Shown here: positions 1-64,000 of the stretch, one piece after another
Layout of the letters: every line of letters begins with the position of its first letter
Numbering within the stretch: position 1 is the stretch's first letter
NCBI RefSeq assembly: GCF_000282595.1
Contig: NZ_AKIZ01000003.1
Coordinates: 1 to 64,000 of the forward strand
Length of the DNA stretch: 64,000 nucleotides
Source: Phyllobacterium sp. YR531
GTDB lineage: Bacteria > Pseudomonadota > Alphaproteobacteria > Rhizobiales > Rhizobiaceae
Direction of reading: 5' to 3'
The notes under the pieces: model-generated
The model's input: only the letters and a program-made list of their open reading frames with translations
Told to the model about the DNA's origin: nothing
Databases searched by the model: none
Position numbers and translations under genes: made by a program

Positions 1-115
1 GCAAAAGCGGGCGTGGCAAAGGCGGAGTACACACCCGCGATCTTTGACACGAAGCTGATGTGCGGTTGCAAGGTTCACGCAAGGCGACCTTGATACCTCT
101 TTAGCACTGACGAAC
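1..115. other. Upstream leader of motA, no gene identified
   Basis: The window opens inside this stretch. All three forward frames hit a stop before the motA start; the longest runs from base 1 to a TGA at 91-93 and gives a peptide I do not recognise. It could be the tail of an upstream flagellar gene. A TTGACA hexamer lies at 44-49, but no convincing -10 box follows it. Confidence 0.4.
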
Positions 116-1003
116 ATGCAGGAGCAGGTTTTGGGTATTCTGGTTGGACTGGTCGTAACAATGGGTTGTCTGCTTGGCGGTTTTATCGCCATGGGCGGGC
201 ACGTTGGTGTTTTGATGCAGCCATGGGAATTCGTCATTATCGGCGGTTCCGCGCTCGGCACCTTTCTGGTGGCCAATCCATTCTCCGCGGTCAAGGATTC
301 CGGTCGTGCCTGTATGGAGGCATTCACCAATAAGGTTCCCAAACAGCGCGACTATCTTGACGTACTTGGGGTTCTCTACGCCCTCATGCGGGAGTTGCGT
401 GCAAAATCACGCAATGAAGTAGAAGTTCATATCGACAACCCCAATGAGTCTGCGATCTTCCTGACATTCCCGAGCGTTCTCAAAAACCACGATCTTACAC
501 ATTTCATCTGTGACTACTGCCGCCTGATCATTATCGGCAATGCGCGCTCGCACGAGATCGAAGCTTTGATGGACGAGGAAATCCACACGATTTCACGCGA
601 CAAACTAAAGCCCTACCATGCCATGGTGAGCGTGTCGGAAGGCCTTCCGGCACTCGGCATCGTCGCCGCCGTACTGGGCGTTATCAAAGCCATGGGCGCA
701 CTGAATGAATCGCCGGAAATTCTTGGGCACCTGATTGGCGCTGCTCTTGTCGGAACTTTTGCGGGTATCTTCCTGTCCTATGGTGTCGTTGGTCCGATTG
801 CCACCAAGATCAAGACAACCCGTGAAAAGCAGAACAGGCTCTACATAATCGTCAAGCAAACATTGCTGGCTTACATGAATGGTGCCCTGCCTCAGATTGC
901 ACTGGAATATGGCCGCAAGACCATTTCTGCCTATGATCGGCCATCCATTGACGTCGTTGAACAGGAAACACTCTCCCCGGCACCTCTCCAGCAAGCGGCC
1001 TAA
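116..1003 (+). CDS. motA: Flagellar motor stator protein MotA
   Basis: Proton-channel stator subunit that, with MotB, drives flagellar rotation from the inner membrane. The 295-residue length is typical. Residues 1-55 form two membrane helices separated by a short loop ([14 protein letters not shown]). A large cytoplasmic segment of roughly residues 70-170 follows. Two more helices at about 175-235 contain the conserved [24 protein letters not shown] segment, here starting SEGLPALG. The ATG at 116 is the only start giving the normal MotA N terminus; its ribosome site is weak. It is the first gene of a tight run of five flagellar genes, in the order known from Sinorhizobium, Agrobacterium and Brucella. 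motB is not in this window, as is usual in rhizobia. Confidence 0.96.
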
Positions 1004-1012
1004 GGTTCTGTG

Positions 1013-1951
1013 ATGGACATTGAAGCCGAACACAAAAAACCTGACGCACTGGCTGACAGCATCCTGCGAGCCGCTGGCCTTTCGGTCGACGATCTCAAAT
1101 CTTTTGAAACAGTCTTTCGCGACTTGGCCTCATCCTTTGGCAGCAGAATTGCAGCACAGACCGACGCGGCCGTAACTGCGGAGTTCATTGCTACCCGTTC
1201 CCTTGAAAAAGAAGCTGTAGCGGAAGCAATCCTTCGCTCGGCACTGGTCGGCATGGTTCCCGTGCCGAAATGGGGATCGCGCATTCTTCTGGCTGCCGAC
1301 CGGAGCTTCGTTGATTGCGGTTTGGAAGCCCTCTTCGGTTCCGGTGGAAGTTCTGAAACCGGAACCGCTTCAGCGAGACCATTTACATCGGTGGATATGG
1401 GAATTGCCCGCCAGATATTCAGTGATATCACATCATCTCTTGATCACATGTTTTCCGGCGGTGATCCAATTTTCCAAACTGGCGAGCTTATCGAGTCAGC
1501 TCATCTTGCACCCGGCACCATAACTGAAACGCGGATGATCGGGTGCACGATCAGCCTGAATGTTGCGGGTCGCTCCGGGCATGTGAGCATTCTGTTGCCC
1601 CGGTCTGCGTTCCGCCCGATGCAGGATGCAATCGCGCGTCTCCTACGCCAGCCCGCTCATCATCTTGACCCTACCTGGGCGAAGAAGATGCGCCTTGAGG
1701 TCAGCCGTGCACATATCGAAGTCGAAGCCTATCTGCAACAAGGCTCCATGACACTGGAACAACTCTCTCTGCTGCGCCCGGGACAAGTCTTACACCTTCC
1801 GAAGGATGCGATTGATCAAGTCCGCCTGCGTAGTGGTGATCAGGCACTTTACAAGTGCCGTCTTGGCAAAGCCGGAAGCGCATTCACAGTTCGTATCACC
1901 GATCCCATCAACGAAGAAGAGGACCTCCTTGATGAGCTTGCTGCTGGTTAA
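1013..1951 (+). CDS. fliM: Flagellar motor switch protein FliM (rhizobial, divergent)
   Basis: C-ring switch component that would receive CheY-P and bind FliG and FliN. The 312-residue protein is a divergent alphaproteobacterial FliM, recognised mainly from its position and from the C-terminal SpoA-like domain (about residues 235-300: lEQLSLLRPGQVLHLPKDAIDQVRLRSGDQALYKC). The middle domain is less obvious. I chose the ATG at 1013 over the in-frame GTG at 1010 because AAGG at 1002-1005 is then correctly spaced. Its 3' end overlaps the next gene by 20 bases, so translation of the two is probably coupled. Divergent sequence is normal for FliM in this order, so the call rests on context plus the SpoA domain. 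Confidence 0.88.
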   Translation: MDIEAEHKKPDALADSILRAAGLSVDDLKSFETVFRDLASSFGSRIAAQTDAAVTAEFIATRSLEKEAVAEAILRSALVGMVPVPKWGSRILLAADRSFVDCGLEALFGSGGSSETGTASARPFTSVDMGIARQIFSDITSSLDHMFSGGDPIFQTGELIESAHLAPGTITETRMIGCTISLNVAGRSGHVSILLPRSAFRPMQDAIARLLRQPAHHLDPTWAKKMRLEVSRAHIEVEAYLQQGSMTLEQLSLLRPGQVLHLPKDAIDQVRLRSGDQALYKCRLGKAGSAFTVRITDPINEEEDLLDELAAG

Positions 1952-2444
1952 TTTGATCTCGATGGGTTTGAGCGCTGTATCCCTGATTATCTTTTTCACT
2001 GCGCTCCGCAAGGCAAGCAGGCTTACCGCCATGAGCAGGCTTATGGCAAATCAGGTCGCAAGCTCAGCAAACAATCTGCAAAAAGCCTTGGCCATACTGC
2101 AATCAGAGCGAGAAATCTGCAGGGATGAAAGCATTCGGCTCGAAGCACGCTTGAAAGACTCTGACCGGGTGCGCTCTGAAATGGCCCGTGCGATGGAACT
2201 CGTGAAGCGCGCGCGGCTGGATTTGAATGAAGACGCACTCGTGGCAGCGGCTATGCAGCAACCTGCGGCTGCGCCTCACATCACGCCAAGCCCTATGAAG
2301 ATAAGTCCAGCCGATCTGTTCGTTACCGAACCGCTCAAATCAGCGATACCTGCCCGCACAATACCAAGCGAACCGGCGCGCCCATTACCGGTTTTTGTCA
2401 ATCGTATCGTTCGTGCCAGCGATGTCGCTGGCGCCGTTCTTTAA
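1932..2444 (+). CDS. Small membrane-anchored coiled-coil protein in the flagellar operon (unknown)
   Basis: I do not recognise this 170-residue protein as a named family. It begins with a single hydrophobic helix (residues 2-23, LLLVNLISMGLSAVSLIIFF). A predicted coiled-coil region rich in K, R, E, S and A follows (about 30-105). The C terminus is Pro/Ala-rich and looks disordered. The ATG at 1932 lies inside the end of fliM and is preceded by GAAGAGG at 1916-1922; longer in-frame starts would run deep into fliM. A protein at this place occurs in related rhizobial flagellar operons, so a structural or stator-related role at the inner membrane is plausible but inferred. It resembles a MotE-like or FliK-like accessory only in broad architecture. 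Confidence 0.7.
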   Translation: MSLLLVNLISMGLSAVSLIIFFTALRKASRLTAMSRLMANQVASSANNLQKALAILQSEREICRDESIRLEARLKDSDRVRSEMARAMELVKRARLDLNEDALVAAAMQQPAAAPHITPSPMKISPADLFVTEPLKSAIPARTIPSEPARPLPVFVNRIVRASDVAGAVL

Positions 2445-2471
2445 ACCTCCGTTTTCGGGATCATTCGTATC

Positions 2472-2825
2472 ATGCCTACATCCGACAAGAATTCCATCGA
2501 AGACGAATTGAACGATGCAATAGAAGAGCTCCAGCGCGACGAACCGCAACCGGCACGCAAACCGGCAGGAGCCAAGCCCAACATCGATCTCATCATGGGT
2601 ATTCCGGTTGACGTTCAGGTGGTTCTTGGCAGCACATCCATGCCGGTTGCCAATCTCATGAAGCTTGGACGCGGTTCTGTCGTGACCCTCGATAAACAGA
2701 TCGGTGATCCTGTCGATATCGTCGTTAATGGCCGCGTTATCGCGCGCGGTGAAGTGATTGTCCTCGAAGACGATAGTTCAAGGTTTGGCGTTAGTCTGAC
2801 CGAAGTTATTGGCAGCGGAAATTAA
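2472..2825 (+). CDS. fliN: Flagellar motor switch protein FliN
   Basis: C-ring component that, with FliM, forms the base of the switch complex and helps dock export substrates. The 117-residue protein has an acidic, variable N terminus (1-35). The canonical SpoA domain follows (about 38-115), with IMGIPVDVQVVLGSTSMP, LGRGSVVTLDK, DPVDIVVNGRVIARGEV and the closing RFGVSLTEV all visible. It sits between the unknown coiled-coil gene and fliG, with small gaps consistent with one transcript. The function is secure from both sequence and context. Confidence 0.96.
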   Translation: MPTSDKNSIEDELNDAIEELQRDEPQPARKPAGAKPNIDLIMGIPVDVQVVLGSTSMPVANLMKLGRGSVVTLDKQIGDPVDIVVNGRVIARGEVIVLEDDSSRFGVSLTEVIGSGN

Positions 2826-2835
2826 GCGTGGCCGG

Positions 2836-3864
2836 ATGAGCGATCAAGCAACCGACGAAACCGCAAGCGCCATTCAGGATCTGTCAGGACCTGAGAAAGT
2901 GGCGGCGTTGCTTGTTGCCATCGGGCGGCCCTCCGCTTCGCGGCTGCTCAAGCACTTTACAGCGGATGATCTACGTTCGCTGGCGATACATGCGCGCAAG
3001 CTGGAGCCCATTACGCCAGGCGATTTCGAGGAATTGGTAAAGCAGTTCGAAAACGCATTTGCCGATGGCGCACCGGTATCGGAAGCGGGCATGCGCTTTG
3101 AGGGTTTGTTGCGGGAATCTCTAACTGCCGACGAAGCAAGTGCGGTTATCGAAAATCGTCGCCCGGAACTTCTGGCTCAAGAATCTGTCTGGGATCAGTT
3201 GCCTCGCATTCCTGCGGACACTCTGCATGCCTATCTGGTAGGGCAACATCCGCAGGTTACGGCCTATGTTATTTCGCGTCTGCCTTCTGATATAGCGGCA
3301 AAGCTGCTTATCCGTTTCACGCCGGCAACGCGCAGCACATTGATCCAGCGTACTTTGCATATTCGCAAAGTTGCTCCCCCTGTCTCTGCCATGCTGGAAG
3401 CCATTCTCCAGCGGGAAGTCACAGGAAAAGACAACACCGCATCCGAAAAGAGCCATCACGGTACGATTGCCAATATTATCAACCAGCTCGAAAAATCCGA
3501 GATTGATGAACTGCTTGGCGATCTGACCGACCTTGGTGCGGATGATCTGGCGAAGATCAAGGCCAAGCTGTTTACATTCGAAGACATAGCCCGCCTGTCG
3601 CAACGCTCGAGGCTTGTTCTATTTGATGATATCCAGACTGACGTTGTTACCACCGCCTTGCATGGGTGTGAGCCGCAATTGCAGGAACTCATTCTCCAAT
3701 CGCTTTCAACACGCGGGCGGCGCATGGTTGAAACGGAACTGTCAAGCCCGAACAATATCAATGCCAACGCCGTCACAGAGGCCCGGCGCTCCATTGCCCG
3801 CACCGCAATTGCTTTGGCCGAGCGAGGCGATCTTCGCCTGGAGCCCGAGCAGGTTGCACCTTGA
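2836..3864 (+). CDS. fliG: Flagellar motor switch protein FliG
   Basis: Torque-generating rotor protein linking the MS ring to FliM/FliN and meeting the stator. The 342-residue protein shows the N-terminal domain (LSGPEKVAALLVAIGRPSASRLLKHF, residues 15-40) and the middle armadillo domain around HPQVTAYVISRLPSDIAAKLLIRF. The C-terminal charged helix region contains LFTFEDIARLSQRSRLVLFD, where torque residues reside. I start it at the ATG at 2836, after the fliN stop; a longer frame from 2809 would add nine residues overlapping fliN. flhB follows 17 bases downstream. Confidence 0.96.
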   Translation: MSDQATDETASAIQDLSGPEKVAALLVAIGRPSASRLLKHFTADDLRSLAIHARKLEPITPGDFEELVKQFENAFADGAPVSEAGMRFEGLLRESLTADEASAVIENRRPELLAQESVWDQLPRIPADTLHAYLVGQHPQVTAYVISRLPSDIAAKLLIRFTPATRSTLIQRTLHIRKVAPPVSAMLEAILQREVTGKDNTASEKSHHGTIANIINQLEKSEIDELLGDLTDLGADDLAKIKAKLFTFEDIARLSQRSRLVLFDDIQTDVVTTALHGCEPQLQELILQSLSTRGRRMVETELSSPNNINANAVTEARRSIARTAIALAERGDLRLEPEQVAP

Positions 3865-3881
3865 TAGGGCCGGCCTGCTAG

Positions 3882-4946
3882 ATGTCAGATGATACCGACA
3901 AAGAAAGTAAAACCGAGGAAGCTACTGAGAAGAAAATCAGCGATGCAATGGAGAAGGGCAACCTGCCTTTCTCCCGTGAAGCGCCCATCCTGGCCTCAAT
4001 CATCGCGCTCATCATCATTCTGGTTTTCGTTGCAATACCAAGCGGTGCAAAACTCTCATCATTCCTTTCCGAACTCTTCGACAAGTCAGACGACTGGCGG
4101 TTAAACAGCGCAGACGACGCCCGGCAATTGTTCGGGATAATTGCCGCTGCTGTGGGGCTGGCGCTGCTGCCGGTAATGATCCTCATTCCCGGCGCTGGCA
4201 TTCTTGCCTCAGTCCTGCAAAACGCTCCAAGGGTTGTGTTCAACCGCATTGAACCTCAGATATCCCGGGTGTCGCTAGGCAAGGGTTGGGGGCGTATTTT
4301 TGGCTCGGCTGGCCGCGTGGAATTTTTGAAATCGACCTTCAAATTTGCCGCTGCGAGTATCATTGTTTTCATGATCTTCTTTCGCGACAGCCATTTCTTC
4401 GTGGATGCCATAATTACCGAACCCGGGCAGCTCCCGGAGCTTATCCGAACGCATATCACACGATTGCTTTCGTCCATTGCAATTGCAGTAACAGTGCTGG
4501 CGGCCTTCGACATTGCCTGGTCGCGAATCCACTGGCGCAACGAATTGCGTATGACGCGGCAAGAGATAAAGGACGAACACAAACAGGCAGAGGGCGATCC
4601 ACTGCTTAAATCCCGGCTACGATCTCTTGGCCGAGATCGTGCCCGCCAGCGCATGATTGCTTCAGTCCCGACCGCAACGCTCATCGTCGCAAATCCGACA
4701 CACTTCTCCGTTGCACTTCGCTACAATCCGGCACAGGATCCCGCTCCTGTTGTTGTCGCCAAGGGTCAGGACATCATCGCTCTCAAGATCAGGGAAATTG
4801 CAGAGGCCAATGATATACCGGTTTTTGAAAATGTACCGTTGGCGCGCTCACTCTACAAACAGGTACAGGTCAATAACGTAATTGCTCCGGAATTCTACAA
4901 GGCCGTGGCTGAACTTATTCAATTTGTTAATACCCGACGAAAGTAA
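3882..4946 (+). CDS. flhB: Flagellar export apparatus protein FlhB
   Basis: Inner-membrane component of the flagellar type III export gate; its cytoplasmic domain self-cleaves to switch substrate specificity from rod/hook to filament. The 354 residues include the N-terminal KTEEATEKKI motif, four membrane helices between about residues 30 and 215, and the cleavage motif NPTH at residues 271-274 in VANPTHFSVALRY. The C-terminal domain then runs to the end. The ATG at 3882 follows fliG by 17 bases. This is the last recognisable flagellar gene of the run. Confidence 0.97.
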   Translation: MSDDTDKESKTEEATEKKISDAMEKGNLPFSREAPILASIIALIIILVFVAIPSGAKLSSFLSELFDKSDDWRLNSADDARQLFGIIAAAVGLALLPVMILIPGAGILASVLQNAPRVVFNRIEPQISRVSLGKGWGRIFGSAGRVEFLKSTFKFAAASIIVFMIFFRDSHFFVDAIITEPGQLPELIRTHITRLLSSIAIAVTVLAAFDIAWSRIHWRNELRMTRQEIKDEHKQAEGDPLLKSRLRSLGRDRARQRMIASVPTATLIVANPTHFSVALRYNPAQDPAPVVVAKGQDIIALKIREIAEANDIPVFENVPLARSLYKQVQVNNVIAPEFYKAVAELIQFVNTRRK

Positions 4947-4974
4947 TACTCTTTATCGATAGCCGGATGAATAT

Positions 4975-5415
4975 ATGAAGAAAACCCAGTATTCCGCGAC
5001 GCGTGTTGATATTCTGGAGCGCCACCTGACAGAGGTCATCAAGGATCTCCGGCTTGTTGACGTCGCTGACTATATCGCATTTATCCGCTGCGAACTTTTC
5101 GGCAATATTGCAGATATTGTAAACTCGGCCACGGAGTTGACCTTCTATCCCGACACACTCACTTTCGGCCATGGCGGAGACTACAATCTTGATTGGAACG
5201 TCACACCTACGGTGACGCTCGATCTTGAATTTCGGAACATGGGCGTGAATGCCTATTTTCGCTTGATCCTGTCAGCGCATTCTACCGAAATTGATCTGCA
5301 TCATTTGCGCTTTGCTGAAGCCGGGCGGAGTCCGGCAGAAAACACAGCACTCCTTGAAGCGGCTTTCGCAGATGCGCATCTGCCTCAGCTCACCGCTTCC
5401 GAAAGCACTGATTAA
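4975..5415 (+). CDS. Conserved unknown protein between flhB and the VjbR-like gene
   Basis: Unrecognised 146-residue soluble protein. There is no signal peptide or membrane helix. The centre (about 50-125) looks like a mixed alpha/beta fold with TVTLDLEFRNMGVNAYFRLIL. It starts 28 bases after flhB, so it may belong to the flagellar transcript. Its TAA stop overlaps, tail to tail, the stop of the VjbR-like gene on the other strand. From memory, Brucella also has a small unknown gene between flhB and vjbR, which makes conserved synteny likely; a database comparison is needed to confirm it. No function is assigned. Confidence 0.75.
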   Translation: MKKTQYSATRVDILERHLTEVIKDLRLVDVADYIAFIRCELFGNIADIVNSATELTFYPDTLTFGHGGDYNLDWNVTPTVTLDLEFRNMGVNAYFRLILSAHSTEIDLHHLRFAEAGRSPAENTALLEAAFADAHLPQLTASESTD

Positions 5416-6203
5416 AACTTGTTTGCAATAACCGGCATCTCTATGACACCCAAAGCCAGAGCTGTGGCAACAGTTGAAGTCCTATTTGCGCAACCAAGTT
5501 TATTCTTTGCATTCTGCAGGTAAGTAACGACTGTCCAGCGGGCTATATCAAGAATTTCGCCAATTTCGCCGTCCGTTTTGCCATTGGCAGCCCAATAAAG
5601 ACAATCCAGTTCCCGCTTGGTCAATAATTTGGCTACAACCGCGGCAAGCGCAGGATTGCGATTGCCGTGCAGTATCGTGTGCAACCTACCCGCACAGGCA
5701 ACAAGCCGTTGACGCATGCTCTCGATAAAACTTGTCTGCTCAGATTTATCAACGTTAAAAGTAAACTCGGTAATGCCCTTGAAGCCGTGATTATTGGAAG
5801 TACTAACCGCGAGAAACAGGTTCCCGGTGTTACGCGTCTCGCGATCATGAAAGTATCTTTCAATCTCGGTTGACGTTTTAATGTCCTGCGCAAGATTGCG
5901 GATGCTGCCCGATGCCTGAGAAGGTTTGTTGGGCGCTATCACCGATTCAAGCAGTGGGTCCACCTTGTGATAGCCTTTGGCGGAATACCGCATTACCCAA
6001 CTGAACGGCAAAGTTGTCGTAACGGCAACATCGGCGGCTGTCCCGCGGCGGGCGATAGCCAAATTGGAATAGCCGACGTGAGTGATATGGAGACAAGCCA
6101 GTTCTTTCCGGAGTTCGACAAGCGTCACCAACGTATCGGGCTTGGCAGAGCCACCGAAAAAGCCTTCCTGATAATCCGGGAAATGGGCCAAATCAAAATG
6201 CAT
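5412..6203 (-). CDS. LuxR-family quorum-sensing regulator, VjbR-like
   Basis: Transcription factor with an N-terminal autoinducer-binding domain (about 1-175) and a C-terminal LuxR/FixJ helix-turn-helix (about 195-255). The HTH segment LTKRELDCLYWAANGKTDGEIGEIL, the following IARWTVVTYLQNAK and RTSTVATALALGVIEMP closely match my memory of Brucella VjbR. In the ligand domain, Trp69, Tyr73, Asp82 and Pro83 occupy the classical LuxR positions. Asp82 has the same number as the residue shown to matter for lactone sensing in Brucella VjbR. No lactone synthase is seen in the window. It is placed beside flagellar genes as in Brucella, where VjbR controls flagellar and type IV secretion genes. Orthology is likely; the regulon here is inferred. 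Confidence 0.88.
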   Translation of the reverse strand: MHFDLAHFPDYQEGFFGGSAKPDTLVTLVELRKELACLHITHVGYSNLAIARRGTAADVAVTTTLPFSWVMRYSAKGYHKVDPLLESVIAPNKPSQASGSIRNLAQDIKTSTEIERYFHDRETRNTGNLFLAVSTSNNHGFKGITEFTFNVDKSEQTSFIESMRQRLVACAGRLHTILHGNRNPALAAVVAKLLTKRELDCLYWAANGKTDGEIGEILDIARWTVVTYLQNAKNKLGCANRTSTVATALALGVIEMPVIANKF

Positions 6204-6381
6204 CGGATAACGAACTAGTCCCCCTTGCGAGCATGATATGCCAGCATGTCATTAGCACTCTCAAGGAATGTCTGGTTGTAACGGGCAAGAATCAGCGGCA
6301 GGCATATCGTTGCACACCCCTGTTGGCGCACACAAGACATGAACAATTGTATTTTCAAACTTTCACATATTTAAATATTCC

Positions 6382-6401
6382 GTGATGTCCCGCTACATCA
6401 C
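6382..6401. promoter_or_regulatory. Inverted repeat GTGATGT-N6-ACATCAC in divergent promoter region
   Basis: A perfect 7-bp inverted repeat with a 6-base spacer lies between the VjbR-like gene and the DUF3095 gene, 57 bases before the DUF3095 start at 6458. It sits just downstream of an AT-rich segment holding the palindrome TATTTAAATA (6369-6378). The spacing does not match a CRP/FNR site (TGTGA-N6-TCACA). It is a candidate operator for one of the two divergent genes; the binding protein is unknown. Confidence 0.4.
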
Positions 6402-6457
6402 ACTTGTCCATTCAACATGATAATCGCTTGTGCCCTGTGGCTGTGTTACTGTTCGTC

Positions 6458-7612
6458 ATGACGACTGAAACAACCGACAATTTTTTTGAAACATTGCCTG
6501 TTTTTGAGCAGTTTGTGGGCGTTGCGGACAACTCCAACTACAAGGCTTTGCCCGATGACTGGATGCTGGCCACTGCAGATATTGTGGGCTCGACCGAAGC
6601 CATTAAACAGGGCCGCTACAAGGCGGTGAATGTGGCAGGAGCCAGTGTCATATCAGCCCTCCTTAATGCGTTGGGGAAACAGAACCATCCGTTCGTTTTT
6701 GGAGGTGATGGTGCATTGATAGCCCTTCCGGCATCACAGGTTTTGGAGGCTCGCGATGCCCTCGCGACAGTACAGGCTTGGGTTAAAGACGAACTGCAAT
6801 TGGACCTGCGTGCTGCGCTTGTCCCGATGACCGATGTCCGCGCACAAGGTCTGGATGTTCGTGTGGCCCGGTTCAAAGTTAGCCACGATGTGTTCTACGC
6901 TATGTTTGCCGGTGGAGGCGCGAGTTGGGCCGAAGCCCAAATGAAGGCCGGGAGATATTCAGTCCAACCTGCATCTTCAGGTTCACGACCTGATTTGACG
7001 GGCCTGTCCTGCCGATGGAACCCTATCCAGGCCCGAAATGGAGAAATCGTTTCCATCATCGCCGTGCCTGGCACATCCGGGGCAGATGCCAGCTTCCAGC
7101 ACTTGGTCGCGGATGTGATTGCCATAGCGGCCGAACAAAACCGTGGCGCCCATCCCATTCCAGAGGAAGGCCCTCCTATCAAGTTTACATTGCAGGGTAT
7201 TGATACAGAGGCAAGGGCGAGTGCCCCTGCGGGGAAACGATTCTACCAAAAATTGGCTATTTTCGCCCAGATCGGACTGACCGTCATATTGGATAAGTTC
7301 GGCATGACAGCTGGCGGCTTCGATCCCAAAATCTACAAACGGGAGTTGGTTCAGAATTCCGATTTTCGCAAGTTTGATGACGGCCTAAAGATGACCATCG
7401 ACATTGACGCCACTCGCCTATCACGCATTGAAGAGCGATTGGAGAAAGCGGCAAAGGAAGGGACGTGCCAATATGGTTTACACAGACAAAGCTCTGCTTT
7501 GATAACCTGCTTTGTACCGACTCCCCTTGCACACGATCATATTCACTTTATCGACGGAGCTTCTGGAGGCTATGCCATGGCCGCCAGTAATCTTAAGGCG
7601 AAGCTTGTATGA
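6458..7612 (+). CDS. DUF3095 family protein with cyclase-like N-terminal region
   Basis: A 384-residue soluble protein matching the DUF3095 family as I know it. The N-terminal half resembles a class III nucleotide cyclase: ATADIVGSTEAI supplies the first metal-type Asp and FVFGGDGALIALP supplies the second. The adenine-recognition Lys position is Val, and I cannot find the NxxxR transition-state motif, so cyclase activity is doubtful. The C-terminal half contains FKVSHDVFYAMFAGGGASWAEAQMK-like sequence unique to the family. I start it at the ATG at 6458; a TTG at 6404 would add 18 unlikely residues. It is the first of three cyclase-fold genes in this island. Function is unknown. Confidence 0.8.
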   Translation: MTTETTDNFFETLPVFEQFVGVADNSNYKALPDDWMLATADIVGSTEAIKQGRYKAVNVAGASVISALLNALGKQNHPFVFGGDGALIALPASQVLEARDALATVQAWVKDELQLDLRAALVPMTDVRAQGLDVRVARFKVSHDVFYAMFAGGGASWAEAQMKAGRYSVQPASSGSRPDLTGLSCRWNPIQARNGEIVSIIAVPGTSGADASFQHLVADVIAIAAEQNRGAHPIPEEGPPIKFTLQGIDTEARASAPAGKRFYQKLAIFAQIGLTVILDKFGMTAGGFDPKIYKRELVQNSDFRKFDDGLKMTIDIDATRLSRIEERLEKAAKEGTCQYGLHRQSSALITCFVPTPLAHDHIHFIDGASGGYAMAASNLKAKLV

Positions 7613-7641
7613 CCCCAAGCTTGTCGCAACTCTTTTGAACT

Positions 7642-8979
7642 TTACGACTTTACAATATTGTCAGCCATCAACCCGCGCTTGGTAAAAACATTTCGCGTAT
7701 CAATTATCAGGGGCGACCAAGCCGCAAGAGACGCATAGTCAACATTGTCATGATCGGTTGAAATCAACACCGCGTCATAAGATTGAACAGCAACCTTTGT
7801 CAGTTCGACCGAGCGGCGACCTTTCAGCGCCATATATTCGCGTGTCGAGGGCACTTCAGCAACATAAGGATCATGGTAATCAGCAATCCCACCCCGCTCA
7901 TGGATAATCTCCATCAGCCGAAGCGATGGGCTTTCCCGAATATCCGGAACATTTTTCTTGTAAGCCAAACCTATGATCAGGACGCGCGAGCGGCTAAGCG
8001 CCTTACCCTCCCGAATATCAAGCGCTTCCGCCAGCTTACCCACCACATAACGCGGCATCGCTGAATTGATTTCACCTGCCAGCTCAATAAATCGCGTTGG
8101 CAACTCATACTCTCGCGATTTCCAAGTCAGGTAGAAGGGATCAATAGGAATGCAATGCCCCCCAAGGCCAGGACCGGGATAAAATGGCATGTAGCCAAAT
8201 GGCTTGGTCTTCGCTGCTTCGATAACTTCCCAGATATCGATACCCATTGCAGCGTAAAGCGTTTTAAGTTCGTTCACCAATGCAATATTGACAGCCCGGA
8301 AGATGTTTTCGGTCAGTTTAACTGCTTCCGCGGTTGCGTTGGACGAGACGGGAACGACGGTTTTTACCGCCTGACCATAGAATGCCTGCATCAATTCGCC
8401 AGCTTCGGAACCATCACCAGCAACAATCTTTGGGATGCTGGAGGTATCAAAATCGCGATTGCCCGGATCTTCACGCTCCGGCGAAAACCCGAGGAAAAAG
8501 TCTTTACCGGATTTCAGCCCGGTTTTTTCCAGAATGGCTTTGACAATATCATCGGTTGTGCCGGGATAAGTGGTCGATTCCAATATAACCAATTGGCCCG
8601 GACGAAGGGTGGCCGCTATAGATCGGCTCGTCGCCTCTACATAAGACAGATCAGGATCACGATGCTTTGTAAGCGGCGTCGGAACGCAGATGATAATGAC
8701 ATCGCAGGAAGCCAGCTTTGAAAAATCCGCTGTAGACCCGAAACGTCCGGCCTTCACCTCTACCTGCAGTGCGGCATCGCTCACAGCTTCAATGTAGGAT
8801 TTACCAGCATCCAATGCTATGATTTTTGCTGGATCAACATCAAATCCGGTTACGCGAAATCCACTCCTTGCAAGTGTTATCGCCAGAGGAAGTCCCACAT
8901 AGCCAAGCCCAATCACCCCTGCCGTTGCTTGAAGGTTTTGGATCTTACGCGATAGGTCGGAGAAAAGAGTATTGCTCAA
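7642..8979 (-). CDS. Nucleotide-sugar (UDP-GlcNAc type) 6-dehydrogenase
   Basis: NAD-dependent oxidation of a UDP-hexose or UDP-N-acetylhexosamine to the uronic acid, supplying acidic sugars for surface polysaccharide. The 445-residue protein has an N-terminal Rossmann fold (VIGLGYVGLPLAITLARSGF, residues about 22-41), then CVPTPL and ESTTYPGTT. The catalytic cysteine lies in GPGLGGHCIPIDPFYL, and the C-terminal UDP-binding domain contains GLAYKKNVPDIRESPS. These features fit the WbpA/TviB subgroup acting on N-acetyl sugars better than UDP-glucose dehydrogenase, but the substrate is not certain. It ends tail to tail with the DUF3095 gene and diverges from the cyclase gene at 9346. Confidence 0.9.
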   Translation of the reverse strand: MSNTLFSDLSRKIQNLQATAGVIGLGYVGLPLAITLARSGFRVTGFDVDPAKIIALDAGKSYIEAVSDAALQVEVKAGRFGSTADFSKLASCDVIIICVPTPLTKHRDPDLSYVEATSRSIAATLRPGQLVILESTTYPGTTDDIVKAILEKTGLKSGKDFFLGFSPEREDPGNRDFDTSSIPKIVAGDGSEAGELMQAFYGQAVKTVVPVSSNATAEAVKLTENIFRAVNIALVNELKTLYAAMGIDIWEVIEAAKTKPFGYMPFYPGPGLGGHCIPIDPFYLTWKSREYELPTRFIELAGEINSAMPRYVVGKLAEALDIREGKALSRSRVLIIGLAYKKNVPDIRESPSLRLMEIIHERGGIADYHDPYVAEVPSTREYMALKGRRSVELTKVAVQSYDAVLISTDHDNVDYASLAAWSPLIIDTRNVFTKRGLMADNIVKS

Positions 8980-9345
8980 TGGATTTCCCGGTCATTCCTG
9001 AACTCTAGCCGTCGGTTCTAGATGGCTGCTATACCGATAGCTGTCAAGCGAGCGGGATACTCCCGTTTATGTCACAATGAAGTGAGCGTGACCTATTGTT
9101 TCAGATCGATAAAACACCCATTTAACGGGTGCCAATGTAATCAGTAAAGGACGCCCGTCTGTTTGCCTGCGAAAGTCGCGTAAGATTGGTAAAATCGCCC
9201 TATTGGCGAATTGTTTGCCAGCGTTGACACCGCATCCGGATTCACTCATCCTGTTGTAATTATTCTCCTGTTCGCGCGTAACTGATACGTTCGTCGAATG
9301 GTATGCGCGGGAAATGGACGTGGCTCGAATTTGTAAGGACGAGGG
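8980..9345. promoter_or_regulatory. Divergent intergenic region between sugar dehydrogenase and cyclase genes
   Basis: No gene seen. It holds an inverted repeat GTCAC-N12-GTGAC at 9071-9092 and a short hairpin CACCC/GGGTG at 9115-9131. The hairpin is followed by a T-run when read on the minus strand. Promoters for both flanking genes must lie here, but I cannot place a -35/-10 pair with confidence. Confidence 0.35.
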
Positions 9346-10692
9346 ATGAGCGCGACCCAAGCAGATATTTCCACGATACTTCTGGACAAAGTAGCAGACT
9401 GGGTCACCCAGTCTGCATTGGCGGGAGACAGTCTCGAAATTATCGTTCGCGGATTTTGCGAACGCATAGCGGCTGCAGGTTTGCCAATCGCCCGCGTCAA
9501 TCTCTCGTTTTCAATGCTTCATCCACTTTATGACGCTCTCGGTTTTACCTGGAAACGCTCCAGTGGGATGACTGTAGAAGGCTATCGTCATAACCCGGGT
9601 GAAAAACCTGAACGGTTTCTTCTCAGCCCTTATTTTTATTTGCTCAGCAATAATCTGGAACATCTGCGGCGCCGTATCGATCTGGACGGGCCATCCGAAT
9701 TCCCGGTTCTGGATGAGTTGAAACTTGAGGGCATGACCGATTATCTTGCGTTTCTGCAATCATTCGGAGGTCAGTCCACTCAGGGCATGATGGGGTCTTG
9801 GGCAACCGATTCCAGTGACGGCTTCAGCGATGCAATGATCGCGAAATTGCTGAGATTGCAAAACCACCTTGCGGTTGCGGCAAAAATGGCGGTCCTCGGC
9901 AAATTGGCCGACAATATGCTTACGACTTATCTCGGTGGCAATGCCGGTAAGCGTGTTCTCAATGGCCAGATACGCCGCGGGGATGGCGAAACTATTCGCG
10001 CGGCACTGGTTATGGGTGACATGCGGCAGTCTACGATGCTTGCGGAAAAAGAGGGACGGCAAGCCTATATCGACACTCTCAATCACTTTTTTGATGCAAT
10101 CGCTGCACCCTTTAACCGCAGCGGTGGAGAAATATTGAGCTTCATGGGAGATGGATTCCTTGCGGTTTATCCATGCGGCCGGCATAAAGACCCGTCCAAA
10201 GTGGCATGTCAGGCGGCTTTATCTGCCGTTTCCAAAGCACAAGCACGCGTTGCAGAACTGAACACGATGCGCCAGCAAGATGGGCTCAGCGCCATCAGGT
10301 ATGGCATCGGCTTGCATGTAGGCAATGTCATGTTTGGGAATGTTGGACTGAAGGACCGGCTGACATTCTCCGCTTTTGGTTCGGCAGTGAATGAAGTGCA
10401 GCGGCTTCAAGGTTTGACAAAGAAATATGATCGTGAGGTTGTCGCCAGCCAGGCATTCGCCACTTATTGCGGCGGCGATTGGACAACGCTCGGCGAAGAG
10501 AAACTACGTGGGGTCGGCCAGAAAGTAACGGTTCTTCTACCAAAGCAGGCAGATCAAACAGCTCAACTCGATGACGCATACGACGAAATTACCTATGACG
10601 GACTTTCGGAAGCGGAACAGGTCATGCTACTGCACCGTGATGCGAAAACCACTCCGCCCAAACGCCCCCTCCTAGAGAAATTCATGCAATGA
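9346..10692 (+). CDS. Class III nucleotide cyclase with altered base-recognition residues
   Basis: Soluble 448-residue protein. Residues 1-200 form an unrecognised sensor region, and residues about 215-400 are a class III cyclase domain. Metal-binding Asp225 (GDMRQST) and Asp269 (FMGDGFLA) are present, as are the transition-state residues Asn349 and Arg353 (AVNEVQRL). The two purine-selectivity positions are unusual: the Lys position is Ser265 and the Asp/Thr position is Ser342. This is neither the adenylate (Lys with Asp/Thr) nor the guanylate (Glu/Cys) pair, so the product nucleotide cannot be predicted. The next gene starts with a 4-base ATGA overlap, so the two are probably translated together. 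Confidence 0.88.
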   Translation: MSATQADISTILLDKVADWVTQSALAGDSLEIIVRGFCERIAAAGLPIARVNLSFSMLHPLYDALGFTWKRSSGMTVEGYRHNPGEKPERFLLSPYFYLLSNNLEHLRRRIDLDGPSEFPVLDELKLEGMTDYLAFLQSFGGQSTQGMMGSWATDSSDGFSDAMIAKLLRLQNHLAVAAKMAVLGKLADNMLTTYLGGNAGKRVLNGQIRRGDGETIRAALVMGDMRQSTMLAEKEGRQAYIDTLNHFFDAIAAPFNRSGGEILSFMGDGFLAVYPCGRHKDPSKVACQAALSAVSKAQARVAELNTMRQQDGLSAIRYGIGLHVGNVMFGNVGLKDRLTFSAFGSAVNEVQRLQGLTKKYDREVVASQAFATYCGGDWTTLGEEKLRGVGQKVTVLLPKQADQTAQLDDAYDEITYDGLSEAEQVMLLHRDAKTTPPKRPLLEKFMQ

Positions 10693-11648
10693 CAGGAAAC
10701 TACGTCGCTATGGCCTTTCTTGCGGCAGCTTTAAGTGCAACAGGTGCAGCAGCAGAGTCCACGAGCGACGTGCTGATTGATGGTTTCGATGGCAAGGATT
10801 TTTCAGCGGCGGGTGGGCTTTATTACCGCCAGAATTTTGAACAGCAGGCCGGTAGGGTTGAGTTCCAGTCCGAGGTCAAGCAAACCGGTGCAGGAGCCTT
10901 GAAATTAAGTGTCAAGCCGTTCTGCCCGAAGGTACGGAAAAATTGCAGCGAGCGCGCCGAGGTTTGGGAGAAAACCCAGCACCGCGTGCCTTATGACCAA
11001 GGCGTGTGGTATGGTTTCGCAGTCAAATTCGCCGATCCCATTCCCAAGGGCGATCATCGCTATCTGATTGCCCAATGGAAAAGGGAAATCGGGCCTGAAG
11101 CTGTTGGCGATTTCAGCCCGTTTTTGGCACTGCGTCTCAATCACGGGAAACTTTTCGCGACGATTGAAACCAATTATATAGCCCCGCCAAAGGCTTCAGG
11201 CACGAGCCCTGTAAAAGCCTGTGGCGACCAACAAACACCTGTCTGGTATCGACCCGACACCAATCAGATGCGCGCGCTCGTAGCGACCGACGATAAGTGG
11301 ACCCCGCAAGACGGCAAGCAATTCAACAGCTGCACAGATGCAATCGTTATAACCGACAGGGGCAACAAACTACCCACGCCAGATTCCGGTTGGATCGACT
11401 TTGCCATTTACACCAAACCGGGGCCTGACGGATCTGGTCATGTCGAGATCTTTGCCAATAACAAATGGATAGTGACTGTCAAAGGCCATATTGGCCATGG
11501 CGACAAAGGGCTTGGCGACAATCAGTATTTCAAGTTCGGACCATATCGCGCGGCCGATAAAACGGAATGGGCACTCTACTTCGATAATTTTCGACGCTCT
11601 CCTCGCTGCTCCGATGTTCTTGATGCTTCTGTCTGCCCCATCCCCTGA
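10689..11648 (+). CDS. Secreted polysaccharide lyase, heparin-lyase-I-like fold
   Basis: A 319-residue exported protein of the polysaccharide lyase family with a jelly-roll fold (Pfam Polysacc_lyase type). A signal peptide covers residues 1-22 (cleavage near GAAAES). The family pattern is visible in NCSERAEVWEK, WYGFAVKFADPIPKGDHRYLIAQWK and the C-terminal YFKFGPYRAADKTEWALYFDNFR. Six cysteines suggest periplasmic disulphides. Its start overlaps the preceding cyclase stop (ATGA), an unusual pairing that suggests that glycan cleavage is co-expressed with cyclic nucleotide synthesis. The substrate is unknown; an acidic surface polysaccharide made with the nearby UDP-sugar dehydrogenase is a reasonable guess. 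Confidence 0.85.
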   Translation: MTGNYVAMAFLAAALSATGAAAESTSDVLIDGFDGKDFSAAGGLYYRQNFEQQAGRVEFQSEVKQTGAGALKLSVKPFCPKVRKNCSERAEVWEKTQHRVPYDQGVWYGFAVKFADPIPKGDHRYLIAQWKREIGPEAVGDFSPFLALRLNHGKLFATIETNYIAPPKASGTSPVKACGDQQTPVWYRPDTNQMRALVATDDKWTPQDGKQFNSCTDAIVITDRGNKLPTPDSGWIDFAIYTKPGPDGSGHVEIFANNKWIVTVKGHIGHGDKGLGDNQYFKFGPYRAADKTEWALYFDNFRRSPRCSDVLDASVCPIP

Positions 11649-11776
11649 CTTCGAAGCGATATGTATTTGATCTGCTTAGGCAATCGCTATTCAACCAACT
11701 GGACTCGTGTAAAAGCGTAAGCTAGTCTCATTTCCGTTGACAGAAAACGACAGCCTTTAAGGATTAAGTCGCTCGC

Positions 11777-13666
11777 ATGACGTCGGGAACGGATTTGTTA
11801 CGCATTGAGAACCTTGGCATCTCTTTTGCGATGTTGGGTGGTCGAATGAATGTGGTAAAGGGCGCAAATCTTCGCGTTCTGCCAGGTAAAGTCACGGCCC
11901 TCGTTGGGGAATCTGGTTCTGGAAAATCCGTTATAAGCCAATCGGTTATGGGTATTTTGCCCAATACTGCCTATGCAACGGGCAAGATTCTATTTACTGA
12001 TCCCGAAAATGGCAGAACAACTGACATTCTGCAGATGCCACGCGATGGCGCAGAACTGCGGGACTTGCGCGGCAAGCGCATGGCCAAAATCTTCCAAGAG
12101 CCTATGACATCGCTGTCGCCGCTGCACACGGTTGGCAATCAGATTAGCGAAGTTCTGCAAATTCACACCGAAGCCACCAAGGATGAACGCAGAGCCCAAA
12201 CTGAAGAGATGTTGAAGCTTGTAGGATTTCACAATCCTGCACGAACCTACGATATGTACCCTTTTGAGCTGTCCGGCGGCATGCGGCAACGCGCAATGAT
12301 TGCAATGGCTTTGATTTGTCGACCTGCTCTTTTGATTGCTGACGAGCCGACAACGGCACTCGACGTTACGATCCAGGCACAGATACTCGAATTGTTGAAA
12401 GACCTTCAGCAGAAACTGAACATGGCGATGTTGCTAATTACGCACGATCTTGGCGTTGTAGCCAATATGGCTGATGAGGTTGTGGTAATCTATCACGGCG
12501 AGATTATGGAAGCTGGTCCCGTAGATGCCATTTTCCGGAATCCTCAGCATCCCTATTTGAAAGGGTTAATGGCTGCGGTTCCCCATTTTGATATGAAACC
12601 GGGAGAACGGCTGAAAGCATTGCGGGAAGTCCCCGTCAATTCCGACACGCTTTGGGCAAAAAAGCCAAAACCTGAAAAAACACCCGAAGTTTTACTTAGC
12701 GTCCGAAACCTGACGAAAACCTATGCCATTCGCAAATCCGGCATGTTTGGCAAGCAGGATAAAACCCGCATCAAAGCTGTCGATGATGTCAGCTTTGACA
12801 TTCGCCGCGGTGAATGTCTTGGCCTTGTCGGCGAAAGTGGCTGTGGCAAGACCACGCTTAGCAAAATCCTGATGCGCGCAATCACGCCCGACAGCGGTAG
12901 CGTTACTTTTGACGAAGGCAAGGGTGAAATCGATGTTCTGGCTGCACAGGGTGAAGCTCTTCTGGACCTGAGAACACATATCCAGATGGTTTTTCAGGAT
13001 CCTGTTTCCTCGCTATCTCCACGCATGACCATCCAAAATATTCTGAGTGAGCCGCTGGAAATTCATGGGCGTGGCGACAAAGCCTATCGTTTGGAAAAAG
13101 TACGCGCCTTGATACAGGCGATTGGTCTCGACCAACGCTTTCTCAATCGCTATCCGCATAGCTTCTCGGGTGGGCAGCGCCAGCGTATAGGCATTGCCCG
13201 CTCATTGGCATTGGGACCGCAATTGTTGATTTGCGACGAGCCGGTTTCCGCATTGGATGTTTCTGTTCAAGCGCAAATTTTGAACCTGCTTAAAGATTTA
13301 CAAAAGAAACTGGGCCTCACCTACCTCTTTATCTCCCACAATCTTGCTGTGGTGGACTATATGGCTGATCGGATAGCCGTGATGTGTGCGGGACGCATTG
13401 TCGAACTGGCACCTCGGGAAATCATATTGCGAAATCCGGTGCATCCCTACACCCGCTCACTTCTCGCTGCTGTTCCTTTCCCCGATTTGGATCGGCCGCT
13501 TGATTTTAAGACTCTCAAAGCCAGCGGGGCTTCCGATAAGAGCGCTTGGGGACCGCAGTTTGCAGGCAACGGAAGGGCCGACGACCTTGCACAGGCCGAT
13601 CTGGGTGGCGGTCATCTCGTGCTGGCCAGCCGCAATGTCGACGCCAAGGAGTTGCGGGTTTGGTAA
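11777..13666 (+). CDS. Oligopeptide-type ABC importer ATPase, two fused ATP-binding domains
   Basis: A 629-residue protein joining the DppD-like and DppF-like ATPases in one chain, as in YejF. The first cassette has [16 protein letters not shown] and [12 protein letters not shown]; the second has [17 protein letters not shown] and [12 protein letters not shown]. Each is followed by an oligopeptide-family C-terminal extension ([16 protein letters not shown] and [16 protein letters not shown]). All catalytic motifs are intact. It is the first gene of a four-gene importer (ATPase, binding protein, two permeases), all on the plus strand with overlaps. The next gene starts within its last two codons. 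Confidence 0.93.
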
Positions 13667-15585
13667 CGCGGCGTAAAATATTGGGTACGATCGGGTTAGG
13701 CGGGCTCGGATATCTGCTATCCCCCAGCTTTGCATTGGCGGCAGACCGCGATCTTGAACCTGAGTTTCTGGCCGATAGACTAAAGGCTCGCAGTCTTCCG
13801 CCGCTTGTAGATCGTTTGCCTACACGCCCTAGAATTATTGGTCTCAAGGAAATGGGCCGAGTACCTGGCCGTTACGGTGGAACGGTTCGCACCATAATTG
13901 GAAGTGCCAAAGATATTCGTTTCATGACGATCTATGGTTATGCCCGATTGGTGGGTTATGATGAGAACTTGGTCCTGCAACCAGACATTCTGGAGTCATT
14001 TCACGAAGAGAATGACACGATTTTCACCTTCACCATTCGGGAAGGGCATCGTTGGTCAGACGGTTCACCGCTTACCGTCGACGACTTCCGCTATTGGTGG
14101 GAAGATGTGCTTCTCAACAAGGATTTGACACCAGGCGGAGGATCGCTTGACTTGCGTGTCAACGGCAAACTGCCACGTTTTGAAGTCATCAACGATCTGA
14201 CTGTGCGCTACACTTGGGATGCGCCAAATCCTAACTTCCTTCCTAGTTTGGCAGGACCACAACCGCTCGCTATTCACGGCCCCTCGGCTTACCTGAAGCA
14301 ATTCCACAAAAAGTATCAGGATCAGTTCAGACTATCCGCGTTGATGCAGGAAAACCGCGTCAAAAAATGGGCTGACCTGCATATCAAGATGGCGCGTGAA
14401 TACCGGCCGGAGAATCCTAATCTTCCAACGCTATATCCATGGCGGAACACAACTGCCCCACCTGCAGAGCAATTCGTTTTCGAACGCAATCCCTATTTTC
14501 ATCGTGTAGATGAGAATGGCAGGCAGTTGCCCTATATCGACCGCTTTATTCTCAATGTGAGTTCGTCTTCGATCATCCCTGCGAAAACAGGTGCAGGGGA
14601 AAGCGATCTGCAAGCCACCGGCGTTGATTTCAACGACTATACTTTCCTGAAGGATGCTGAAAAGCGCTATCCGGTCAAGGTCAATCTATGGAAAATGACC
14701 CGCGGTTCACGCGTTGCAATTCTGCCCAATCTGAACTGTGGCGATGAAGTGTGGCGTGGATTATTCCGCGATGTACGGGTACGCAGGGCACTATCGCTTG
14801 CCATAGACAGGCATGAAATCAATATGGCCGTGTTCTACGGGCTTGGAACCGCCAGTGCAGACACGGTTCTTCCGGAGAGCCCTCTTTATAAACCGGAATA
14901 TGCAAAGGCGTGGGTCGATCACGACCCCGTTCAAGCGAACGCTCTGCTCGATGCAGCCGGTCTGCAGAATCGTGATGATGACGATATCCGTTTATTGCCT
15001 GACGGCCGCCTTGCCGAAATAACGATCGAAACGCCCGGCGAAAGTACATTGGATACCGATGTGCTGGAGCTGGTTGCGGATCATTGGCGCAAGATCGGCA
15101 TCGCTCTTTATACCCGCACTTCGCAGCGCGACATCTTCCGTAGCCGGGCACAGGCTGGCAGAATTATGATGTCGATCTGGTATGGCATCGAAAATGGCGT
15201 TGCCACTGCGGATATGAACCCGCAGCAACTCGCGCCAACATCTGAAGATCAGCTTCAATGGCCATTATGGGGCATGTATCACCTTTCGCTTGGTCAGAAC
15301 GGCCAAGCGCCGGATTTGCCGGAAGCAGAAGAACTGGTCCGCCTTCAAAATCGCTGGCGCGATTCCAGAAGCATGGATGAGCGAACCGCAGTCTGGCATC
15401 AAATGCTTTCCATTTTTACCAGCCAGGTTTTTTCGATCGGCCTGATCAACGGGACATTGCAACCTGTAGTGCACACCAACAAACTGCAGAATTTTCCGGA
15501 GAAGGGTCTCTATGGCTTTGATCCAACATGCTATCTCGGCATTTATATGCCGGATACGTTCTGGCTCGAAACGGAGCAGGTTTAA
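13660..15585 (+). CDS. Oligopeptide/oligosaccharide-type ABC substrate-binding protein (family 5)
   Basis: Periplasmic binding protein of the OppA/DppA family, 641 residues. I start it at the TTG at 13660, because AAGGAG at 13646-13651 is ideally spaced and the resulting N terminus is a clean export signal beginning [15 protein letters not shown]. The TRRKILG start is Tat-like. The start overlaps the ATPase stop by seven bases. Family signatures include FTIREGHRWSDGSPLTVDDF and VRRALSLAIDRHEIN. At this length it belongs to the large AppA/YejA-like group. The neighbouring polysaccharide lyase raises the possibility of an oligosaccharide ligand, since this family includes both peptide and sugar binders. 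Confidence 0.9.
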   Translation: MVTRRKILGTIGLGGLGYLLSPSFALAADRDLEPEFLADRLKARSLPPLVDRLPTRPRIIGLKEMGRVPGRYGGTVRTIIGSAKDIRFMTIYGYARLVGYDENLVLQPDILESFHEENDTIFTFTIREGHRWSDGSPLTVDDFRYWWEDVLLNKDLTPGGGSLDLRVNGKLPRFEVINDLTVRYTWDAPNPNFLPSLAGPQPLAIHGPSAYLKQFHKKYQDQFRLSALMQENRVKKWADLHIKMAREYRPENPNLPTLYPWRNTTAPPAEQFVFERNPYFHRVDENGRQLPYIDRFILNVSSSSIIPAKTGAGESDLQATGVDFNDYTFLKDAEKRYPVKVNLWKMTRGSRVAILPNLNCGDEVWRGLFRDVRVRRALSLAIDRHEINMAVFYGLGTASADTVLPESPLYKPEYAKAWVDHDPVQANALLDAAGLQNRDDDDIRLLPDGRLAEITIETPGESTLDTDVLELVADHWRKIGIALYTRTSQRDIFRSRAQAGRIMMSIWYGIENGVATADMNPQQLAPTSEDQLQWPLWGMYHLSLGQNGQAPDLPEAEELVRLQNRWRDSRSMDERTAVWHQMLSIFTSQVFSIGLINGTLQPVVHTNKLQNFPEKGLYGFDPTCYLGIYMPDTFWLETEQV

Positions 15586-15587
15586 AC

Positions 15588-16586
15588 ATGCTCCGCTATA
15601 TTCTCTGGCGCATCGCCGCCATGATCCCGACCTTGCTCATCATATCAGCTTTGGTTTTTGTTATTATTGAGCTGCCGCCTGGCAATTTCATCGACAGCCA
15701 GATCGCGGAAATGCAGGCACAGGGTGAAACCGTAAACATACAGGACCTTGAGGAACTGCGCAGCCAGTATGGCTTGGATAAGCCGCCTGTACTGCGTTAC
15801 TTTTATTGGGTTGCCGGAATGCTTCAAGGCGATTTTGGCTATTCGTTCGAGTATCAGCTTCCGGTAAGTGAGGTTATAGGCGATCGCATGTGGCTGACAA
15901 TACTCGTATCGTTTGTCACTATTCTCTTCACTTGGCTGATCGCTTTTCCAATTGGAATGTACTCAGCCACGCATCAATATAGCTGGAGTGATTACGGCCT
16001 GACATTTCTGGGTCTGCTTGGTATCGCTGTTCCAAACTTCATGCTTGCGCTTATCCTCATGTATTTTGCCAATGTTTGGTTCGGTACATCCATAGGGCAC
16101 CTCATGGACCAGCAATATCTCAACGAGCCGATGAGCTGGGAAAAGGCGCGTTCTATCCTGTCGCATTTGTGGATACCCGTCATCATCGTTGGCACGGCAG
16201 GAACCGCGGGAATGATCCGTCGTCTGCGCGCCAATCTTCTCGACGAGTTGCAGAAGCAATACGTCATGACAGCAAGAGCAAAGGGGCTTCACCCGTTCAG
16301 GACACTGGTGAAATACCCTCTTCGCATGGCACTCAATTTTTTCGTGTCTGATATTGGTTCCATTCTTCCTGCCATCATTTCCGGTGCGGAAATTACGGCC
16401 ATTGTGTTGTCTCTTGAAACCACAGGCCCAATGCTCATAAAAGCACTTCAAAGCCAGGACATGTATCTGGCAGGTTCATTTCTGATGTTCCTAGCATTCC
16501 TGACTGTTATCGGAGTTTTGATCTCTGATATCGCTCTCGCATTCCTCGACCCACGTATCCGGCTTGCTGGCAGGAGCACCAAGTGA
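15588..16586 (+). CDS. ABC importer permease, DppB/OppB type
   Basis: Inner-membrane permease of 332 residues starting at the ATG at 15588, two bases after the binding-protein stop. Longer frames lie inside the previous gene. The N-terminal helix (LRYILWRIAAMIPTLLIIS) and a periplasmic loop with LRSQYGLDKPPVLRYFYW are typical of the DppB family. The EAA coupling motif appears in YVMTARAKGLHPFRTLVKYPLR. It overlaps the next permease by four bases. It pairs with the gene at 16583 to form the membrane channel of this importer. Confidence 0.93.
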   Translation: MLRYILWRIAAMIPTLLIISALVFVIIELPPGNFIDSQIAEMQAQGETVNIQDLEELRSQYGLDKPPVLRYFYWVAGMLQGDFGYSFEYQLPVSEVIGDRMWLTILVSFVTILFTWLIAFPIGMYSATHQYSWSDYGLTFLGLLGIAVPNFMLALILMYFANVWFGTSIGHLMDQQYLNEPMSWEKARSILSHLWIPVIIVGTAGTAGMIRRLRANLLDELQKQYVMTARAKGLHPFRTLVKYPLRMALNFFVSDIGSILPAIISGAEITAIVLSLETTGPMLIKALQSQDMYLAGSFLMFLAFLTVIGVLISDIALAFLDPRIRLAGRSTK

Positions 16587-17758
16587 CCGCGCAGATACCT
16601 CTCCCCGGCGCTCCGTTGCAGCACTTTGTCTCGACAGCGCCATTCGACCCGATGTCTGTCGAGGTAATGACCGAGGCACAGGCCAAGGTTCATCTCGCTT
16701 CACAACTCAAGCTGATGTGGTGGAAGTTCAAGCGGCACAGGATTGCCCTTGCTTCAGGTATTTTCCTGCTTTTGCTGTATGGCATGATCATAATTGCAGA
16801 GTTTCTGGCTCCTTATAATCTGCATACACGCAATGTTGATTTCATCCACTCACCACCTCAGCGCGTGCATCTATTCAATGATGGCAATTTCGTTGGGCCG
16901 TTCGTTTATGGCCGTGAGATGAAGTTGGACATGGAGTCGCTGAAGCGCGTCTACACAAACAATATGAATGACGTTCAACCGATCCGTTTTTTCTGCAGGG
17001 GGGACGATTATCGTTTTTGGGGACTTGTGCAGTCCAACGTCCATTTTGTATGTCCCGCAAAAGGTGGACAAATGTTTCTGCTGGGAACAGATCGCCTTGG
17101 GCGGGATGTATTATCGCGCATTATCTATGGAGCGCGCATTTCTCTGACCATCGGTTTGATCGGCATAACCATCAGCTTTGTTCTTGGCATCATCATTGGC
17201 GGGCTTGCCGGATACCACGGTGGCGTTTTTGACTTACTGGTTCAGCGTGTTATCGAAGTTTTACAATCCTTGCCTAGTTTGCCGCTTTGGATGGCACTCG
17301 CTGCCATCATGCCCGTGACTTGGAGCCCGATACTGATCTACTTTGGCATCACCATCATTTTAGGCATGCTCGATTGGACCGGTCTTGCCCGATCGGTCCG
17401 TTCCAAGCTGCTTGCCCTGCGTGAAGAAGATTACGTCTTGGCTGCACAGCTTATGGGAGCAAAAAGCAGCCGGATTATTGGAAGGCATCTCGTACCAGGC
17501 TTTATGTCGCACTTGATCGCAACAGCAACAATTTCAATTCCCGGTATGATCCTTGGCGAAACTGCTCTCAGCTTCCTCGGACTGGGCTTGAGACCACCAA
17601 TAACAAGCTGGGGCATACTGCTCACAGAGGCCAAGAGTGTAAGCGTCATTGCGTTTTATCCGTGGCTTCTCTTCCCGATGGTACCCGTCATTCTTGTCAT
17701 CCTGGCGTTCAATTTCTTGGGAGATGGGTTGCGCGACGCCGCCGATCCATACAGATAA
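16583..17758 (+). CDS. ABC importer permease, DppC/OppC type with large periplasmic insert
   Basis: A 391-residue permease starting with GTG at 16583, which overlaps the TGA of the previous gene. The N-terminal helix is at about residues 52-75. Roughly 90 residues of extracytoplasmic sequence follow, containing two cysteines (FFCRGDDYRFW and HFVCPAKGG). The DppC core then starts FLLGTDRLGRDVLSRIIYGAR. The EAA motif is in YVLAAQLMGAKSSRIIGRHLVPG. The enlarged periplasmic loop with YRFWGLV is known in YejE/AppC-like members. It completes the importer; the next gene begins 77 bases later. Confidence 0.93.
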   Translation: MTAQIPLPGAPLQHFVSTAPFDPMSVEVMTEAQAKVHLASQLKLMWWKFKRHRIALASGIFLLLLYGMIIIAEFLAPYNLHTRNVDFIHSPPQRVHLFNDGNFVGPFVYGREMKLDMESLKRVYTNNMNDVQPIRFFCRGDDYRFWGLVQSNVHFVCPAKGGQMFLLGTDRLGRDVLSRIIYGARISLTIGLIGITISFVLGIIIGGLAGYHGGVFDLLVQRVIEVLQSLPSLPLWMALAAIMPVTWSPILIYFGITIILGMLDWTGLARSVRSKLLALREEDYVLAAQLMGAKSSRIIGRHLVPGFMSHLIATATISIPGMILGETALSFLGLGLRPPITSWGILLTEAKSVSVIAFYPWLLFPMVPVILVILAFNFLGDGLRDAADPYR

Positions 17759-17835
17759 GAGGCTTGCAGGTTGCAAATAATCGCCTATTTGAGTTGTATT
17801 GCGCGGGCCTATCCGCAGAAAAGAAAGTTCCAACC

Positions 17836-19050
17836 ATGATGCGTCGTTTCGAGGATGCACGGATCCTGATGTATAGTCACGATACGTTCGGCCTGGGCCA
17901 TTTGCGGCGCTGCAGAACGATAGCGCATTCGCTTGTCGAGGATTATCGGGGATTGAACATCCTGATAATTTCAGGCGCTACTATCGCCGGAGCGTTTGAC
18001 TATCGTGCCCGTGTGGATTTCGTTAAGGTCCCGAGCGTCATCAAGCTGCGTAACGGAGAATACACGTCTCTTGCCCGCCATATCGACTTGCATGACACGT
18101 TGAAAATGCGCCAGTCGATCATCCGGCACACTGCAGAAACTTTCCAGCCAGATATTTTTATCGTCGACAAAGAACCTATGGGGCTCAAGGGAGAAGTCGA
18201 AGAGACGCTGACTTATCTCAAATCACGGGGCACTACACTTGTTCTGGGATTGCGAGAGGTTATGGATGCCCCACACCTCTTGGAGGCCGAGTGGAAGCAC
18301 AATCAAGTGATCAATAAGATCGACCAGTTATACGATACCGTATGGGTGTACGGTCCCCCGGATTTTTACGATCCATTGGTTGATTTGGAAGTTCCGGAAA
18401 CCATTCGGGATAAAATGAAGTTTGTGGGATTTCTGCAACGCAGCGTCTCTCATGAAACCACCTCTGCGCACGTGCCTGACGGCGATTACATATTGGTGAC
18501 AACAGGCGGTGGGGGCGATGGTGCGGATCTCGTCCATAATGTCATTCACGCTTATCAGCAAGATCCCTCGCTGCAGCATAAAGCGTTCATCGTACTTGGT
18601 CCTTACATGCCTGCCAAGCAGCGCGCAAAGCTTGTCAAGAAGGGCAGCAAGATTCCTTACATACAGGTAATCGAGTTCGATAACCGAATGGAGGAATTGA
18701 TCGCGGGGGCAAAGGCAGTGGTCGCCATGGGCGGATACAACACCTATTGCGAAATCTTGTCGTTTGATAAGCCTGCGTTGATAGTGCCCCGTATTGCTCC
18801 CCGCGAAGAACAGCTTATCCGTGCCAAGCGCGCTGCTGAACTTGGCTTGATTGAAATGCTTCTGCCGGAAGAAGCCGAAGATCCACTACGACTTGCAGAG
18901 GTACTTAAGCGCCTACCAGAACGTGCACCTCCCTCGCAAAGTGGCAAGGGTGAAGGTATGCGGCTTGAAGGACTTGTGCACATCTCTGAAATAGTCGGAG
19001 AGTGGCTGGAAGACCGGGAAAATCAGCCACTTCCTGCCGTGGCTGAGTAA
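17836..19050 (+). CDS. MurG/GT28-like glycosyltransferase (COG4671 type), first of three clustered
   Basis: A 404-residue predicted glycosyltransferase of the group related to MurG. The N-terminal acceptor domain starts ILMYSHDTFGLGHLRRCRTIA. The C-terminal nucleotide-sugar domain has LVTTGGGGDGADLVHNVI, FDNRMEELIAGAKAVVAMGG and the donor-binding segment GGYNTYCEILSFDKPALIVPR. I start it at the ATG at 17836 (an ATG at 17839 is equally possible), well after the permease stop. There are no membrane helices, so it probably works at the inner membrane face. It is followed by two further glycosyltransferase genes and the pseudo-ABC gene on the same strand. The sugar is unknown. Confidence 0.82.
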   Translation: MMRRFEDARILMYSHDTFGLGHLRRCRTIAHSLVEDYRGLNILIISGATIAGAFDYRARVDFVKVPSVIKLRNGEYTSLARHIDLHDTLKMRQSIIRHTAETFQPDIFIVDKEPMGLKGEVEETLTYLKSRGTTLVLGLREVMDAPHLLEAEWKHNQVINKIDQLYDTVWVYGPPDFYDPLVDLEVPETIRDKMKFVGFLQRSVSHETTSAHVPDGDYILVTTGGGGDGADLVHNVIHAYQQDPSLQHKAFIVLGPYMPAKQRAKLVKKGSKIPYIQVIEFDNRMEELIAGAKAVVAMGGYNTYCEILSFDKPALIVPRIAPREEQLIRAKRAAELGLIEMLLPEEAEDPLRLAEVLKRLPERAPPSQSGKGEGMRLEGLVHISEIVGEWLEDRENQPLPAVAE

Positions 19051-19061
19051 GAGAACGCATT

Positions 19062-20306
19062 TTGTCTTTACGCCGTAAAACACTTGTTGTTCTGAAGGGC
19101 TACCCACGTCTTTCGGAAACGTTTATCGCGCAGGAATTACTTGGGCTGGAGCAGGCAGGCTTTGACCTCACCCTCATTTCCATGCGCAGGCCCACGGACA
19201 AGAAACGCCATCCCATTCACGATGAGATCAAAGCGCGTGTCGTTTATTTACCGGAGTATCTTCACGAAGAACCGCTACGTGTCCTACGCGGACTGATTGG
19301 CAGTTGGAAGCGTCCGGGATTTCGACCATTGCTTCGCCAATTCTGGTCCGACTTTTTGCGTGATAGAAGCCGCAATCGTTTTCGCCGGTTCGGACAAGCA
19401 TTGGTATTAGCACATGAATGGCCCGATGCAGGCGAGTGGTTGCATGCGCATTTCATTCACACACCCGCATCCGTCACGGCCTATACGAGCATTTTGACGG
19501 GGATTCCGTGGACCTGTTCCGCCCATGCGAAAGATATCTGGACCTCCCCTGATTGGGAACTGACAGAAAAGCTTGGCAAGGCACGATGGAGCGTTACCTG
19601 CACTCGCTCGGGTTTCGAACATATGCGTGGGCTTACCGAGCGAAAAGAGGAAGTTCATCTGAGTTATCACGGCCTTGATCTGGCTCGGTTTGGACATTTC
19701 GACCAACCGCGGTCGGACCGCAACGGTGCTGTCAAGTCCGATCCTGTGCAGCTGTTAAGTGTCGGGCGGGCTGTTCCAAAAAAAGGCTATGATGTCCTCC
19801 TAAAGGCTCTAGCGCAGCTATCGACTGATCTCAACTGGCGGTTCACCCATATCGGCGGTGGCGATGAGTTGAGCAAGCTTAAACCTCTTGCAGAAACGTT
19901 GGGCATATCTGATCGCATTCTCTGGAAAGGCGCACTAGCTCAAGAAGATGTCCTTACGCATTATAGGCAATCGGATATTTTTGCCCTGGCGTGCCGGGTT
20001 GCTGAGGATGGCGACCGCGACGGATTACCCAATGTGCTGGTAGAAGCATCCAGTCAAAACCTCCTTTGCGTATCAACGAATATCTCAGGAATTCCAGAAT
20101 TGCTGACTGGAGGAGAGAATGGTCTGGTCGTACCACCGGAGGACCCTCGTCTTTTGGCCATCGCCATTGAACGGGCTATTCGTGAGCCGGACCTGAGGCA
20201 TCGTCTTGGTCTGGCTGCTGAGCGCAGGGTTCGTGAACATTTTGATCACAATTCCAGCATCCGGCAACTCACTCGATTATTTGAGGATGAGTGGCAAAAA
20301 TCATGA
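19062..20306 (+). CDS. GT4-family glycosyltransferase
   Basis: Retaining GT-B glycosyltransferase of 414 residues. The N-terminal domain has YPRLSETFIAQELLGLEQAGFDL, a pattern common in exopolysaccharide and colanic-acid-type transferases. The C-terminal domain carries LLSVGRAVPKKGYDVLLKAL, HIGGGDEL, and DGLPNVLVEASSQ with its catalytic-type Glu. No ATG is available near the 5' end, so I accept the TTG at 19062, 11 bases after the previous stop. Its own stop overlaps the next gene as ATGA. The three consecutive transferases imply assembly of a short repeating glycan or glycolipid. Confidence 0.88.
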   Translation: MSLRRKTLVVLKGYPRLSETFIAQELLGLEQAGFDLTLISMRRPTDKKRHPIHDEIKARVVYLPEYLHEEPLRVLRGLIGSWKRPGFRPLLRQFWSDFLRDRSRNRFRRFGQALVLAHEWPDAGEWLHAHFIHTPASVTAYTSILTGIPWTCSAHAKDIWTSPDWELTEKLGKARWSVTCTRSGFEHMRGLTERKEEVHLSYHGLDLARFGHFDQPRSDRNGAVKSDPVQLLSVGRAVPKKGYDVLLKALAQLSTDLNWRFTHIGGGDELSKLKPLAETLGISDRILWKGALAQEDVLTHYRQSDIFALACRVAEDGDRDGLPNVLVEASSQNLLCVSTNISGIPELLTGGENGLVVPPEDPRLLAIAIERAIREPDLRHRLGLAAERRVREHFDHNSSIRQLTRLFEDEWQKS

Positions 20307-21433
20307 CATCACCGCGCGTATTCTTTTACGTACAGCACTTGCTTGGAATAGGTCATCTGGCAAGAGCCAGTCATATCGCGCGTGCTCTTGTGGATAATGG
20401 GTTCGACCTCACCATGGTCACGGGTGGTTCAAATGTGCCGGGCTTTCCTGGACATGGGATAAGAAAGATTGCGTTGCCCCCGTTACTGGCAGGCAATGCC
20501 GGATTTAGCGGTCTTGTGGACGGTAATTCACAACCCGCCAGCGAAGATTATCTTAACAATCGCCGCGAACTCCTACTCCATGCCTTTCACGAGGCTAAGC
20601 CCGATATCGTCATCATCGAAGCGTTTCCGTTCGGACGGCGGCAAATGCGATTTGAGCTTATGCCTCTGCTGGAGGCGATCAAATCCACGGTTCCAAAACC
20701 CATACTCGTAACTTCCGTCCGCGATATTTTGCAAGAGCGGGCAAAACCGGGCCGCGACGAAGAAACGGTTTCTCTTATCAAATCCCATTTCGACCATGTG
20801 CTGGTGCATGGCGACCCCAATTTTGTGGCCTTGCACGATACATTCCCGCTGGCAAAATCCATCACTGACAAGATTATCTATACCGGGCTTGTTGCTGGTT
20901 CCGTAGCGCAGCCCTCTCCCGACAAATTTGATATCGTAGTCTCCGCAGGCGGCGGCGCCGTAGGATTCGATCTCCTTCGTTCTGCGAGTGAATCCGCAAG
21001 ACAATCCAGCTTTCAAGGCACATGGTGCCTAATCACCGGGCCTAATCTACCGGAGGCAGACTTCGCAAGACTATACGCGGATTCGCCGGAGAACGTGACG
21101 ATTGTAAGGTTCCGTCAAGACTTTCCGGCTCTTCTCCAAAATGCCCGACTGTCAATTTCGCAGGCTGGCTATAATACGGTGTGCGATATGCTTCGTGCGC
21201 AATGCCGGTCCATACTCGTCCCTTTCACCGCAGGTGGCGAAACCGAGCAAAGTGTTCGTGCAACCCGCCTCGAAGCGCTTGGACTTGCAGTCGCGCTGCC
21301 TGAAAACGGCCTGACTGCTGCGATGCTCACAGGCGCAATTACCTCAGCCCTTGATTTGGCATCTCGCCCAGAACACAACCTGGACTTGAATGGCGCTCGA
21401 CAGACTGCGGCACTATTGGGGCAGATGCTCTAG
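20303..21433 (+). CDS. MurG/GT28-like glycosyltransferase, third of three clustered
   Basis: A 376-residue paralogue-like partner of the gene at 17836. The N-terminal VFFYVQHLLGIGHLARASHIA corresponds to HDTFGLGHLRRCRTIA there, and the C-terminal LSISQAGYNTVCDMLRAQCR corresponds to VAMGGYNTYCEILSFDKP. The start is the ATG at 20303 in an ATGA overlap with the GT4 stop; a GTG at 20291 is less likely. The donor-domain glycine-rich turn is VVSAGGGAVGFDLL. It probably adds another sugar in the same pathway. The two related transferases flanking a GT4 suggest that they act on alternating steps. Confidence 0.82.
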   Translation: MTSPRVFFYVQHLLGIGHLARASHIARALVDNGFDLTMVTGGSNVPGFPGHGIRKIALPPLLAGNAGFSGLVDGNSQPASEDYLNNRRELLLHAFHEAKPDIVIIEAFPFGRRQMRFELMPLLEAIKSTVPKPILVTSVRDILQERAKPGRDEETVSLIKSHFDHVLVHGDPNFVALHDTFPLAKSITDKIIYTGLVAGSVAQPSPDKFDIVVSAGGGAVGFDLLRSASESARQSSFQGTWCLITGPNLPEADFARLYADSPENVTIVRFRQDFPALLQNARLSISQAGYNTVCDMLRAQCRSILVPFTAGGETEQSVRATRLEALGLAVALPENGLTAAMLTGAITSALDLASRPEHNLDLNGARQTAALLGQML

Positions 21434-21589
21434 GTTTGATTTTCAAGAATACGCATCCATAGCACCATGTTATGTGGCATCATCGCATTTCATGATGTAA
21501 GTTCAGGTGATTCAACCAATAAGGTCCCTTCACCGCCTCACCTGTTTCACGATATAAATTACTGCTGACGTCACAGCCCACGGTTGTTC
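21434..21589. other. Short intergenic stretch before the pseudo-ABC gene
   Basis: 156 bases without a gene. I see no clear terminator or strong promoter. The following gene could be read from the same transcript as the glycosyltransferases or from its own weak promoter. Confidence 0.3.
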
Positions 21590-24304
21590 ATGGAAAAAAG
21601 TTTAACACGCTATATCTGGTCGAATACACGACTGCAGCAGATATGGATTCTGATTGTTGTAGCCGTTTCGATGGTCCCCTATTTCCTGTCGTTCGATCTG
21701 CCAAAGCAGATTGTCAACGGGCCCATACAAGGGACAGGTTTTGAATCTCCCGGCGCTACGCAAACTTTCATGCGCATCCGCTTCAATATTCCTTATATGG
21801 GTGAAGTCACATTCTTCAATGGACTGGAGCTGACCCGTTTTGAAATGCTCATGGCACTCAGCCTTGTGTTTCTGCTCCTGGTGATCATAAACGGCCTCTT
21901 CAAACTCTACATCAATACCTATAAGGGCCGCCTCGGCGAGCGTATGCTGCGCCGGATACGCTTCGAACTCATTGATCGTGTGCTCCGTTTTCCACCGTCC
22001 CAGTTCAAGCGGGTAAAATCGGCGGAAATCGCTACCATGATCAAGGATGAAGTCGAACCAATGGGTGGCTTCACAGGTGATGCGTTTGTGCAGCCCGCTT
22101 TGCTCGGCGGCCAGGCTCTGACAGCTCTGGTTTTCATCATCATGCAGAATTTCTGGCTGGGTATGATAGCTGCTGCAATTGTCGCCATACAAGGTGTCAT
22201 TATCCCACGCATGCGCAAGCGTTTGCTTGAGCTTGGAAGACAGCGCCAGTTGACAGCACGGGAACTCTCCGGCCGCGTAGGCGAGATTGTCGAGGGGATC
22301 GGTGCTATCCATGGCAATGATACATCAAACTATGAACGGGCCGACATAGCATCACGTCTCGGACTGATTTTTTCGATCCGTTACGACCTTTATCAATGGA
22401 AATTCCTGGTCAAGTTCATCAATAATTTCCTGGCGCAGGTCACTCCATTTCTGTTCTATTCGGTGGGTGGTGTTCTGGCGCTGCAGGGGAGGCTCGACAT
22501 CGGTCAGCTGGTAGCTGTGATCAACGCGTACAAGGATTTGCCCGGCCCGTTGAAAGAGCTGATCGATTGGGATCAGGCACGACAGGATGTGCAGGTAAAA
22601 TATGCGCAGGTCGTTGAGCAGTTCAATGTGGACCGCCTGGTTGATCCCAAGATTCAAGCCTTGGCACCTGCTGCAACAAACCGACTTGAGCATTCCTTGC
22701 ATGCAGTGAATCTGACAGTATCCGACGACAGTGGCGCGCCGCTGCTCAATCATATTTCGGTAGAAATCAAACCGTCTGAAACCGTCGCAATCATTGGCAA
22801 TAGTGGCAGCGGCGCGGAGGCACTTGCCGAAGCTTTTGCCCGATTGGTTTGGCCGGACCAAGGGCGTATTACCATTGACGGAGCAGACTTGCTCGAACTC
22901 CCGGAATCGGTAACAGGTCGCCGGATCGCTTATGCTGCGTCCGACACCTACTTCTTCCACGGAACATTGCGGGACAATCTTCTTTACGGACTTAAGCATG
23001 CTCCATTGACCAAGATTGAGTATGAGGGTGCGCAAGCGGTCAAGTATAAATGGAACCTGAATGAGGCACGCCGTGCGGGTAATCCGGAGCTAGATCTGAA
23101 CAGCGACTGGGTGGATTACACTTCTGCAGGCGTTACCGGCCCCGACGATCTTTTCAAAGTGGTTCGTCCTGTTCTTGATGCTGTGATGATTTCGCAGGAT
23201 ATTCAGGATATGGCGCTGCGGTCGTTGGTCAATACAGCCACCCACAGCGATCTTACTGACAGAATCGTCGAGCTTCGCGAAGCGCTTCGCAAAAGGCTGA
23301 AGAAAGAGGACCTCGATGACCTTGTGGTGCCGTTCAAGCTGAAAGAGTATAATCCGCAAGCGACTATTGGGGAGAATCTATTGTTCGGGACGATGAAACG
23401 CCCAATGATGACCAACAGAAAGCTGGCAGCTCATCCCTATTTCCGCTCAGTGCTAAGGGAGAATGACCTTTACATCGATTTGTATCTCATGGGTCTGGAA
23501 ATTGCATCGAATGCCGTTGAACTCTTCCAGGATTTGCCGCCGGATCATCCGTTTTTCCAGCAACTTACATTCATGACTGCGGATGATATTCCCGCTTACC
23601 AGATACTCCTGCAAAAATTGCAAGGTCGTGGCATCGAAGCTGCATCGCCGGAAGAGCGCTCCAACATCATCCGATTGAGCTTCTCATACATTGAACCGAG
23701 GCACCGTTTTGGTCTGTTGAACGATGAACTCATGGCCAAGATCGTGGACGCGCGAGCTCGTTTCCATCAGAATTTGCCCGACGACCTCAAGGGCGTTATC
23801 GAACGATACGATCCTAAAAAGTTTATTTCCTCAGCAACTTTGCTGGATAATGTGCTTTTTGGCAGAATTGGTTTTGCACAAGCGGATGGCTCGGACAAAC
23901 TCCGCGATATCATGCGGGACATCTTCAACAAGCTCGAACTCTTTGAAAGCGTCCTTTCTATCGGTCTTGATTTTGATGTGGGTTCAGGCGGCAAACGCCT
24001 TACCAATGTACAGCGGCAAAAACTGAATGTGGCAAGAGCTTTGCTCAAGCGATCTGACTATTTGATTTTCAACCGCCCTCTTCCCGCGCTTGACCAACGC
24101 GTTCAAGACAAGATCACGCATAACATCATGGAAAACCTTCACGAAGAAGGTCATTCCCCATCCATCATTTGGGTACTTTCAAACACTGGCCTCGCCAAAT
24201 TATTCGATCGAGTTGTAGTATTTGACAATGGGGCACTGGTGGAGGACGGAACACATGCTACTCTTCTGCAGAAAAACGGTGTATTTAAACAATTGGCTTC
24301 ATAA
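21590..24304 (+). CDS. ABC exporter-like protein with inactivated ATPase motifs and a large insertion
   Basis: A 904-residue membrane protein with exporter architecture: a transmembrane domain (about 1-345, helices near 15-35, 85-105, 165-200, 280-310) followed by an ABC fold. Every nucleotide-binding motif is degenerate. Walker A is GNSGSGAE (403-410, Lys replaced by Ala). The Q-loop Gln is Ser in YAASDTY. The signature is LTNVQRQ instead of LSGGQ (804-810). Walker B ends FNRP instead of a DE pair (827-830). The H-loop reads VLSNTGLA without His. Roughly 300 extra residues separate the Q-loop from the signature, with three related segments (GTLRDNLLYG, ATIGENLLFG, ATLLDNVLFG). The reading frame is intact, so this looks like a maintained non-ATPase rather than decay. 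The ATG at 21590 is preferred over the TTG at 21584. It is followed after 6 bases by a cNMP-binding protein. Confidence 0.85.
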   Translation: MEKSLTRYIWSNTRLQQIWILIVVAVSMVPYFLSFDLPKQIVNGPIQGTGFESPGATQTFMRIRFNIPYMGEVTFFNGLELTRFEMLMALSLVFLLLVIINGLFKLYINTYKGRLGERMLRRIRFELIDRVLRFPPSQFKRVKSAEIATMIKDEVEPMGGFTGDAFVQPALLGGQALTALVFIIMQNFWLGMIAAAIVAIQGVIIPRMRKRLLELGRQRQLTARELSGRVGEIVEGIGAIHGNDTSNYERADIASRLGLIFSIRYDLYQWKFLVKFINNFLAQVTPFLFYSVGGVLALQGRLDIGQLVAVINAYKDLPGPLKELIDWDQARQDVQVKYAQVVEQFNVDRLVDPKIQALAPAATNRLEHSLHAVNLTVSDDSGAPLLNHISVEIKPSETVAIIGNSGSGAEALAEAFARLVWPDQGRITIDGADLLELPESVTGRRIAYAASDTYFFHGTLRDNLLYGLKHAPLTKIEYEGAQAVKYKWNLNEARRAGNPELDLNSDWVDYTSAGVTGPDDLFKVVRPVLDAVMISQDIQDMALRSLVNTATHSDLTDRIVELREALRKRLKKEDLDDLVVPFKLKEYNPQATIGENLLFGTMKRPMMTNRKLAAHPYFRSVLRENDLYIDLYLMGLEIASNAVELFQDLPPDHPFFQQLTFMTADDIPAYQILLQKLQGRGIEAASPEERSNIIRLSFSYIEPRHRFGLLNDELMAKIVDARARFHQNLPDDLKGVIERYDPKKFISSATLLDNVLFGRIGFAQADGSDKLRDIMRDIFNKLELFESVLSIGLDFDVGSGGKRLTNVQRQKLNVARALLKRSDYLIFNRPLPALDQRVQDKITHNIMENLHEEGHSPSIIWVLSNTGLAKLFDRVVVFDNGALVEDGTHATLLQKNGVFKQLAS

Positions 24305-24310
24305 AATCCG

Positions 24311-24805
24311 ATGATGGCCACAGGGGATGCTACGCATATGCTGCTTAAAGACGAAGTGGAAATGTTGCGACGAGTGCCATTGTTTTCGGGAGTTGCTCCC
24401 GCAAAGCTGAAACTTCTCGCATTTACTTCGGAGCGCGTGAGCTATAAGTCCGGCCAGATATTGTTCAACCAAGGCGATCCCGCAGATGCGGCATACGTGA
24501 TCCTGTCCGGCGCGGCTGATATTCTTGCTGATAGCCCGAGCGGAGAAATAAAGGTCGCTGAGATCGAGCACGATTCAATTGTCGGTGAAATTGCTATTCT
24601 TTGCGATGTCTCCCGTACCGCTACGGTCAAGGCCAACTCACCGCTTGAAGCCCTGCGCATAAGCAAGGACCATTTTATCAAACTCTTGAGCGATTATCCC
24701 GAGATGACCATTGAAATCATGCGGGTTCTTGCGGATCGCCTGAGCCATACAACAACCGAGCTCAGTGAAGCGCGTAGCAAACAAAAGCAGCACGCGGCAA
24801 AATAA
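24311..24805 (+). CDS. Stand-alone cyclic-nucleotide-binding domain protein
   Basis: A 164-residue protein that is essentially one Crp/EPAC-type cNMP-binding domain (about 15-140) plus a helical tail ending in a Lys/Gln-rich stretch. The beta-roll start (LFSGVAPAKLKLLAF), the LFNQGDPADAAYVILSGAADI hinge and the phosphate-binding cassette GEIAILCDVSRTATVKA are clear. The cassette keeps the Glu and Arg that hold the ribose and phosphate. There is no helix-turn-helix, so it is not a transcription factor of the Crp type. It lies six bases after the pseudo-ABC gene and is almost certainly co-translated with it. A role as its ligand-responsive regulator is inferred from that position. Confidence 0.88.
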   Translation: MMATGDATHMLLKDEVEMLRRVPLFSGVAPAKLKLLAFTSERVSYKSGQILFNQGDPADAAYVILSGAADILADSPSGEIKVAEIEHDSIVGEIAILCDVSRTATVKANSPLEALRISKDHFIKLLSDYPEMTIEIMRVLADRLSHTTTELSEARSKQKQHAAK

Positions 24806-24814
24806 GAGAGAGCT

Positions 24815-26551
24815 TTAAAAGATTTTTATCTGACCTGTCGCAAGAGAAACAGAGAAGTTTCGCGACGGTAATCCAGCCATGTATGAAGCCATCATCCGGA
24901 AGATTGTCGCGAACATTTGCCTGGCCTCACTCCCTTCTACTCCTTCAGATGCATAGGCTTCGATCAGTCTGCGATACATCACCAATCTCTTTGTTGATAT
25001 CCAATCCAACGCCATCTCGCTACCCATGCGCAAGCGATACCAATCCCCAAGCAAATCAAGAACGGAGATGGTATCCATTCCCTCCAAGCCCATACTCGCC
25101 ATAGCGGAATGAGCCCGGTCCATTCTCAGTGTCTGAACAATATCATCCAAACTTATTGCTTTCTCAGATCGGGCCAACACAAGTAGATCGCCAAGTGTCA
25201 ACAGTTTGACTGCCTGCGCGAGTTTGGCAGGCCACTCCCTTTTCAGATAACGATGGATTACCAGCTGGTCCACATGAGCCGAAAGAAATTCTCCATAACT
25301 GGTAGCGTCCAGCATGGCCCCTACATTCTTCTTTGTAACGGCAATCTCGGTCCGATACTGCGTATTGATCCTGGTATCTATCGTAAGACCATCCAATGAT
25401 ATGGTCTCTACGTTAATTTCATTGTCTTCAATCGTTAAAATCTTGAAGGCAGGTGGAAAGGCAACAAGCGATGGGACGCCCACATTCGTCAAAGTTCCCT
25501 TGCTGTTCGTGATACTCGCTGTGTCATTGACATGGAGATGACCACTGAAATGTATGGAAGTGCCGGTATCAATCACTGCATCCGCTACTGCCAGCGAAGG
25601 GGTTCTCCTCGTCGAACTAGTTGCTCCAAGCAATGAATGTTCATCTTCATTCGTCCCATTCATCATATCGATCATTGGATAGTGGGAAAATGCCAAGAGC
25701 GTTTTACCCTCTAGCTTGGCTCTTTTCGCAACATCTTTCATCCATTGGAGAATGAAAGGCTTGTGTACAAGCATCGAGTTCCAGCCAGCATCGGTACTAT
25801 CAATGAATGCTGCAGGATCATTGTCTGAGAAGGCGCCTATGCGAGGTTCGAATACATTGGCATCAATCATCAACAACCAGAGATTTGGCAATGGTTCGAT
25901 CAGATAAGAAGCATCCATCAGCTCATACTGGTTGAGGCCGTCCGCCGACCGCACCTTATGGCGGCGGGAAGCGGGATCACTGCTGTTTCCAAATGGTGTT
26001 TCCCAATGTATGGCATCTGACGGCGCGAAGAATCCAAGATCAGGCATTGCTTGCAAGCCTTCGGGGTACCCTTGGCAGTACATTTTATCGCTGAAGACCA
26101 TTGCCTCAGCATCCTCGTCGACAAACTCGCTATCGCTGGCAACCGTGGTATAGGTGCCATTAGCGTTTAGGAACCGCTTTGCGTGATGGCGTCCGGCTAT
26201 ACCAAAGATGTCGTGATTTCCGATGGTTGCGATGAAGATCAGCCCATGATCTTTGCTATAACAACCGAGAATTTCTCTCAGCGCAGACAGTGTTCCTACT
26301 TGGCCATCATCCGAATAATCACCAAGTAAAATGACAAGTTTGATTCCACGGGTCACAACATCATCCAGAGCACCTCGCAATGCATGATAACTCTCGTTGA
26401 ACACGCGGGTAGACCGGATCGTGTCCGTCAGGCGCCGAGCGATCATCTTGCGGCCGTCTACTTCAATTCCCTCGAAGTCATAATCGCCATAAAGGTCGTG
26501 GAAATGTGCATCTGCTATAACGGCGATACGAGGAAACTTCGAAGAAGACAT
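24815..26551 (-). CDS. Calcineurin-like metallophosphoesterase with C-terminal extension
   Basis: A 578-residue phosphoesterase. The five metal-ligand blocks are all present: IADAHFH (D-x-H), LLGDYSDDG, IGNHD, AFSHYPM and FSGHLHVND. The catalytic domain takes about residues 1-385, and the remaining 190 residues are a helical region I do not recognise. There is no signal peptide, so it is probably cytoplasmic. Cyclic-nucleotide phosphodiesterases such as CpdA share this fold, and the surrounding cyclases make that a candidate activity, but the sequence alone does not show the substrate. It converges on the cNMP-binding gene. A 276-bp palindromic repeat begins 12 bases upstream of its start, so its promoter must lie in or beyond that element. 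Confidence 0.87.
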   Translation of the reverse strand: MSSSKFPRIAVIADAHFHDLYGDYDFEGIEVDGRKMIARRLTDTIRSTRVFNESYHALRGALDDVVTRGIKLVILLGDYSDDGQVGTLSALREILGCYSKDHGLIFIATIGNHDIFGIAGRHHAKRFLNANGTYTTVASDSEFVDEDAEAMVFSDKMYCQGYPEGLQAMPDLGFFAPSDAIHWETPFGNSSDPASRRHKVRSADGLNQYELMDASYLIEPLPNLWLLMIDANVFEPRIGAFSDNDPAAFIDSTDAGWNSMLVHKPFILQWMKDVAKRAKLEGKTLLAFSHYPMIDMMNGTNEDEHSLLGATSSTRRTPSLAVADAVIDTGTSIHFSGHLHVNDTASITNSKGTLTNVGVPSLVAFPPAFKILTIEDNEINVETISLDGLTIDTRINTQYRTEIAVTKKNVGAMLDATSYGEFLSAHVDQLVIHRYLKREWPAKLAQAVKLLTLGDLLVLARSEKAISLDDIVQTLRMDRAHSAMASMGLEGMDTISVLDLLGDWYRLRMGSEMALDWISTKRLVMYRRLIEAYASEGVEGSEARQMFATIFRMMASYMAGLPSRNFSVSLATGQIKIF

Positions 26552-26563
26552 GAGCGAGCCGTT

Positions 26564-26839
26564 CTAGAGCAAGTTTTGTTTATATAGAGTCATTCTGCCG
26601 GAGAGAATTCGCAGACAAGGTCGAAGGATTTGGTGAGGCCGATGTTTCCCCATCGGACGAGACTAAAGCCTGATGGATTTGGCCCGAACTCCCCTGCCCT
26701 TACGGGTTTCCAGCTGACAGTCAACCACTTTGTCAGGCAGCTAGTCCAATCGGTAAACATCGACTTTGCTACCTTCCGTGTGGATTGTCTCGTCATCCGA
26801 GAAACAGAATTGGCTCTATATAAACAAAATTTGCTCTAG
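26564..26839. repeat. 276-bp imperfect palindromic MITE-like element, copy 1
   Basis: Ends in inverted repeats of about 34 bp, beginning CTAGAGCAAGTTTTG and closing CAAAATTTGCTCTAG, with the terminal tetranucleotide CTAG at both ends. The interior contains nested inverted segments. A second copy of exactly the same length, in opposite orientation and by eye roughly 85% alike, lies at 27854-28129. No transposase is encoded; a 69-codon frame running to the right end is conserved between copies but is probably incidental. It lies just upstream of the phosphoesterase start. A non-autonomous mobile element or a Brucella-type palindromic repeat is the best description. Confidence 0.85.
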
Positions 26840-27026
26840 TGATCACTAATCTAATCGTATTGGTTAATTGTCATAAACCTTAAAAAGCAAGTTGCTATTT
26901 CCTACATATCAACAGAAGCGAATTTTTAATGCGTAGCCTGTCAATAAAAAGGAATACAAGCCTCGCATAACGATCGCACTTTGACTACGATATCCCCAAA
27001 ATGGGGAACCAGGTGTAAAAAGCATA

Positions 27027-27857
27027 ATGAACGACCAAGTATTTCGGGTGAAATTCTGGGGGACACGCGGCAGTGTTGCGGTTTCGGGACCAGAGTTCAT
27101 ACGGTATGGTGGAAATACCGCGTGCATCGAGGTTCAATGCGGAAAGCGGCGACTGATTTTTGATACCGGTTCTGGCGTACGCCAAGCCGGCGAGGCTTTG
27201 TCGCGCGAAGGTGTCGAGCAACTCGACATCATTTATACGCACTGCCATTACGACCATATCATTGGTCTTCCGTATTTCACGCCGCTTTACAACCCCATGA
27301 TGAGTGTTCGTCTTTGGTCGGGACATTTGGCTGGACAGATGACGACCGGTCAAATGGTGAAGCAGTTTATGCGTCCACCGTGGTTCCCGATAGAATCGGA
27401 TATTTGCCAAGCATGCCTGAACTTTCAGGATTTCCGTACAGGGGACGTACTTACCCCGTTTGAGAACGTCGTAATACGCACCGATAAGCTAAATCATCCC
27501 GGTGGCTGCGTCGGTTATAGAATCGAGTGGGCGGGCCGTGTCCTCGCGCTGATTTTTGACACCGAACATATCGCAGGCGAATTGGATCCTGCAGTTCTTG
27601 GCCTCATCAAGGATGCCGATCTGGTTGTCTATGATTGTACCTATACTGAAGACGAGATGCCGCGACGCTTTGGCTATGGTCACTCAACATGGCAACATGG
27701 GGTAAAATTGGCAGAAGCCGCCAAAATCGGCAAACTGGCATTGTTCCATCATGCCCCGTCGCGAACTGATGATGAGATTGACGAGTTCGAACGGCTTGCA
27801 AGGCTGCGCTTTGATGGAACATTCGCAGCCCGTGACTTTCAAGTCATAGACCTCTAG
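27027..27857 (+). CDS. MBL-fold metallo-hydrolase
   Basis: A 276-residue metallo-beta-lactamase-fold hydrolase of the Lactamase_B_2/PhnP-like group. The N terminus RVKFWGTRGSVAVSGPEFIRYGGNT is the family hallmark. The zinc ligands are HCHYDH (72-77), the His in LNHPGG, the Asp in LIFDTEH, and the late His pair in FHHAPSRTDDE. Members include cyclic phosphodiesterases and nucleases; the substrate here is unknown. The gene stands alone between two inverted 276-bp repeats. Its TAG stop (27855-27857) is formed by the CTAG terminus of the second copy, so the element defines the protein's C terminus. It converges on the deacetylase gene. Confidence 0.88.
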   Translation: MNDQVFRVKFWGTRGSVAVSGPEFIRYGGNTACIEVQCGKRRLIFDTGSGVRQAGEALSREGVEQLDIIYTHCHYDHIIGLPYFTPLYNPMMSVRLWSGHLAGQMTTGQMVKQFMRPPWFPIESDICQACLNFQDFRTGDVLTPFENVVIRTDKLNHPGGCVGYRIEWAGRVLALIFDTEHIAGELDPAVLGLIKDADLVVYDCTYTEDEMPRRFGYGHSTWQHGVKLAEAAKIGKLALFHHAPSRTDDEIDEFERLARLRFDGTFAARDFQVIDL

Positions 27858-28129
27858 AGCAAATTTTGTTTATATAGAGCCATTCTGTTTCGTGGATGAC
27901 GAGACAATCCACGCGGAAGGTAGCGAGGTCGATGTTTATCCATCGGACGATGCTGCCTGACAAAGTGGTTGGCCGTTAGCCAGAAACCCGAAGGGCCGGG
28001 TGAATTCGGGCCAAATCCTTCGGGTTTTATCATCGTCCGATGGACAAACATCGGCCTCGCCAAATCCCTCGACCTTGCCCGCGAATTCCATCCCACAGAA
28101 TGACCCTATATAAGCAAAACTTGCTCTAG
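27854..28129. repeat. 276-bp imperfect palindromic MITE-like element, copy 2 (inverted)
   Basis: Reverse-oriented partner of the element at 26564-26839. It begins CTAGAGCAAATTTTG and ends AAAACTTGCTCTAG, with the 13-base core AACCACTTTGTCA shared (as its complement here). Both ends overlap stop codons: TAG of the MBL gene on the plus strand at 27855-27857, and TAG of the deacetylase on the minus strand at 28126-28128. The long self-complementary structure may also act as a bidirectional terminator between these convergent genes. An 80-codon minus-strand frame inside it resembles the frame in copy 1 and is most likely a by-product of repeat similarity. Confidence 0.87.
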
Positions 28130-28878
28130 ATCAACTCGCGGGCGGATACCCAACGGCATCCTCCCGTATGAACGGTAATTTCGAAAAGTTTTTGCAGAAA
28201 AACCCAAGCCGCTTCATCATGTACAAGATGATGAGCAAGAATGCCGATAGTGCTGTCTTCTCCGCTAAACCGGTCACGCATCTCCCGCACAATATCAGCT
28301 ACCAAATCCCCGTAGTTTCGACAGCCTCGCGTGCCGTGCCAATCCATCAAGTCAACATGCGTGTTCACAACGGGGATATGACTGGTTTGGATTTCTTTTG
28401 GCGGTCCAAATACCGAAAGTGCTGCAAATCCCAGGCCGCGTAAATGAGGCAGCAACGAACCATCAATACGATTCCATGGCGGAACGAGTATCGGCAAAGC
28501 TCGTTGCGGGAATAATTTCTCTATGCAATTTCTCCCCTCCTCAAGCTCGGCAAGAACCGATTGTAGTGGTCGATGGGGTCCAAGTTCCTGCTTTTTCTCT
28601 CCGTTATGAGCATGATTTACATGTGACCAACCATGCACACCAATCGTGATTAGTTGCTCCGATTTCAGTCTGTCAGCCAATCCATCACCCGCCAGTGCGG
28701 GTATGACAGCCAGCAACGTCGGCACCCCATGTTCTTTACCAAGCTTTAGCAAGCGTTGCAGAGCTGTCGTTGGTTGAACGGCATCATCGTCACGCAGCCA
28801 GAATTGCACGCTCCGACTGACATTTATCCAACGCGAGAGTTCATCGCGCAGTGGTTGCCAAATGACATCTTCGGTCAT
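28126..28878 (-). CDS. Polysaccharide deacetylase-like protein (NodB fold)
   Basis: A 250-residue cytoplasmic-looking member of the carbohydrate esterase 4/NodB superfamily. Visible motifs are the Asp pair in FWLRDDDAVQP, the metal His motif in ITIGVHGWSHVNHA, and VPPWNRID, matching the usual PPxxR block. No signal peptide is present. The start is the ATG at 28878, in an ATGA overlap with the upstream glycosyltransferase stop, so the two form a bicistronic unit. Its stop codon is supplied by the palindromic repeat. N-deacetylation of a sugar intermediate made by the neighbouring transferase is a plausible role. Confidence 0.82.
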   Translation of the reverse strand: MTEDVIWQPLRDELSRWINVSRSVQFWLRDDDAVQPTTALQRLLKLGKEHGVPTLLAVIPALAGDGLADRLKSEQLITIGVHGWSHVNHAHNGEKKQELGPHRPLQSVLAELEEGRNCIEKLFPQRALPILVPPWNRIDGSLLPHLRGLGFAALSVFGPPKEIQTSHIPVVNTHVDLMDWHGTRGCRNYGDLVADIVREMRDRFSGEDSTIGILAHHLVHDEAAWVFLQKLFEITVHTGGCRWVSARELI

Positions 28879-29966
28879 TGATCTCGTCTCACATATTTTT
28901 CGAGCAGCCAAGCCAACCGCCGTGACGCTTGTTCAAGAGAACGTTCTGCAAAAACAAACTCCCTCGCAGCCTTGCCCATACCAAAGCGCCCCTCGCTGTT
29001 CGCGCATAATTGTTCTATTGCACGGCTGAAGGCAGACACGTCATTCACTGGTGTAAGAATTCCTGTAATACCATTCTTTACGACCTCCGGAACACCGGCC
29101 ACCTCCTGTGCTACGACGGGCAGCCCCGCCGCCTGCGCTTCAAGATAAGCAATTCCATATGCTTCACCAAATCCCGGCCAGATGTAGACACCAGAACCGT
29201 AAAGTATTTCCATAACTTCTTGTGATTGTTTTTGCCCCAACCATTCAATGCGATTGCCGATCTGGTCAAAACACGCCTGTACCTCAGCCTTGCTGGGGCC
29301 ATCTCCCACGATTCTCAGGGTCCAAGGTATGTGCTCCAACTGCGCCAATGAAGCTGCGAGCATCCGGTAGCTATCCAGTTTGTCACCCGGTCTCATCATT
29401 GCGACGGTAACAAATTGATTGGAATGAACCGGCGTCGGATCTGCCGAGAAGGCTGCAACATCAATAAACGGGGCCAATCTTCCCAAACGTTCATTGGATA
29501 CGATTTCTTGAAGACCAATTTCGTCCCGTTGCGTGAAGCAAATATTCAATGCGGCTTGTCGGAGACCCGCAACGACATATGATTGCTGCTCTTTCCACTC
29601 CCCGCCATCGCGGCTTTTGGAATAGGAGGCCTCAGCCGTAACATAAGGAAGTTCAAACATTGATGCCAAATCGGGGCCGAGCAGATCGGGGGCCTTGTAA
29701 TAAGTGTGATAGGTGAACCACAGATCAGGTTTTACGACGGTCTGCCATAATTTAGCTATGCGTGCACGTTCCCGTGCAGCACTATTATGAATCTCTTTTT
29801 GAACAGGCCCTTCTGGCGTTTTGGAAAAGCTTCTGAGCTCAGAGACCAGCTCGACTTTATGTCCCGCACTTTGCATCGCGCGGATCAACAGTCGCGCCAT
29901 CTCACGATCACCAGAGGGGACAGGATGGTTTGGCGATTTCAACGGGGCATAAAAAGCAATGTGCAT
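28875..29966 (-). CDS. GT4-family glycosyltransferase
   Basis: A 363-residue GT-B transferase. The start is the ATG at 29966, giving MHIAFYAPLKSPNHPVPSGDR, a typical first strand and acceptor loop; longer frames add unlikely sequence. The donor half carries RIVGDGPSKAEV, IEWLGQKQSQEVMEILYGSGVYIWPGFGEAYGIA and the E-x7-E catalytic block across GEAYGIAYLEAQAAGLPVV. It is translationally coupled to the deacetylase-like gene. The pairing suggests transfer of an N-acetylhexosamine followed by deacetylation, as in several glycoconjugate pathways, but the acceptor is unknown. Confidence 0.88.
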   Translation of the reverse strand: MHIAFYAPLKSPNHPVPSGDREMARLLIRAMQSAGHKVELVSELRSFSKTPEGPVQKEIHNSAARERARIAKLWQTVVKPDLWFTYHTYYKAPDLLGPDLASMFELPYVTAEASYSKSRDGGEWKEQQSYVVAGLRQAALNICFTQRDEIGLQEIVSNERLGRLAPFIDVAAFSADPTPVHSNQFVTVAMMRPGDKLDSYRMLAASLAQLEHIPWTLRIVGDGPSKAEVQACFDQIGNRIEWLGQKQSQEVMEILYGSGVYIWPGFGEAYGIAYLEAQAAGLPVVAQEVAGVPEVVKNGITGILTPVNDVSAFSRAIEQLCANSEGRFGMGKAAREFVFAERSLEQASRRLAWLLEKYVRRDQ

Positions 29967-30170
29967 CTGCGAAAGCGATATAGCCTGACAATAAAACGTA
30001 GACCACCATGCGGGAAGATTGGAAGCCGCACAATAGATTGTGCCCACTGGACCAGAGTCGCATCAACTTTAAAACAAATATCCATCAAGACTGGCTTCGT
30101 CTTGCCGTTTTTGCCCGGCAAGTGAGCACATTGTCCACTCGCCAAATCACAACCGCTCAACTAAGCTAAC

Positions 30171-31901
30171 ATGACAGAAATTTCTACGGATTTCATGACA
30201 GCTTTCGCCGCTAGTAAAGTCAGTTCCGAACGGTCATTGCGCAGACTACGCTTGATCTCAGGTTTGATCATGCTCGTTTTTGTCATGCTACATCTGGCTA
30301 ATCATTCACTCAATTTGATCTCGCTAAAGGCCGCGGAAGAGGGTCGTCATTGGTTTCTTGCCATTTGGAGAAACCCGGTCGGGACATTTCTTTTCTACGG
30401 CGCAGCAATTGTACATGTGACATTGATCATGAGAGCACTTTATGTGCGCCGAACACTGGTCATGCCCATGCGTGAGGCAAGCCAGATCATACTGGGATTG
30501 CTCATCCCCGTTTTACTGATTGAACATATAATTGGAACACGCATCCGATACGAAGTGGCGGGCCTGCACGATACATATGAGTTTGTCATTCGCAGCCTGT
30601 GGGTCGATTCTCCAGGTAGTGCTATCAGACAGACACTGGCATTGCTTGTAGTATGGGCTCATGGATGCATTGGAATACATTTCTGGTTGCGGTACCGTGA
30701 CTGGTACTCGCGGGCTGCTCCGTTCTTCCTTACATTGGCAATTTTGCTGCCGGTTCTCAGCCTTTTAGGTTTTGCCTATACGGGCCGTATTCTTGCAAGC
30801 GAACCGGTACAATCGAGTTATGGCAGCGGCTACTCTTCGGGGATTGCGCATGGAAGTACATTTGTTAGTAACGCGGCGCTGCAGCAGCTGATGATAATTA
30901 AACTCATGCTCTATGGCGTTTTTGCCACTAGTCTTTTGAGCGTCCTGACCTTGCGACTTGTTCGCAGTTGGCGTGAACGTTCCGACCAGATCGAAATTCG
31001 TTATCCGGAAGGTCAGCTTGTTCGTGTTCCGCGTGGGTTCAGCGTCCTTGAAGCGAGCCGGCTTGGTGGCGTTCCTCACTACGCCGTGTGCGGTGGCAAA
31101 GGCCGCTGCTCGACATGCCGCGTCCAAGTAGTAGAAGGGGGGGATACATTATTGAGGCCGGATGCAACCGAGCAAGCAACATTGAACCGTATCAACGCAG
31201 ATCCAGATGTTCGCCTTGCCTGTCAGCTTCGACCTTTGAATAGTATCAGCATAGTACCCTTGCTTGTGCCCACTGTGGAAAGCAATCTGCCCGCAAACAG
31301 CCAGCAAACTAATCCGGGCCGTGAGCAGGAAATTGTCATTCTCTTCTGCGATATACGCAATTTCACCACCCTGACCGAAGCCCAACTGCCTTATGACGTG
31401 GTGTTCCTGCTTAACAGATACTTTGCCATCGTAGGCCAGGCCGTTGAACGGGCGGGCGGCCGCTTGGACAAGTTTATTGGAGATGGTGCAATGGCCTTGT
31501 TTGGGCTGCAGGGGTCATCGGAAGATGCCAGCCGGCAAGCTCTCAAAGCATGCGCAACAATTGTTCGTGAAATAGACCGTTTAAGTCAAGAGCTTGCAAC
31601 TGATCTCGCCATGCCGCTGCGTGTCGCAATAGGTGTGCACTCCGGTCCGGCGATTGTCGGGGCAATGGGCTATGGCAACGTAAAGAGCCTCACCGCGATT
31701 GGAGACACTGTTAACGTTGCAAGCCGTCTGGAAACAATTGCGAAGGAACTTGATGTTGCGCTGGTCGTGTCGGAGCCAACCATAGTTAAAGCAGGATCTG
31801 ATACTACGTTGCTGGAAAGCCGGGAAATAACCGTGAGGGGGCGCGCCGAGCCGCTCAGGATTTATGTTGTTACTCAGGAAATGAGCGCTCACTTCACATG
31901 A
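30171..31901 (+). CDS. cyaC: CyaC-like redox-sensing membrane adenylate cyclase (haem anchor + 2Fe-2S + cyclase)
   Basis: A 576-residue three-part protein. Residues about 25-265 are six membrane helices resembling the dihaem anchor of succinate:quinone oxidoreductases, with His41, His45, His82, His119, His164 and His170 as candidate haem ligands. Residues about 273-365 are a ferredoxin domain with Cys307, Cys313, Cys316 and Cys351. Residues about 385-565 are a class III cyclase with Asp394, Lys434, Asp438, Thr508, Asn515 and Arg519, the full adenylate-type set. This is the architecture of Sinorhizobium meliloti CyaC, whose activity responds to quinone redox state. ATP cyclisation is therefore well supported; the link to respiration follows from the family. 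The next gene overlaps by ATGA. Confidence 0.92.
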   Translation: MTEISTDFMTAFAASKVSSERSLRRLRLISGLIMLVFVMLHLANHSLNLISLKAAEEGRHWFLAIWRNPVGTFLFYGAAIVHVTLIMRALYVRRTLVMPMREASQIILGLLIPVLLIEHIIGTRIRYEVAGLHDTYEFVIRSLWVDSPGSAIRQTLALLVVWAHGCIGIHFWLRYRDWYSRAAPFFLTLAILLPVLSLLGFAYTGRILASEPVQSSYGSGYSSGIAHGSTFVSNAALQQLMIIKLMLYGVFATSLLSVLTLRLVRSWRERSDQIEIRYPEGQLVRVPRGFSVLEASRLGGVPHYAVCGGKGRCSTCRVQVVEGGDTLLRPDATEQATLNRINADPDVRLACQLRPLNSISIVPLLVPTVESNLPANSQQTNPGREQEIVILFCDIRNFTTLTEAQLPYDVVFLLNRYFAIVGQAVERAGGRLDKFIGDGAMALFGLQGSSEDASRQALKACATIVREIDRLSQELATDLAMPLRVAIGVHSGPAIVGAMGYGNVKSLTAIGDTVNVASRLETIAKELDVALVVSEPTIVKAGSDTTLLESREITVRGRAEPLRIYVVTQEMSAHFT

Positions 31902-32764
31902 AAAACAGATGGCTTCGGCGCTTTGAGCAATGGAGATACGATACTATCGCCCGCTTCTTTGATACGCGGTACGGGCGCAAGTTGTTGGTCAATATAATTG
32001 GCCCCAGAGTCACGAACATGACGATCAATTGCGGGGATCATGTCATGACAGTTTCACCCCGTGACTACATCGGAAAAAAAGTGTTCCGGAAGGGCAACTT
32101 CGAGCGGGATCACGTTGACCGGTTACTTTCAATTCTTCAGGAAAGGAAGCTTCTGATTGATGGAAGCACTTTGCTTGAAATAGGCGGAAACATCGGGACG
32201 CAAACGATCTATTTTGCGCTTTCGCAGTCATTCTCACAGATCGTCAGCATCGAAGCTGATCCCCGTAACTTCGAATTGTTGAAGCTGAATATCACTCAGA
32301 ACGGGCTGAAAGATAAGGTGCTTCTGGTAAACTGCGCAGCGGGAGACACGGAGGGTGAAATTGACTTCTTTCAACACCAGAATAATCATGGCAAAAGCAG
32401 CACAACACGCAAAAGCAATTCAGATCGAAAAATCACCGTACCTGTAAGACCAGTAGAGGAGATTCTATACGATACAAATGTATCCTTGCAGCAGATTGGA
32501 CTGATCTGGATGGATATAGAGGGATATGAACCAGTCGCATGCAAATCCATGCGGACCTTATTAACAAGCAATGTCCCCGTCTATATGGAGTTTTCACCTG
32601 TATATTACGGTGAGGATCAATCGATCGCTTTCATACAATATCTGGCCGGCTTTTATGAGGATTGCCTGATATTTCGCGATGGTAGCATCGAGGCGATCAA
32701 GGTTTCAGCTCTGCCATTCAATGAACCTCAGTTTGACATACTACTATTCAATTCGGCGATATAA
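31898..32764 (+). CDS. FkbM-family SAM-dependent methyltransferase
   Basis: A 288-residue methyltransferase. The SAM motif I is LLEIGGNIGTQTIYFAL, followed by IVSIEADPRNFELLKLNI and the FkbM post-motif LIWMDIEGYEPVACKSM. Family members O-methylate sugars, lipids or polyketides; rhizobial ones are often associated with surface glycans, which suits this neighbourhood. The ATG overlaps the CyaC-like stop by four bases, so methyl transfer and cAMP synthesis are co-expressed. The C terminus overlaps the end of the convergent methyltransferase-like gene by 21 bases. Confidence 0.85.
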   Translation: MKNRWLRRFEQWRYDTIARFFDTRYGRKLLVNIIGPRVTNMTINCGDHVMTVSPRDYIGKKVFRKGNFERDHVDRLLSILQERKLLIDGSTLLEIGGNIGTQTIYFALSQSFSQIVSIEADPRNFELLKLNITQNGLKDKVLLVNCAAGDTEGEIDFFQHQNNHGKSSTTRKSNSDRKITVPVRPVEEILYDTNVSLQQIGLIWMDIEGYEPVACKSMRTLLTSNVPVYMEFSPVYYGEDQSIAFIQYLAGFYEDCLIFRDGSIEAIKVSALPFNEPQFDILLFNSAI

Positions 32765-33226
32765 GAAATAACGGCCGGGCTTCACACTCGCAGGAAGCGG
32801 CAACCGCGCCAGTGCAGGATGGTCCAATTCCAAACCGCTGGCGACAATACCATGTGACGACAAAAGACCGGCCGCCAATTCTGGCAACCATGTCAACGTC
32901 ACCGCATCCTTATCGTCATAGCCAGTACCGATATCCGCATGAACAAGTGCAGCGCCTATACCAGTGAATTTCTGTGCAGTGTCGCGAATCTCGCCAATGA
33001 CGAGATCTTCGGGGTTGGGTGTGGAACTCTTATGAGAACCAACTGCGCGATCAAAAGCAATAATCCGGCGATCAGGAAATCTTTCGCGGAGGTGATCATA
33101 AGTGCGGCCATTGCCCAGCCCGAGCTCGATTACCGGTCCCTCCAGTTCTTTCACAGCATCACAAATATGATTGAGAATGTCGCGTTGTGCCGTCATCCGG
33201 CGAATAAAACTGTCAAGCCTGCTCAT
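32744..33226 (-). CDS. Small class I SAM-dependent methyltransferase-like protein
   Basis: A 160-residue single-domain Rossmann methyltransferase. The segment GPVIELGLGNGRTYDHLRERFPDRRIIAFDRAV shows motif I and the acidic end of strand 2. The protein is short for a methyltransferase and lacks an obvious substrate domain. It follows repC by 103 bases on the same strand, so it may be read through from repABC, although nothing ties it to replication. Its 3' end overlaps the FkbM-type gene tail to tail. The substrate is unknown. Confidence 0.75.
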   Translation of the reverse strand: MSRLDSFIRRMTAQRDILNHICDAVKELEGPVIELGLGNGRTYDHLRERFPDRRIIAFDRAVGSHKSSTPNPEDLVIGEIRDTAQKFTGIGAALVHADIGTGYDDKDAVTLTWLPELAAGLLSSHGIVASGLELDHPALARLPLPASVKPGRYFLYRRIE

Positions 33227-33329
33227 AAATATTCTATGCCCATTACATCGTCATTATAGTGGTGGCTTAACATGCCGATTGCGGACACGTCGATCATTTG
33301 TCGGTAACAAAAGAGTGCGCAATCAAAAG

Positions 33330-34592
33330 TCATCCGGCTTCAGCATCATGTTTGATCTGGCTGGCGCGAAGTAATCCCATAAGCAATGGCCCCGAGGAGA
33401 ATGATCCCTCTCTAGCCTTGTCAGTCAGAGCACGTAAATATCCGCCAGGACTCAAAATATCCTCACCTTTTTGCAGGATTGCCGAAACAACAGTTGCCGC
33501 TTCATTGGGTCCAAAAACCTCAACGGCTTGGTTCCAGGCATCAGGACTAATCCCGAGAGTTACCCGAACCAGGTTCGCGGTTTGCACAAGATCGGGCCAA
33601 CTATCTATCCTGCGGAGTGCATAATTGATTATATCCGGGCAGGCTTTCAGGACGAGACCAAGTGGAAATGTTTTTGGTGATTTGTGTGTCTGCCTTACAG
33701 ATACTGCAGGGTCATCTGCTTTAATGGCGTCATCATGCCAGTCAGGATTGTACTGGTTCGCTGCTCCCTTGGCTTGTCTAAAGCCGGGTTCAAATGCAAA
33801 ATTAGAGTCTGGGTTTTGATTCTGTATATGCCGGTCATTTTGAACGTCACTGGCGTTTGTTTTATTGGAATTATTGTGTGATTCCAATAGTTTCTCTACT
33901 TCAACACGTAACTCGCCAAGGGCATCCGCCAGCGTTTCCAGTCCTCGCTTGTCAAAGCTCCTCAACAATGGGCGGGCTAAGGGCGTGAACCGCTCCATCA
34001 GTGAATTCCATGGACCGTCAAGAGCTTCTTCCTCGGCAAAAATGATCATCTTTGCTATGTCACGGCGATGAAGGCTGACCTGCTCCCGCAATAGGCGTTT
34101 TGCCAGATCTTCAGCGCGGATTGTCGCAGCAAGCTCCTCATATTCGGCTGCCTTCATCACCAGAGGTATCAAATCAAAACCGAATGCGGTCTTTACCTCA
34201 CCTTCCTGGTCGCGTCGTACATACCGCTTGCCGTTAGGACTATCGCGGCGGATGATCATTCCTGCCTCGACCAAGGAGGCCAGATGCCTGCGCAAAGTAA
34301 CTGGTGCCATGCCGTGGCAACGCAGCGACAATTCTCTGTTTGAGGGGAAAACGATGAGATTATTGGTGCTATCCAGCTCGTTCTTTTTGTGGAAGCTGAG
34401 CAATGCATGCAGTACTGCCAGCGCACGATCGGAAACACCCAATAAAGGCTTGGCTTCCGTAATCATACGAAAAAGCTTCCATTTGTCGGCGATCAAATGA
34501 GCATCAGTTGCTCGGGCCTCTGTTTGCGCATCCAACATGGCATACGACATTGGCCGCCGCCCAAAGGGCGTCGTCGTCATTTCCCTATTCAT
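33330..34592 (-). CDS. repC: Replication initiator RepC
   Basis: Initiator protein of repABC replicons; in studied plasmids the origin lies within the repC coding region. The 420-residue protein is started at the ATG at 34592 (MNREMTTTPFGRRPMSY) because AAAGGG with good spacing precedes it. The longer frame up to 34778 would run through the antisense RNA locus and into repB. The winged-helix DNA-binding portion is seen in LRCHGMAPVTLRRHLASLVEAGMIIRRDSPNGKRYVRRD. A C-terminal domain (LVLKACPDIINYA to the end) has the conserved RepC segment ISPDAWNQAVEVFGPNEAATVVSAILQK. It is the last gene of the repA-repB-repC operon. Confidence 0.95.
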   Translation of the reverse strand: MNREMTTTPFGRRPMSYAMLDAQTEARATDAHLIADKWKLFRMITEAKPLLGVSDRALAVLHALLSFHKKNELDSTNNLIVFPSNRELSLRCHGMAPVTLRRHLASLVEAGMIIRRDSPNGKRYVRRDQEGEVKTAFGFDLIPLVMKAAEYEELAATIRAEDLAKRLLREQVSLHRRDIAKMIIFAEEEALDGPWNSLMERFTPLARPLLRSFDKRGLETLADALGELRVEVEKLLESHNNSNKTNASDVQNDRHIQNQNPDSNFAFEPGFRQAKGAANQYNPDWHDDAIKADDPAVSVRQTHKSPKTFPLGLVLKACPDIINYALRRIDSWPDLVQTANLVRVTLGISPDAWNQAVEVFGPNEAATVVSAILQKGEDILSPGGYLRALTDKAREGSFSSGPLLMGLLRASQIKHDAEAG

Positions 34593-34649
34593 TGCTTTCA
34601 CCCTTTGATCAGGCAAAAGAAATCCGCTCACCGAAACGGCGCTTAACGC

Positions 34650-34678
34650 TTGACAGTGATTCTCGGAAATGCGATTCT
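34650..34678 (+). promoter_or_regulatory. Promoter of the predicted repABC antisense RNA
   Basis: Consensus -35 TTGACA at 34650-34655, a 17-base spacer and -10 GATTCT at 34673-34678. It points opposite to repABC in the repB-repC gap, exactly where repABC replicons encode their counter-transcribed RNA. Confidence 0.7.
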
Positions 34679-34684
34679 CAAGCT

Positions 34685-34736
34685 GCTTAGACTTTGAGAG
34701 GGCTTCCGTGACGTCTGTTTCGGGGGCCTTTTCTTT
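34685..34736 (+). ncRNA. Predicted counter-transcribed RNA controlling repC (incompatibility RNA)
   Basis: Small antisense RNA of about 50 bases inferred between the promoter at 34650-34678 and a Rho-independent terminator. The terminator stem is GGCTTCCG (34701-34708) with CGGGGGCC (34721-34728), eight pairs including two G-U, followed by TTTTCTTTT. In repABC plasmids this RNA pairs with the repC leader and lowers RepC synthesis, giving incompatibility. Position, strand, size and terminator all agree with that model. The exact 5' end is estimated. Confidence 0.75.
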
Positions 34737-34752
34737 TGTGATCTCTCTCCAG

Positions 34753-35757
34753 TTAGAGTTGTCGAATACGCGGTTCACTCTTTTCGCCGCGAAGATATGC
34801 AGCGTAGATTTCAGGCAAGTGCGTTATTAGATAGTGCCCGAACTCAGGTGTCAGGGCTTCATCAATAGTTACTTTCGTCTTGCCGTTTGCTTGTTCAATC
34901 TGGGCATAGGATAGCCCTTCTTTCGATTTCAGCGGGTAGATATAAGGTCCATATTGCCGAGGCATCAGGCTCTTCAGTATCAGGGCAAAACGGGCATCGC
35001 TATCGATCTGGAGTAATCGTTCCAGATCAACTCTCTCTCTCCAGGGAGTGTCGTCTTCCTGTAGTAATTGTGAAAGTTGTTCCCAACGGGGTCGGCCAAC
35101 CTTGGGGGCTGGGCCTATGACCTGGATCAAATCTTCCGGCAGGGAGTTTGCCACGGCAATCATTGTCGACAAATTGCCTTTATGAACCGCTAAAGCCGCA
35201 ATGAGGGCGTTTCGCTCAATGCCATGCGCCTCCAGTTTCGCCGCGAACAATGCCCGTTCGATAAAGGACAAATCCTTTCGCTCAAGGTTTTCCTTACCTT
35301 GCGCAACGATCAAATCCTCATCGGAAAGATTGCGGACAATCGCCTTGACCGGCCTGCCTATTGCCCGCAATGCTGCAAGCCGCCTATGCCCATAGGCCAC
35401 CTGATAACGGCGATCATCCTGAGGATGGGGCCGCACAAGGATTGGGACCTGTTGGCCATGTTCCTCTATACTAGCCTTGAATTCACTGAAATCATCGGTG
35501 TTGATATCGTCAAGCCGATCCCGGATGAATGACGCGTCAATTAGGTCAGGCTCGATTTGAACAACATGTTCACCGGCAGATATTTGCTCACGTAATGCCT
35601 GTGCTTCATCTGCATCATCTGACAGGCTTTGCAGCGACAAGCCCATAGCCTTGAGCGAGCCGGATTTTTGAGGAGGCTTGGTATGTCTGTGTTCGGTATG
35701 CGACGCATCATTGATAGGCGTCATCATAGCTTTTAGAGCATCCCTGCGCTTATTCAT
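34753..35757 (-). CDS. repB: Partition protein RepB (ParB family)
   Basis: Centromere-binding partner of RepA. The 334-residue protein starts at the ATG at 35757 (MNKRRDALKAMM), in an ATGA overlap with repA. The ParB/Spo0J nuclease-like domain has EHGQQVPILVRPHPQDDRRYQVAYGHRRLAALRAIGRPVKAIV and NLERKDLSFIERALFAAKLE; a RepB-specific C terminus follows. I searched the repABC genes and flanks by eye for the usual repABC parS consensus (GTT-N4-GC-N4-AAC) and found no exact match, so its binding site may be divergent or lie elsewhere. Confidence 0.95.
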   Translation of the reverse strand: MNKRRDALKAMMTPINDASHTEHRHTKPPQKSGSLKAMGLSLQSLSDDADEAQALREQISAGEHVVQIEPDLIDASFIRDRLDDINTDDFSEFKASIEEHGQQVPILVRPHPQDDRRYQVAYGHRRLAALRAIGRPVKAIVRNLSDEDLIVAQGKENLERKDLSFIERALFAAKLEAHGIERNALIAALAVHKGNLSTMIAVANSLPEDLIQVIGPAPKVGRPRWEQLSQLLQEDDTPWRERVDLERLLQIDSDARFALILKSLMPRQYGPYIYPLKSKEGLSYAQIEQANGKTKVTIDEALTPEFGHYLITHLPEIYAAYLRGEKSEPRIRQL

Positions 35758-36977
35758 GGAGCCCTCCCCCACGCGTCGCGTACCAGCTCTTCGATTTCGA
35801 GATTAACCGCATCCAGCGCCTCGATAGCCCTGTCATAGGTAGCGCGGGTGAAATATTCCCGGCCAACTTCGTACAGCGTCTGCTTTGTTAGACCAGCGTC
35901 TGAGATTGCAGTAGATTTGAGCAGGGCGTTTGTTAAAACGCGCTCGCCGAAAAGACTCTTCAGCAAGCCGACAATTTGGCCTTGAGGACCGTCGCTCGGT
36001 TCATATCGCGTCACAACGTAACGGAAAAAATCGTAATCAGCATCACCGCCAGCTTGCTCCACGACATCAAGGAGACCGGCAGTCATATGCAGGAACTGCG
36101 ACATTGAAGCCACATCAAGCATTTGCGGATGAATGGTTACAAGCACACTACGCGCCGCGCAAAGGGCCGATAATGTCAAGAATCCCAGTGATGGAGGGCA
36201 ATCCAAAACAACGATGTCGTAACGATCATCCACAGTAGCGAGCGCATTTGCTATACGAGAAAAGAAAAGCCGTTCGGTGCCCCTACGCTTCTCCGCCAGA
36301 ATGCGCGGCGTATCGTGTTCAAATTCCTGTAGCTCAAGGTTACCCGGAATGATGTCGAGGCCAGCAAAGTAGGTTTTTCGGATAATATCAGACAGCGGCC
36401 GCTGTTGATCATCATAGCGGATAGCGCCGTAAATCGTGTCATTGTCTTCCAGATCAAACTCCGGCTGAATGCCGAACAACGCCGACAATGACGCCTGCGG
36501 ATCGAGATCGATTGCCAGTGTACGATAGCCTCTCATAGCGAAATATTGCGCAACATGAGCAGCTGTCGTGGTTTTGCCTGAACCACCCTTGAAATTGGTT
36601 ACGGCAATGACCTGCATATGCTCGTTACCTTGACGAGAAGGCAGATAGCTCTTTTTGGACTTGGCTAGATATCGCCGTATCTCATGAACCTGTTCCAGCG
36701 AATACAGCCGACGCCCACCAGATGTCTTTTCCGCTTCAGGGCCTTCGCCCGCCAACGATAGATGTCGGATATAGGCATCGGTAATACCGATCAAACGAGC
36801 AGCTTCGCCAGAAGTGAACTTTCTAAGTTCCTTCTCTGCCGTAGGTGGAAAGGCGCGAGACCTCAGCTCCTGCAACTGGGCGCTAAGCAGATCAGCATCC
36901 GCTTCGACCAGCCGCGTCAGTGAGCGAACACGCTTTCCTGTACGGTGGCTCGGGTCTTTTTCAGTTGGAGACAACAT
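35754..36977 (-). CDS. repA: Partition ATPase RepA (ParA family)
   Basis: Walker-type partition ATPase and autorepressor of repABC. The 407-residue protein has an N-terminal helix-turn-helix region (FTSGEAARLIGITDAYIRHLSLAGEGP), the deviant Walker A FKGGSGKTTTAAH, LAIDLDPQASLSALFG and the Walker B-type IVVLDCPPSLGF. The start at 36977 gives the standard N terminus for chromid and plasmid RepA. It is the first gene of the operon. An inverted repeat immediately upstream is a candidate site for its autoregulation. Confidence 0.96.
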   Translation of the reverse strand: MLSPTEKDPSHRTGKRVRSLTRLVEADADLLSAQLQELRSRAFPPTAEKELRKFTSGEAARLIGITDAYIRHLSLAGEGPEAEKTSGGRRLYSLEQVHEIRRYLAKSKKSYLPSRQGNEHMQVIAVTNFKGGSGKTTTAAHVAQYFAMRGYRTLAIDLDPQASLSALFGIQPEFDLEDNDTIYGAIRYDDQQRPLSDIIRKTYFAGLDIIPGNLELQEFEHDTPRILAEKRRGTERLFFSRIANALATVDDRYDIVVLDCPPSLGFLTLSALCAARSVLVTIHPQMLDVASMSQFLHMTAGLLDVVEQAGGDADYDFFRYVVTRYEPSDGPQGQIVGLLKSLFGERVLTNALLKSTAISDAGLTKQTLYEVGREYFTRATYDRAIEALDAVNLEIEELVRDAWGRAP

Positions 36978-36979
36978 AC

Positions 36980-37012
36980 ACGCTTAAAATCCAATTTTAG
37001 AGATTAAAGCGT
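36980..37012. promoter_or_regulatory. Inverted repeat upstream of repA, candidate RepA operator
   Basis: On the repA strand, ACGCTTTAATC and GATTTTAAGCGT form an imperfect inverted repeat around a 10-base AT-rich centre, three bases before the repA ATG. A possible promoter (TTGACG then TGAATT, 17-base spacer) lies just upstream on the same strand. Repression of repABC by RepA with RepB at such a site is known in the family; this particular site is inferred. Confidence 0.45.
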
Positions 37013-37077
37013 AAATTCACCTGAGTCTGGCTGAGTCGTCAAGCGATTTCAGATTTTGCCCTGAGCAGTCCTGCATT

Positions 37078-38184
37078 TCAGTCGATTTCGCCAAGCGCTG
37101 GAACCCGCAAACCAGTGCTATCGAAGAGCGTAATATGCTGCTCGTCAAACGAAAACTCAACAATATCGCCGGTCTTGATTACATCATCCGTGAAAATACG
37201 GGCTGTCACCCGATTGCCATCAGGTCGCTCTATCGTAACCAGGCTTTCAGGACCCATGTTTTCATTTGCGAAAAGTGTCCCGGAGATAACATTGATATCT
37301 CCGGTATGAGCGATGCGCAGATGCTCGGGTCGCACGCCCAATGTCATCGCCTTTGCCTTGGCTGCTTCCGCAATGTGGCTGTACACGGTCAACCCTTCTA
37401 CTTTGATACCGTCGGCGTGGACCTGCAATTTGTTCTCTGCGACTTCTACCCTGATCGAAATGAGATTCATGGGAGGATTACCTACAAAATTGGCGACAAA
37501 GGTTGTTGCAGGCCGACGGTAGATTTCAAGCGGTGGGGCAAATTGGGCGATACGCCCCTTATCCATCACTGCCACACGTGTTGCCAGGGCCATGGCTTCC
37601 GCTTGATCATGCGTGACATACACTGCAGTCATGCCAATATCCCGCTGCAGATGATTAAGAAAACCACGTGCCTCAAGACGAAGCTTGGCGTCAAGATTGG
37701 AAAGCGGCTCGTCAAACAAATAGACCTGACTGGGATAAACAAGTGCACGTGCAAGCGACGTTCGCTGTTGCTGCCCTCCTGAAATTTGGCTTGGCAAACG
37801 CTTCAGCAGATCACCAATTTTGAGAACGTCCGCCACTTCTTTCGCACGGGCATGACGCTCGGCTTCGCCTTTGCCCCGGACCTTGAGTGGATAAGCAATA
37901 TTGTCTGCAAGATTCATATGTGGGTAAAGCGCATAATCCTGAAAAACCATCGAGATTTGCCGATCTTTCGGGTGCAGATTGGTTACATCTTTCCCGCCGA
38001 TCAACACTTTGCCGGAAGTAGGCGTTTCAAGCCCTGCGATCATGCGCAAGCTTGTAGTCTTGCCACAGCCTGACGGCCCGAGCAGGCAGACAAACTCACC
38101 ATCCGCTATATTGAAACTGATATCGGGTACTGCATTGAAAGTACCGAAGCTCTTGGAGACATTCTGAAATTCCACAGAGGCCAT
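37078..38184 (-). CDS. Sugar ABC importer ATPase (MalK/UgpC type)
   Basis: A 368-residue ATPase of a carbohydrate uptake (CUT1) system. It has Walker A GPSGCGKTT, Q-loop MVFQDYALYPHMNLADNI, signature SGGQQQR, Walker B VYLFDEPLSNLD and H-loop THDQAEAM. The C-terminal regulatory OB-fold domain contains LGVRPEHLRIA. The start is the ATG at 38184 (MASVEFQNV). It is the last gene of a minus-strand operon of binding protein, two permeases and ATPase. The LacI regulator and hydrolase next door suggest a glycoside substrate. Confidence 0.94.
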   Translation of the reverse strand: MASVEFQNVSKSFGTFNAVPDISFNIADGEFVCLLGPSGCGKTTSLRMIAGLETPTSGKVLIGGKDVTNLHPKDRQISMVFQDYALYPHMNLADNIAYPLKVRGKGEAERHARAKEVADVLKIGDLLKRLPSQISGGQQQRTSLARALVYPSQVYLFDEPLSNLDAKLRLEARGFLNHLQRDIGMTAVYVTHDQAEAMALATRVAVMDKGRIAQFAPPLEIYRRPATTFVANFVGNPPMNLISIRVEVAENKLQVHADGIKVEGLTVYSHIAEAAKAKAMTLGVRPEHLRIAHTGDINVISGTLFANENMGPESLVTIERPDGNRVTARIFTDDVIKTGDIVEFSFDEQHITLFDSTGLRVPALGEID

Positions 38185-38200
38185 AAGATTGATTATCCGT

Positions 38201-39031
38201 TTAAGATTTGATGCCACCGAAGAACCGGAAACCGAACTTCCAGTTCACGAAAAGATAAAGTGCGATGACAGGCAAGGAGTAGATCAATGAGTAAGCAGCG
38301 AGCAAGGTAACCACAGGCGTGCCAGCTTCCGAATAGAATGAGTAGATCGCAACGGATGCAGGCATCAAATTGTCACTACGCAGGAGAATGAACGGGATAA
38401 GGAAACTTCCCCAAATGTTCACAAACGCCCATACAACCACGACAACGATTCCCGGCCGGATGACTGGCAAGGCCACATCAAAGAATGCCTGAAGGGGCGA
38501 TGCACCCGCAACCATCGCACTTTCTTCATAAGACCGGGGAATTGCATCAATGAAATCTCGCAGGATGAACATTGCAGTGGGCAATAATCCGCCAGCGAAT
38601 ACGAGGATTACCGCCAAATGCGTATTGATGAGGCCAGCTGCCGAGATGATCAGAAAGATCGGTACCATTGCAGCGGAACCGGAAACGACTGATGAGAAGA
38701 GGAGGAGGATATAAGTAACGGCACTTTTTCCGGGTATCGACGAGCGGGAGAGAGCATAGGCAGCCAAAGTTGCCGAGACCCCAACCAATATCACACCGCC
38801 AAATGCCTGAATGAGACTATTCAACAAGGCTCGCATGGCAAACGTGTTTTGAAAGACCGCCGAAAAATTGGAGATGCTGAACGCTTGGGGGATCGCGAGG
38901 CCAAGTTCTGCACGCGCATTGAATGGAGCGGAGATAAACCAGATCAATGGCAGAGCGAACACCACACCAAGAATGGCGGCTATCGCTGAAAAGCCCATAC
39001 GCCGGACGTATACTTGTACAGGCACTTGCAT
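38201..39031 (-). CDS. Sugar ABC importer permease (MalG type)
   Basis: A 276-residue CUT1 inner-membrane permease with six predicted helices. The EAA coupling loop is EESAMVAGASPLQAFFDVALPVIRPG. The ATG at 39031 shares one base with the stop of the other permease (TGATG). It follows that gene in the order usual for these systems and precedes the ATPase. Confidence 0.93.
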   Translation of the reverse strand: MQVPVQVYVRRMGFSAIAAILGVVFALPLIWFISAPFNARAELGLAIPQAFSISNFSAVFQNTFAMRALLNSLIQAFGGVILVGVSATLAAYALSRSSIPGKSAVTYILLLFSSVVSGSAAMVPIFLIISAAGLINTHLAVILVFAGGLLPTAMFILRDFIDAIPRSYEESAMVAGASPLQAFFDVALPVIRPGIVVVVVWAFVNIWGSFLIPFILLRSDNLMPASVAIYSFYSEAGTPVVTLLAAYSLIYSLPVIALYLFVNWKFGFRFFGGIKS

Positions 39032-39939
39032 CAATCTGCCTCCGCCGGTTTTTTACGCGCCATCCGCAGATAAACCAGTGCGAATGCCAGATTGATGAGC
39101 ATTATGATAACCCCAACAGCAGCGCCCTTTCCGAACTCAAAATCTTTGAAAGCAATCCGGTAAGTGTAGATAGACAGCAATTCTGTTCGATATGATGGTC
39201 CGCCATTGGTCAAAAGGAATGGCGTAAACACATTGAACGTCCACATGGTAATCAGGATAAGATCAGTAACCACATGGCCCTTGATCAGCGGCAGCGCTAT
39301 GTCGCGCAGCTTTTGCAATGAACTGGCACCGGCGACGTCAGCTGCCTGAAAATAACTCGGCGGAATTGATTGGAATGCCGAGTTGAACAGCATCATGGAG
39401 AATGCCGCACCGCGCCAAGTATTGAATACTACAATCACCCAGAACGGATTTTGCAGCAACCAATCACCCGGTGGCAAACCAAGCCCTCGCAGGATCATAT
39501 TCAGCGTACCATTGTCAAAATCCAGAAATGCGAACCAGGCAAATCCAATAACAACTTCTGGCAATATCCATGCGGCAATTACTGCGGTCTGCAGGAAGGA
39601 CTTTATCTTGGGCGAGACAGTTTGACTCAACCAGGCCAGTATCAATCCCAGCAGTGCCTGGCCGACCAAAGCTGACAACAGCACAAACTGAGTGGTCAAT
39701 ATCAATGAGAAGCCGAACTGCCCACGGGAAAAGAACGTTAATGGATTGAACAGGGCGATGTAGTTTTGAAATCCCACAAAGTCGGGATTCAGCGCTGTGC
39801 TGCCAAGCAAAGTCCTGTTCGTAAACGAGACAACTATGACCCAGAAGAATGGGATGATTACAAACACGCCAATCAGTGCAGCCGCTGGAGCGAGAAACAA
39901 TGCGCCGGCTCTATTAGAGAGCAGTGAGAATGTCTTCAT
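39031..39939 (-). CDS. Sugar ABC importer permease (MalF type)
   Basis: A 302-residue CUT1 permease starting at the ATG at 39939 (MKTFSLLSNRAGALFLAPAAA). Six helices are predicted, and the EAA loop is QAADVAGASSLQKLRDIALPLIKG. It lies 43 bases after the binding-protein gene. Longer upstream frames overlap that gap and add polar sequence, so they are unlikely. Confidence 0.93.
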   Translation of the reverse strand: MKTFSLLSNRAGALFLAPAAALIGVFVIIPFFWVIVVSFTNRTLLGSTALNPDFVGFQNYIALFNPLTFFSRGQFGFSLILTTQFVLLSALVGQALLGLILAWLSQTVSPKIKSFLQTAVIAAWILPEVVIGFAWFAFLDFDNGTLNMILRGLGLPPGDWLLQNPFWVIVVFNTWRGAAFSMMLFNSAFQSIPPSYFQAADVAGASSLQKLRDIALPLIKGHVVTDLILITMWTFNVFTPFLLTNGGPSYRTELLSIYTYRIAFKDFEFGKGAAVGVIIMLINLAFALVYLRMARKKPAEAD

Positions 39940-39982
39940 CTGCGTGTCCCGACGCGATGCCGTTTCGTGGATAAAGCCCTCG

Positions 39983-41344
39983 TCAATGTGAAACCGTATT
40001 TTCTTCGCCCACAATGGCGATCACAGCAGCCTTGTATTGCTCCATTGCATTCTCTGGCGAAAGCTCGCCTGAAACCACACTCTCGGTCATTCGCTGTATT
40101 TCAGTGGAGACCTTATTGTAATTACCGTCATTAGGCCGTGCGGTCGTGATGGGCAGCAAGGTTTTTGCGGTCTCGGTCAGGAACGGAGAATTGGGAATGG
40201 CAACGTCATCGCGTATACGGATTGCCGGTTGAATTTCCTGAAATGCCGTGAGCTGATCCTTGCTGTTCATGAATGAAAGCAGTTCCCACGCCTCTTTCGG
40301 TGTATCTGAATGCGGGTTAATCACAAAGCCTGTACCACCGGAAACCGTCACGAAATCTTGCCCGCGCAACCCTTTTCCGGGCTGTATCGACGGCATCTTT
40401 TTCCATGCCATCACATTGTCCCGGTCCGCGACAGCAAATTCCGCTCCGGGTTTGGTCACTGAACGATAGAACCAGTCACTCTCAATGAGCATCGCGGTTT
40501 TTCCATCGCGAAAATTGGCGAATGTCCGATTGCGGCCATCTGCCAGAAGCTGTGCGCGCTGGTCACCGAGCTTTTCGTCAACATAGATGGTTTTATAAAG
40601 CTTCAGCGTGTCCAGAATCCCCTGGCTGGACACAATATATTTGCCACTGTCATCCGTGACCTGTTCACCTGTACCAAGTAGCGCCATCCAATAGCCCTGC
40701 ATTGCAGTGGCCTCACCCATTGAAACGCCCGCGTTGATTTGTAAAGGGAATGATGAAGGGTCTGCTTCCTTGATCTTTTTTGCTGCATCAAGGATTTCGT
40801 CCCACGACTTCGGCTGCCAATTATCTGCGTCAAGTCCAGCTTTATTGAATACATCCTTACGAACAAAGATCATTCGTGCATCCGTGCTCAGAGCAATGCC
40901 ATATGGCTTACCCTGATAGCTCATCAGCGCCTTCAAACCTTCCGGTATATGGCTCCAACCCTCCCAGTTGTTGACCTCTGCTCCTGCAACTTCGTCCAAC
41001 GATTTCAACAGACCGCCTTGCACGAAACTGGGTATGAGAAAACCGTCGAAATTGGCGACGTCCGGCCCCGATTGAGTTGAGAAATCCAAGGCCAACTGTT
41101 GAGCCAATTGCTCGTCCTCACCGCCAAACTGCGTCAGTTTGACGACAACTTCCTTCCCGTTGGCTTTCATTTTCTCGGTAAAGGCCGGGATAACTTTGTC
41201 TTGAATCCATTCCGCCATTCCGCTGTTCACGCCACCGATGACGCAGCGGCACGTAATGTTGAGATCGGTCGCAGCCAGAACAGTGGTAGGCGATGCAATC
41301 ATTGCGGACATACCGAATAATAAAGACGAAATAATCGTACGCAT
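39983..41344 (-). CDS. Sugar ABC substrate-binding protein (family 1)
   Basis: Periplasmic carbohydrate-binding protein, 453 residues, with a signal peptide at about 1-24 (cleavage after TTVLA). Family features include LTQFGGEDEQLAQQLALDFSTQSGPDVANFDGF, GKPYGIALSTDARMIFVRKDVFNKAGL, WDEILDAAKKI and the C-terminal PKEAWELLSFM. There is no lipobox. It is the first gene of the importer operon, transcribed away from the LacI regulator. A LacI-type operator lies about 104 bases upstream of its start. Confidence 0.93.
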   Translation of the reverse strand: MRTIISSLLFGMSAMIASPTTVLAATDLNITCRCVIGGVNSGMAEWIQDKVIPAFTEKMKANGKEVVVKLTQFGGEDEQLAQQLALDFSTQSGPDVANFDGFLIPSFVQGGLLKSLDEVAGAEVNNWEGWSHIPEGLKALMSYQGKPYGIALSTDARMIFVRKDVFNKAGLDADNWQPKSWDEILDAAKKIKEADPSSFPLQINAGVSMGEATAMQGYWMALLGTGEQVTDDSGKYIVSSQGILDTLKLYKTIYVDEKLGDQRAQLLADGRNRTFANFRDGKTAMLIESDWFYRSVTKPGAEFAVADRDNVMAWKKMPSIQPGKGLRGQDFVTVSGGTGFVINPHSDTPKEAWELLSFMNSKDQLTAFQEIQPAIRIRDDVAIPNSPFLTETAKTLLPITTARPNDGNYNKVSTEIQRMTESVVSGELSPENAMEQYKAAVIAIVGEENTVSH

Positions 41345-41447
41345 TGAAACTCCTCCCAGATGTTCCGGTAATGACGGACCGGCTCCATAACATTATCAGT
41401 AGAAGGCCCAACCCTCCTCCGGCCAGCCCGCTCACTCTCCATTAGAA

Positions 41448-41461
41448 TGAACACGCTTTCA
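41448..41461. promoter_or_regulatory. LacI-type operator, copy 1 (importer side)
   Basis: TGAACACGCTTTCA, an imperfect palindrome with central CG typical of LacI-family operators. A near-identical site lies at 41566-41579. The centres are 118 bases apart in the divergent promoter region, which allows looping between two bound dimers. Confidence 0.7.
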
Positions 41462-41565
41462 TTTTTGTCAACAGTAGTTTCAAAATTGGAATACATACAT
41501 CTTGTATATGCCAGCATTTATTTCATTTTCTATTGACTATTGCAGCCTTGGCAGCGCACTAATAG

Positions 41566-41579
41566 TGAACACGTTTTCA
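41566..41579. promoter_or_regulatory. LacI-type operator, copy 2 (regulator side)
   Basis: TGAACACGTTTTCA, differing at one position from the copy at 41448-41461 and flanked by the same following TTTT. It lies 19 bases before the lacI-family start, a natural position for autorepression. Confidence 0.7.
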
Positions 41580-41598
41580 TTTTTTTGGCAGAGCAGCT

Positions 41599-42639
41599 AT
41601 GGTTCTTCGTACCGATAAGAAACTTCCCCGAGCCACTGCCGACTTGGTGGCTCGTGAGGCTAATGTATCGCGGGTGGCTGTTTCTCGTGCCTTTAATCCC
41701 AATGCATCTCTCAAACAGGAAAAGCGTGAATTGATCCTGCAAGTCGCTCGGGAGTTGAATTACACTCCCGACATGGCCGCACGAGCACTTGTGACCAAAC
41801 GCTCGCACCTTGTCGCGATGATTGTTCCCGACGTGTGCAGCCCTTGGGAGAGCCAGGAAATTGACGCCTTGACTACAGCCCTTCAGGCAGAAGGATTTGC
41901 AACTTTGCTGTTTAAGGCAAAGTCAGACTTCAGTATGGATCCCATGCTGCTGACGTACATGCGAGGTTTCAATCCGGACTCGGTTATCGCATTCACGGAA
42001 AATATAGAGCCTGACATCCTTACCGGTTTTCTCGATCGCGCAGTCCCCATCTATGTCATCTATGATGATGCCGAGCCATTTGGTGGAATGACCACCTCCA
42101 GTCTTTTTGACCGGCTGTTTGTGCAGCAAAAAGAAGGTATTGAGCAAGCTGTTGCACTCTTGAAGGGATATGGCGTCAACCGTGTTGCTTATCTGAGCGG
42201 GAAGCAGCAATCGCTGGCAAATACCGAACGCCAAAGAATGATTACACAGGTTCTTGCAGCACATGGTCTCGCGGCTCCGGTGATTGTACCGGGGGATTTC
42301 ACCTACGACACCGCTTACAGGGCGACATTAGACCTGTTCAGAGTGGGCAATGGTGCTGATGCTGTCTTTGCATCAAACGACGTTGGCGCTTTTGGCGTCA
42401 TTGATGCTTTGCGGCACGATCTTCAACTCTCTGTTCCCGGCGATGTCAAAGTCATCGGATTTGATGATATCCCGCAGTCAAACTGGAAAAGCTATAATCT
42501 GACGACCGTCCGTATCGATCTGGAAGATCGCGTGCGTGCATTGGTGCGGCTGATCCTAAGGCGTCTTAAGGCACCGGACTCCGCGCCTCTTGTGGAGACA
42601 TTGACCACCCGTCTCGTCGTTCGCGGCACTGTCGGTTGA
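41599..42639 (+). CDS. LacI-family transcriptional regulator
   Basis: A 346-residue regulator. The helix-turn-helix is TADLVAREANVSRVAVSRAFNPNASLKQEKREL, with the hinge helix YTPDMAARALVTKRS. The ligand domain is of the periplasmic-binding type (GYGVNRVAYLSGKQ, AVFASNDVGAFGVIDAL, VPGDVKVIGFDDIPQS). It probably represses both the divergent importer and itself through the two operators at 41448 and 41566, with a sugar as inducer. The downstream GH38-like gene starts around its stop codon and would be co-regulated. Confidence 0.93.
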   Translation: MVLRTDKKLPRATADLVAREANVSRVAVSRAFNPNASLKQEKRELILQVARELNYTPDMAARALVTKRSHLVAMIVPDVCSPWESQEIDALTTALQAEGFATLLFKAKSDFSMDPMLLTYMRGFNPDSVIAFTENIEPDILTGFLDRAVPIYVIYDDAEPFGGMTTSSLFDRLFVQQKEGIEQAVALLKGYGVNRVAYLSGKQQSLANTERQRMITQVLAAHGLAAPVIVPGDFTYDTAYRATLDLFRVGNGADAVFASNDVGAFGVIDALRHDLQLSVPGDVKVIGFDDIPQSNWKSYNLTTVRIDLEDRVRALVRLILRRLKAPDSAPLVETLTTRLVVRGTVG

Positions 42640-42650
42640 CTAAACTGCAA

Positions 42651-44588
42651 ATGACAGAGCCCCGCATCCATCTCATATTCAAGACCCACCTCGACATTGG
42701 TTTTACAGACCATGCCGAGAAAGTTCGCCGCCAGTATCACGAACGATTCATTCCTCAAGCAATCGAAACAGGCGAGCATTTCTACACAGAAAACCCTGAC
42801 CGACCAAAGTTCATTTGGACAACGGGAGCATGGTTGATCTGGGACTATCTCAACACGGGTTCACCTTTTGAAATAAGAAGACTCGAACAGGCAATTGATC
42901 GCGGATTGATCCGTTGGCATGGCTTGCCTTTCACAACACACTCAGAACTCATGTCGGCAAATCTTTTCAGGGCCGGATTGTCTTACTCGCAGGAACTTGA
43001 TGGTCGCTTCGGAAAACGAACTACCGCGGCAAAGATGACTGATGTGCCCGGCCATACACTGGGCATTGTGCCTCTCCTCGCCGAAGCGGGCATCCGCTTT
43101 CTGCACATAGGTGTCAACACAGCTTCCCCACCACCTGACGTGCCGGACGTTTTTCGTTGGCGTGCACCGAGCGGCGAAGACGTGGTTGTTATGTACCAGC
43201 GATCCTATGGCGAGACTTGTTTTCCCGCTGGCCTCATCGATGGTCTGAGCTTTGCCCATACAAACGATAACATCGGACCACAGAGTGTCTCACAGACCGC
43301 GGAAGCCTATCGTTCGATCCATAAACAACATCCAAAAGCAATTATTCAAGCCTCCACCCTTGATGATTATGGGACCCTTCTTTGGGACATAAAAGACAAC
43401 TTCCCGATTGTTGAAATGGAACTGGGTGACAGCTGGATACATGGCAGTGCCGCAGACCCCATAAAAACGTCAAGGTTTCTCAGGCTTCAAAGCATCTATG
43501 ATGATATGGCCCGTGATGGACTGACAACACAACGACTGACGTTTGGGCGCAAGCTTGCGATGGTTGCCGAGCATACTTGCGGCGTCGATATCAAATCCTA
43601 TCTTCGCGATGAAACCGCGTGGTCCAAGCCTGATTTTGAGACAGCACGTAAAGATGATTTTCGTTTCGTTTACACTGAGGCATCATGGGCCGAGCAACGA
43701 GCTTATCTTGATGATGCACTAACGGAGTTGAACGGAAAAGATAGAACTGCGGCAGATAAAGCGCTCACAGCCTTGTCAACGCCCAAGATTGAAACCTCCA
43801 CCGGCAAGCATTCAACGCTTGAGTTTGATGGCTGGCACATGGAAATTGCTCCGGACACAGGGGACATCATCACAGTCACTGATCCTGGTGGAGTCGTTTT
43901 GTCGGGGCGTTCCGGTTCCTTGATTGCCTATCGATATGAAAGCTATGACGCTGACGACATCAATCGGCATATGGACACCTATCTTACTCATCGAGAAGAG
44001 TGGGCCATTCTCGATCACGACAAACCTGGCCTTGCCCGATCAGGGGCCGCTCTTTCCAAAGTCTTTCTCCCCATTTTGAAAAGTATCGGTTCATCTGGCG
44101 TTGTCATGACAATGCCGGATGAAGCTGTTGAAATGTATGGAGCACCCGCTCAAGTTTCACTGCAATTCTCAATCTGTGAAGGATCATTGAATTTTTGCCT
44201 GAGCCTACATGGCAAGAGCGCAAATCGCATGCCCGAAGCCAGCTTCCTTTCAATTACTCCGGAAGGCTCGGGACAGTGGGAATTGCTTAAAATGGGGCTG
44301 TGGCATAAGTCGGAAAACTTCGCACAGGGTGGGGGCGCGCAACTGCAGGCTGTATCTGCAGTTCGTAGTCATCTCGCCTCCAACCTGTCACTCGTGATTG
44401 AGCCTCTGGACACCCCTCTTGTCGCGCCTCAGAGTTGGGACTTTATGACTTTCTGCAAAACGCTTCCCGATTTCAAAGACGGCATTCGTTTCAATATTCA
44501 CAACAACAAATGGGGGACCAACTTCCCCATGTGGTGGGAAGGTGATTTTTCTGCCCATTTCAAATTGAAGCTATCTGGTGCCAACTAA
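42651..44588 (+). CDS. DUF5054 protein, GH38-like N-terminal domain
   Basis: A 645-residue protein of the DUF5054 group. The N terminus IHLIFKTHLDIGFTD resembles the H-x-D metal/nucleophile motif of GH38 alpha-mannosidases. HGLPFTTHSELM and DVPGHTLGIVPLLAEAG recall later GH38 active-site blocks. The C-terminal 300 residues form a beta-rich region. There is no signal peptide, so it would act on imported sugar in the cytoplasm. I prefer the ATG at 42651; a TTG at 42636 overlapping the lacI stop is the alternative. The activity of DUF5054 is not established to my knowledge. The stop abuts the ureG stop with no gap. Confidence 0.8.
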   Translation: MTEPRIHLIFKTHLDIGFTDHAEKVRRQYHERFIPQAIETGEHFYTENPDRPKFIWTTGAWLIWDYLNTGSPFEIRRLEQAIDRGLIRWHGLPFTTHSELMSANLFRAGLSYSQELDGRFGKRTTAAKMTDVPGHTLGIVPLLAEAGIRFLHIGVNTASPPPDVPDVFRWRAPSGEDVVVMYQRSYGETCFPAGLIDGLSFAHTNDNIGPQSVSQTAEAYRSIHKQHPKAIIQASTLDDYGTLLWDIKDNFPIVEMELGDSWIHGSAADPIKTSRFLRLQSIYDDMARDGLTTQRLTFGRKLAMVAEHTCGVDIKSYLRDETAWSKPDFETARKDDFRFVYTEASWAEQRAYLDDALTELNGKDRTAADKALTALSTPKIETSTGKHSTLEFDGWHMEIAPDTGDIITVTDPGGVVLSGRSGSLIAYRYESYDADDINRHMDTYLTHREEWAILDHDKPGLARSGAALSKVFLPILKSIGSSGVVMTMPDEAVEMYGAPAQVSLQFSICEGSLNFCLSLHGKSANRMPEASFLSITPEGSGQWELLKMGLWHKSENFAQGGGAQLQAVSAVRSHLASNLSLVIEPLDTPLVAPQSWDFMTFCKTLPDFKDGIRFNIHNNKWGTNFPMWWEGDFSAHFKLKLSGAN

Positions 44589-45221
44589 CTAAATTGCGGA
44601 ATCGCGATGCCGCAATCCTCCAGTGGTCTCAATAAATGAGACAACTTCCTGAAGGCCATCGCGTCGCAGCATGTCTGTGAAAACAAACGGCTTTGCCCCG
44701 CGCTGAATCTTGGTATCGCTGGCCATAACATCAAGATCAGCTCCTACATAGGGTGCCAGATCTTTCTTATTGACGATTAAAAGATCAGAGCGGGTAATGC
44801 CCGGACCTCCTTTGCGCGGTATTTTCTCACCTTGGCAAACCGATATCACATAGAGCGTCAAATCTGCGAGGTCTGGTGAGAATGTGGCCGCGAGATTATC
44901 CCCACCGGACTCTATGAAGACGATATCAAGATCAGGATGCAGCTTGTTCATGGCAGCAATCGCCTGCAGATTGATCGTTGCGTCCTCGCGGATCGCCGTA
45001 TGCGGACAGCCACCGGTTTCCACGCCCATAATCCGATCTTCAGGGAGCGCCTGCAGCCTGTTGAGGATCAAGGCGTCTTCCTTGGTGTAAATATCGTTTG
45101 TGACCACAGCCAGCGAATAGCGATCACGCATAGCTTTGCAAAGCATTTCAGTGACGGTTGTCTTGCCCGACCCCACGGGGCCGCCAATACCGACGCGCAG
45201 TGGACCATTTTTGGAAATCAT
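44589..45221 (-). CDS. ureG: Urease accessory GTPase UreG
   Basis: GTPase that powers nickel delivery to urease. The 210-residue protein has P-loop [10 protein letters not shown], the switch segments [13 protein letters not shown] and [18 protein letters not shown], the invariant CPH nickel motif, [15 protein letters not shown], and the base-specificity motif [14 protein letters not shown]. It is the last gene of the urease operon, overlapping ureF by ATGA. Confidence 0.97.
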
Positions 45222-45880
45222 GATCTGAAAACCCTGGAATATTGTGTTTCATGACGCATCGCCACGATGTCGGAAATGATGGCACAAGTGCCGAGCTGAT
45301 CTATGGATGATCTGGTCGCCTTCCTTGCGCAAGCTTGTATGCGCTCTTCCAGTTCTGCAAGTATCGCGACACCATCACGCTGCCCTAAAGGAACAAGCCT
45401 CACCGCCCCTTGGATCAGATTTGAAATGAACCCGTGCAGATAAGCACAAAGCCCAGCTTCCAGATCAATACCATGCGCGCCGGCTACAGCACCTACTGCA
45501 ATTGGGCTGGCAACCCGGGCAGGCAGCTTTTCCAAAACAGGGTTAGGCCAAGCCTGCACAGCCGACAAGAACGCTTCGCCTTGCAACATGGTTTCCATGT
45601 GCCTTTCGCGCGATCCGGCAAGTGCTTCAGCCAACTCGGCTAGTACTGCAAAGTCATCTTGAATTTGAGAGCAACGATGGCTTTCCGCAAACAGGATCGC
45701 ATCACTCCACCCGGAGCCTTCTTCAAGAATATCTAAAAGCCAATCCTTCAAACTTTGCTTGTTGCAAATTACACCTTGGTGAATTGCCTGTTCGATGCCG
45801 TGACTATACGAGAAGGCCCCCACCGGAAAGGCCGGCGAGAGCCACGTCATCAAGCGAAGCAATGCTATATTTTCAATCAT
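45218..45880 (-). CDS. ureF: Urease accessory protein UreF
   Basis: Activation-complex scaffold that couples UreG to apo-urease. The 220-residue protein starts at the ATG at 45880 ([33 protein letters not shown]), the classical UreF N terminus. It overlaps the end of ureE by eight bases. An in-frame ATG at 45898 is possible but would lengthen the overlap. The conserved Gly/His-rich first helix and the C-terminal [14 protein letters not shown] are typical. Confidence 0.94.
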
Positions 45881-46352
45881 GATGGTGGTGCGACTCATGT
45901 GAATGATGATCGTGATCGTGACCATTGTGATAGGCACCCCGCAGTGGCTGAAACTGTGCAGTAATCTCACTCACACGCGCGCCCAATCCCTCCAACATTG
46001 TTTTGATCACATGGTCCTTTAGAATAAGAATTCTTCCCTCTTCCAACTGCGCAGGCAGATGACGATTACCTAAGTGCCAAGCCAGCTCCGTCAGATGCTG
46101 ACGACTTCGTGGCAGCACTTCGTAGAGCGCCTCTTCTGCAGCAATAATCTCCGCCAAGCCACCATCTTCAAGGACCAGAACGTCTCCATGGCCAAAAAGT
46201 ACAGCTTCCGGAAGATCCACCAAAATCTGCTCACCTTTTTGCAAGGTGAGCACCTTGCGGCGCAAGTGTCGTTCATCATGTGCCAGCACTATCGTGTCGA
46301 ATGGAGTCCCGCGAAAATGTCCGGAATGATCGTGACCGATAGCGCGTCTCAT
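45873..46352 (-). CDS. ureE: Urease nickel metallochaperone UreE
   Basis: Nickel chaperone of 159 residues. The peptide-binding-like N domain ([28 protein letters not shown]) is followed by the metal-binding domain with [13 protein letters not shown]. The C terminus is strongly His-rich ([16 protein letters not shown]), as in many UreE proteins that store nickel. Its start overlaps the DinB gene by ATGA, and its end overlaps ureF. Confidence 0.96.
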
Positions 46353-46861
46353 GCTTCAATACTTTCATTGAAATCATCATTCATGCAAAAGAAGAAGTCC
46401 AAAGCTGGCGCATCACCCGTTAATTGGGAAAGCAACGTATGAGCCTGACCACGGTGATGAGTCTGATGATTAAAAATCTGTGTCAGACAACGATCCAAAG
46501 TCGAGGTATATGGCTCTCCATTTATCATGATCCAGCGAAATGGAGCGACAATATCGGCTTCGTTAATAGCCTCGACAACCGCGATAATATGATCATCGAA
46601 TGCAGCACGAACAGCCTGTAATTCATGGAAATTGTCATGCAGAATGACGTCATAGGATGGGAGGGCATAGAGATCACCCGTAAACCGGCCAAACCATAGT
46701 TTGTCGACTGCCAGCAGGTGATTCAAAGTGCCGTGCATCGATTTGAAATAGGCTCGGCGATCCGCGAAATAATCATCCTTGTCCAGTAGACCTGCAGCAT
46801 TGTAAATCTGTCTGTTCGCCCACTGGTTGTAATGCGCCAATCGTAGGAAGTGTTTTTTCAT
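46349..46861 (-). CDS. DinB-family protein inserted in the urease operon
   Basis: A 170-residue four-helix-bundle protein of the DinB/YfiT superfamily. The metal triad fits the His in [19 protein letters not shown] plus the pair in [15 protein letters not shown]. Members act as metal-dependent thiol transferases or have unknown activity. It sits between ureC and ureE, 10 bases from ureC and in ATGA overlap with ureE, so it is an integral operon member. A role linked to metal handling or thiol protection during urease activation is an inference from position. Confidence 0.85.
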
Positions 46862-46871
46862 TTTATTCTGC

Positions 46872-48584
46872 TCAGAAAAGGAAATAGCGCTGTGTCATTG
46901 GCAGTGTAGTCGCAGGCTCACATGTCAATAGCTCACCGTCTGCCCGAACTTCATAAGTCTCCGGATCAACTTCGACGTGAGGTGTAGCCGAATTGTGAAC
47001 CATAGAAGCTTTGGAAATACCATTTCGCGTATTCTCGACAGCAACCAATTCTTTTTCAACTTCCAGACTCGACCGAAGCCCGTTCTCAACAGCTGCTTTG
47101 CTGACGAATGTTACAGATGAAGCTGGAACATTCTTCCCGAACGCACCAAACATGGGGCGATAATGCACCGGTTGTGGTGTCGGGATCGAAGCATTGGGAT
47201 CGCCCATTGGCGCAGCAGCAATTGTTCCCCCAAGCAAAACAAGGTCAGGTTTGACTCCGAAAAATGCCGGGTTCCATAGAACAAGGTCAGCACGTTTACC
47301 CACCTCAATTGAACCGACATGCTTTGATACGCCCTGTGCGATTGCCGGATTAATGGTGTATTTGGCGATGTAACGCTTCACCCTGAAATTATCATTATCA
47401 CCCTGCTCTTGCGGCAGACTTCCACGCTGGCGTTTCATCTTGTCGGCTGTTTGCCAGGTGCGGATCAAAACTTCACCGACGCGACCCATGGCCTGACTGT
47501 CTGAAGAGATGATCGAGAATGCGCCTATGTCATGCAGAATATCCTCTGCTGCAATTGTCTCTTTGCGAATACGGCTTTCTGCAAATGCAACATCTTCCGG
47601 TATTGATGGCGAAAGATGATGACATACCATCAGCATATCGAGATGCTCCGCGATGGTGTTTCTCGTATAGGGCCGCGTCGGATTGGTAGACGATGGGATT
47701 ACGTTCGGGAGCCCGCAAATTTTGATGATGTCAGGTGCATGTCCACCTCCTGCACCCTCAGTGTGAAAGGCGTGGATGGTGCGCCCTTTGAATGCCGCAA
47801 CAGTGTCTTCCACGAAGCCGCTTTCATTCAAAGTATCAGTGTGGATCATGACTTGCACGTCATACTGATCAGCAACCTTGAGGCAATTATCAATTGCAGC
47901 GGGCGTTGTGCCCCAATCCTCGTGTAATTTTAGCGAGCACGCCCCACCAAGGATCATCTCTTCCAGCGCCGCAGGGCGTGAAGCATTACCCTTACCGGAC
48001 AGGCCTATGTTCATGGGTATCGCGTCAAAAGAGCGGATCATTCTCCCCAGATGCCAAGCCCCCGGGGTACAGGTCGTTGCCAGCGTGCCGTGAGCAGGCC
48101 CCGTACCACCACCAAACATTGTGGTTATGCCTGACATGAGCGCTTCATCAATCTGTTGCGGACAAATGAAATGGATATGGGCGTCCATACCCCCGGCAGT
48201 GAGTATCTTGCCCTCCCCGGCAATGACCTCGGTGCCCGGCCCGATGATAATCGTCACACCAGGCTGGGTGTCCGGATTGCCAGCTTTACCTATGCTGGCA
48301 ATCCGCCCGTCTCGCAAGCCTATATCCGCCTTGAATATACCTGTCGCATCGACAACGAGTGCGTTGGTGATAACTGTATCTACCGCACCATCTGCACGCG
48401 TAATCTGACTTTGGCCCATGCCGTCACGAATGACTTTTCCCCCACCGAACTTCACCTCTTCACCATAGATTGTGAAATCTTTTTCAACCTCGATAAAAAG
48501 GGCTGTGTCGGCCAGCCTCACCTTGTCTCCAACTGTAGGACCGAACATCTGGGCATAGGCAGATCGCGTTATTCTGGCGGGCAT
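46872..48584 (-). CDS. ureC: Urease alpha subunit UreC
   Basis: Catalytic subunit hydrolysing urea to ammonia and carbamate. The 570-residue protein has nickel ligands His136, His138, carbamylated Lys219 (SLKLHEDWG), His248, His274 and Asp362, with flap Cys321-His322 (VCHHLSPS). All are offset by two from the Klebsiella numbering. I start it at the ATG at 48584 ([17 protein letters not shown]), just after the ureB stop; the longer frame overlaps ureB. The enzyme should be active. Confidence 0.98.
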
Positions 48585-48585
48585 A

Positions 48586-48891
48586 TCAAAGCTTTCCCAT
48601 GATTTTCTGTTGGAACCCGTAAACAGTCCTATCGCCACCAAGTGGGATAAGCCTCACATCACGCTCTTGGCCTGGCTCAAACCGAACTGCCGTACCAGCG
48701 GCAATGTCCAGTCGCATACCCCTCGCCTGCTCCCGATCAAAAACCAGACCTTCGTTGGTCTCATGAAAATGATAGTGCGATCCGACCTGTATCGGACGAT
48801 CGCCGGTATTCGCGACTTTCAGGACAATTACAGGAGCTCCGACATTGAGCTCGATATCGCCTGCTACAGTGATGATTTCTCCCGGGATCAT
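48586..48891 (-). CDS. ureB: Urease beta subunit UreB
   Basis: A 101-residue structural subunit with the canonical start [16 protein letters not shown] and the segments [11 protein letters not shown] and [17 protein letters not shown]. It ends one base before ureC. It is separate from UreA, as in other bacterial three-subunit ureases. Confidence 0.97.
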
Positions 48892-48896
48892 TTTGC

Positions 48897-49475
48897 TTAT
48901 GCCCCAAAGGCCAGCCAGAGACCGGCGAATGCTGTACCAGCTCCCGCTGCCCGGATCATCACCCGGCCACGACCAGCCCCCAACAATGTGCCAAGACCCA
49001 ACCCGACAGCATGCAGGAGGGTCGTAGCCACGGCAAAACCAAGAAGGTAGCTGATCGCCGTTGCTGCACCCATCTCACCACCATGGGCATGGCCATGGAA
49101 CAAGGCAAAAAAGCCGACAAGTAACATTGCTATTGATGTTGGAACCTTGATCGCTACAGCGGCAAACAATCCGATAGCGACAACCGAGGCAAGAATTGTT
49201 GGCTCAACAAACGGCAAGGGTGCACCAGCAATGGCAAAAAAGAAGCCGGCCATCATGGTGCCTACAAATGCCGCTGGTACCAGCCAGAGCGCTCGTCCGC
49301 CCAGCAAAACCGCCCATAATCCGACAGCCACCATAGCCAGAATATGATCCGTTCCGAACATCGGATGAGAAAAACCTGCAGCAAACGAGCCATGTTCCGC
49401 AGGATTAAGGTGAGCGAAGGCTGGTGAAGTTGCGATCAAAACCAAGGGCAAACTTAGAAACAGTGTCTTCTTCAT
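48897..49475 (-). CDS. ureJ: HupE/UreJ family nickel-related membrane protein
   Basis: A 192-residue membrane protein with a signal peptide (1-21) and six predicted helices. The first mature segment [34 protein letters not shown] carries the HP-x5-DH nickel motif, and a second His cluster is [12 protein letters not shown]. It is a predicted secondary nickel permease. Its position between ureA and ureB matches other rhizobial operons and supports a nickel-supply role for urease. Confidence 0.92.
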
Positions 49476-49494
49476 GTTATCTCTCTCAAATTAA

Positions 49495-49797
49495 TTAGCG
49501 AATGGGTTCGTGAACGGTGACGAGCTTGGTACCATCGGGAAAAGTCGCTTCGACTTGCACATCGTGAATCATCTCAGCGATACCTTCCATAACCTGACTG
49601 CGTGTAATCACATGCGCGCCAGCCTCCATAAGATCCGCCACTGAACGGCCATCGCGCGCGCCTTCGACGACAAAGTCAGTTATCAGAGCGATTGCCTCAG
49701 GATGGTTGAGTTTCACACCACGTTCCAGACGGCGTCTTGCCACCATGGCTGCCATGGAAATCAACAATTTATCCTTCTCGCGAGGCAGCAAATTCAT
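49495..49797 (-). CDS. ureA: Urease gamma subunit UreA
   Basis: A 100-residue structural subunit with [39 protein letters not shown], the standard UreA N terminus, and the C-terminal [20 protein letters not shown]. It lies 15 bases after ureD and 19 before ureJ, within the same operon. Confidence 0.97.
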
Positions 49798-49812
49798 CGT
49801 TCAGTTGTCCTT

Positions 49813-50646
49813 CTAAGTTGACCATATTCGTGGCAGCTCGGCCCCACCATTCAACAGGCGTAGTAAGGGAATAAGTCGTTTGCGCAGATGATATGCGTCA
49901 ATGTCCACCATACGAACGAGTAGCTTGCCCATCCATGATGATGCCCCTCCCCGCTCGCCAATGACCAAACGCGCCGGCTCAAGTAATTGCTCGCAGTGAG
50001 GCGAAACCAAGAGCACTGTCGTGACCGCACGGTAGTCACCAAACAACGCGGACCGCTTCAGTGATGAACCTGCATTAGGTCCGATTGCAAAATTTTCTGC
50101 GTGGATCAGTTGGCCTTCCTGACGGACACGCCACTGATCTGAAAACCGCACAGTATCGATTGTTTCACCAAATGCCTTGCGCCCGAAGATGGTGGATTCA
50201 ACCAATAGTGCTTTGGCATCTGCCGCGAGATTTACGTTTAATGATCGCTTGAGATCGGCAGCTTCGAACAGGATGGTTTCTTGGGGTAGCCATGCGACGA
50301 AAGAACCCTTTCCCGCTTCGATATGCGTTGAAACCGTCGCGACTGTACCAGAAACCGCTTTGTAGATTTTCTCGCAGGCTTGGGTCGTTATGTGGGCGTT
50401 GCAGAAATCGCCGAGGACGAAATTCCACTGCATCGCATCACCGCCAGTAAGCCCTCCAGCACTGTTGATCATTACTGCCTCCAGACCGTCTTCCGCAACA
50501 ACCGGAAAGCGCAGTTTTGCGCAGCCTTCTTGAAACAGTTTTGCAATCCGGGTTTTTCCCTCAACTTTCCGAACAGACAGTCGCCCCGTCCCGGACGCTC
50601 GTTGCGCCCGCCCCTGAACAACCAGTGGATAGTCGAGTATATCCAA
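49813..50646 (-). CDS. ureD: Urease accessory protein UreD (UreH)
   Basis: Scaffold that binds apo-urease and conducts nickel with UreF. The 277-residue protein has the family segments LEAVMINSAGGLTGGD, ITTQACEKIYKA, LPQETILFEAADLKRSL and VESTIFGRKAFGE. The start is a TTG at 50646 with GGGGAT eight bases upstream; a nearby ATG is out of frame. It follows urtE by 16 bases, so urea uptake and hydrolysis genes probably share a transcript. Confidence 0.94.
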   Translation of the reverse strand: MDILDYPLVVQGRAQRASGTGRLSVRKVEGKTRIAKLFQEGCAKLRFPVVAEDGLEAVMINSAGGLTGGDAMQWNFVLGDFCNAHITTQACEKIYKAVSGTVATVSTHIEAGKGSFVAWLPQETILFEAADLKRSLNVNLAADAKALLVESTIFGRKAFGETIDTVRFSDQWRVRQEGQLIHAENFAIGPNAGSSLKRSALFGDYRAVTTVLLVSPHCEQLLEPARLVIGERGGASSWMGKLLVRMVDIDAYHLRKRLIPLLRLLNGGAELPRIWST

Positions 50647-50662
50647 ACCATATCCCCAAATT

Positions 50663-51364
50663 TCAGACCGTCAGGTGGCGTCGTGCTGCAGCTGTGTCGA
50701 GTATTTCGGCAGCGCCTTCGGTCACGATCTCGCCCCGGTCCATGATGTAAACATGGTCCGCGAGTTCGCGACAAAAGTCGAGATATTGTTCGACAAGAAG
50801 TATCGCCATTCCAAAAGAATCCCGCAGATAGATAATCGCGCGGCCAATGTCTTTGATTATTGATGGCTGGATGCCCTCAGTCGGCTCATCAAGCACCAAA
50901 ATTTTCGGGCGCATCACCAGCGCACGTCCGATTGCCAACTGCTGCTGTTGCCCGCCGGAAAGGTCACCACCACGACGTGACAACATGGAGCTCAGCACTG
51001 GAAACAGGTTGAATACATCGGAAGGAATGTTACGCTCAGAACGAGGTAATTGAGCATACCCCGTTTCAAGATTCTCCTTCACACTCAGAAGCGGGAATAT
51101 CTCTCGTCCCTGTGGCACATAGCCAATACCACGTTTTGCACGGGCATATGGCGCCATGCCATTCAGCTCGATACCCTCGAATGCGACCTTACCTGCGCTG
51201 ATATTGTGCTGGCCGGTAATAGCCCGCAACAAACTACTTTTCCCGACCCCGTTTCGGCCCAACACACAGGTAATTTTCCCCGCTTCAGCCTGCAACGAAA
51301 CTCCTCGCAATGCCTGTGCCGCGCCGTAATGCAAATTCACCTGTTCAACAGTCAGCATGCTCAT
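50663..51364 (-). CDS. urtE: Urea ABC transporter ATPase UrtE
   Basis: LivF-like ATPase of 233 residues with Walker A GRNGVGKSS, FPLLSVKENLETG, signature LSGGQQQQ, and Walker B ILVLDEPTEGIQPSI. The EGIQPSI segment is typical of UrtE rather than LivF. It overlaps urtD by ATGA. Confidence 0.94.
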   Translation of the reverse strand: MSMLTVEQVNLHYGAAQALRGVSLQAEAGKITCVLGRNGVGKSSLLRAITGQHNISAGKVAFEGIELNGMAPYARAKRGIGYVPQGREIFPLLSVKENLETGYAQLPRSERNIPSDVFNLFPVLSSMLSRRGGDLSGGQQQQLAIGRALVMRPKILVLDEPTEGIQPSIIKDIGRAIIYLRDSFGMAILLVEQYLDFCRELADHVYIMDRGEIVTEGAAEILDTAAARRHLTV

Positions 51365-52113
51365 CTTCCCAGATAGTTTTCGATGACGCGGGGATCATTG
51401 CTTACGAAATCCAGCGAACCTTCCGCAAGCACGGAGCCTTCGGCAAGGCACGTAACTCTCACATCAAGATCGCGAATGAACCCCATGTCATGTTCCACAA
51501 CAACTACCGCTCTGGTCTTTGCTATTTCTTTGAGAAGAATTGCTGTCTCGGCTGTTTCTGCATCTGTCATCCCGGCAACGGGCTCGTCTACCAGCAATAG
51601 CTTGGGTTCTTGTGCCAAAAGCATTCCGATCTCCAGCCATTGCTTTTGACCGTGGCTCAAATTGGCTGCCAGCTCATTCCTGCGTGCCGTCAACCGCACT
51701 GTTTCAAGGATTTCGTCGATACGCGCGCCATCCTCTTTTGGTCGGCTGTAGAACAACGTTGCAAATGTTCCTCGCTTGCGATTAAGGGCCAATTCGAGAT
51801 TGTCCCAAATGGTATGACTCTCGAACACAGTGGGTTTTTGAAACTTCCGCCCTATACCCAACCGGGCAATATCAGCCTCGTCTTTCGTTGTCAGATCGAT
51901 ACTGTCCTCGAAGAACACTTCGCCTTCGTCGGGGCGTGTCTTCCCCGTGATAATATCCATCATTGTTGTCTTGCCAGCGCCGTTCGGACCAATGATCGCC
52001 CTAAGCTCTCCGGGGGCAATTACAAAGGACAAAGCGTTTAATGCCTTGAAGCCATCGAACGATACGGACACATTATCTAAATAAAGCAAACTCCTGGGTT
52101 TGGCTTCAGACAT
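51361..52113 (-). CDS. urtD: Urea ABC transporter ATPase UrtD
   Basis: LivG-like ATPase of 250 residues: Walker A GPNGAGKTT, LGIGRKFQKPTVFESHTIWDNLELAL, signature LSHGQKQWLEIGMLL, and Walker B LLLVDEPVAGMTDAE. The SHGQKQW signature variant is characteristic of UrtD. The start at 52113 lies three bases after the urtC stop. Confidence 0.94.
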   Translation of the reverse strand: MSEAKPRSLLYLDNVSVSFDGFKALNALSFVIAPGELRAIIGPNGAGKTTMMDIITGKTRPDEGEVFFEDSIDLTTKDEADIARLGIGRKFQKPTVFESHTIWDNLELALNRKRGTFATLFYSRPKEDGARIDEILETVRLTARRNELAANLSHGQKQWLEIGMLLAQEPKLLLVDEPVAGMTDAETAETAILLKEIAKTRAVVVVEHDMGFIRDLDVRVTCLAEGSVLAEGSLDFVSNDPRVIENYLGR

Positions 52114-52116
52114 GGT

Positions 52117-53304
52117 TTACTCCGCGGCCAAGGGTTTGAGGGTCACTTCAACGCCTTTTTTAACGTCTTCGGCAGCGTGCAAACGTTCCATTGTCTCCGC
52201 ATTCTTCCGGTCTTTGCCAGACCGCAAAGTTTGCTGAATTGTTCCGACAATGCCCTTTGGCAAAAACAGTGTTGTAGCGATGAAAAGTGCGCCTAACGCA
52301 AACAGCCAGATTTCCGGAAACTGTGCAGTGAATATGCTTTTGCCAAAATTGACGAGGGTTGCTCCGATAACGGGCCCAATGAGTGTTCCCCGGCCTCCTA
52401 CCGCCGTCCAGATCACCACCTCAATGGAATTCGCGGGGGCAAATTCCCCCGGATTGATGATCCCGACTTGCGGTACATAAAGAGCACCTGCAACTCCTGC
52501 CATCATCGCCGAAACCGTGAAGGTCATCAGCTTGTAATTTTCCGGGCGATATCCCAGAAAACGAGTCCTGCTCTCTGCATCACGCAGACCAACAAGCACC
52601 TTACCGAACTTTGACCGGACGATAGCCGAGCAAATAAGTAACGCCATTGCCAGCGCAATTGCAGAAACGGCAAATAGTGATGTTCTCATCCCTTGCGATT
52701 GAATGTTGAAACCGAGAAGATCCTTGAAATCGGTAAGACCGTTATTGCCGCCAAAACCCATCTCATTGCGGAAGAAAGCAAGCAGCAACGCATAGGTCAT
52801 CGCCTGCGTAATAATGGATAAATAGACGCCCGTCACACGCGAGCGGAATGCCAACCAGCCAAATACAAAGGCCAAGACACCGGGAACGGCTAGCACCATA
52901 AGGGCGGCAAACCAGAAGTGGTCGAAACCATACCAAAACCACGGCATTTCTTTCCAGCTTAAAAACACCATGAAGTCTGGCAAAAGCGGATTGCCGTAAA
53001 CGCCACGGGAGCCGATCTGGCGCACCAGATACATACCCATCGCATATCCGCCGAGAGCAAAGAACGCAGCGTGTCCCAGAGACAAAATCCCGCAAAATCC
53101 CCAAACCAGATCAAGTGACAAAGCGAGCAGCGCATAGGTAAGATACTTGCCGAACAGCGAGACTACATAGGTTGGAATGTGGAACATGCTGTCTGCAGGC
53201 ACCAGCAAATTAAGCATCGGCACGATGCAGCCAATCGCCAAAATGATTGCAACAAAAATCAGAATACTTCTGTCGAGTGACTTGAAGAGAAATGCAGTGA
53301 TCAT
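52117..53304 (-). CDS. urtC: Urea ABC transporter permease UrtC
   Basis: LivM-like inner-membrane permease, 395 residues. LDLVWGFCGILSLGHAAFFALGGYAMGMYL and FGGNNGLTDFKDLLGF are UrtC features, and the coupling segment is LVGLRDAESRTRFLGYRPENYKL. It overlaps urtB by four bases. Confidence 0.94.
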   Translation of the reverse strand: MITAFLFKSLDRSILIFVAIILAIGCIVPMLNLLVPADSMFHIPTYVVSLFGKYLTYALLALSLDLVWGFCGILSLGHAAFFALGGYAMGMYLVRQIGSRGVYGNPLLPDFMVFLSWKEMPWFWYGFDHFWFAALMVLAVPGVLAFVFGWLAFRSRVTGVYLSIITQAMTYALLLAFFRNEMGFGGNNGLTDFKDLLGFNIQSQGMRTSLFAVSAIALAMALLICSAIVRSKFGKVLVGLRDAESRTRFLGYRPENYKLMTFTVSAMMAGVAGALYVPQVGIINPGEFAPANSIEVVIWTAVGGRGTLIGPVIGATLVNFGKSIFTAQFPEIWLFALGALFIATTLFLPKGIVGTIQQTLRSGKDRKNAETMERLHAAEDVKKGVEVTLKPLAAE

Positions 53305-54917
53305 GTTTCCACCGCCCTGCCTTTGAGCGCAAAGAGCCCGCGGGGTCGCCTTTGAATGAAGAGAATAATCAGGACCAGAATTAGAATTTTACCGAGCACC
53401 GCGCCGGTATATGGTTCAAGCAACTTGTTGACGATGCCGAGCGACAGCGCGCCCACGAGTGTTCCCCAGAGGTTCCCTACGCCACCAAAAACCACGACCA
53501 TGAAGCTGTCGATGATATAGCTCTGGCCGAGATTGGGCGAGACGTTGTCAATCTGCGAGAGAGCCACCCCTGCAATACCGGCAATGCCGGATCCCAAAGC
53601 AAAAGTGAAAGCATCCACCCAAGGGGTCTTGATACCCATTGATGAGGCCATGCGTCGGTTTTGGGTAACGGCGCGCATCTGCAATCCAAATCTGGAGCGC
53701 TTTAGTAAGAACAGCAGCATCACGAAGACGCCTGCCGAAAATACGACAATCCACATACGGTTATATGTCAGCGTCATCCCACCGAGTTCAAAGCCACCTG
53801 ACATCCAGGATGGATTTCCAACTTCCCGGTTACTTGGTCCAAAGATCGAACGCACGCCCTGTTGCAGCATAAGCGACACGCCCCATGTCGCCAGCAGCGT
53901 TTCCAGTGGGCGTCCATACAGAAAACGGATAATGCCGCGTTCGATGATCAGGCCGATTAAACCTGTAACACCAAATGCAATTGGCAGCGCTATGATCAGC
54001 GACCAGTCGAAGAGGCCCGGATAGGATGATCGAATGATCTCTTGCACAATGAATGTCGTATACGCACCGAGCATTACCATCTCACCATGCGCCATGTTGA
54101 TGATACCCATAACGCCGAATGTGATGGCAAGACCAATTGCGGCCAATAAAAGTACTGACCCAAGTGACAGGCCATACCAGACATTCTGGCCTGCATCCCA
54201 TAGCGCCTGTGCCGTCTGCAATTCCTTGATAGCGTTATCGATATCCGTGCGAAGCTCACCTTCGGCACTTGTTTGAGTGGCACTCAGAATAGCGAGGGCA
54301 TTCCTGTCACCGCGCTGTGAGAGAATTTTTACTGCTGCACGTTTCTCCGCAACTGACCGATCCGACTTCACAAGCGCAGCCGCCCTCGCCTGTTCCATGA
54401 CCGTTTTGACAATCACGTCCCGCTCGCTCTGGATTGCACTTTCCAAAAGCTCAAGCGCGTCTTCACTCGGCGATGAGAAGACGGAGTTGGCGGCCTGAAA
54501 GCGAACCTCTCTGTCAGGACTAAGTAGCGTAAGAGCACCAATCGCGGTTCTGACTGCACGCCTTAGGTTATTGTTAACCTTGATGCGCTCGAAGTCTACC
54601 TTAGTCCCCTCCCCTGCCGGAGCGCCGGTTACGGCGTCGGTCAAATGCAGCACGTTACCGCCTTCTTTGCCCATGAAGACAATTTCATCGGCCTTTCTCG
54701 TGTAAAGATTGCCTTCCGCGAGTGCCTCGAAAACCGGCACAAGTTTGATATCACCCGTGCGGGAAAGTTGAGCAACCTTGTCCGCTACCTGTGAGAAACC
54801 ACCTTTGCTCAAGGAATTTATACCTAGGCGAATGTCTTGTTGTGACTGACTCTCTGAGATAGGAAAAATCAGGATCAGACAGGCTAGCAGAGTGAATATT
54901 TTGAATGCACGATGCAT
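53301..54917 (-). CDS. urtB: Urea ABC transporter permease UrtB with N-terminal periplasmic domain
   Basis: A 538-residue protein. It has a signal peptide (1-25), an extracytoplasmic helical repeat domain of about 200 residues typical of UrtB, and the LivH-like permease domain from about 240. The permease domain contains ITFGVMGIINMAHGEMVMLGAYTTF and GGVGNLWGTLVGALSLG. The periplasmic extension distinguishes it from branched-chain amino-acid permeases. urtA lies 83 bases upstream, with a hairpin in between. Confidence 0.95.
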   Translation of the reverse strand: MHRAFKIFTLLACLILIFPISESQSQQDIRLGINSLSKGGFSQVADKVAQLSRTGDIKLVPVFEALAEGNLYTRKADEIVFMGKEGGNVLHLTDAVTGAPAGEGTKVDFERIKVNNNLRRAVRTAIGALTLLSPDREVRFQAANSVFSSPSEDALELLESAIQSERDVIVKTVMEQARAAALVKSDRSVAEKRAAVKILSQRGDRNALAILSATQTSAEGELRTDIDNAIKELQTAQALWDAGQNVWYGLSLGSVLLLAAIGLAITFGVMGIINMAHGEMVMLGAYTTFIVQEIIRSSYPGLFDWSLIIALPIAFGVTGLIGLIIERGIIRFLYGRPLETLLATWGVSLMLQQGVRSIFGPSNREVGNPSWMSGGFELGGMTLTYNRMWIVVFSAGVFVMLLFLLKRSRFGLQMRAVTQNRRMASSMGIKTPWVDAFTFALGSGIAGIAGVALSQIDNVSPNLGQSYIIDSFMVVVFGGVGNLWGTLVGALSLGIVNKLLEPYTGAVLGKILILVLIILFIQRRPRGLFALKGRAVET

Positions 54918-54961
54918 GGCTTTTGAAAAGGCTGCGGCCTATCCTCTTGTCGAGCAAATGG

Positions 54962-54991
54962 AAAGCCATGGGCCCAACCACCCATGGCTTT
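54962..54991 (-). terminator. Hairpin between urtA and urtB, probable attenuator or mRNA stabiliser
   Basis: A perfect 11-bp stem, AAAGCCATGGG with CCCATGGCTTT around an 8-base loop, directly after the urtA stop. The following bases are only moderately T-rich on the minus strand, so partial termination or 3'-end protection is more likely than full termination. Such elements commonly raise binding-protein levels over permease levels. Confidence 0.65.
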
Positions 54992-55000
54992 ATTGACTTA

Positions 55001-56293
55001 TCAGGAGCCTTTTCCGCCACACTTGCCGGTAGCAACATTGAAGTTGCCGCACGACATGGGCTTACGCCAATCGGAGATGAGTTCTTTGGAGTCCGGCAGA
55101 TAGTCTGACCACTCATCGCCCACTACCAGTCCCGGTGTCTCAAACACGGTTTCAAACTGGCCATCCGATTGGATTTCCCCGATCAGAACCGGCTTCGTAA
55201 TGTGGTGGTTCGGCATCATCGTCGAATAGCCGCCGGAAAGGTTGGGGACGGAGACGCCGACAATGGAATCAATCACCTTGTCAGGTTGAGTTGTACCGGC
55301 TGCTTCGACAGCTTTCACCCACATGTTGAACCCGATATAGTGCGCTTCCATCGGATCGTTGGTCACACGCTTTTCGTTCTTGGTATAAGCTTTCCAGGTC
55401 TTTATGAATTCCGCGTTGGCTGGCGTATCGACTGATTGGAAATAATTCCAGGCTGCCAGATGCCCCACGAGTGGCTTGGTATCCAAGCCTGCAAGTTCTT
55501 CTTCTCCAACGGAGAATGCGACAACCGGAATATCTTCAGCCTTGATCCCCTGATTGCCTAGCTCCTTGTAAAAAGGAACGTTGGCATCACCATTGATCGT
55601 CGAGACGACGGCCGTCTTTTTACCTGCCGAACCAAACTTCTTGATATCGGACACGATAGTCTGCCAGTCCTTATGGCCAAATGGTGTATAGCTCACCATA
55701 ATGTCTTCTGCAGCAACACCCTTGGCCTTCAGATAAGCCTCAAGAATCTTGTTAGTTGTCCTTGGGTAGACGTAATCTGTGCCCGCAAGAACCCAGCGCT
55801 CAACGCCTTCATTTGCAGCAAGATAATCGACGGCTGGTATCGCCTGCTGGTTTGGTGCTGCACCAGTGTAGAATACGTTTCGCTCACTTTCCTCACCCTC
55901 ATACTGGACAGGGTAGAAGAGGAGGTTGTCGAGTTCCTTGAACACCGGCAGGACCGATTTGCGGGAAACTGACGTCCAACAACCGAAGACAGCGGTAACT
56001 TTGTCCTTTTCGATCAGATCGCGTGCCTTTTCAGCAAAAAGGGGCCAGTCGGATGCTGGATCGACGACGACAGCCTCAATCTTCTTGCCAAGAATTCCGC
56101 CCTTTTTGTTTTGCTCGTCAATGAGCATCAACATTGCGTCTTTTAGGGTGGTTTCTGAAATGGCCATGGTTCCAGAAAGCGAATGCAGGATACCAACCTT
56201 AATCGTGTCTTCGGCGGCAAATGCTCCTTGCAGCGCTGTAGCCGAAAGCATGCCGGCCAACAGAGCACCTGTAATACGTGCTTTAATATTCAT
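55001..56293 (-). CDS. urtA: Urea ABC transporter substrate-binding protein UrtA
   Basis: Periplasmic urea-binding protein, 430 residues. I use the ATG at 56293 (MNIKARITGALLAGMLSATALQGAFA), which has GGGGA upstream and gives a good signal peptide; an upstream ATG at 56350 would add 19 polar residues. Family blocks include KVGILHSLSGTMAISETTLKDAMLMLIDEQNKKGG, GCWTSVSRKSVLPVFKE and LLFYPVQYEGEESERNVFYTGA. The length and these blocks match UrtA/FmdD rather than LivJ. It is the first gene of the urea block. Confidence 0.95.
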   Translation of the reverse strand: MNIKARITGALLAGMLSATALQGAFAAEDTIKVGILHSLSGTMAISETTLKDAMLMLIDEQNKKGGILGKKIEAVVVDPASDWPLFAEKARDLIEKDKVTAVFGCWTSVSRKSVLPVFKELDNLLFYPVQYEGEESERNVFYTGAAPNQQAIPAVDYLAANEGVERWVLAGTDYVYPRTTNKILEAYLKAKGVAAEDIMVSYTPFGHKDWQTIVSDIKKFGSAGKKTAVVSTINGDANVPFYKELGNQGIKAEDIPVVAFSVGEEELAGLDTKPLVGHLAAWNYFQSVDTPANAEFIKTWKAYTKNEKRVTNDPMEAHYIGFNMWVKAVEAAGTTQPDKVIDSIVGVSVPNLSGGYSTMMPNHHITKPVLIGEIQSDGQFETVFETPGLVVGDEWSDYLPDSKELISDWRKPMSCGNFNVATGKCGGKGS

Positions 56294-56547
56294 AATGTGA
56301 TCCCCATTGTTTTGAACCGGCGCTGATTGCGCCTTGTAATCCAGATGCATCAGTACAAATCTGCTGCGTTTGACGACTATCCGTCAGCGGCCAAGGATCC
56401 CACATACGTCAAACGACGTAGAGACTATGACCAAAGTTGACAGATCAGTGCTTTCTTCCGCATCTGATCCCGTGTTTAAGTGAGCAAAACATCATCCGGT
56501 CGCGGCTTTAAACGCGTCGGGCCATCACAACGGGGAAAACAGGACGA
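56294..56547. promoter_or_regulatory. Divergent control region between urtA and the sensor kinase gene
   Basis: 254 bases without a gene, holding the promoters of the urea operon (minus) and the two-component genes (plus). The clearest element is the inverted repeat at 56405-56420, described separately. A GC-rich hairpin (GGCGC/GCGCC) lies near 56320-56335 within the urtA leader. I do not see a confident sigma-54 promoter. Confidence 0.5.
56405..56420. promoter_or_regulatory. Perfect inverted repeat TACGTC-AAAC-GACGTA, candidate response-regulator site
   Basis: Six-bp perfect arms around AAAC, about 112 bases before urtA and 128 before the kinase gene. The central position in the divergent region and the two-fold symmetry suit a dimeric LuxR/NarL-type regulator such as the one encoded at 59928. 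Binding is inferred. Confidence 0.5.
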
Positions 56548-59500
56548 ATGGTTGCTCGCCAACGCATCGTTCCTATCAGACGCGACTACAATCGCTGGGT
56601 AGCGGATCAGACACTGGAAGACTATGCGCTCCGCTTCACTGCGAAGAGCGCCCGACGTTACTCATCCCAGCGTATCGCACAAACGGCTATTGGAGCCATT
56701 TCATTTCTGGCGCTGGAAGCTATCGGTGGTGCCATTACGCTCTCCTATGGCACCACCAATGCCATTGCGGCGATAGTTGTTGCCTGTCTTGTCATGCTTT
56801 GCGTAGGCGTACCAATCAGCCGTTATGCAGTCCGCCATGGCGTAGACATTGATCTCCTCACCAGAGGAGCCAGTTTTGGCTATATCGGATCGACGATAAC
56901 TTCGCTTATCTATGCCACGTTCACGTTTCTGCTCTTCGCGATCGAGGCTTCCATCATGTCCGGCGCCTTGGAGCTCGCCTTCGGAATTCCATTATGGATC
57001 GGCTATATCATCAGCGCTGTCGTCGTGGTTCCGCTGGTTACTTATGGCGTGAGAATGATCAGCAAATTTCAACTGATCACACAACCATTCTGGATCGTAC
57101 TGAATGTCCTGCCATTTATCGTCATAGCATTTGTCGATTGGGAAAAATTCGATCTGTGGCGTGCGTTTGGAGGTATTCATGCACCCAGCACCGACACCGA
57201 CAGGGTCGCTCCTTTTGTGCTGGCGCAATTCGGGGCCGCTAGCGCAGTCATTTTGGCCCTGATGGCACAGATCGGCGAGCAAGTGGATTTTTTGCGGTTT
57301 CTGCCACCCGAGGGGCAACAAAAACGGCGACATCGAATTGCAGTGTTTCTCGCAGGATCTGGCTGGGTCCTTGTCGGCGCACCAAAACTGCTTGCCGGTT
57401 CATTCCTTGTCGTACTGACCCTGAGCAGCGGCGTAGGTGCAGATCGCGCCTCCGACCCTTCACAAATGTACTTGACCGCCTTTGGTTATATAACCCCCTC
57501 AACTACGTGGGCGCTGATGCTTATGGTTGCTTTTGTCGTAGTGTCACAGCTCAAAATCAACGTGATGAACGCCTATGCCGGTTCATTGGCGTGGTCGAAT
57601 TTCTTTTCCCGCCTCACCCATAGCCATCCCGGGCGCGTAGTTTGGCTGTTGTTCAATGTTGGAATAGCCCTTTTGCTTATGGAGCTTGGTATTTACAGGC
57701 TCCTGGAAGAGACTCTGGGCATTTTTTCGCTTATCGCCATGGCGTGGTTATGCGCCATTTCTGCGGATCTGTTTGTCAATAAACGGCTCGGGCTCGCCCC
57801 ACCCGGCATCGAATTCAAGCGTGCTCATCTTTTCGACATCAATCCGGTAGGCGTCGGAACAATGGCCTTGGCAACATTGATTTCACTGATAGCTCACTTC
57901 GGGTTTTTTGGAGAAATGGCATCCGCTCTTGCGCCGTTCATAGCTTTGATCGTCGCCTTTGTTGTTTCGCCACTGCTTGCTTGGCAAACCAAAGGAAAAT
58001 ATTATCTGGCTCGCAAACCACGCCAAGCCTGGAAGGCCCTGCCCATGCTTAAATGCTCGATCTGCGAGCATGATTTTGAACCGGAAGATATGGCGTGGTG
58101 CCCGGCTTACAGTGCCCCTATTTGCTCACTATGCTGCTCCTTGGATAGTCGCTGCCATGATATGTGCAAACCAAATGCCAATCTGAACGCACAAGTGGCG
58201 ACTGTTGCCCGCTCCTTTTTGCCGCAACAGATAATTCAGGCGCTTGCCACGCGACTGGGACGCTATGGAACGTCCTTGGTGGTGGCGCTGACGGCCATCG
58301 GAACAATCCTGGCAATGATCGCTTATCAGGCCGGTGGGCCTGCCGAAACATCTGGTGTCGTTGACCGGACGCTATTGATCGTTTTCTTTGTGTTCGCCGT
58401 GATGACCGGTATTGTCTGCTGGTTCTACGTGCTGGCACACGATAGTCGCGTTGTTGCTGAAGAAGAATCCTCGCGCCAAAACACTTTACTCCTGAAAGAA
58501 ATAGCCGCTCACAAGAAAACAGATGCAGCGCTTCAGGAAGCAAAAGATACTGCCGAAGCCGCCAACCGCGCCAAAAGCCGTTACGTCGTTGGCCTGAGCC
58601 ATGAATTGCGTACACCTCTAAACGCCGTACTTGGATACGCTCAAATTCTGGAACGGGATGAAACCATTCCTGCTCCACGACAATCTGCGATCCGCGTTAT
58701 TAGACGCAGCGCAGATCATCTTTCGGGCCTCATAGATGGCTTGCTCGATATTTCGCGCATTGAAGCCGGTCGTCTGCAAGTCTTCTCTGATGAGATCAAT
58801 CTCACCGACTTTCTGGACCAGATCGTGCAAATGTTTCAGCCACAGGCCGATGCAAAACAACTTATTTTCAAACACACACGGCCAGACAATTTGCCGACCT
58901 ACGTCCGGACTGATGAAAAGCGGTTTCGTCAAATTCTGGTAAACCTGCTGTCAAATGCGATCAAATTTACCACCAAAGGCAGCGTCCTTTTCGATTTGGC
59001 ATATCGCAGCCAAGTTGCGACGTTCACAATCTCAGATACCGGCCGGGGAATTTCTGAAGCCGATCTTCCGCGAATTTTCGAACCCTTTCAACGCGGGGAA
59101 GCAGAAAGCATTCGCCCGATGCCAGGCCTTGGGCTTGGCCTGACGATTACGCGTCTTCTAACCGAAACATTGGGTGGCGATATTCAGGTTTCGAGTGTCT
59201 ACGGGGAGGGGTCTACATTCCGAGTCAGATTGATGCTGTCGACCGTCAACCGCCCATCCATCCAGCAGCCACTGCCACGGAAAATTCACGGCTACGCCGG
59301 ACGGCGGCGCACCATCGTGGTTGTCGACGACAACGAGGATCATCGCGAACTCGTGCGGCAGGTTCTCGTGCCACTTGATTTCGTCGTGCTGACAGCTGGT
59401 AGTGGCCCTGAGTGTCTAACGCTCATCGAGGGTGTCACGCCGGACCTCTTTCTTATCGATATTTCCATGCCCGAAATGGATGGTTGGCAACTGGTAATGC

Positions 59501-59931
59501 GACTGCGCGAGATTGGTGAGATTTCACCTATCATCATGCTCTCTGCAAATATAGGCGACGCTGCGCCAACAGGCGGCCCCACGGGCCATAATGATACTCT
59601 CGCAAAGCCTTTCGACCTTCGACAGCTGCAAAACAAAATTGCTCAGTTGCTGGCGCTCGATTGGATTTACGAGGATGAGAGGCCATCTCCCGCTGCGACA
59701 TCTTTTGGGAAACTGGTCAGTCCTGGCGAGATGCATGTGCGTGAGCTGATCAGCCTCGGCGAAATTGGATACATACGCGGTATAGAAACCAAGATCGCTG
59801 AGATAGCCAAAGAAGAAGATAATCGGGCATTCACAGATGCGCTGGGTCAATTCGTTCGGGCATTTGATCTTGCCGGATATGATAAATTTCTTCGTAGCTT
59901 TACAAATGAGGAAGGAACTGATCCCAAGTGA
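56548..59931 (+). CDS. Hybrid histidine kinase with NCS1-permease-like sensor domain
   Basis: A 1127-residue membrane kinase. Residues about 10-490 resemble the NCS1 cytosine/purine permease fold with about 12 helices (ITLSYGTTNAIAAIVVACLVM; RGASFGYIGSTITSL). Residues about 500-545 form a Cys-rich segment with CSIC, WCP, CSLCC, CHDMC spacing that could bind metal. Two more helices lie at about 570-645. The HisKA domain has His685 in LSHELRTPLNAVLGYAQIL, and the ATPase domain has NLLSNAIKF, DTGRGIS and GLGLGLTI. A receiver domain has Asp971 (LIDISMPEMDGW), and a C-terminal helical tail of about 100 residues follows. It diverges from urtA. Sensing of urea or a related nitrogen compound by the permease module is inferred from that position. 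Confidence 0.93.
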   Translation: MVARQRIVPIRRDYNRWVADQTLEDYALRFTAKSARRYSSQRIAQTAIGAISFLALEAIGGAITLSYGTTNAIAAIVVACLVMLCVGVPISRYAVRHGVDIDLLTRGASFGYIGSTITSLIYATFTFLLFAIEASIMSGALELAFGIPLWIGYIISAVVVVPLVTYGVRMISKFQLITQPFWIVLNVLPFIVIAFVDWEKFDLWRAFGGIHAPSTDTDRVAPFVLAQFGAASAVILALMAQIGEQVDFLRFLPPEGQQKRRHRIAVFLAGSGWVLVGAPKLLAGSFLVVLTLSSGVGADRASDPSQMYLTAFGYITPSTTWALMLMVAFVVVSQLKINVMNAYAGSLAWSNFFSRLTHSHPGRVVWLLFNVGIALLLMELGIYRLLEETLGIFSLIAMAWLCAISADLFVNKRLGLAPPGIEFKRAHLFDINPVGVGTMALATLISLIAHFGFFGEMASALAPFIALIVAFVVSPLLAWQTKGKYYLARKPRQAWKALPMLKCSICEHDFEPEDMAWCPAYSAPICSLCCSLDSRCHDMCKPNANLNAQVATVARSFLPQQIIQALATRLGRYGTSLVVALTAIGTILAMIAYQAGGPAETSGVVDRTLLIVFFVFAVMTGIVCWFYVLAHDSRVVAEEESSRQNTLLLKEIAAHKKTDAALQEAKDTAEAANRAKSRYVVGLSHELRTPLNAVLGYAQILERDETIPAPRQSAIRVIRRSADHLSGLIDGLLDISRIEAGRLQVFSDEINLTDFLDQIVQMFQPQADAKQLIFKHTRPDNLPTYVRTDEKRFRQILVNLLSNAIKFTTKGSVLFDLAYRSQVATFTISDTGRGISEADLPRIFEPFQRGEAESIRPMPGLGLGLTITRLLTETLGGDIQVSSVYGEGSTFRVRLMLSTVNRPSIQQPLPRKIHGYAGRRRTIVVVDDNEDHRELVRQVLVPLDFVVLTAGSGPECLTLIEGVTPDLFLIDISMPEMDGWQLVMRLREIGEISPIIMLSANIGDAAPTGGPTGHNDTLAKPFDLRQLQNKIAQLLALDWIYEDERPSPAATSFGKLVSPGEMHVRELISLGEIGYIRGIETKIAEIAKEEDNRAFTDALGQFVRAFDLAGYDKFLRSFTNEEGTDPK

Positions 59932-60845
59932 ATGATCCGGCCACCCCGCGCGACATTGTCTTGATTGTCGATGACTCGCCACAAGCCCTCGGATTTTTAA
60001 CCGACGCACTTGAGCAATCTGGATTCTCGGTGTTAATCGCAACGTCTGGGCATGCCGCGCTTAAAGTGGTCGAACGCATAACTCCCGACATCGTTCTGAT
60101 GGATGCCGTTATGCCGGAGATGGATGGCTTCGAAACCTGTACCCGGATCAAAACAACAGCCTCGGTCACACAAGTACCAGTTATTTTCATGACGGGGCTT
60201 TCGGAGACGGAGCATATCATCCACGCACTTGAAGCTGGCGGCGTCGACTATCTGACCAAACCGATCAATATTGACGAGTTGCAAGCGCGCATTAGGGTTC
60301 ACCTTGCCAATGCCCGCGCCGCTCAAAGCGCTCGTATAGCGTTGGATGCCGCAGGGCGCCACCTGCTTGCTATCGGCAAAGACGGTTATTTACGTTGGTC
60401 TACTCCTCAGGCAAACAATCTCATCGAACTCACAATGGGCACAACGAAAGCGGGATACTCAGCAATTTCGACGTCGGTTGCAGAATGGATGAGCGAGCGG
60501 GATACGCATAAGGATGGCGCTGCCATTATCATTCCGGGCGACCAAGGCGGATTGCAACTTGGTTACCTCGGCGCCCTTACTGCTGATGAGTATCTTTTTC
60601 GGCTGACACTCGCCAATCAAGCCAGCCCCAATGATTTGCTTCGCCAGAACTTTGGCTTAACGACGAGAGAGGCTGAGGTATTGATCTGGATTGCAAAGGG
60701 CAAATCCAATCGTGATATCGGCGAAATACTTGGACTAAGTGCTCGAACCGTCAATAAACATCTCGAGCAGGTTTATATTAAGATGGGCGTCGAAAACCGC
60801 GCAACGGCGGCCGTCAAAGCTGCAGGCTTGTTGCACGGCATTTGA
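59928..60845 (+). CDS. Response regulator with LuxR-type DNA-binding domain
   Basis: A 305-residue regulator partnered with the hybrid kinase, starting with GTG in a GTGA overlap with the kinase stop. The receiver domain (1-125) has acidic DD at IVDDSPQAL, phospho-acceptor Asp59 (VLMDAVMPEMDGF) and Lys in YLTKPI. A middle region of about 110 residues is unassigned. The helix-turn-helix at about 238-302 reads FGLTTREAEVLIWIAKGKSNRDIGEILGLSARTVNKHLEQVY. It most likely controls the divergent urea genes. A perfect palindrome starts at its stop codon. Confidence 0.94.
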   Translation: MNDPATPRDIVLIVDDSPQALGFLTDALEQSGFSVLIATSGHAALKVVERITPDIVLMDAVMPEMDGFETCTRIKTTASVTQVPVIFMTGLSETEHIIHALEAGGVDYLTKPINIDELQARIRVHLANARAAQSARIALDAAGRHLLAIGKDGYLRWSTPQANNLIELTMGTTKAGYSAISTSVAEWMSERDTHKDGAAIIIPGDQGGLQLGYLGALTADEYLFRLTLANQASPNDLLRQNFGLTTREAEVLIWIAKGKSNRDIGEILGLSARTVNKHLEQVYIKMGVENRATAAVKAAGLLHGI

Positions 60846-60870
60846 AAAAGTTCTCAGCTGAGAACTTTTT
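60845..60870. terminator. 26-bp perfect palindrome at the response-regulator stop
   Basis: Arms AAAAAGTTCTCAG and CTGAGAACTTTTT meet without a spacer, starting at the last base of the stop codon. The A-rich start and T-rich end allow a bidirectional terminator hairpin with a four-base loop. A nearly identical palindrome lies 59 bases further on, which also raises the possibility of a protein-binding site. Confidence 0.65.
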
Positions 60871-60904
60871 GGCCTATAACCCACCATCTGAGCCCAGCCA
60901 TAAG

Positions 60905-60928
60905 AAAAGTTCTCAGCTGAGAACTTTT
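60905..60928. repeat. Second copy of the perfect palindrome (24 bp)
   Basis: Arms AAAAGTTCTCAG and CTGAGAACTTTT, identical to the core of the copy at 60845-60870. Centres are 59 bases apart. The duplication is not needed for termination of one transcript, so an operator role is a real alternative. Confidence 0.7.
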
Positions 60929-61470
60929 GATATGCATCACGTTGCCGTCGCAAGAATAAGCGTACACTAGCTGTTCATCTCGAATACGCTTTAAAACTAG
61001 CGGCTAGTTGGATCAACGACCCATGCTGATATATTTTCCAGGCACTGGATCGAAATTCAGGATGTAGCGGAAGCTAACAGGATTTTTACTGCTGTTATGC
61101 CGTATGGTTAATGCTTTCTCAACAACTTACTATATATCAGCAGTTGTCCTGTGGCGGCTCTTATTTCCAGATTTGGGCATATACCACGTACTCCCTAAAT
61201 GTCGATCACAGACACTTCCGCGTGTAACATTCGCTTACTTGCAATCACTGGATGAAAGAGCCATTCTCGCCGGGCAATGCCACCATTGATCGCAGAACGG
61301 GCCTTTTTGATGCTTGAAAGACGATCCAACGCTATGTTGATCCGTGAACCCGTAATGGCATCAAGTTTGTCCCTGAATATTCTCAGCCACAATCTCAATA
61401 GGGCAGTGCAGCTCGGCATGCGTGGTGCAAGCCGGGGAAAACCACAACACATATGTCAAGGAACAGGACG
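60929..61470. other. Intergenic region without a supported gene
   Basis: About 540 bases. Short frames occur on both strands (for example 61195-61452 minus and 61277-61474 plus), but they lack recognisable motifs and ribosome sites. The leader of the secreted repeat protein, with AGGA just before its ATG, lies at the right end. I see nothing else I can name. Confidence 0.5.
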
Positions 61471-62178
61471 ATGAACCAGTTTCGTTTCAATAGCTTTGCC
61501 ACTGCATTGGTTGCTGGCGCAGGACTGGCATTTCTAACATTGCCGGTCACCATGACAACTGCGCAAGCGCAATCCACAACGAAGCAATGTAGCACGCAAT
61601 ATCAAGCGGCCAAGGAAGCTGGCACACTTAATGGGCAAAAATGGCCGCAATTTCTTTCGGAGTGCAGTGCAAAGTTGAAGGGCGATGATGACGCCGAGGC
61701 CACGGCACCTGCAAAGAAAGCTACAAAAAAGGAAGCTAAAGAAACCCCTGCCAAGCCGAAGAAAACCGAGACAGCGGCAGCCTCAAAAAGTGGCATGTCT
61801 GGCAAAGCTGTAACCAAGGAGTGCAGTTCGCAATATCAGGCAGCTAAAGAAGCGGGAACACTAAACGGCCAGAAGTGGCCACAGTTTTTGTCTGAATGCA
61901 GCGCCAGTTTAAAAGCAGATAATTCCGATGACGCAACGCCTGATGAGCCAGTCGCTGCTCCCAAGAAAACAACTGCCAGCAAACCTGCGAAAACGCAGAC
62001 TGTGGCAAAGACGACTTCCGCTGATGGCAAACCTTTGTCCCCGGCACAGATCGCGTTTCGCGCCCGCATCAGCGAGTGCGGTGATCAGTGGCAACAAGCC
62101 AAGGCCAGCAACAGGACTGGTGGCAAGACTTGGCCCCAATACTGGAGTGCTTGCAACACGCGTCTCAAATCCGAATAA
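61471..62178 (+). CDS. Secreted protein with three WPQF-type Cys repeats
   Basis: A 235-residue exported protein with a signal peptide (about 1-34, cleavage near AQAQS). Three homologous motifs of about 32 residues follow the pattern C-x3-(Y/W)-Q-x-AK-x10-(K)-WPQ(F/Y)-x3-C. The first two are nearly identical (QYQAAKEAGTLNGQKWPQFL in both) and the third has diverged (WQQAKASNRTGGKTWPQYW). The linkers are Lys/Ala/Pro/Thr-rich and probably disordered. Each repeat has two cysteines able to form a disulphide. The ATG at 61471 is chosen for its AGGA; an ATG at 61453 would add six residues. Function is unknown; a cationic periplasmic or cell-wall-associated role is a guess. Confidence 0.82.
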   Translation: MNQFRFNSFATALVAGAGLAFLTLPVTMTTAQAQSTTKQCSTQYQAAKEAGTLNGQKWPQFLSECSAKLKGDDDAEATAPAKKATKKEAKETPAKPKKTETAAASKSGMSGKAVTKECSSQYQAAKEAGTLNGQKWPQFLSECSASLKADNSDDATPDEPVAAPKKTTASKPAKTQTVAKTTSADGKPLSPAQIAFRARISECGDQWQQAKASNRTGGKTWPQYWSACNTRLKSE

Positions 62179-62198
62179 TAACTACGTCTGATATGAGA

Positions 62199-62250
62199 GA
62201 TCCCGATGACCGCCCCAGGGTCGTGTTATCGGGGTCTTCGTAATTTCTGT
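62199..62250 (+). terminator. Rho-independent terminator after the repeat protein
   Basis: GATCCCGAT (62199-62207) pairs with ATCGGGGTC (62228-62236), nine pairs including one G-U, with further pairing inside. A T-rich tract follows. It lies 20 bases after the repeat-protein stop, where a terminator is expected. Confidence 0.65.
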
Positions 62251-62292
62251 TTCTGGCAGGAAGTGCTAACCGCAGAGTGCCGTGATGATCGG

Positions 62293-62706
62293 TTAGTCAA
62301 CGCGCTGCCAAACGGAAGTCTTGCAAAGAAGCCCGCCAAGAATGCATCCCGACAATTCAACGTCCTTATCAGAAAACTTTGCCTTGCCTGAATAGGTTTT
62401 GCCGCTTTCGGTATCATAAAGCGAACCCGCATAGGTCGATTCACCTGTCGATTTCAAACTCACGGCCTGTATACCGACAACGGGGCGATCCCTCTTGGAA
62501 GCATCCGGATTATTGACGTCATTTACTGGCGTTTTCATCCAGATAACTGTTCCACAAAGACCCGCGCCACAATGCGCCAGTTCAACCTTCGTGCCTCCTG
62601 ACTTGTTGATATATGTCCCGACTACCTCCTGCACTTGCGCTATCGCGGCCGTCGACAATGTTGCCGCCAGAAAAAGAGGAACGCCAAGTTTTAGATAATT
62701 AGCCAA
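62293..62706 (-). CDS. DUF2147 family exported protein
   Basis: A 137-residue periplasmic protein of the DUF2147 group. I start it at the TTG at 62706 because GGAGA is ideally spaced before it and the product then begins with a clean signal peptide (MANYLKLGVPLFLAATLSTAAIA). An ATG at 62751 would add a charged leader. Family features are VVGTYINKSGGTKVELAHCGAGLCGTVIWMK and the C-terminal LSGCILGGLLCKTSVWQRV, with four cysteines. Members are small beta-barrel-like proteins of unknown function. Confidence 0.83.
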   Translation of the reverse strand: MANYLKLGVPLFLAATLSTAAIAQVQEVVGTYINKSGGTKVELAHCGAGLCGTVIWMKTPVNDVNNPDASKRDRPVVGIQAVSLKSTGESTYAGSLYDTESGKTYSGKAKFSDKDVELSGCILGGLLCKTSVWQRVD

Positions 62707-62875
62707 ATGGTTTCTCCGCAAGAATAATCCGATCGCGCATGACGCGCGCAAGAATCTGATGTGTTGTTTTGGTGCTTAAATCTGAAATTGGACAAGATTA
62801 GGGGCAAGCCGGCTATTTATCTATCTCATTAACAGACGTGCAATTTTCGCTTTCTCTCGATAGCGCTTGCGAATC

Positions 62876-62895
62876 ACATAAGTGTATGCTTATGT
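62876..62895. promoter_or_regulatory. ArsR-type operator ACATAAG-N6-CTTATGT
   Basis: A perfect 7-bp inverted repeat with a 6-base spacer, ending seven bases before the ArsR-family start. AT-rich symmetry and location fit autorepression by the adjacent ArsR protein. Confidence 0.6.
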
Positions 62896-62902
62896 ATTAG
62901 AC

Positions 62903-63217
62903 ATGAGCGAAACAGAACTATTCAGGGCACTTGCCGACCCGACGCGACGGGCCGTTTTTGAACGCCTCGCAGACGGTGAGATGAATGCCACGGAATTGCG
63001 GCAGGGTTTTGAGATGTCTCAACCCGCCATGTCGCAGCACCTGGCTGTTCTGCGCGGGGCAGGATTGATTGCAGAGCAAAAGCTTGGCCGCAATGTACTA
63101 TACAGGATCAATCCCGCCGGAGTTGCGCAAATGCATACATGGCTAAGCCGCTACAACGCATTCTGGCCGAAGCGAATCGACGAGCTGAAAAAACTTCTCA
63201 GGGAGATGGATCAATGA
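62903..63217 (+). CDS. ArsR-family transcriptional regulator
   Basis: A 104-residue winged-helix repressor: ELFRALADPTRRAVFERLADGEMNATELRQ, recognition helix MSQPAMSQHLAVLRGAGLI, and wing EQKLGRNVLYRI. It lacks the metal-binding cysteine motif, so it belongs to the non-metal group commonly paired with SRPBCC proteins. The ATG at 62903 follows the operator; an upstream ATG at 62882 falls inside it. Its stop overlaps the next start (ATGA). Confidence 0.92.
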   Translation: MSETELFRALADPTRRAVFERLADGEMNATELRQGFEMSQPAMSQHLAVLRGAGLIAEQKLGRNVLYRINPAGVAQMHTWLSRYNAFWPKRIDELKKLLREMDQ

Positions 63218-63561
63218 CACACAAAAACGATGAGCGCATCAGTTTGACATATGAACTTGATGCCTCACCAGCCAAGGTGTGGCGTGCATTGACCATTCCT
63301 GAATATGTGTCGCAATGGCTGAGCAAGCCTACCGATACAGACAATGACGAGAAGCAAAAGGAAAACACCTTTGAGCTAAGGCTCATATCAGCGGAACCGG
63401 GCACTCGCGTGCGTTACAGTATCAGGGACAATGACGCAGTAAGCACTGTCACATTTCAAATCGGTGCAAACAGCAACGGCGGCACCACCTTTCATATTGT
63501 ACATGAACATTCGATGGTTGCTGCCAACCTCAATATACCGAGGCGGCTTCTAGCCGCCTGA
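63214..63561 (+). CDS. SRPBCC/AHSA1-like protein, short
   Basis: A 115-residue START-like protein translationally coupled to ArsR. The N-terminal DASPAKVWRALTIPEYVSQWL is the AHSA1 hallmark, followed by ENTFELRLISAEPGTRVRYSI and TTFHIVHEHSM. It ends early compared with the usual 140-160 residues, lacking the C-terminal helix (normally with a WxxxLxxL pattern). The last codons form a perfect GC hairpin, so the end may be eroded or replaced. Function is unknown; pairs like this often respond to small molecules. Confidence 0.8.
   Translation: MTHKNDERISLTYELDASPAKVWRALTIPEYVSQWLSKPTDTDNDEKQKENTFELRLISAEPGTRVRYSIRDNDAVSTVTFQIGANSNGGTTFHIVHEHSMVAANLNIPRRLLAA
63541..63559 (+). terminator. GC-rich hairpin at the end of the SRPBCC gene
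   Basis: AGGCGGC (63541-63547) and GCCGCCT (63553-63559) form a perfect 7-bp stem around TTCTA, inside the last codons and touching the stop. No T-run follows, so it may slow ribosomes or RNA decay rather than terminate. clpP starts 38 bases later. Confidence 0.5.
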
Positions 63562-63597
63562 CACGACCTTCCGACATCACAAACAGGAGTTCGCCTT

Positions 63598-64000
63598 ATG
63601 CGCGACATGATGCAACTTGTCCCTATGGTAGTGGAGCAATCAAGCCGTGGAGAGCGATCCTTTGACATATATTCCCGGCTGTTACGCGAGCGCATCGTTT
63701 TTCTTAATGGCCAAGTGGAAGACGGGATGGCAGCACTAATCTGTGCACAGTTGCTGTTCCTTGAATCGGAGAGCCCCACCAAACCAATCTCCATGTATAT
63801 CAACTCCCCCGGCGGCGTCATTACCAGTGGCCTCGCCATATATGATACAATGCAATTCATCACCTGTCCGGTGGCTACACTGTGCATGGGCACAGCACGA
63901 TCCATGGGGTCGTTTCTCCTCATGGCGGGAGAACCAGGCCATCGAACCGCTCTGGCAAACTCCAGCCTTCATGTGCACCAACCGCTTGGCGGCTTCCAAG
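63598..64000 (+). CDS. clpP: ATP-dependent Clp protease proteolytic subunit ClpP, partial at window end
   Basis: The first 134 residues of a ClpP-family serine protease; the frame is open at the window edge. It starts at the ATG at 63598 with AGGAG eight bases before. The family core is clear: [42 protein letters not shown], and catalytic Ser102 and His127 in the positions expected. The residue before the catalytic Ser is Arg (GTARSMGS), where most ClpP have Ala (GQAASMG). A rhizobial genome usually has several clpP genes; this looks like an accessory paralogue, not the tig-clpP-clpX-lon copy, since its neighbours differ. Confidence 0.92.

Follow-up and report, generated by a model that had tools for sequence, protein, structure and literature searches.

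In the window, a 64,000-nucleotide stretch of DNA from Phyllobacterium sp. YR531, we detected a degenerate type IV ABC exporter-like protein of 904 aa (21590..24304, + strand; Pfam ABC_membrane and ABC_tran) encoded next to a stand-alone cyclic-nucleotide-binding (cNMP) protein of 164 aa (24311..24805, + strand). What defines ABC proteins is movement powered by ATP. Because the ATPase motifs have decayed and a putative cyclic-nucleotide binder is linked, the pump body may here answer to a signal molecule and not to fuel. We give an even chance to the reading that the ABC protein is an ATP-hydrolysis-independent membrane effector, probably a homodimer, switched by a cyclic-nucleotide sensor subunit. 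An earlier note on this DNA had proposed a repurposed non-ATPase protein; the gene is indeed maintained, devoid of a canonical site and linked to a cNMP partner, but the losses turned out not to be all-or-none. If the reading is true, a widespread ABC family would illustrate the conversion of a motor into a switch, in genetically tractable bacteria, and cyclic-nucleotide signalling could gain a target in the membrane. Among bacterial receptors of cyclic nucleotides, transcription factors are the most prevalent (PMC10127613).

The frame of the ABC gene is open from a TTG at 21584 or an ATG at 21590 to the stop at 24302-24304. The Met-Glu at 21590 is the start kept in aligned relatives, which gives the uninterrupted 904 codons described previously. 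Pfam detects ABC_membrane (7.7e-16) and then ABC_tran (7.5e-14), the structural signature of a type IV exporter. An AF2 model (mean pLDDT 84.6, pTM 0.79, with pLDDT under 50 at residues 155-172 and 318-331) has chains of P-glycoprotein, MsbA, TmrAB and TM287/288 as top Foldseek matches (E about 1e-17); the TM-score by target reaches up to 0.60, thus the exporter fold is matched, but with large differences. The HMM and structure comparisons suggested in the earlier note make the product, by sequence and predicted fold, a type IV ABC exporter. Against the MsbA lipid A exporter equivalog (TIGR02203) it scores 193.9 bits, below the curated cut-off of 602. The transmembrane domain (residues 1-345; 21590..22624, + strand) holds most of the invariant residues and shows the strongest conservation, including the polar Asn109, Lys275 and Asn278. 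A predicted beta-rich segment between TM1 and TM2 (residues 47-82; 21728..21835, + strand; secondary structure of the model) is absent or shortened in aligned distant members.

Six exporters from the same genome served as reference for the ATPase motifs; each has 9/9 of the canonical positions scored, versus 0/9 in the window protein. In the alignment to these exporters (all + strand), the Walker A motif reads GNSGSGAEA (residues 403-411; 22796..22822), with Lys replaced by Ala and Ser/Thr by Glu, and the Q-loop Gln is Ser451 (22940..22942). The signature reads LTNVQ (residues 804-808; 23999..24013), in which GG is replaced and the last Gln retained, Walker B reads LIFNR (residues 825-829; 24062..24076), with Asn-Arg in place of Asp-Glu, and the H-loop His is Ser864 (24179..24181), adjoined by Asn865. 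The features by which a working ATPase is recognised, from the Walker A Lys and the Q-loop through LSGGQ and the Walker B Asp-Glu to the H-loop His, are thus missing from the protein, and the earlier statement that all of these were replaced is correct.

We scored the motifs in two member sets, 94 members around the window and a class sample of 120 loci drawn from the matches among 132 genomes of 385. None of the members examined in either set has a complete ATPase site, the best-retaining one keeping 4/9 canonical residues in the former and 7/9 in the latter; the orthologues with intact motifs that would have spoken against the earlier reading were thus not seen with a complete motif set. Homologues sharing the losses are common around the window: Walker A Lys and Q-loop Gln are each found in 0/94, Walker B Glu in 1/94 and H-loop His, at its aligned column, in 0/94, while the signature GG is retained in nine members and both Mg2+ ligands in four. 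The Lys position is occupied by Ala or Gly in 82 of the 94. The class sample retains Walker A Lys in 76/120, Walker B Glu in 69/120 (both in 49/120) and H-loop His in 42/120, and a Glu or Asp directly follows the Lys position in 97/120; Lys, Glu and signature GG occur together in 0/120, and both Mg2+ ligands in 2/120. Residue loss across the family appears to have been stepwise, and the earlier claim of a full-set loss holds for the window protein but not for the family, in which many distant members keep Lys, Glu or His. Since these residues persist there, and GG in 9/94, residual nucleotide binding is possible in some lineages. One could accordingly imagine an ATP sensor, whose modified P-loop (Lys followed by Asp or Glu) binds nucleotide without hydrolysis and acts with the cNMP subunit, with the window lineage as the extreme case. 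The residues kept in the class sample and the acidic one after the Lys position favour such a sensor, but Ala or Gly has taken the Lys position in most of the window's set and the pair of Mg2+ ligands is rare in both sets, and we find it quite improbable.

An expanded helical region (residues 470-794; 22997..23971, + strand) adds about 300 residues to the nucleotide-binding domain (NBD), where the matching region has 34-39 residues in all six own-genome exporters. Modelled alone by AF2, the insert reaches a pLDDT of 89.8; a known fold was discarded for it, as no PDB match was obtained at E<=0.001. Profile comparison delineated three repeats with the cores GTLRDNLLYG (residues 458-467; 22961..22990), ATIGENLLFG (residues 591-600; 23360..23389) and ATLLDNVLFG (residues 749-758; 23834..23863), all on the + strand. 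The E-values among them (2.5e-6, 3.5e-7 and 4.3e-14) indicate that the similarity is not due to chance, and Asn463, Asn596 and Asn754 are retained in 119, 120 and 120 of the 120 class-sample loci. The three (G/A)T-x3-N-x-L-(Y/F)-G segments that had been assigned to the insert are all real, but the first lies outside it: this is the ordinary post-Q-loop element, and the insert consists of two more copies of that region. The segment from Q-loop to signature is thus triplicated.

The ABC family was matched in 132 of the 385 genomes searched of its own class, the Alphaproteobacteria (own genome included; one only at E = 9.7e-4). In a draw of 398 genomes from the phylum, the 31 matching ones, counting the own genome, all fall into the window's class, which led us to reject an origin outside it; a search without positive control matched 0/48 genomes of another class. 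Two loci from Granulosicoccus-labelled MAGs (L125 and L127) carry the ABC gene, taking the binning as labelled.

The ABC gene is under purifying selection. Over the whole gene, the median dN/dS between orthologues of the same genus is 0.045 (61 usable of 78 pairs, 17 giving no usable value), and by part it is 0.030 in the transmembrane domain, 0.057 in the insert and 0.045 and 0.040 in the two NBD halves. The frame over the match is open in 79 of 80 named relatives, the 80 best of the 483 retrieved with a permissive E-value under which ordinary exporters may have slipped in, and some residues are nearly invariant throughout the class sample (L111 was dropped from protein counts for its internal stops). 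Two of 18 same-genus copies carry a single frameshift each, as a decaying pseudogene might; we rejected decay for the family on the open frames, the near-invariant residues and a dN/dS of about 0.05, the value that the earlier note had asked for. A conserved family with such a value within the genus is no case of recent decay, and we give the pseudogene almost no credence.

For the partner, PF00027 is the only Pfam family detected (1.4e-20; 73.4 bits against a gathering threshold of 27.5), and Pfam finds no DNA-binding domain in it. Its PDB relatives include the PKA regulatory subunits, SthK and CRP-type regulators. The phosphate-binding cassette GEIAILCDVSRTATV (24584..24628, + strand) has the Glu and Arg typical of the family; among 123 partner sequences, its G and R are found in 123/123, and the Glu position is E in 115 and D in 8. 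The gene begins six bases after the ABC stop with an intact cassette, as originally described. The partner is adjacent in 115 and fused in 8, together 123 of 128 loci, and in the class sample adjacent in 104 and fused in 9 of 120. As the two sets overlap by 20 loci, this amounts to 218 of 228 loci, and the conserved linkage on which the earlier reading depended is confirmed. Outside this count, a cNMP match was present anywhere in the stretch in 19/19 further short stretches (L010-L028), some of which were re-fetched as longer loci. The 8 fused forms make up a single clade within the family tree. After mutual correction, the partial correlation of the ABC protein is 0.60 with a GT4 glycosyltransferase and 0.43 with the cNMP protein; the ABC protein therefore tracks the former better, and the pair does not co-evolve to the exclusion of other genes. 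An anti-phage system was also considered and rejected: PADLOC gave no match for the ABC protein, and the five models that it returned for the cNMP protein are of Pycsar type (TIR effectors, PycTIR and a cyclase), although Pfam detects no effector domain there.

Degenerate sites are common among heterodimeric exporters. The ABC protein could thus be the catalytically inactive half of a heterodimer: an intact exporter, encoded elsewhere, would supply the other half, and hydrolysis at its site would power transport under regulation by the cNMP subunit. The type IV fold, with MsbA and the heterodimers TmrAB and TM287/288 among the top matches, is consistent with this, as are the many other ABC genes of the genome, among them the six exporters with all nine canonical residues. 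However, another exporter ORF was found in only 6/128 loci, adjacent in one of them, leaving 122/128 without a linked partner exporter; the window protein has lost every motif and not those of one composite site alone, and none of the six exporters has anything comparable to its enlarged helical region. We consider such a dead half unlikely.

Three glycosyltransferase genes (GT28-like, GT4 and GT28-like; 17830..21433, + strand) precede the pair and are found in 83-87 of 128 loci. Upstream of these, an ATPase, a binding protein and two permeases of an Opp-type ABC importer are encoded (11777..17758, + strand), with Opp genes present in 54-62 of 128 loci (OppA-like in 62/128). Polysaccharide deacetylase-like and GT4 genes (28126..30047, - strand) occur in 65 and 66 of 128. 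The ABC protein might therefore be a scaffold or regulator and not a transporter, recruiting the co-encoded glycosyltransferases or controlling the Opp-type importer, with assembly set by the cNMP subunit. These frequencies, the stronger correlation with the GT4 protein and the large, conserved insert point in this direction. Against it, several loci hold the pair without GT/Opp genes in the fetched stretch (L032, L076, L103, L168-L170, L173 and L174), and conservation is highest in the transmembrane domain with its polar residues; we hold such a scaffold or regulator to be rather improbable.

Class III nucleotidyl cyclases are enriched near the ABC-cNMP pair. They occur in 49/128 loci, or 28.4 per Mb of flank, while the fetched flanks of the other 79/128 contain none. 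The window's genome has nine in 5.0 Mb, two of them inside the ABC-cNMP island: one at 9346..10692 (+ strand; PF00211 2.1e-7) and a 2Fe-2S protein at 30171..31901 (+ strand; PF00211 3e-20, Fer2 3e-8). The N-terminal part of the latter is visibly hydrophobic in the sequence. L030, from the same species as L029, and L031 have cyclases 10-12 kb off, outside the 10 kb of flank taken for named loci.

Returning to a membrane effector switched by a sensor subunit, we infer the homodimer, the docking, the identity of the ligand, the switching and the cargo. The pseudo-ABC exporter, probably a homodimer, would retain its exporter-type transmembrane domain, while the NBD would have given up hydrolysis to serve as a docking and conformational module, expanded by the two extra Q-loop-to-signature copies. 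The cNMP subunit, a separate gene here and a C-terminal domain in other lineages, would dock onto this module. The clustered cyclases would supply the cyclic nucleotide, so that the membrane part toggles between states, for transport, gating or steering of the co-encoded glycoconjugate machinery. The ABC protein may be gated in this way, with a cyclic nucleotide in the place of ATP, as initially suggested. Somewhat doubtful, yet conceivable, is that the ATP switch was swapped in evolution for a cyclic-nucleotide switch, giving a protein of ABC fold that works as a proton-driven transporter, or as a channel or facilitator gated by cNMP; the cNMP sensor would have been gained and the helical subdomain triplicated before the ATPase residues were shed stepwise, until nearly all were gone in the window's lineage.

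The ABC protein shares its transmembrane fold, domain order and recognisable NBD motif remnants with MsbA, TmrAB and TM287/288, but its family differs from them in having no complete ATPase site, a triplicated Q-loop-to-signature region and a linked cNMP subunit. CFTR and SUR are likewise exporter bodies reused, as channel or channel regulator, but they still bind ATP, with at least one functional site. SthK-type cyclic-nucleotide-gated channels, matched by the sequence of the cNMP domain, also have such a domain controlling a membrane protein, although their membrane domain is unrelated. In the literature searched, we found no description of the ABC-cNMP family. SMb20813 may be its S. meliloti gene, but this is only a guess, since that locus tag is absent from the fetched pSymB records. 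SMb20813 is termed an msbA homologue in a passage of PMC10945364. BacA/SbmA, compared with BclA peptide transporters in part of PMC12003926, have no ATPase domain whatever, whereas the ABC protein keeps an enlarged one with a sensor partner. The peptidase-type exporter HetC of Nostoc resembles the family in combining an exporter with an essential, N-terminal cNMP-type domain, but its ATPase works and is essential, and it carries a peptidase domain (passages of PMC10986499); the window protein has no Pfam peptidase domain and has lost the motifs. HetC also indicates that cNMP-type folds may take other ligands, as its domain binds ppGpp while protection by cAMP was not significant (PMC10986499, in the same passages).

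Two further hydrolase genes lie close to the pair. An MBL-fold hydrolase (27027..27857, + strand) is found near it in 51/128 loci at a score of at least 100 bits; its NCBIfam similarity to cyclic-nucleotide phosphodiesterase is weak and sub-cutoff, and that to RNase Z is stronger. A metallophosphoesterase (24815..26551, - strand; PF00149 3.4e-8) is an occasional neighbour, present in 18/128 loci.

The 904-residue product of the ABC gene (21590-24304) belongs to a conserved family of pseudo-ABC exporters with a dedicated cyclic nucleotide (cNMP)-binding subunit, found so far almost exclusively in the window's own class. The earlier note had rightly observed an exporter-like protein without ATPase motifs beside a cNMP-binding gene, and the family is the fuller case. 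Residues 1-345 form a type IV exporter transmembrane domain, and the ABC domain is interrupted by a long insert. The top NCBIfam match is MsbA, far under its cut-off (194 bits against 602). The AlphaFold2 model (mean pLDDT 84.6, pTM 0.79; pLDDT below 50 in two membrane-domain stretches, 155-172 and 318-331) has chains of P-glycoprotein, MsbA, TmrAB, and TM287/288 as its top Foldseek matches (E ~1e-17, TM-score by target at most 0.60).

The region from Q-loop to signature spans about 325 residues, versus 34-39 in six reference exporters. The three related segments spotted earlier in this insert are real and are portions of three homologous repeats, whose Asn is present in 119/120, 120/120, and 120/120 class members (repeats 1, 2, and 3, respectively). 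Modelled alone, the insert region is predicted confidently (pLDDT 89.8); searching PDB with this model gave no match at E<=0.001.

Six exporters of the same genome, each canonical at all nine positions scored, served as a yardstick for the ATPase motifs; the window protein is canonical at 0/9, confirming that every motif is replaced. Among 94 members (79 named loci from the best 80 of 483 relatives, the window, and 14 diverse loci), Walker A Lys and Q-loop Gln are retained in none and Walker B Glu in one, while H-loop His is found at the aligned column in 0/94 and one column further on in two (recount). None of the nine residues remains in 53 members, and the maximum retained is four. Recounts gave both Mg2+ ligands in 4/94 and both signature glycines in 9/94. 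The latter (L086, L087, L089, L091, L092, L101, L108, L124, and L132) are Mesorhizobium or Paramesorhizobium members that have all lost Walker A Lys, Q-loop Gln, and H-loop His.

A sample of 120 loci (L155-L274) was fetched from a class-wide search. Here the Walker A position holds Lys in 76 and Arg in 37 members, H-loop His is retained in 42, Q-loop Gln in 26, Walker B Glu in 69, and Walker B Asp in 17 (Asn or Ser in 87). The signature GG is retained in none and both Mg2+ ligands in two; the best member keeps 7/9 positions. According to these counts, no member of either set has a complete ATPase site, the retained residues differ from lineage to lineage, and the total loss in the window protein is one end of a graded process. 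In 97/120 the residue directly after the Walker A Lys position (window residue 410) is Asp or Glu instead of Ser/Thr. Together with the Asn or Ser at the Walker B Asp position, this is an unusual and conserved swap, which could neutralise the Lys of the P-loop or change how a metal is held.

The frame is under selection, as had been proposed for checking: the genus-level dN/dS has a median of 0.045 (Nei-Gojobori, 13 sequences, 61 usable of 78 pairs), an approximate value because synonymous sites are close to saturated (median distance 1.61). The degenerate nucleotide-binding domain and insert are likewise constrained (0.040-0.057). The gene is present in 18/19 same-genus genomes; two of the 18 copies (L039 and L040) carry one frameshift each, either a sequencing error or a recent loss.

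In 123/128 loci and in 113/120 class loci, the cNMP gene either lies directly downstream in the same orientation or forms the C-terminal part of a fusion. These sets overlap in L155-L174, and in their union of 228 loci the partner is adjacent or fused in 218, so the suspected linkage is conserved. It was not found in L034, L125, L130, L172, L219, L243, L253, L265, L266, and L269; the L130 contig stops inside the ABC gene, and for the final six loci of this list the search extended just 1.8-2.3 kb downstream. All 123 partners have the Arg and Gly of the phosphate cassette; 115 carry its Glu, and the other eight have Asp. Eight fused forms make a single clade (quick tree, long reference branches), which fits a linkage predating the family split. 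Across 81 loci, whose pairs are not independent, cNMP protein distances have a partial r of 0.43 with the ABC protein versus 0.10-0.11 with two cluster glycosyltransferases; the ABC protein is better correlated with one of the two glycosyltransferases (0.60) than with the cNMP protein (0.43). Agrobacterium vitis CG78 has two diverged pair copies (L076 and L131) on two chromosomes, each with a cNMP gene. L172 (863 aa, G341, very long branch) has the insert and no canonical residue, and is possibly a diverged paralogue.

Neighbour-gene counts in the 128 loci depend on the score thresholds we chose: 83-87 loci contain glycosyltransferases, 54-62 Opp-type importer genes, 65 a deacetylase-like gene, and 51 an MBL-fold hydrolase. 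Six of the eight fused loci (L032, L168, L169, L170, L173, and L174) have no glycosyltransferase or importer genes within the fetched stretch, nor do the split pairs L076 and L103; the fused L033 and L048 have glycosyltransferases, L033 also the importer. Therefore the pair, not the surrounding cluster, is the constant unit. The S. meliloti cluster sits on pSymB; smb20804 and smb20805, with nearby locus numbers, reportedly affect capsular polysaccharide (PMC5539429).

Class III cyclases occur in 49 of the 128 loci. The flanks hold 67 of these genes in 2.36 Mb (28.4 per Mb, without overlapping double counts), against nine in the window's 5.0-Mb genome, two of them inside the window's island; this more than tenfold enrichment is rough, since the background is one genome and a different model. 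The protein encoded at 30171-31901 starts with a hydrophobic part and carries both a 2Fe-2S ferredoxin and a class III cyclase domain; it is possibly a redox-controlled cyclase.

The ABC protein might be half of a heterodimer with a second exporter, but no conserved second exporter was found near the 128 loci, which makes this less favoured. Gating of the ABC body by a cyclic nucleotide is the best hypothesis. The components are an exporter body whose motor domain is degenerate and enlarged, and a sensor subunit that is almost always present and has an intact pocket; cyclases are often encoded close by. In the simplest reading, the sensor would take over the role of ATP, binding the former motor domain and moving the membrane part from state to state. 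HetC shows that an ABC exporter can depend on a cNMP-type domain, but its ligand was ppGpp and its ATPase is required (PMC10986499). BacA/SbmA show that ATP can be dispensable in related transporters (PMC12003926).

The window is carried by a 205-kb contig, with a gene near 33-35 kb that we take to be repC-like, accompanied by an S-element. A DUF3095 protein (6404-7612) shares the island with two cyclases. The Rfam 5_ureB_sRNA match at 48143-48428 (89.5 bits) may be merely conserved urease coding sequence.
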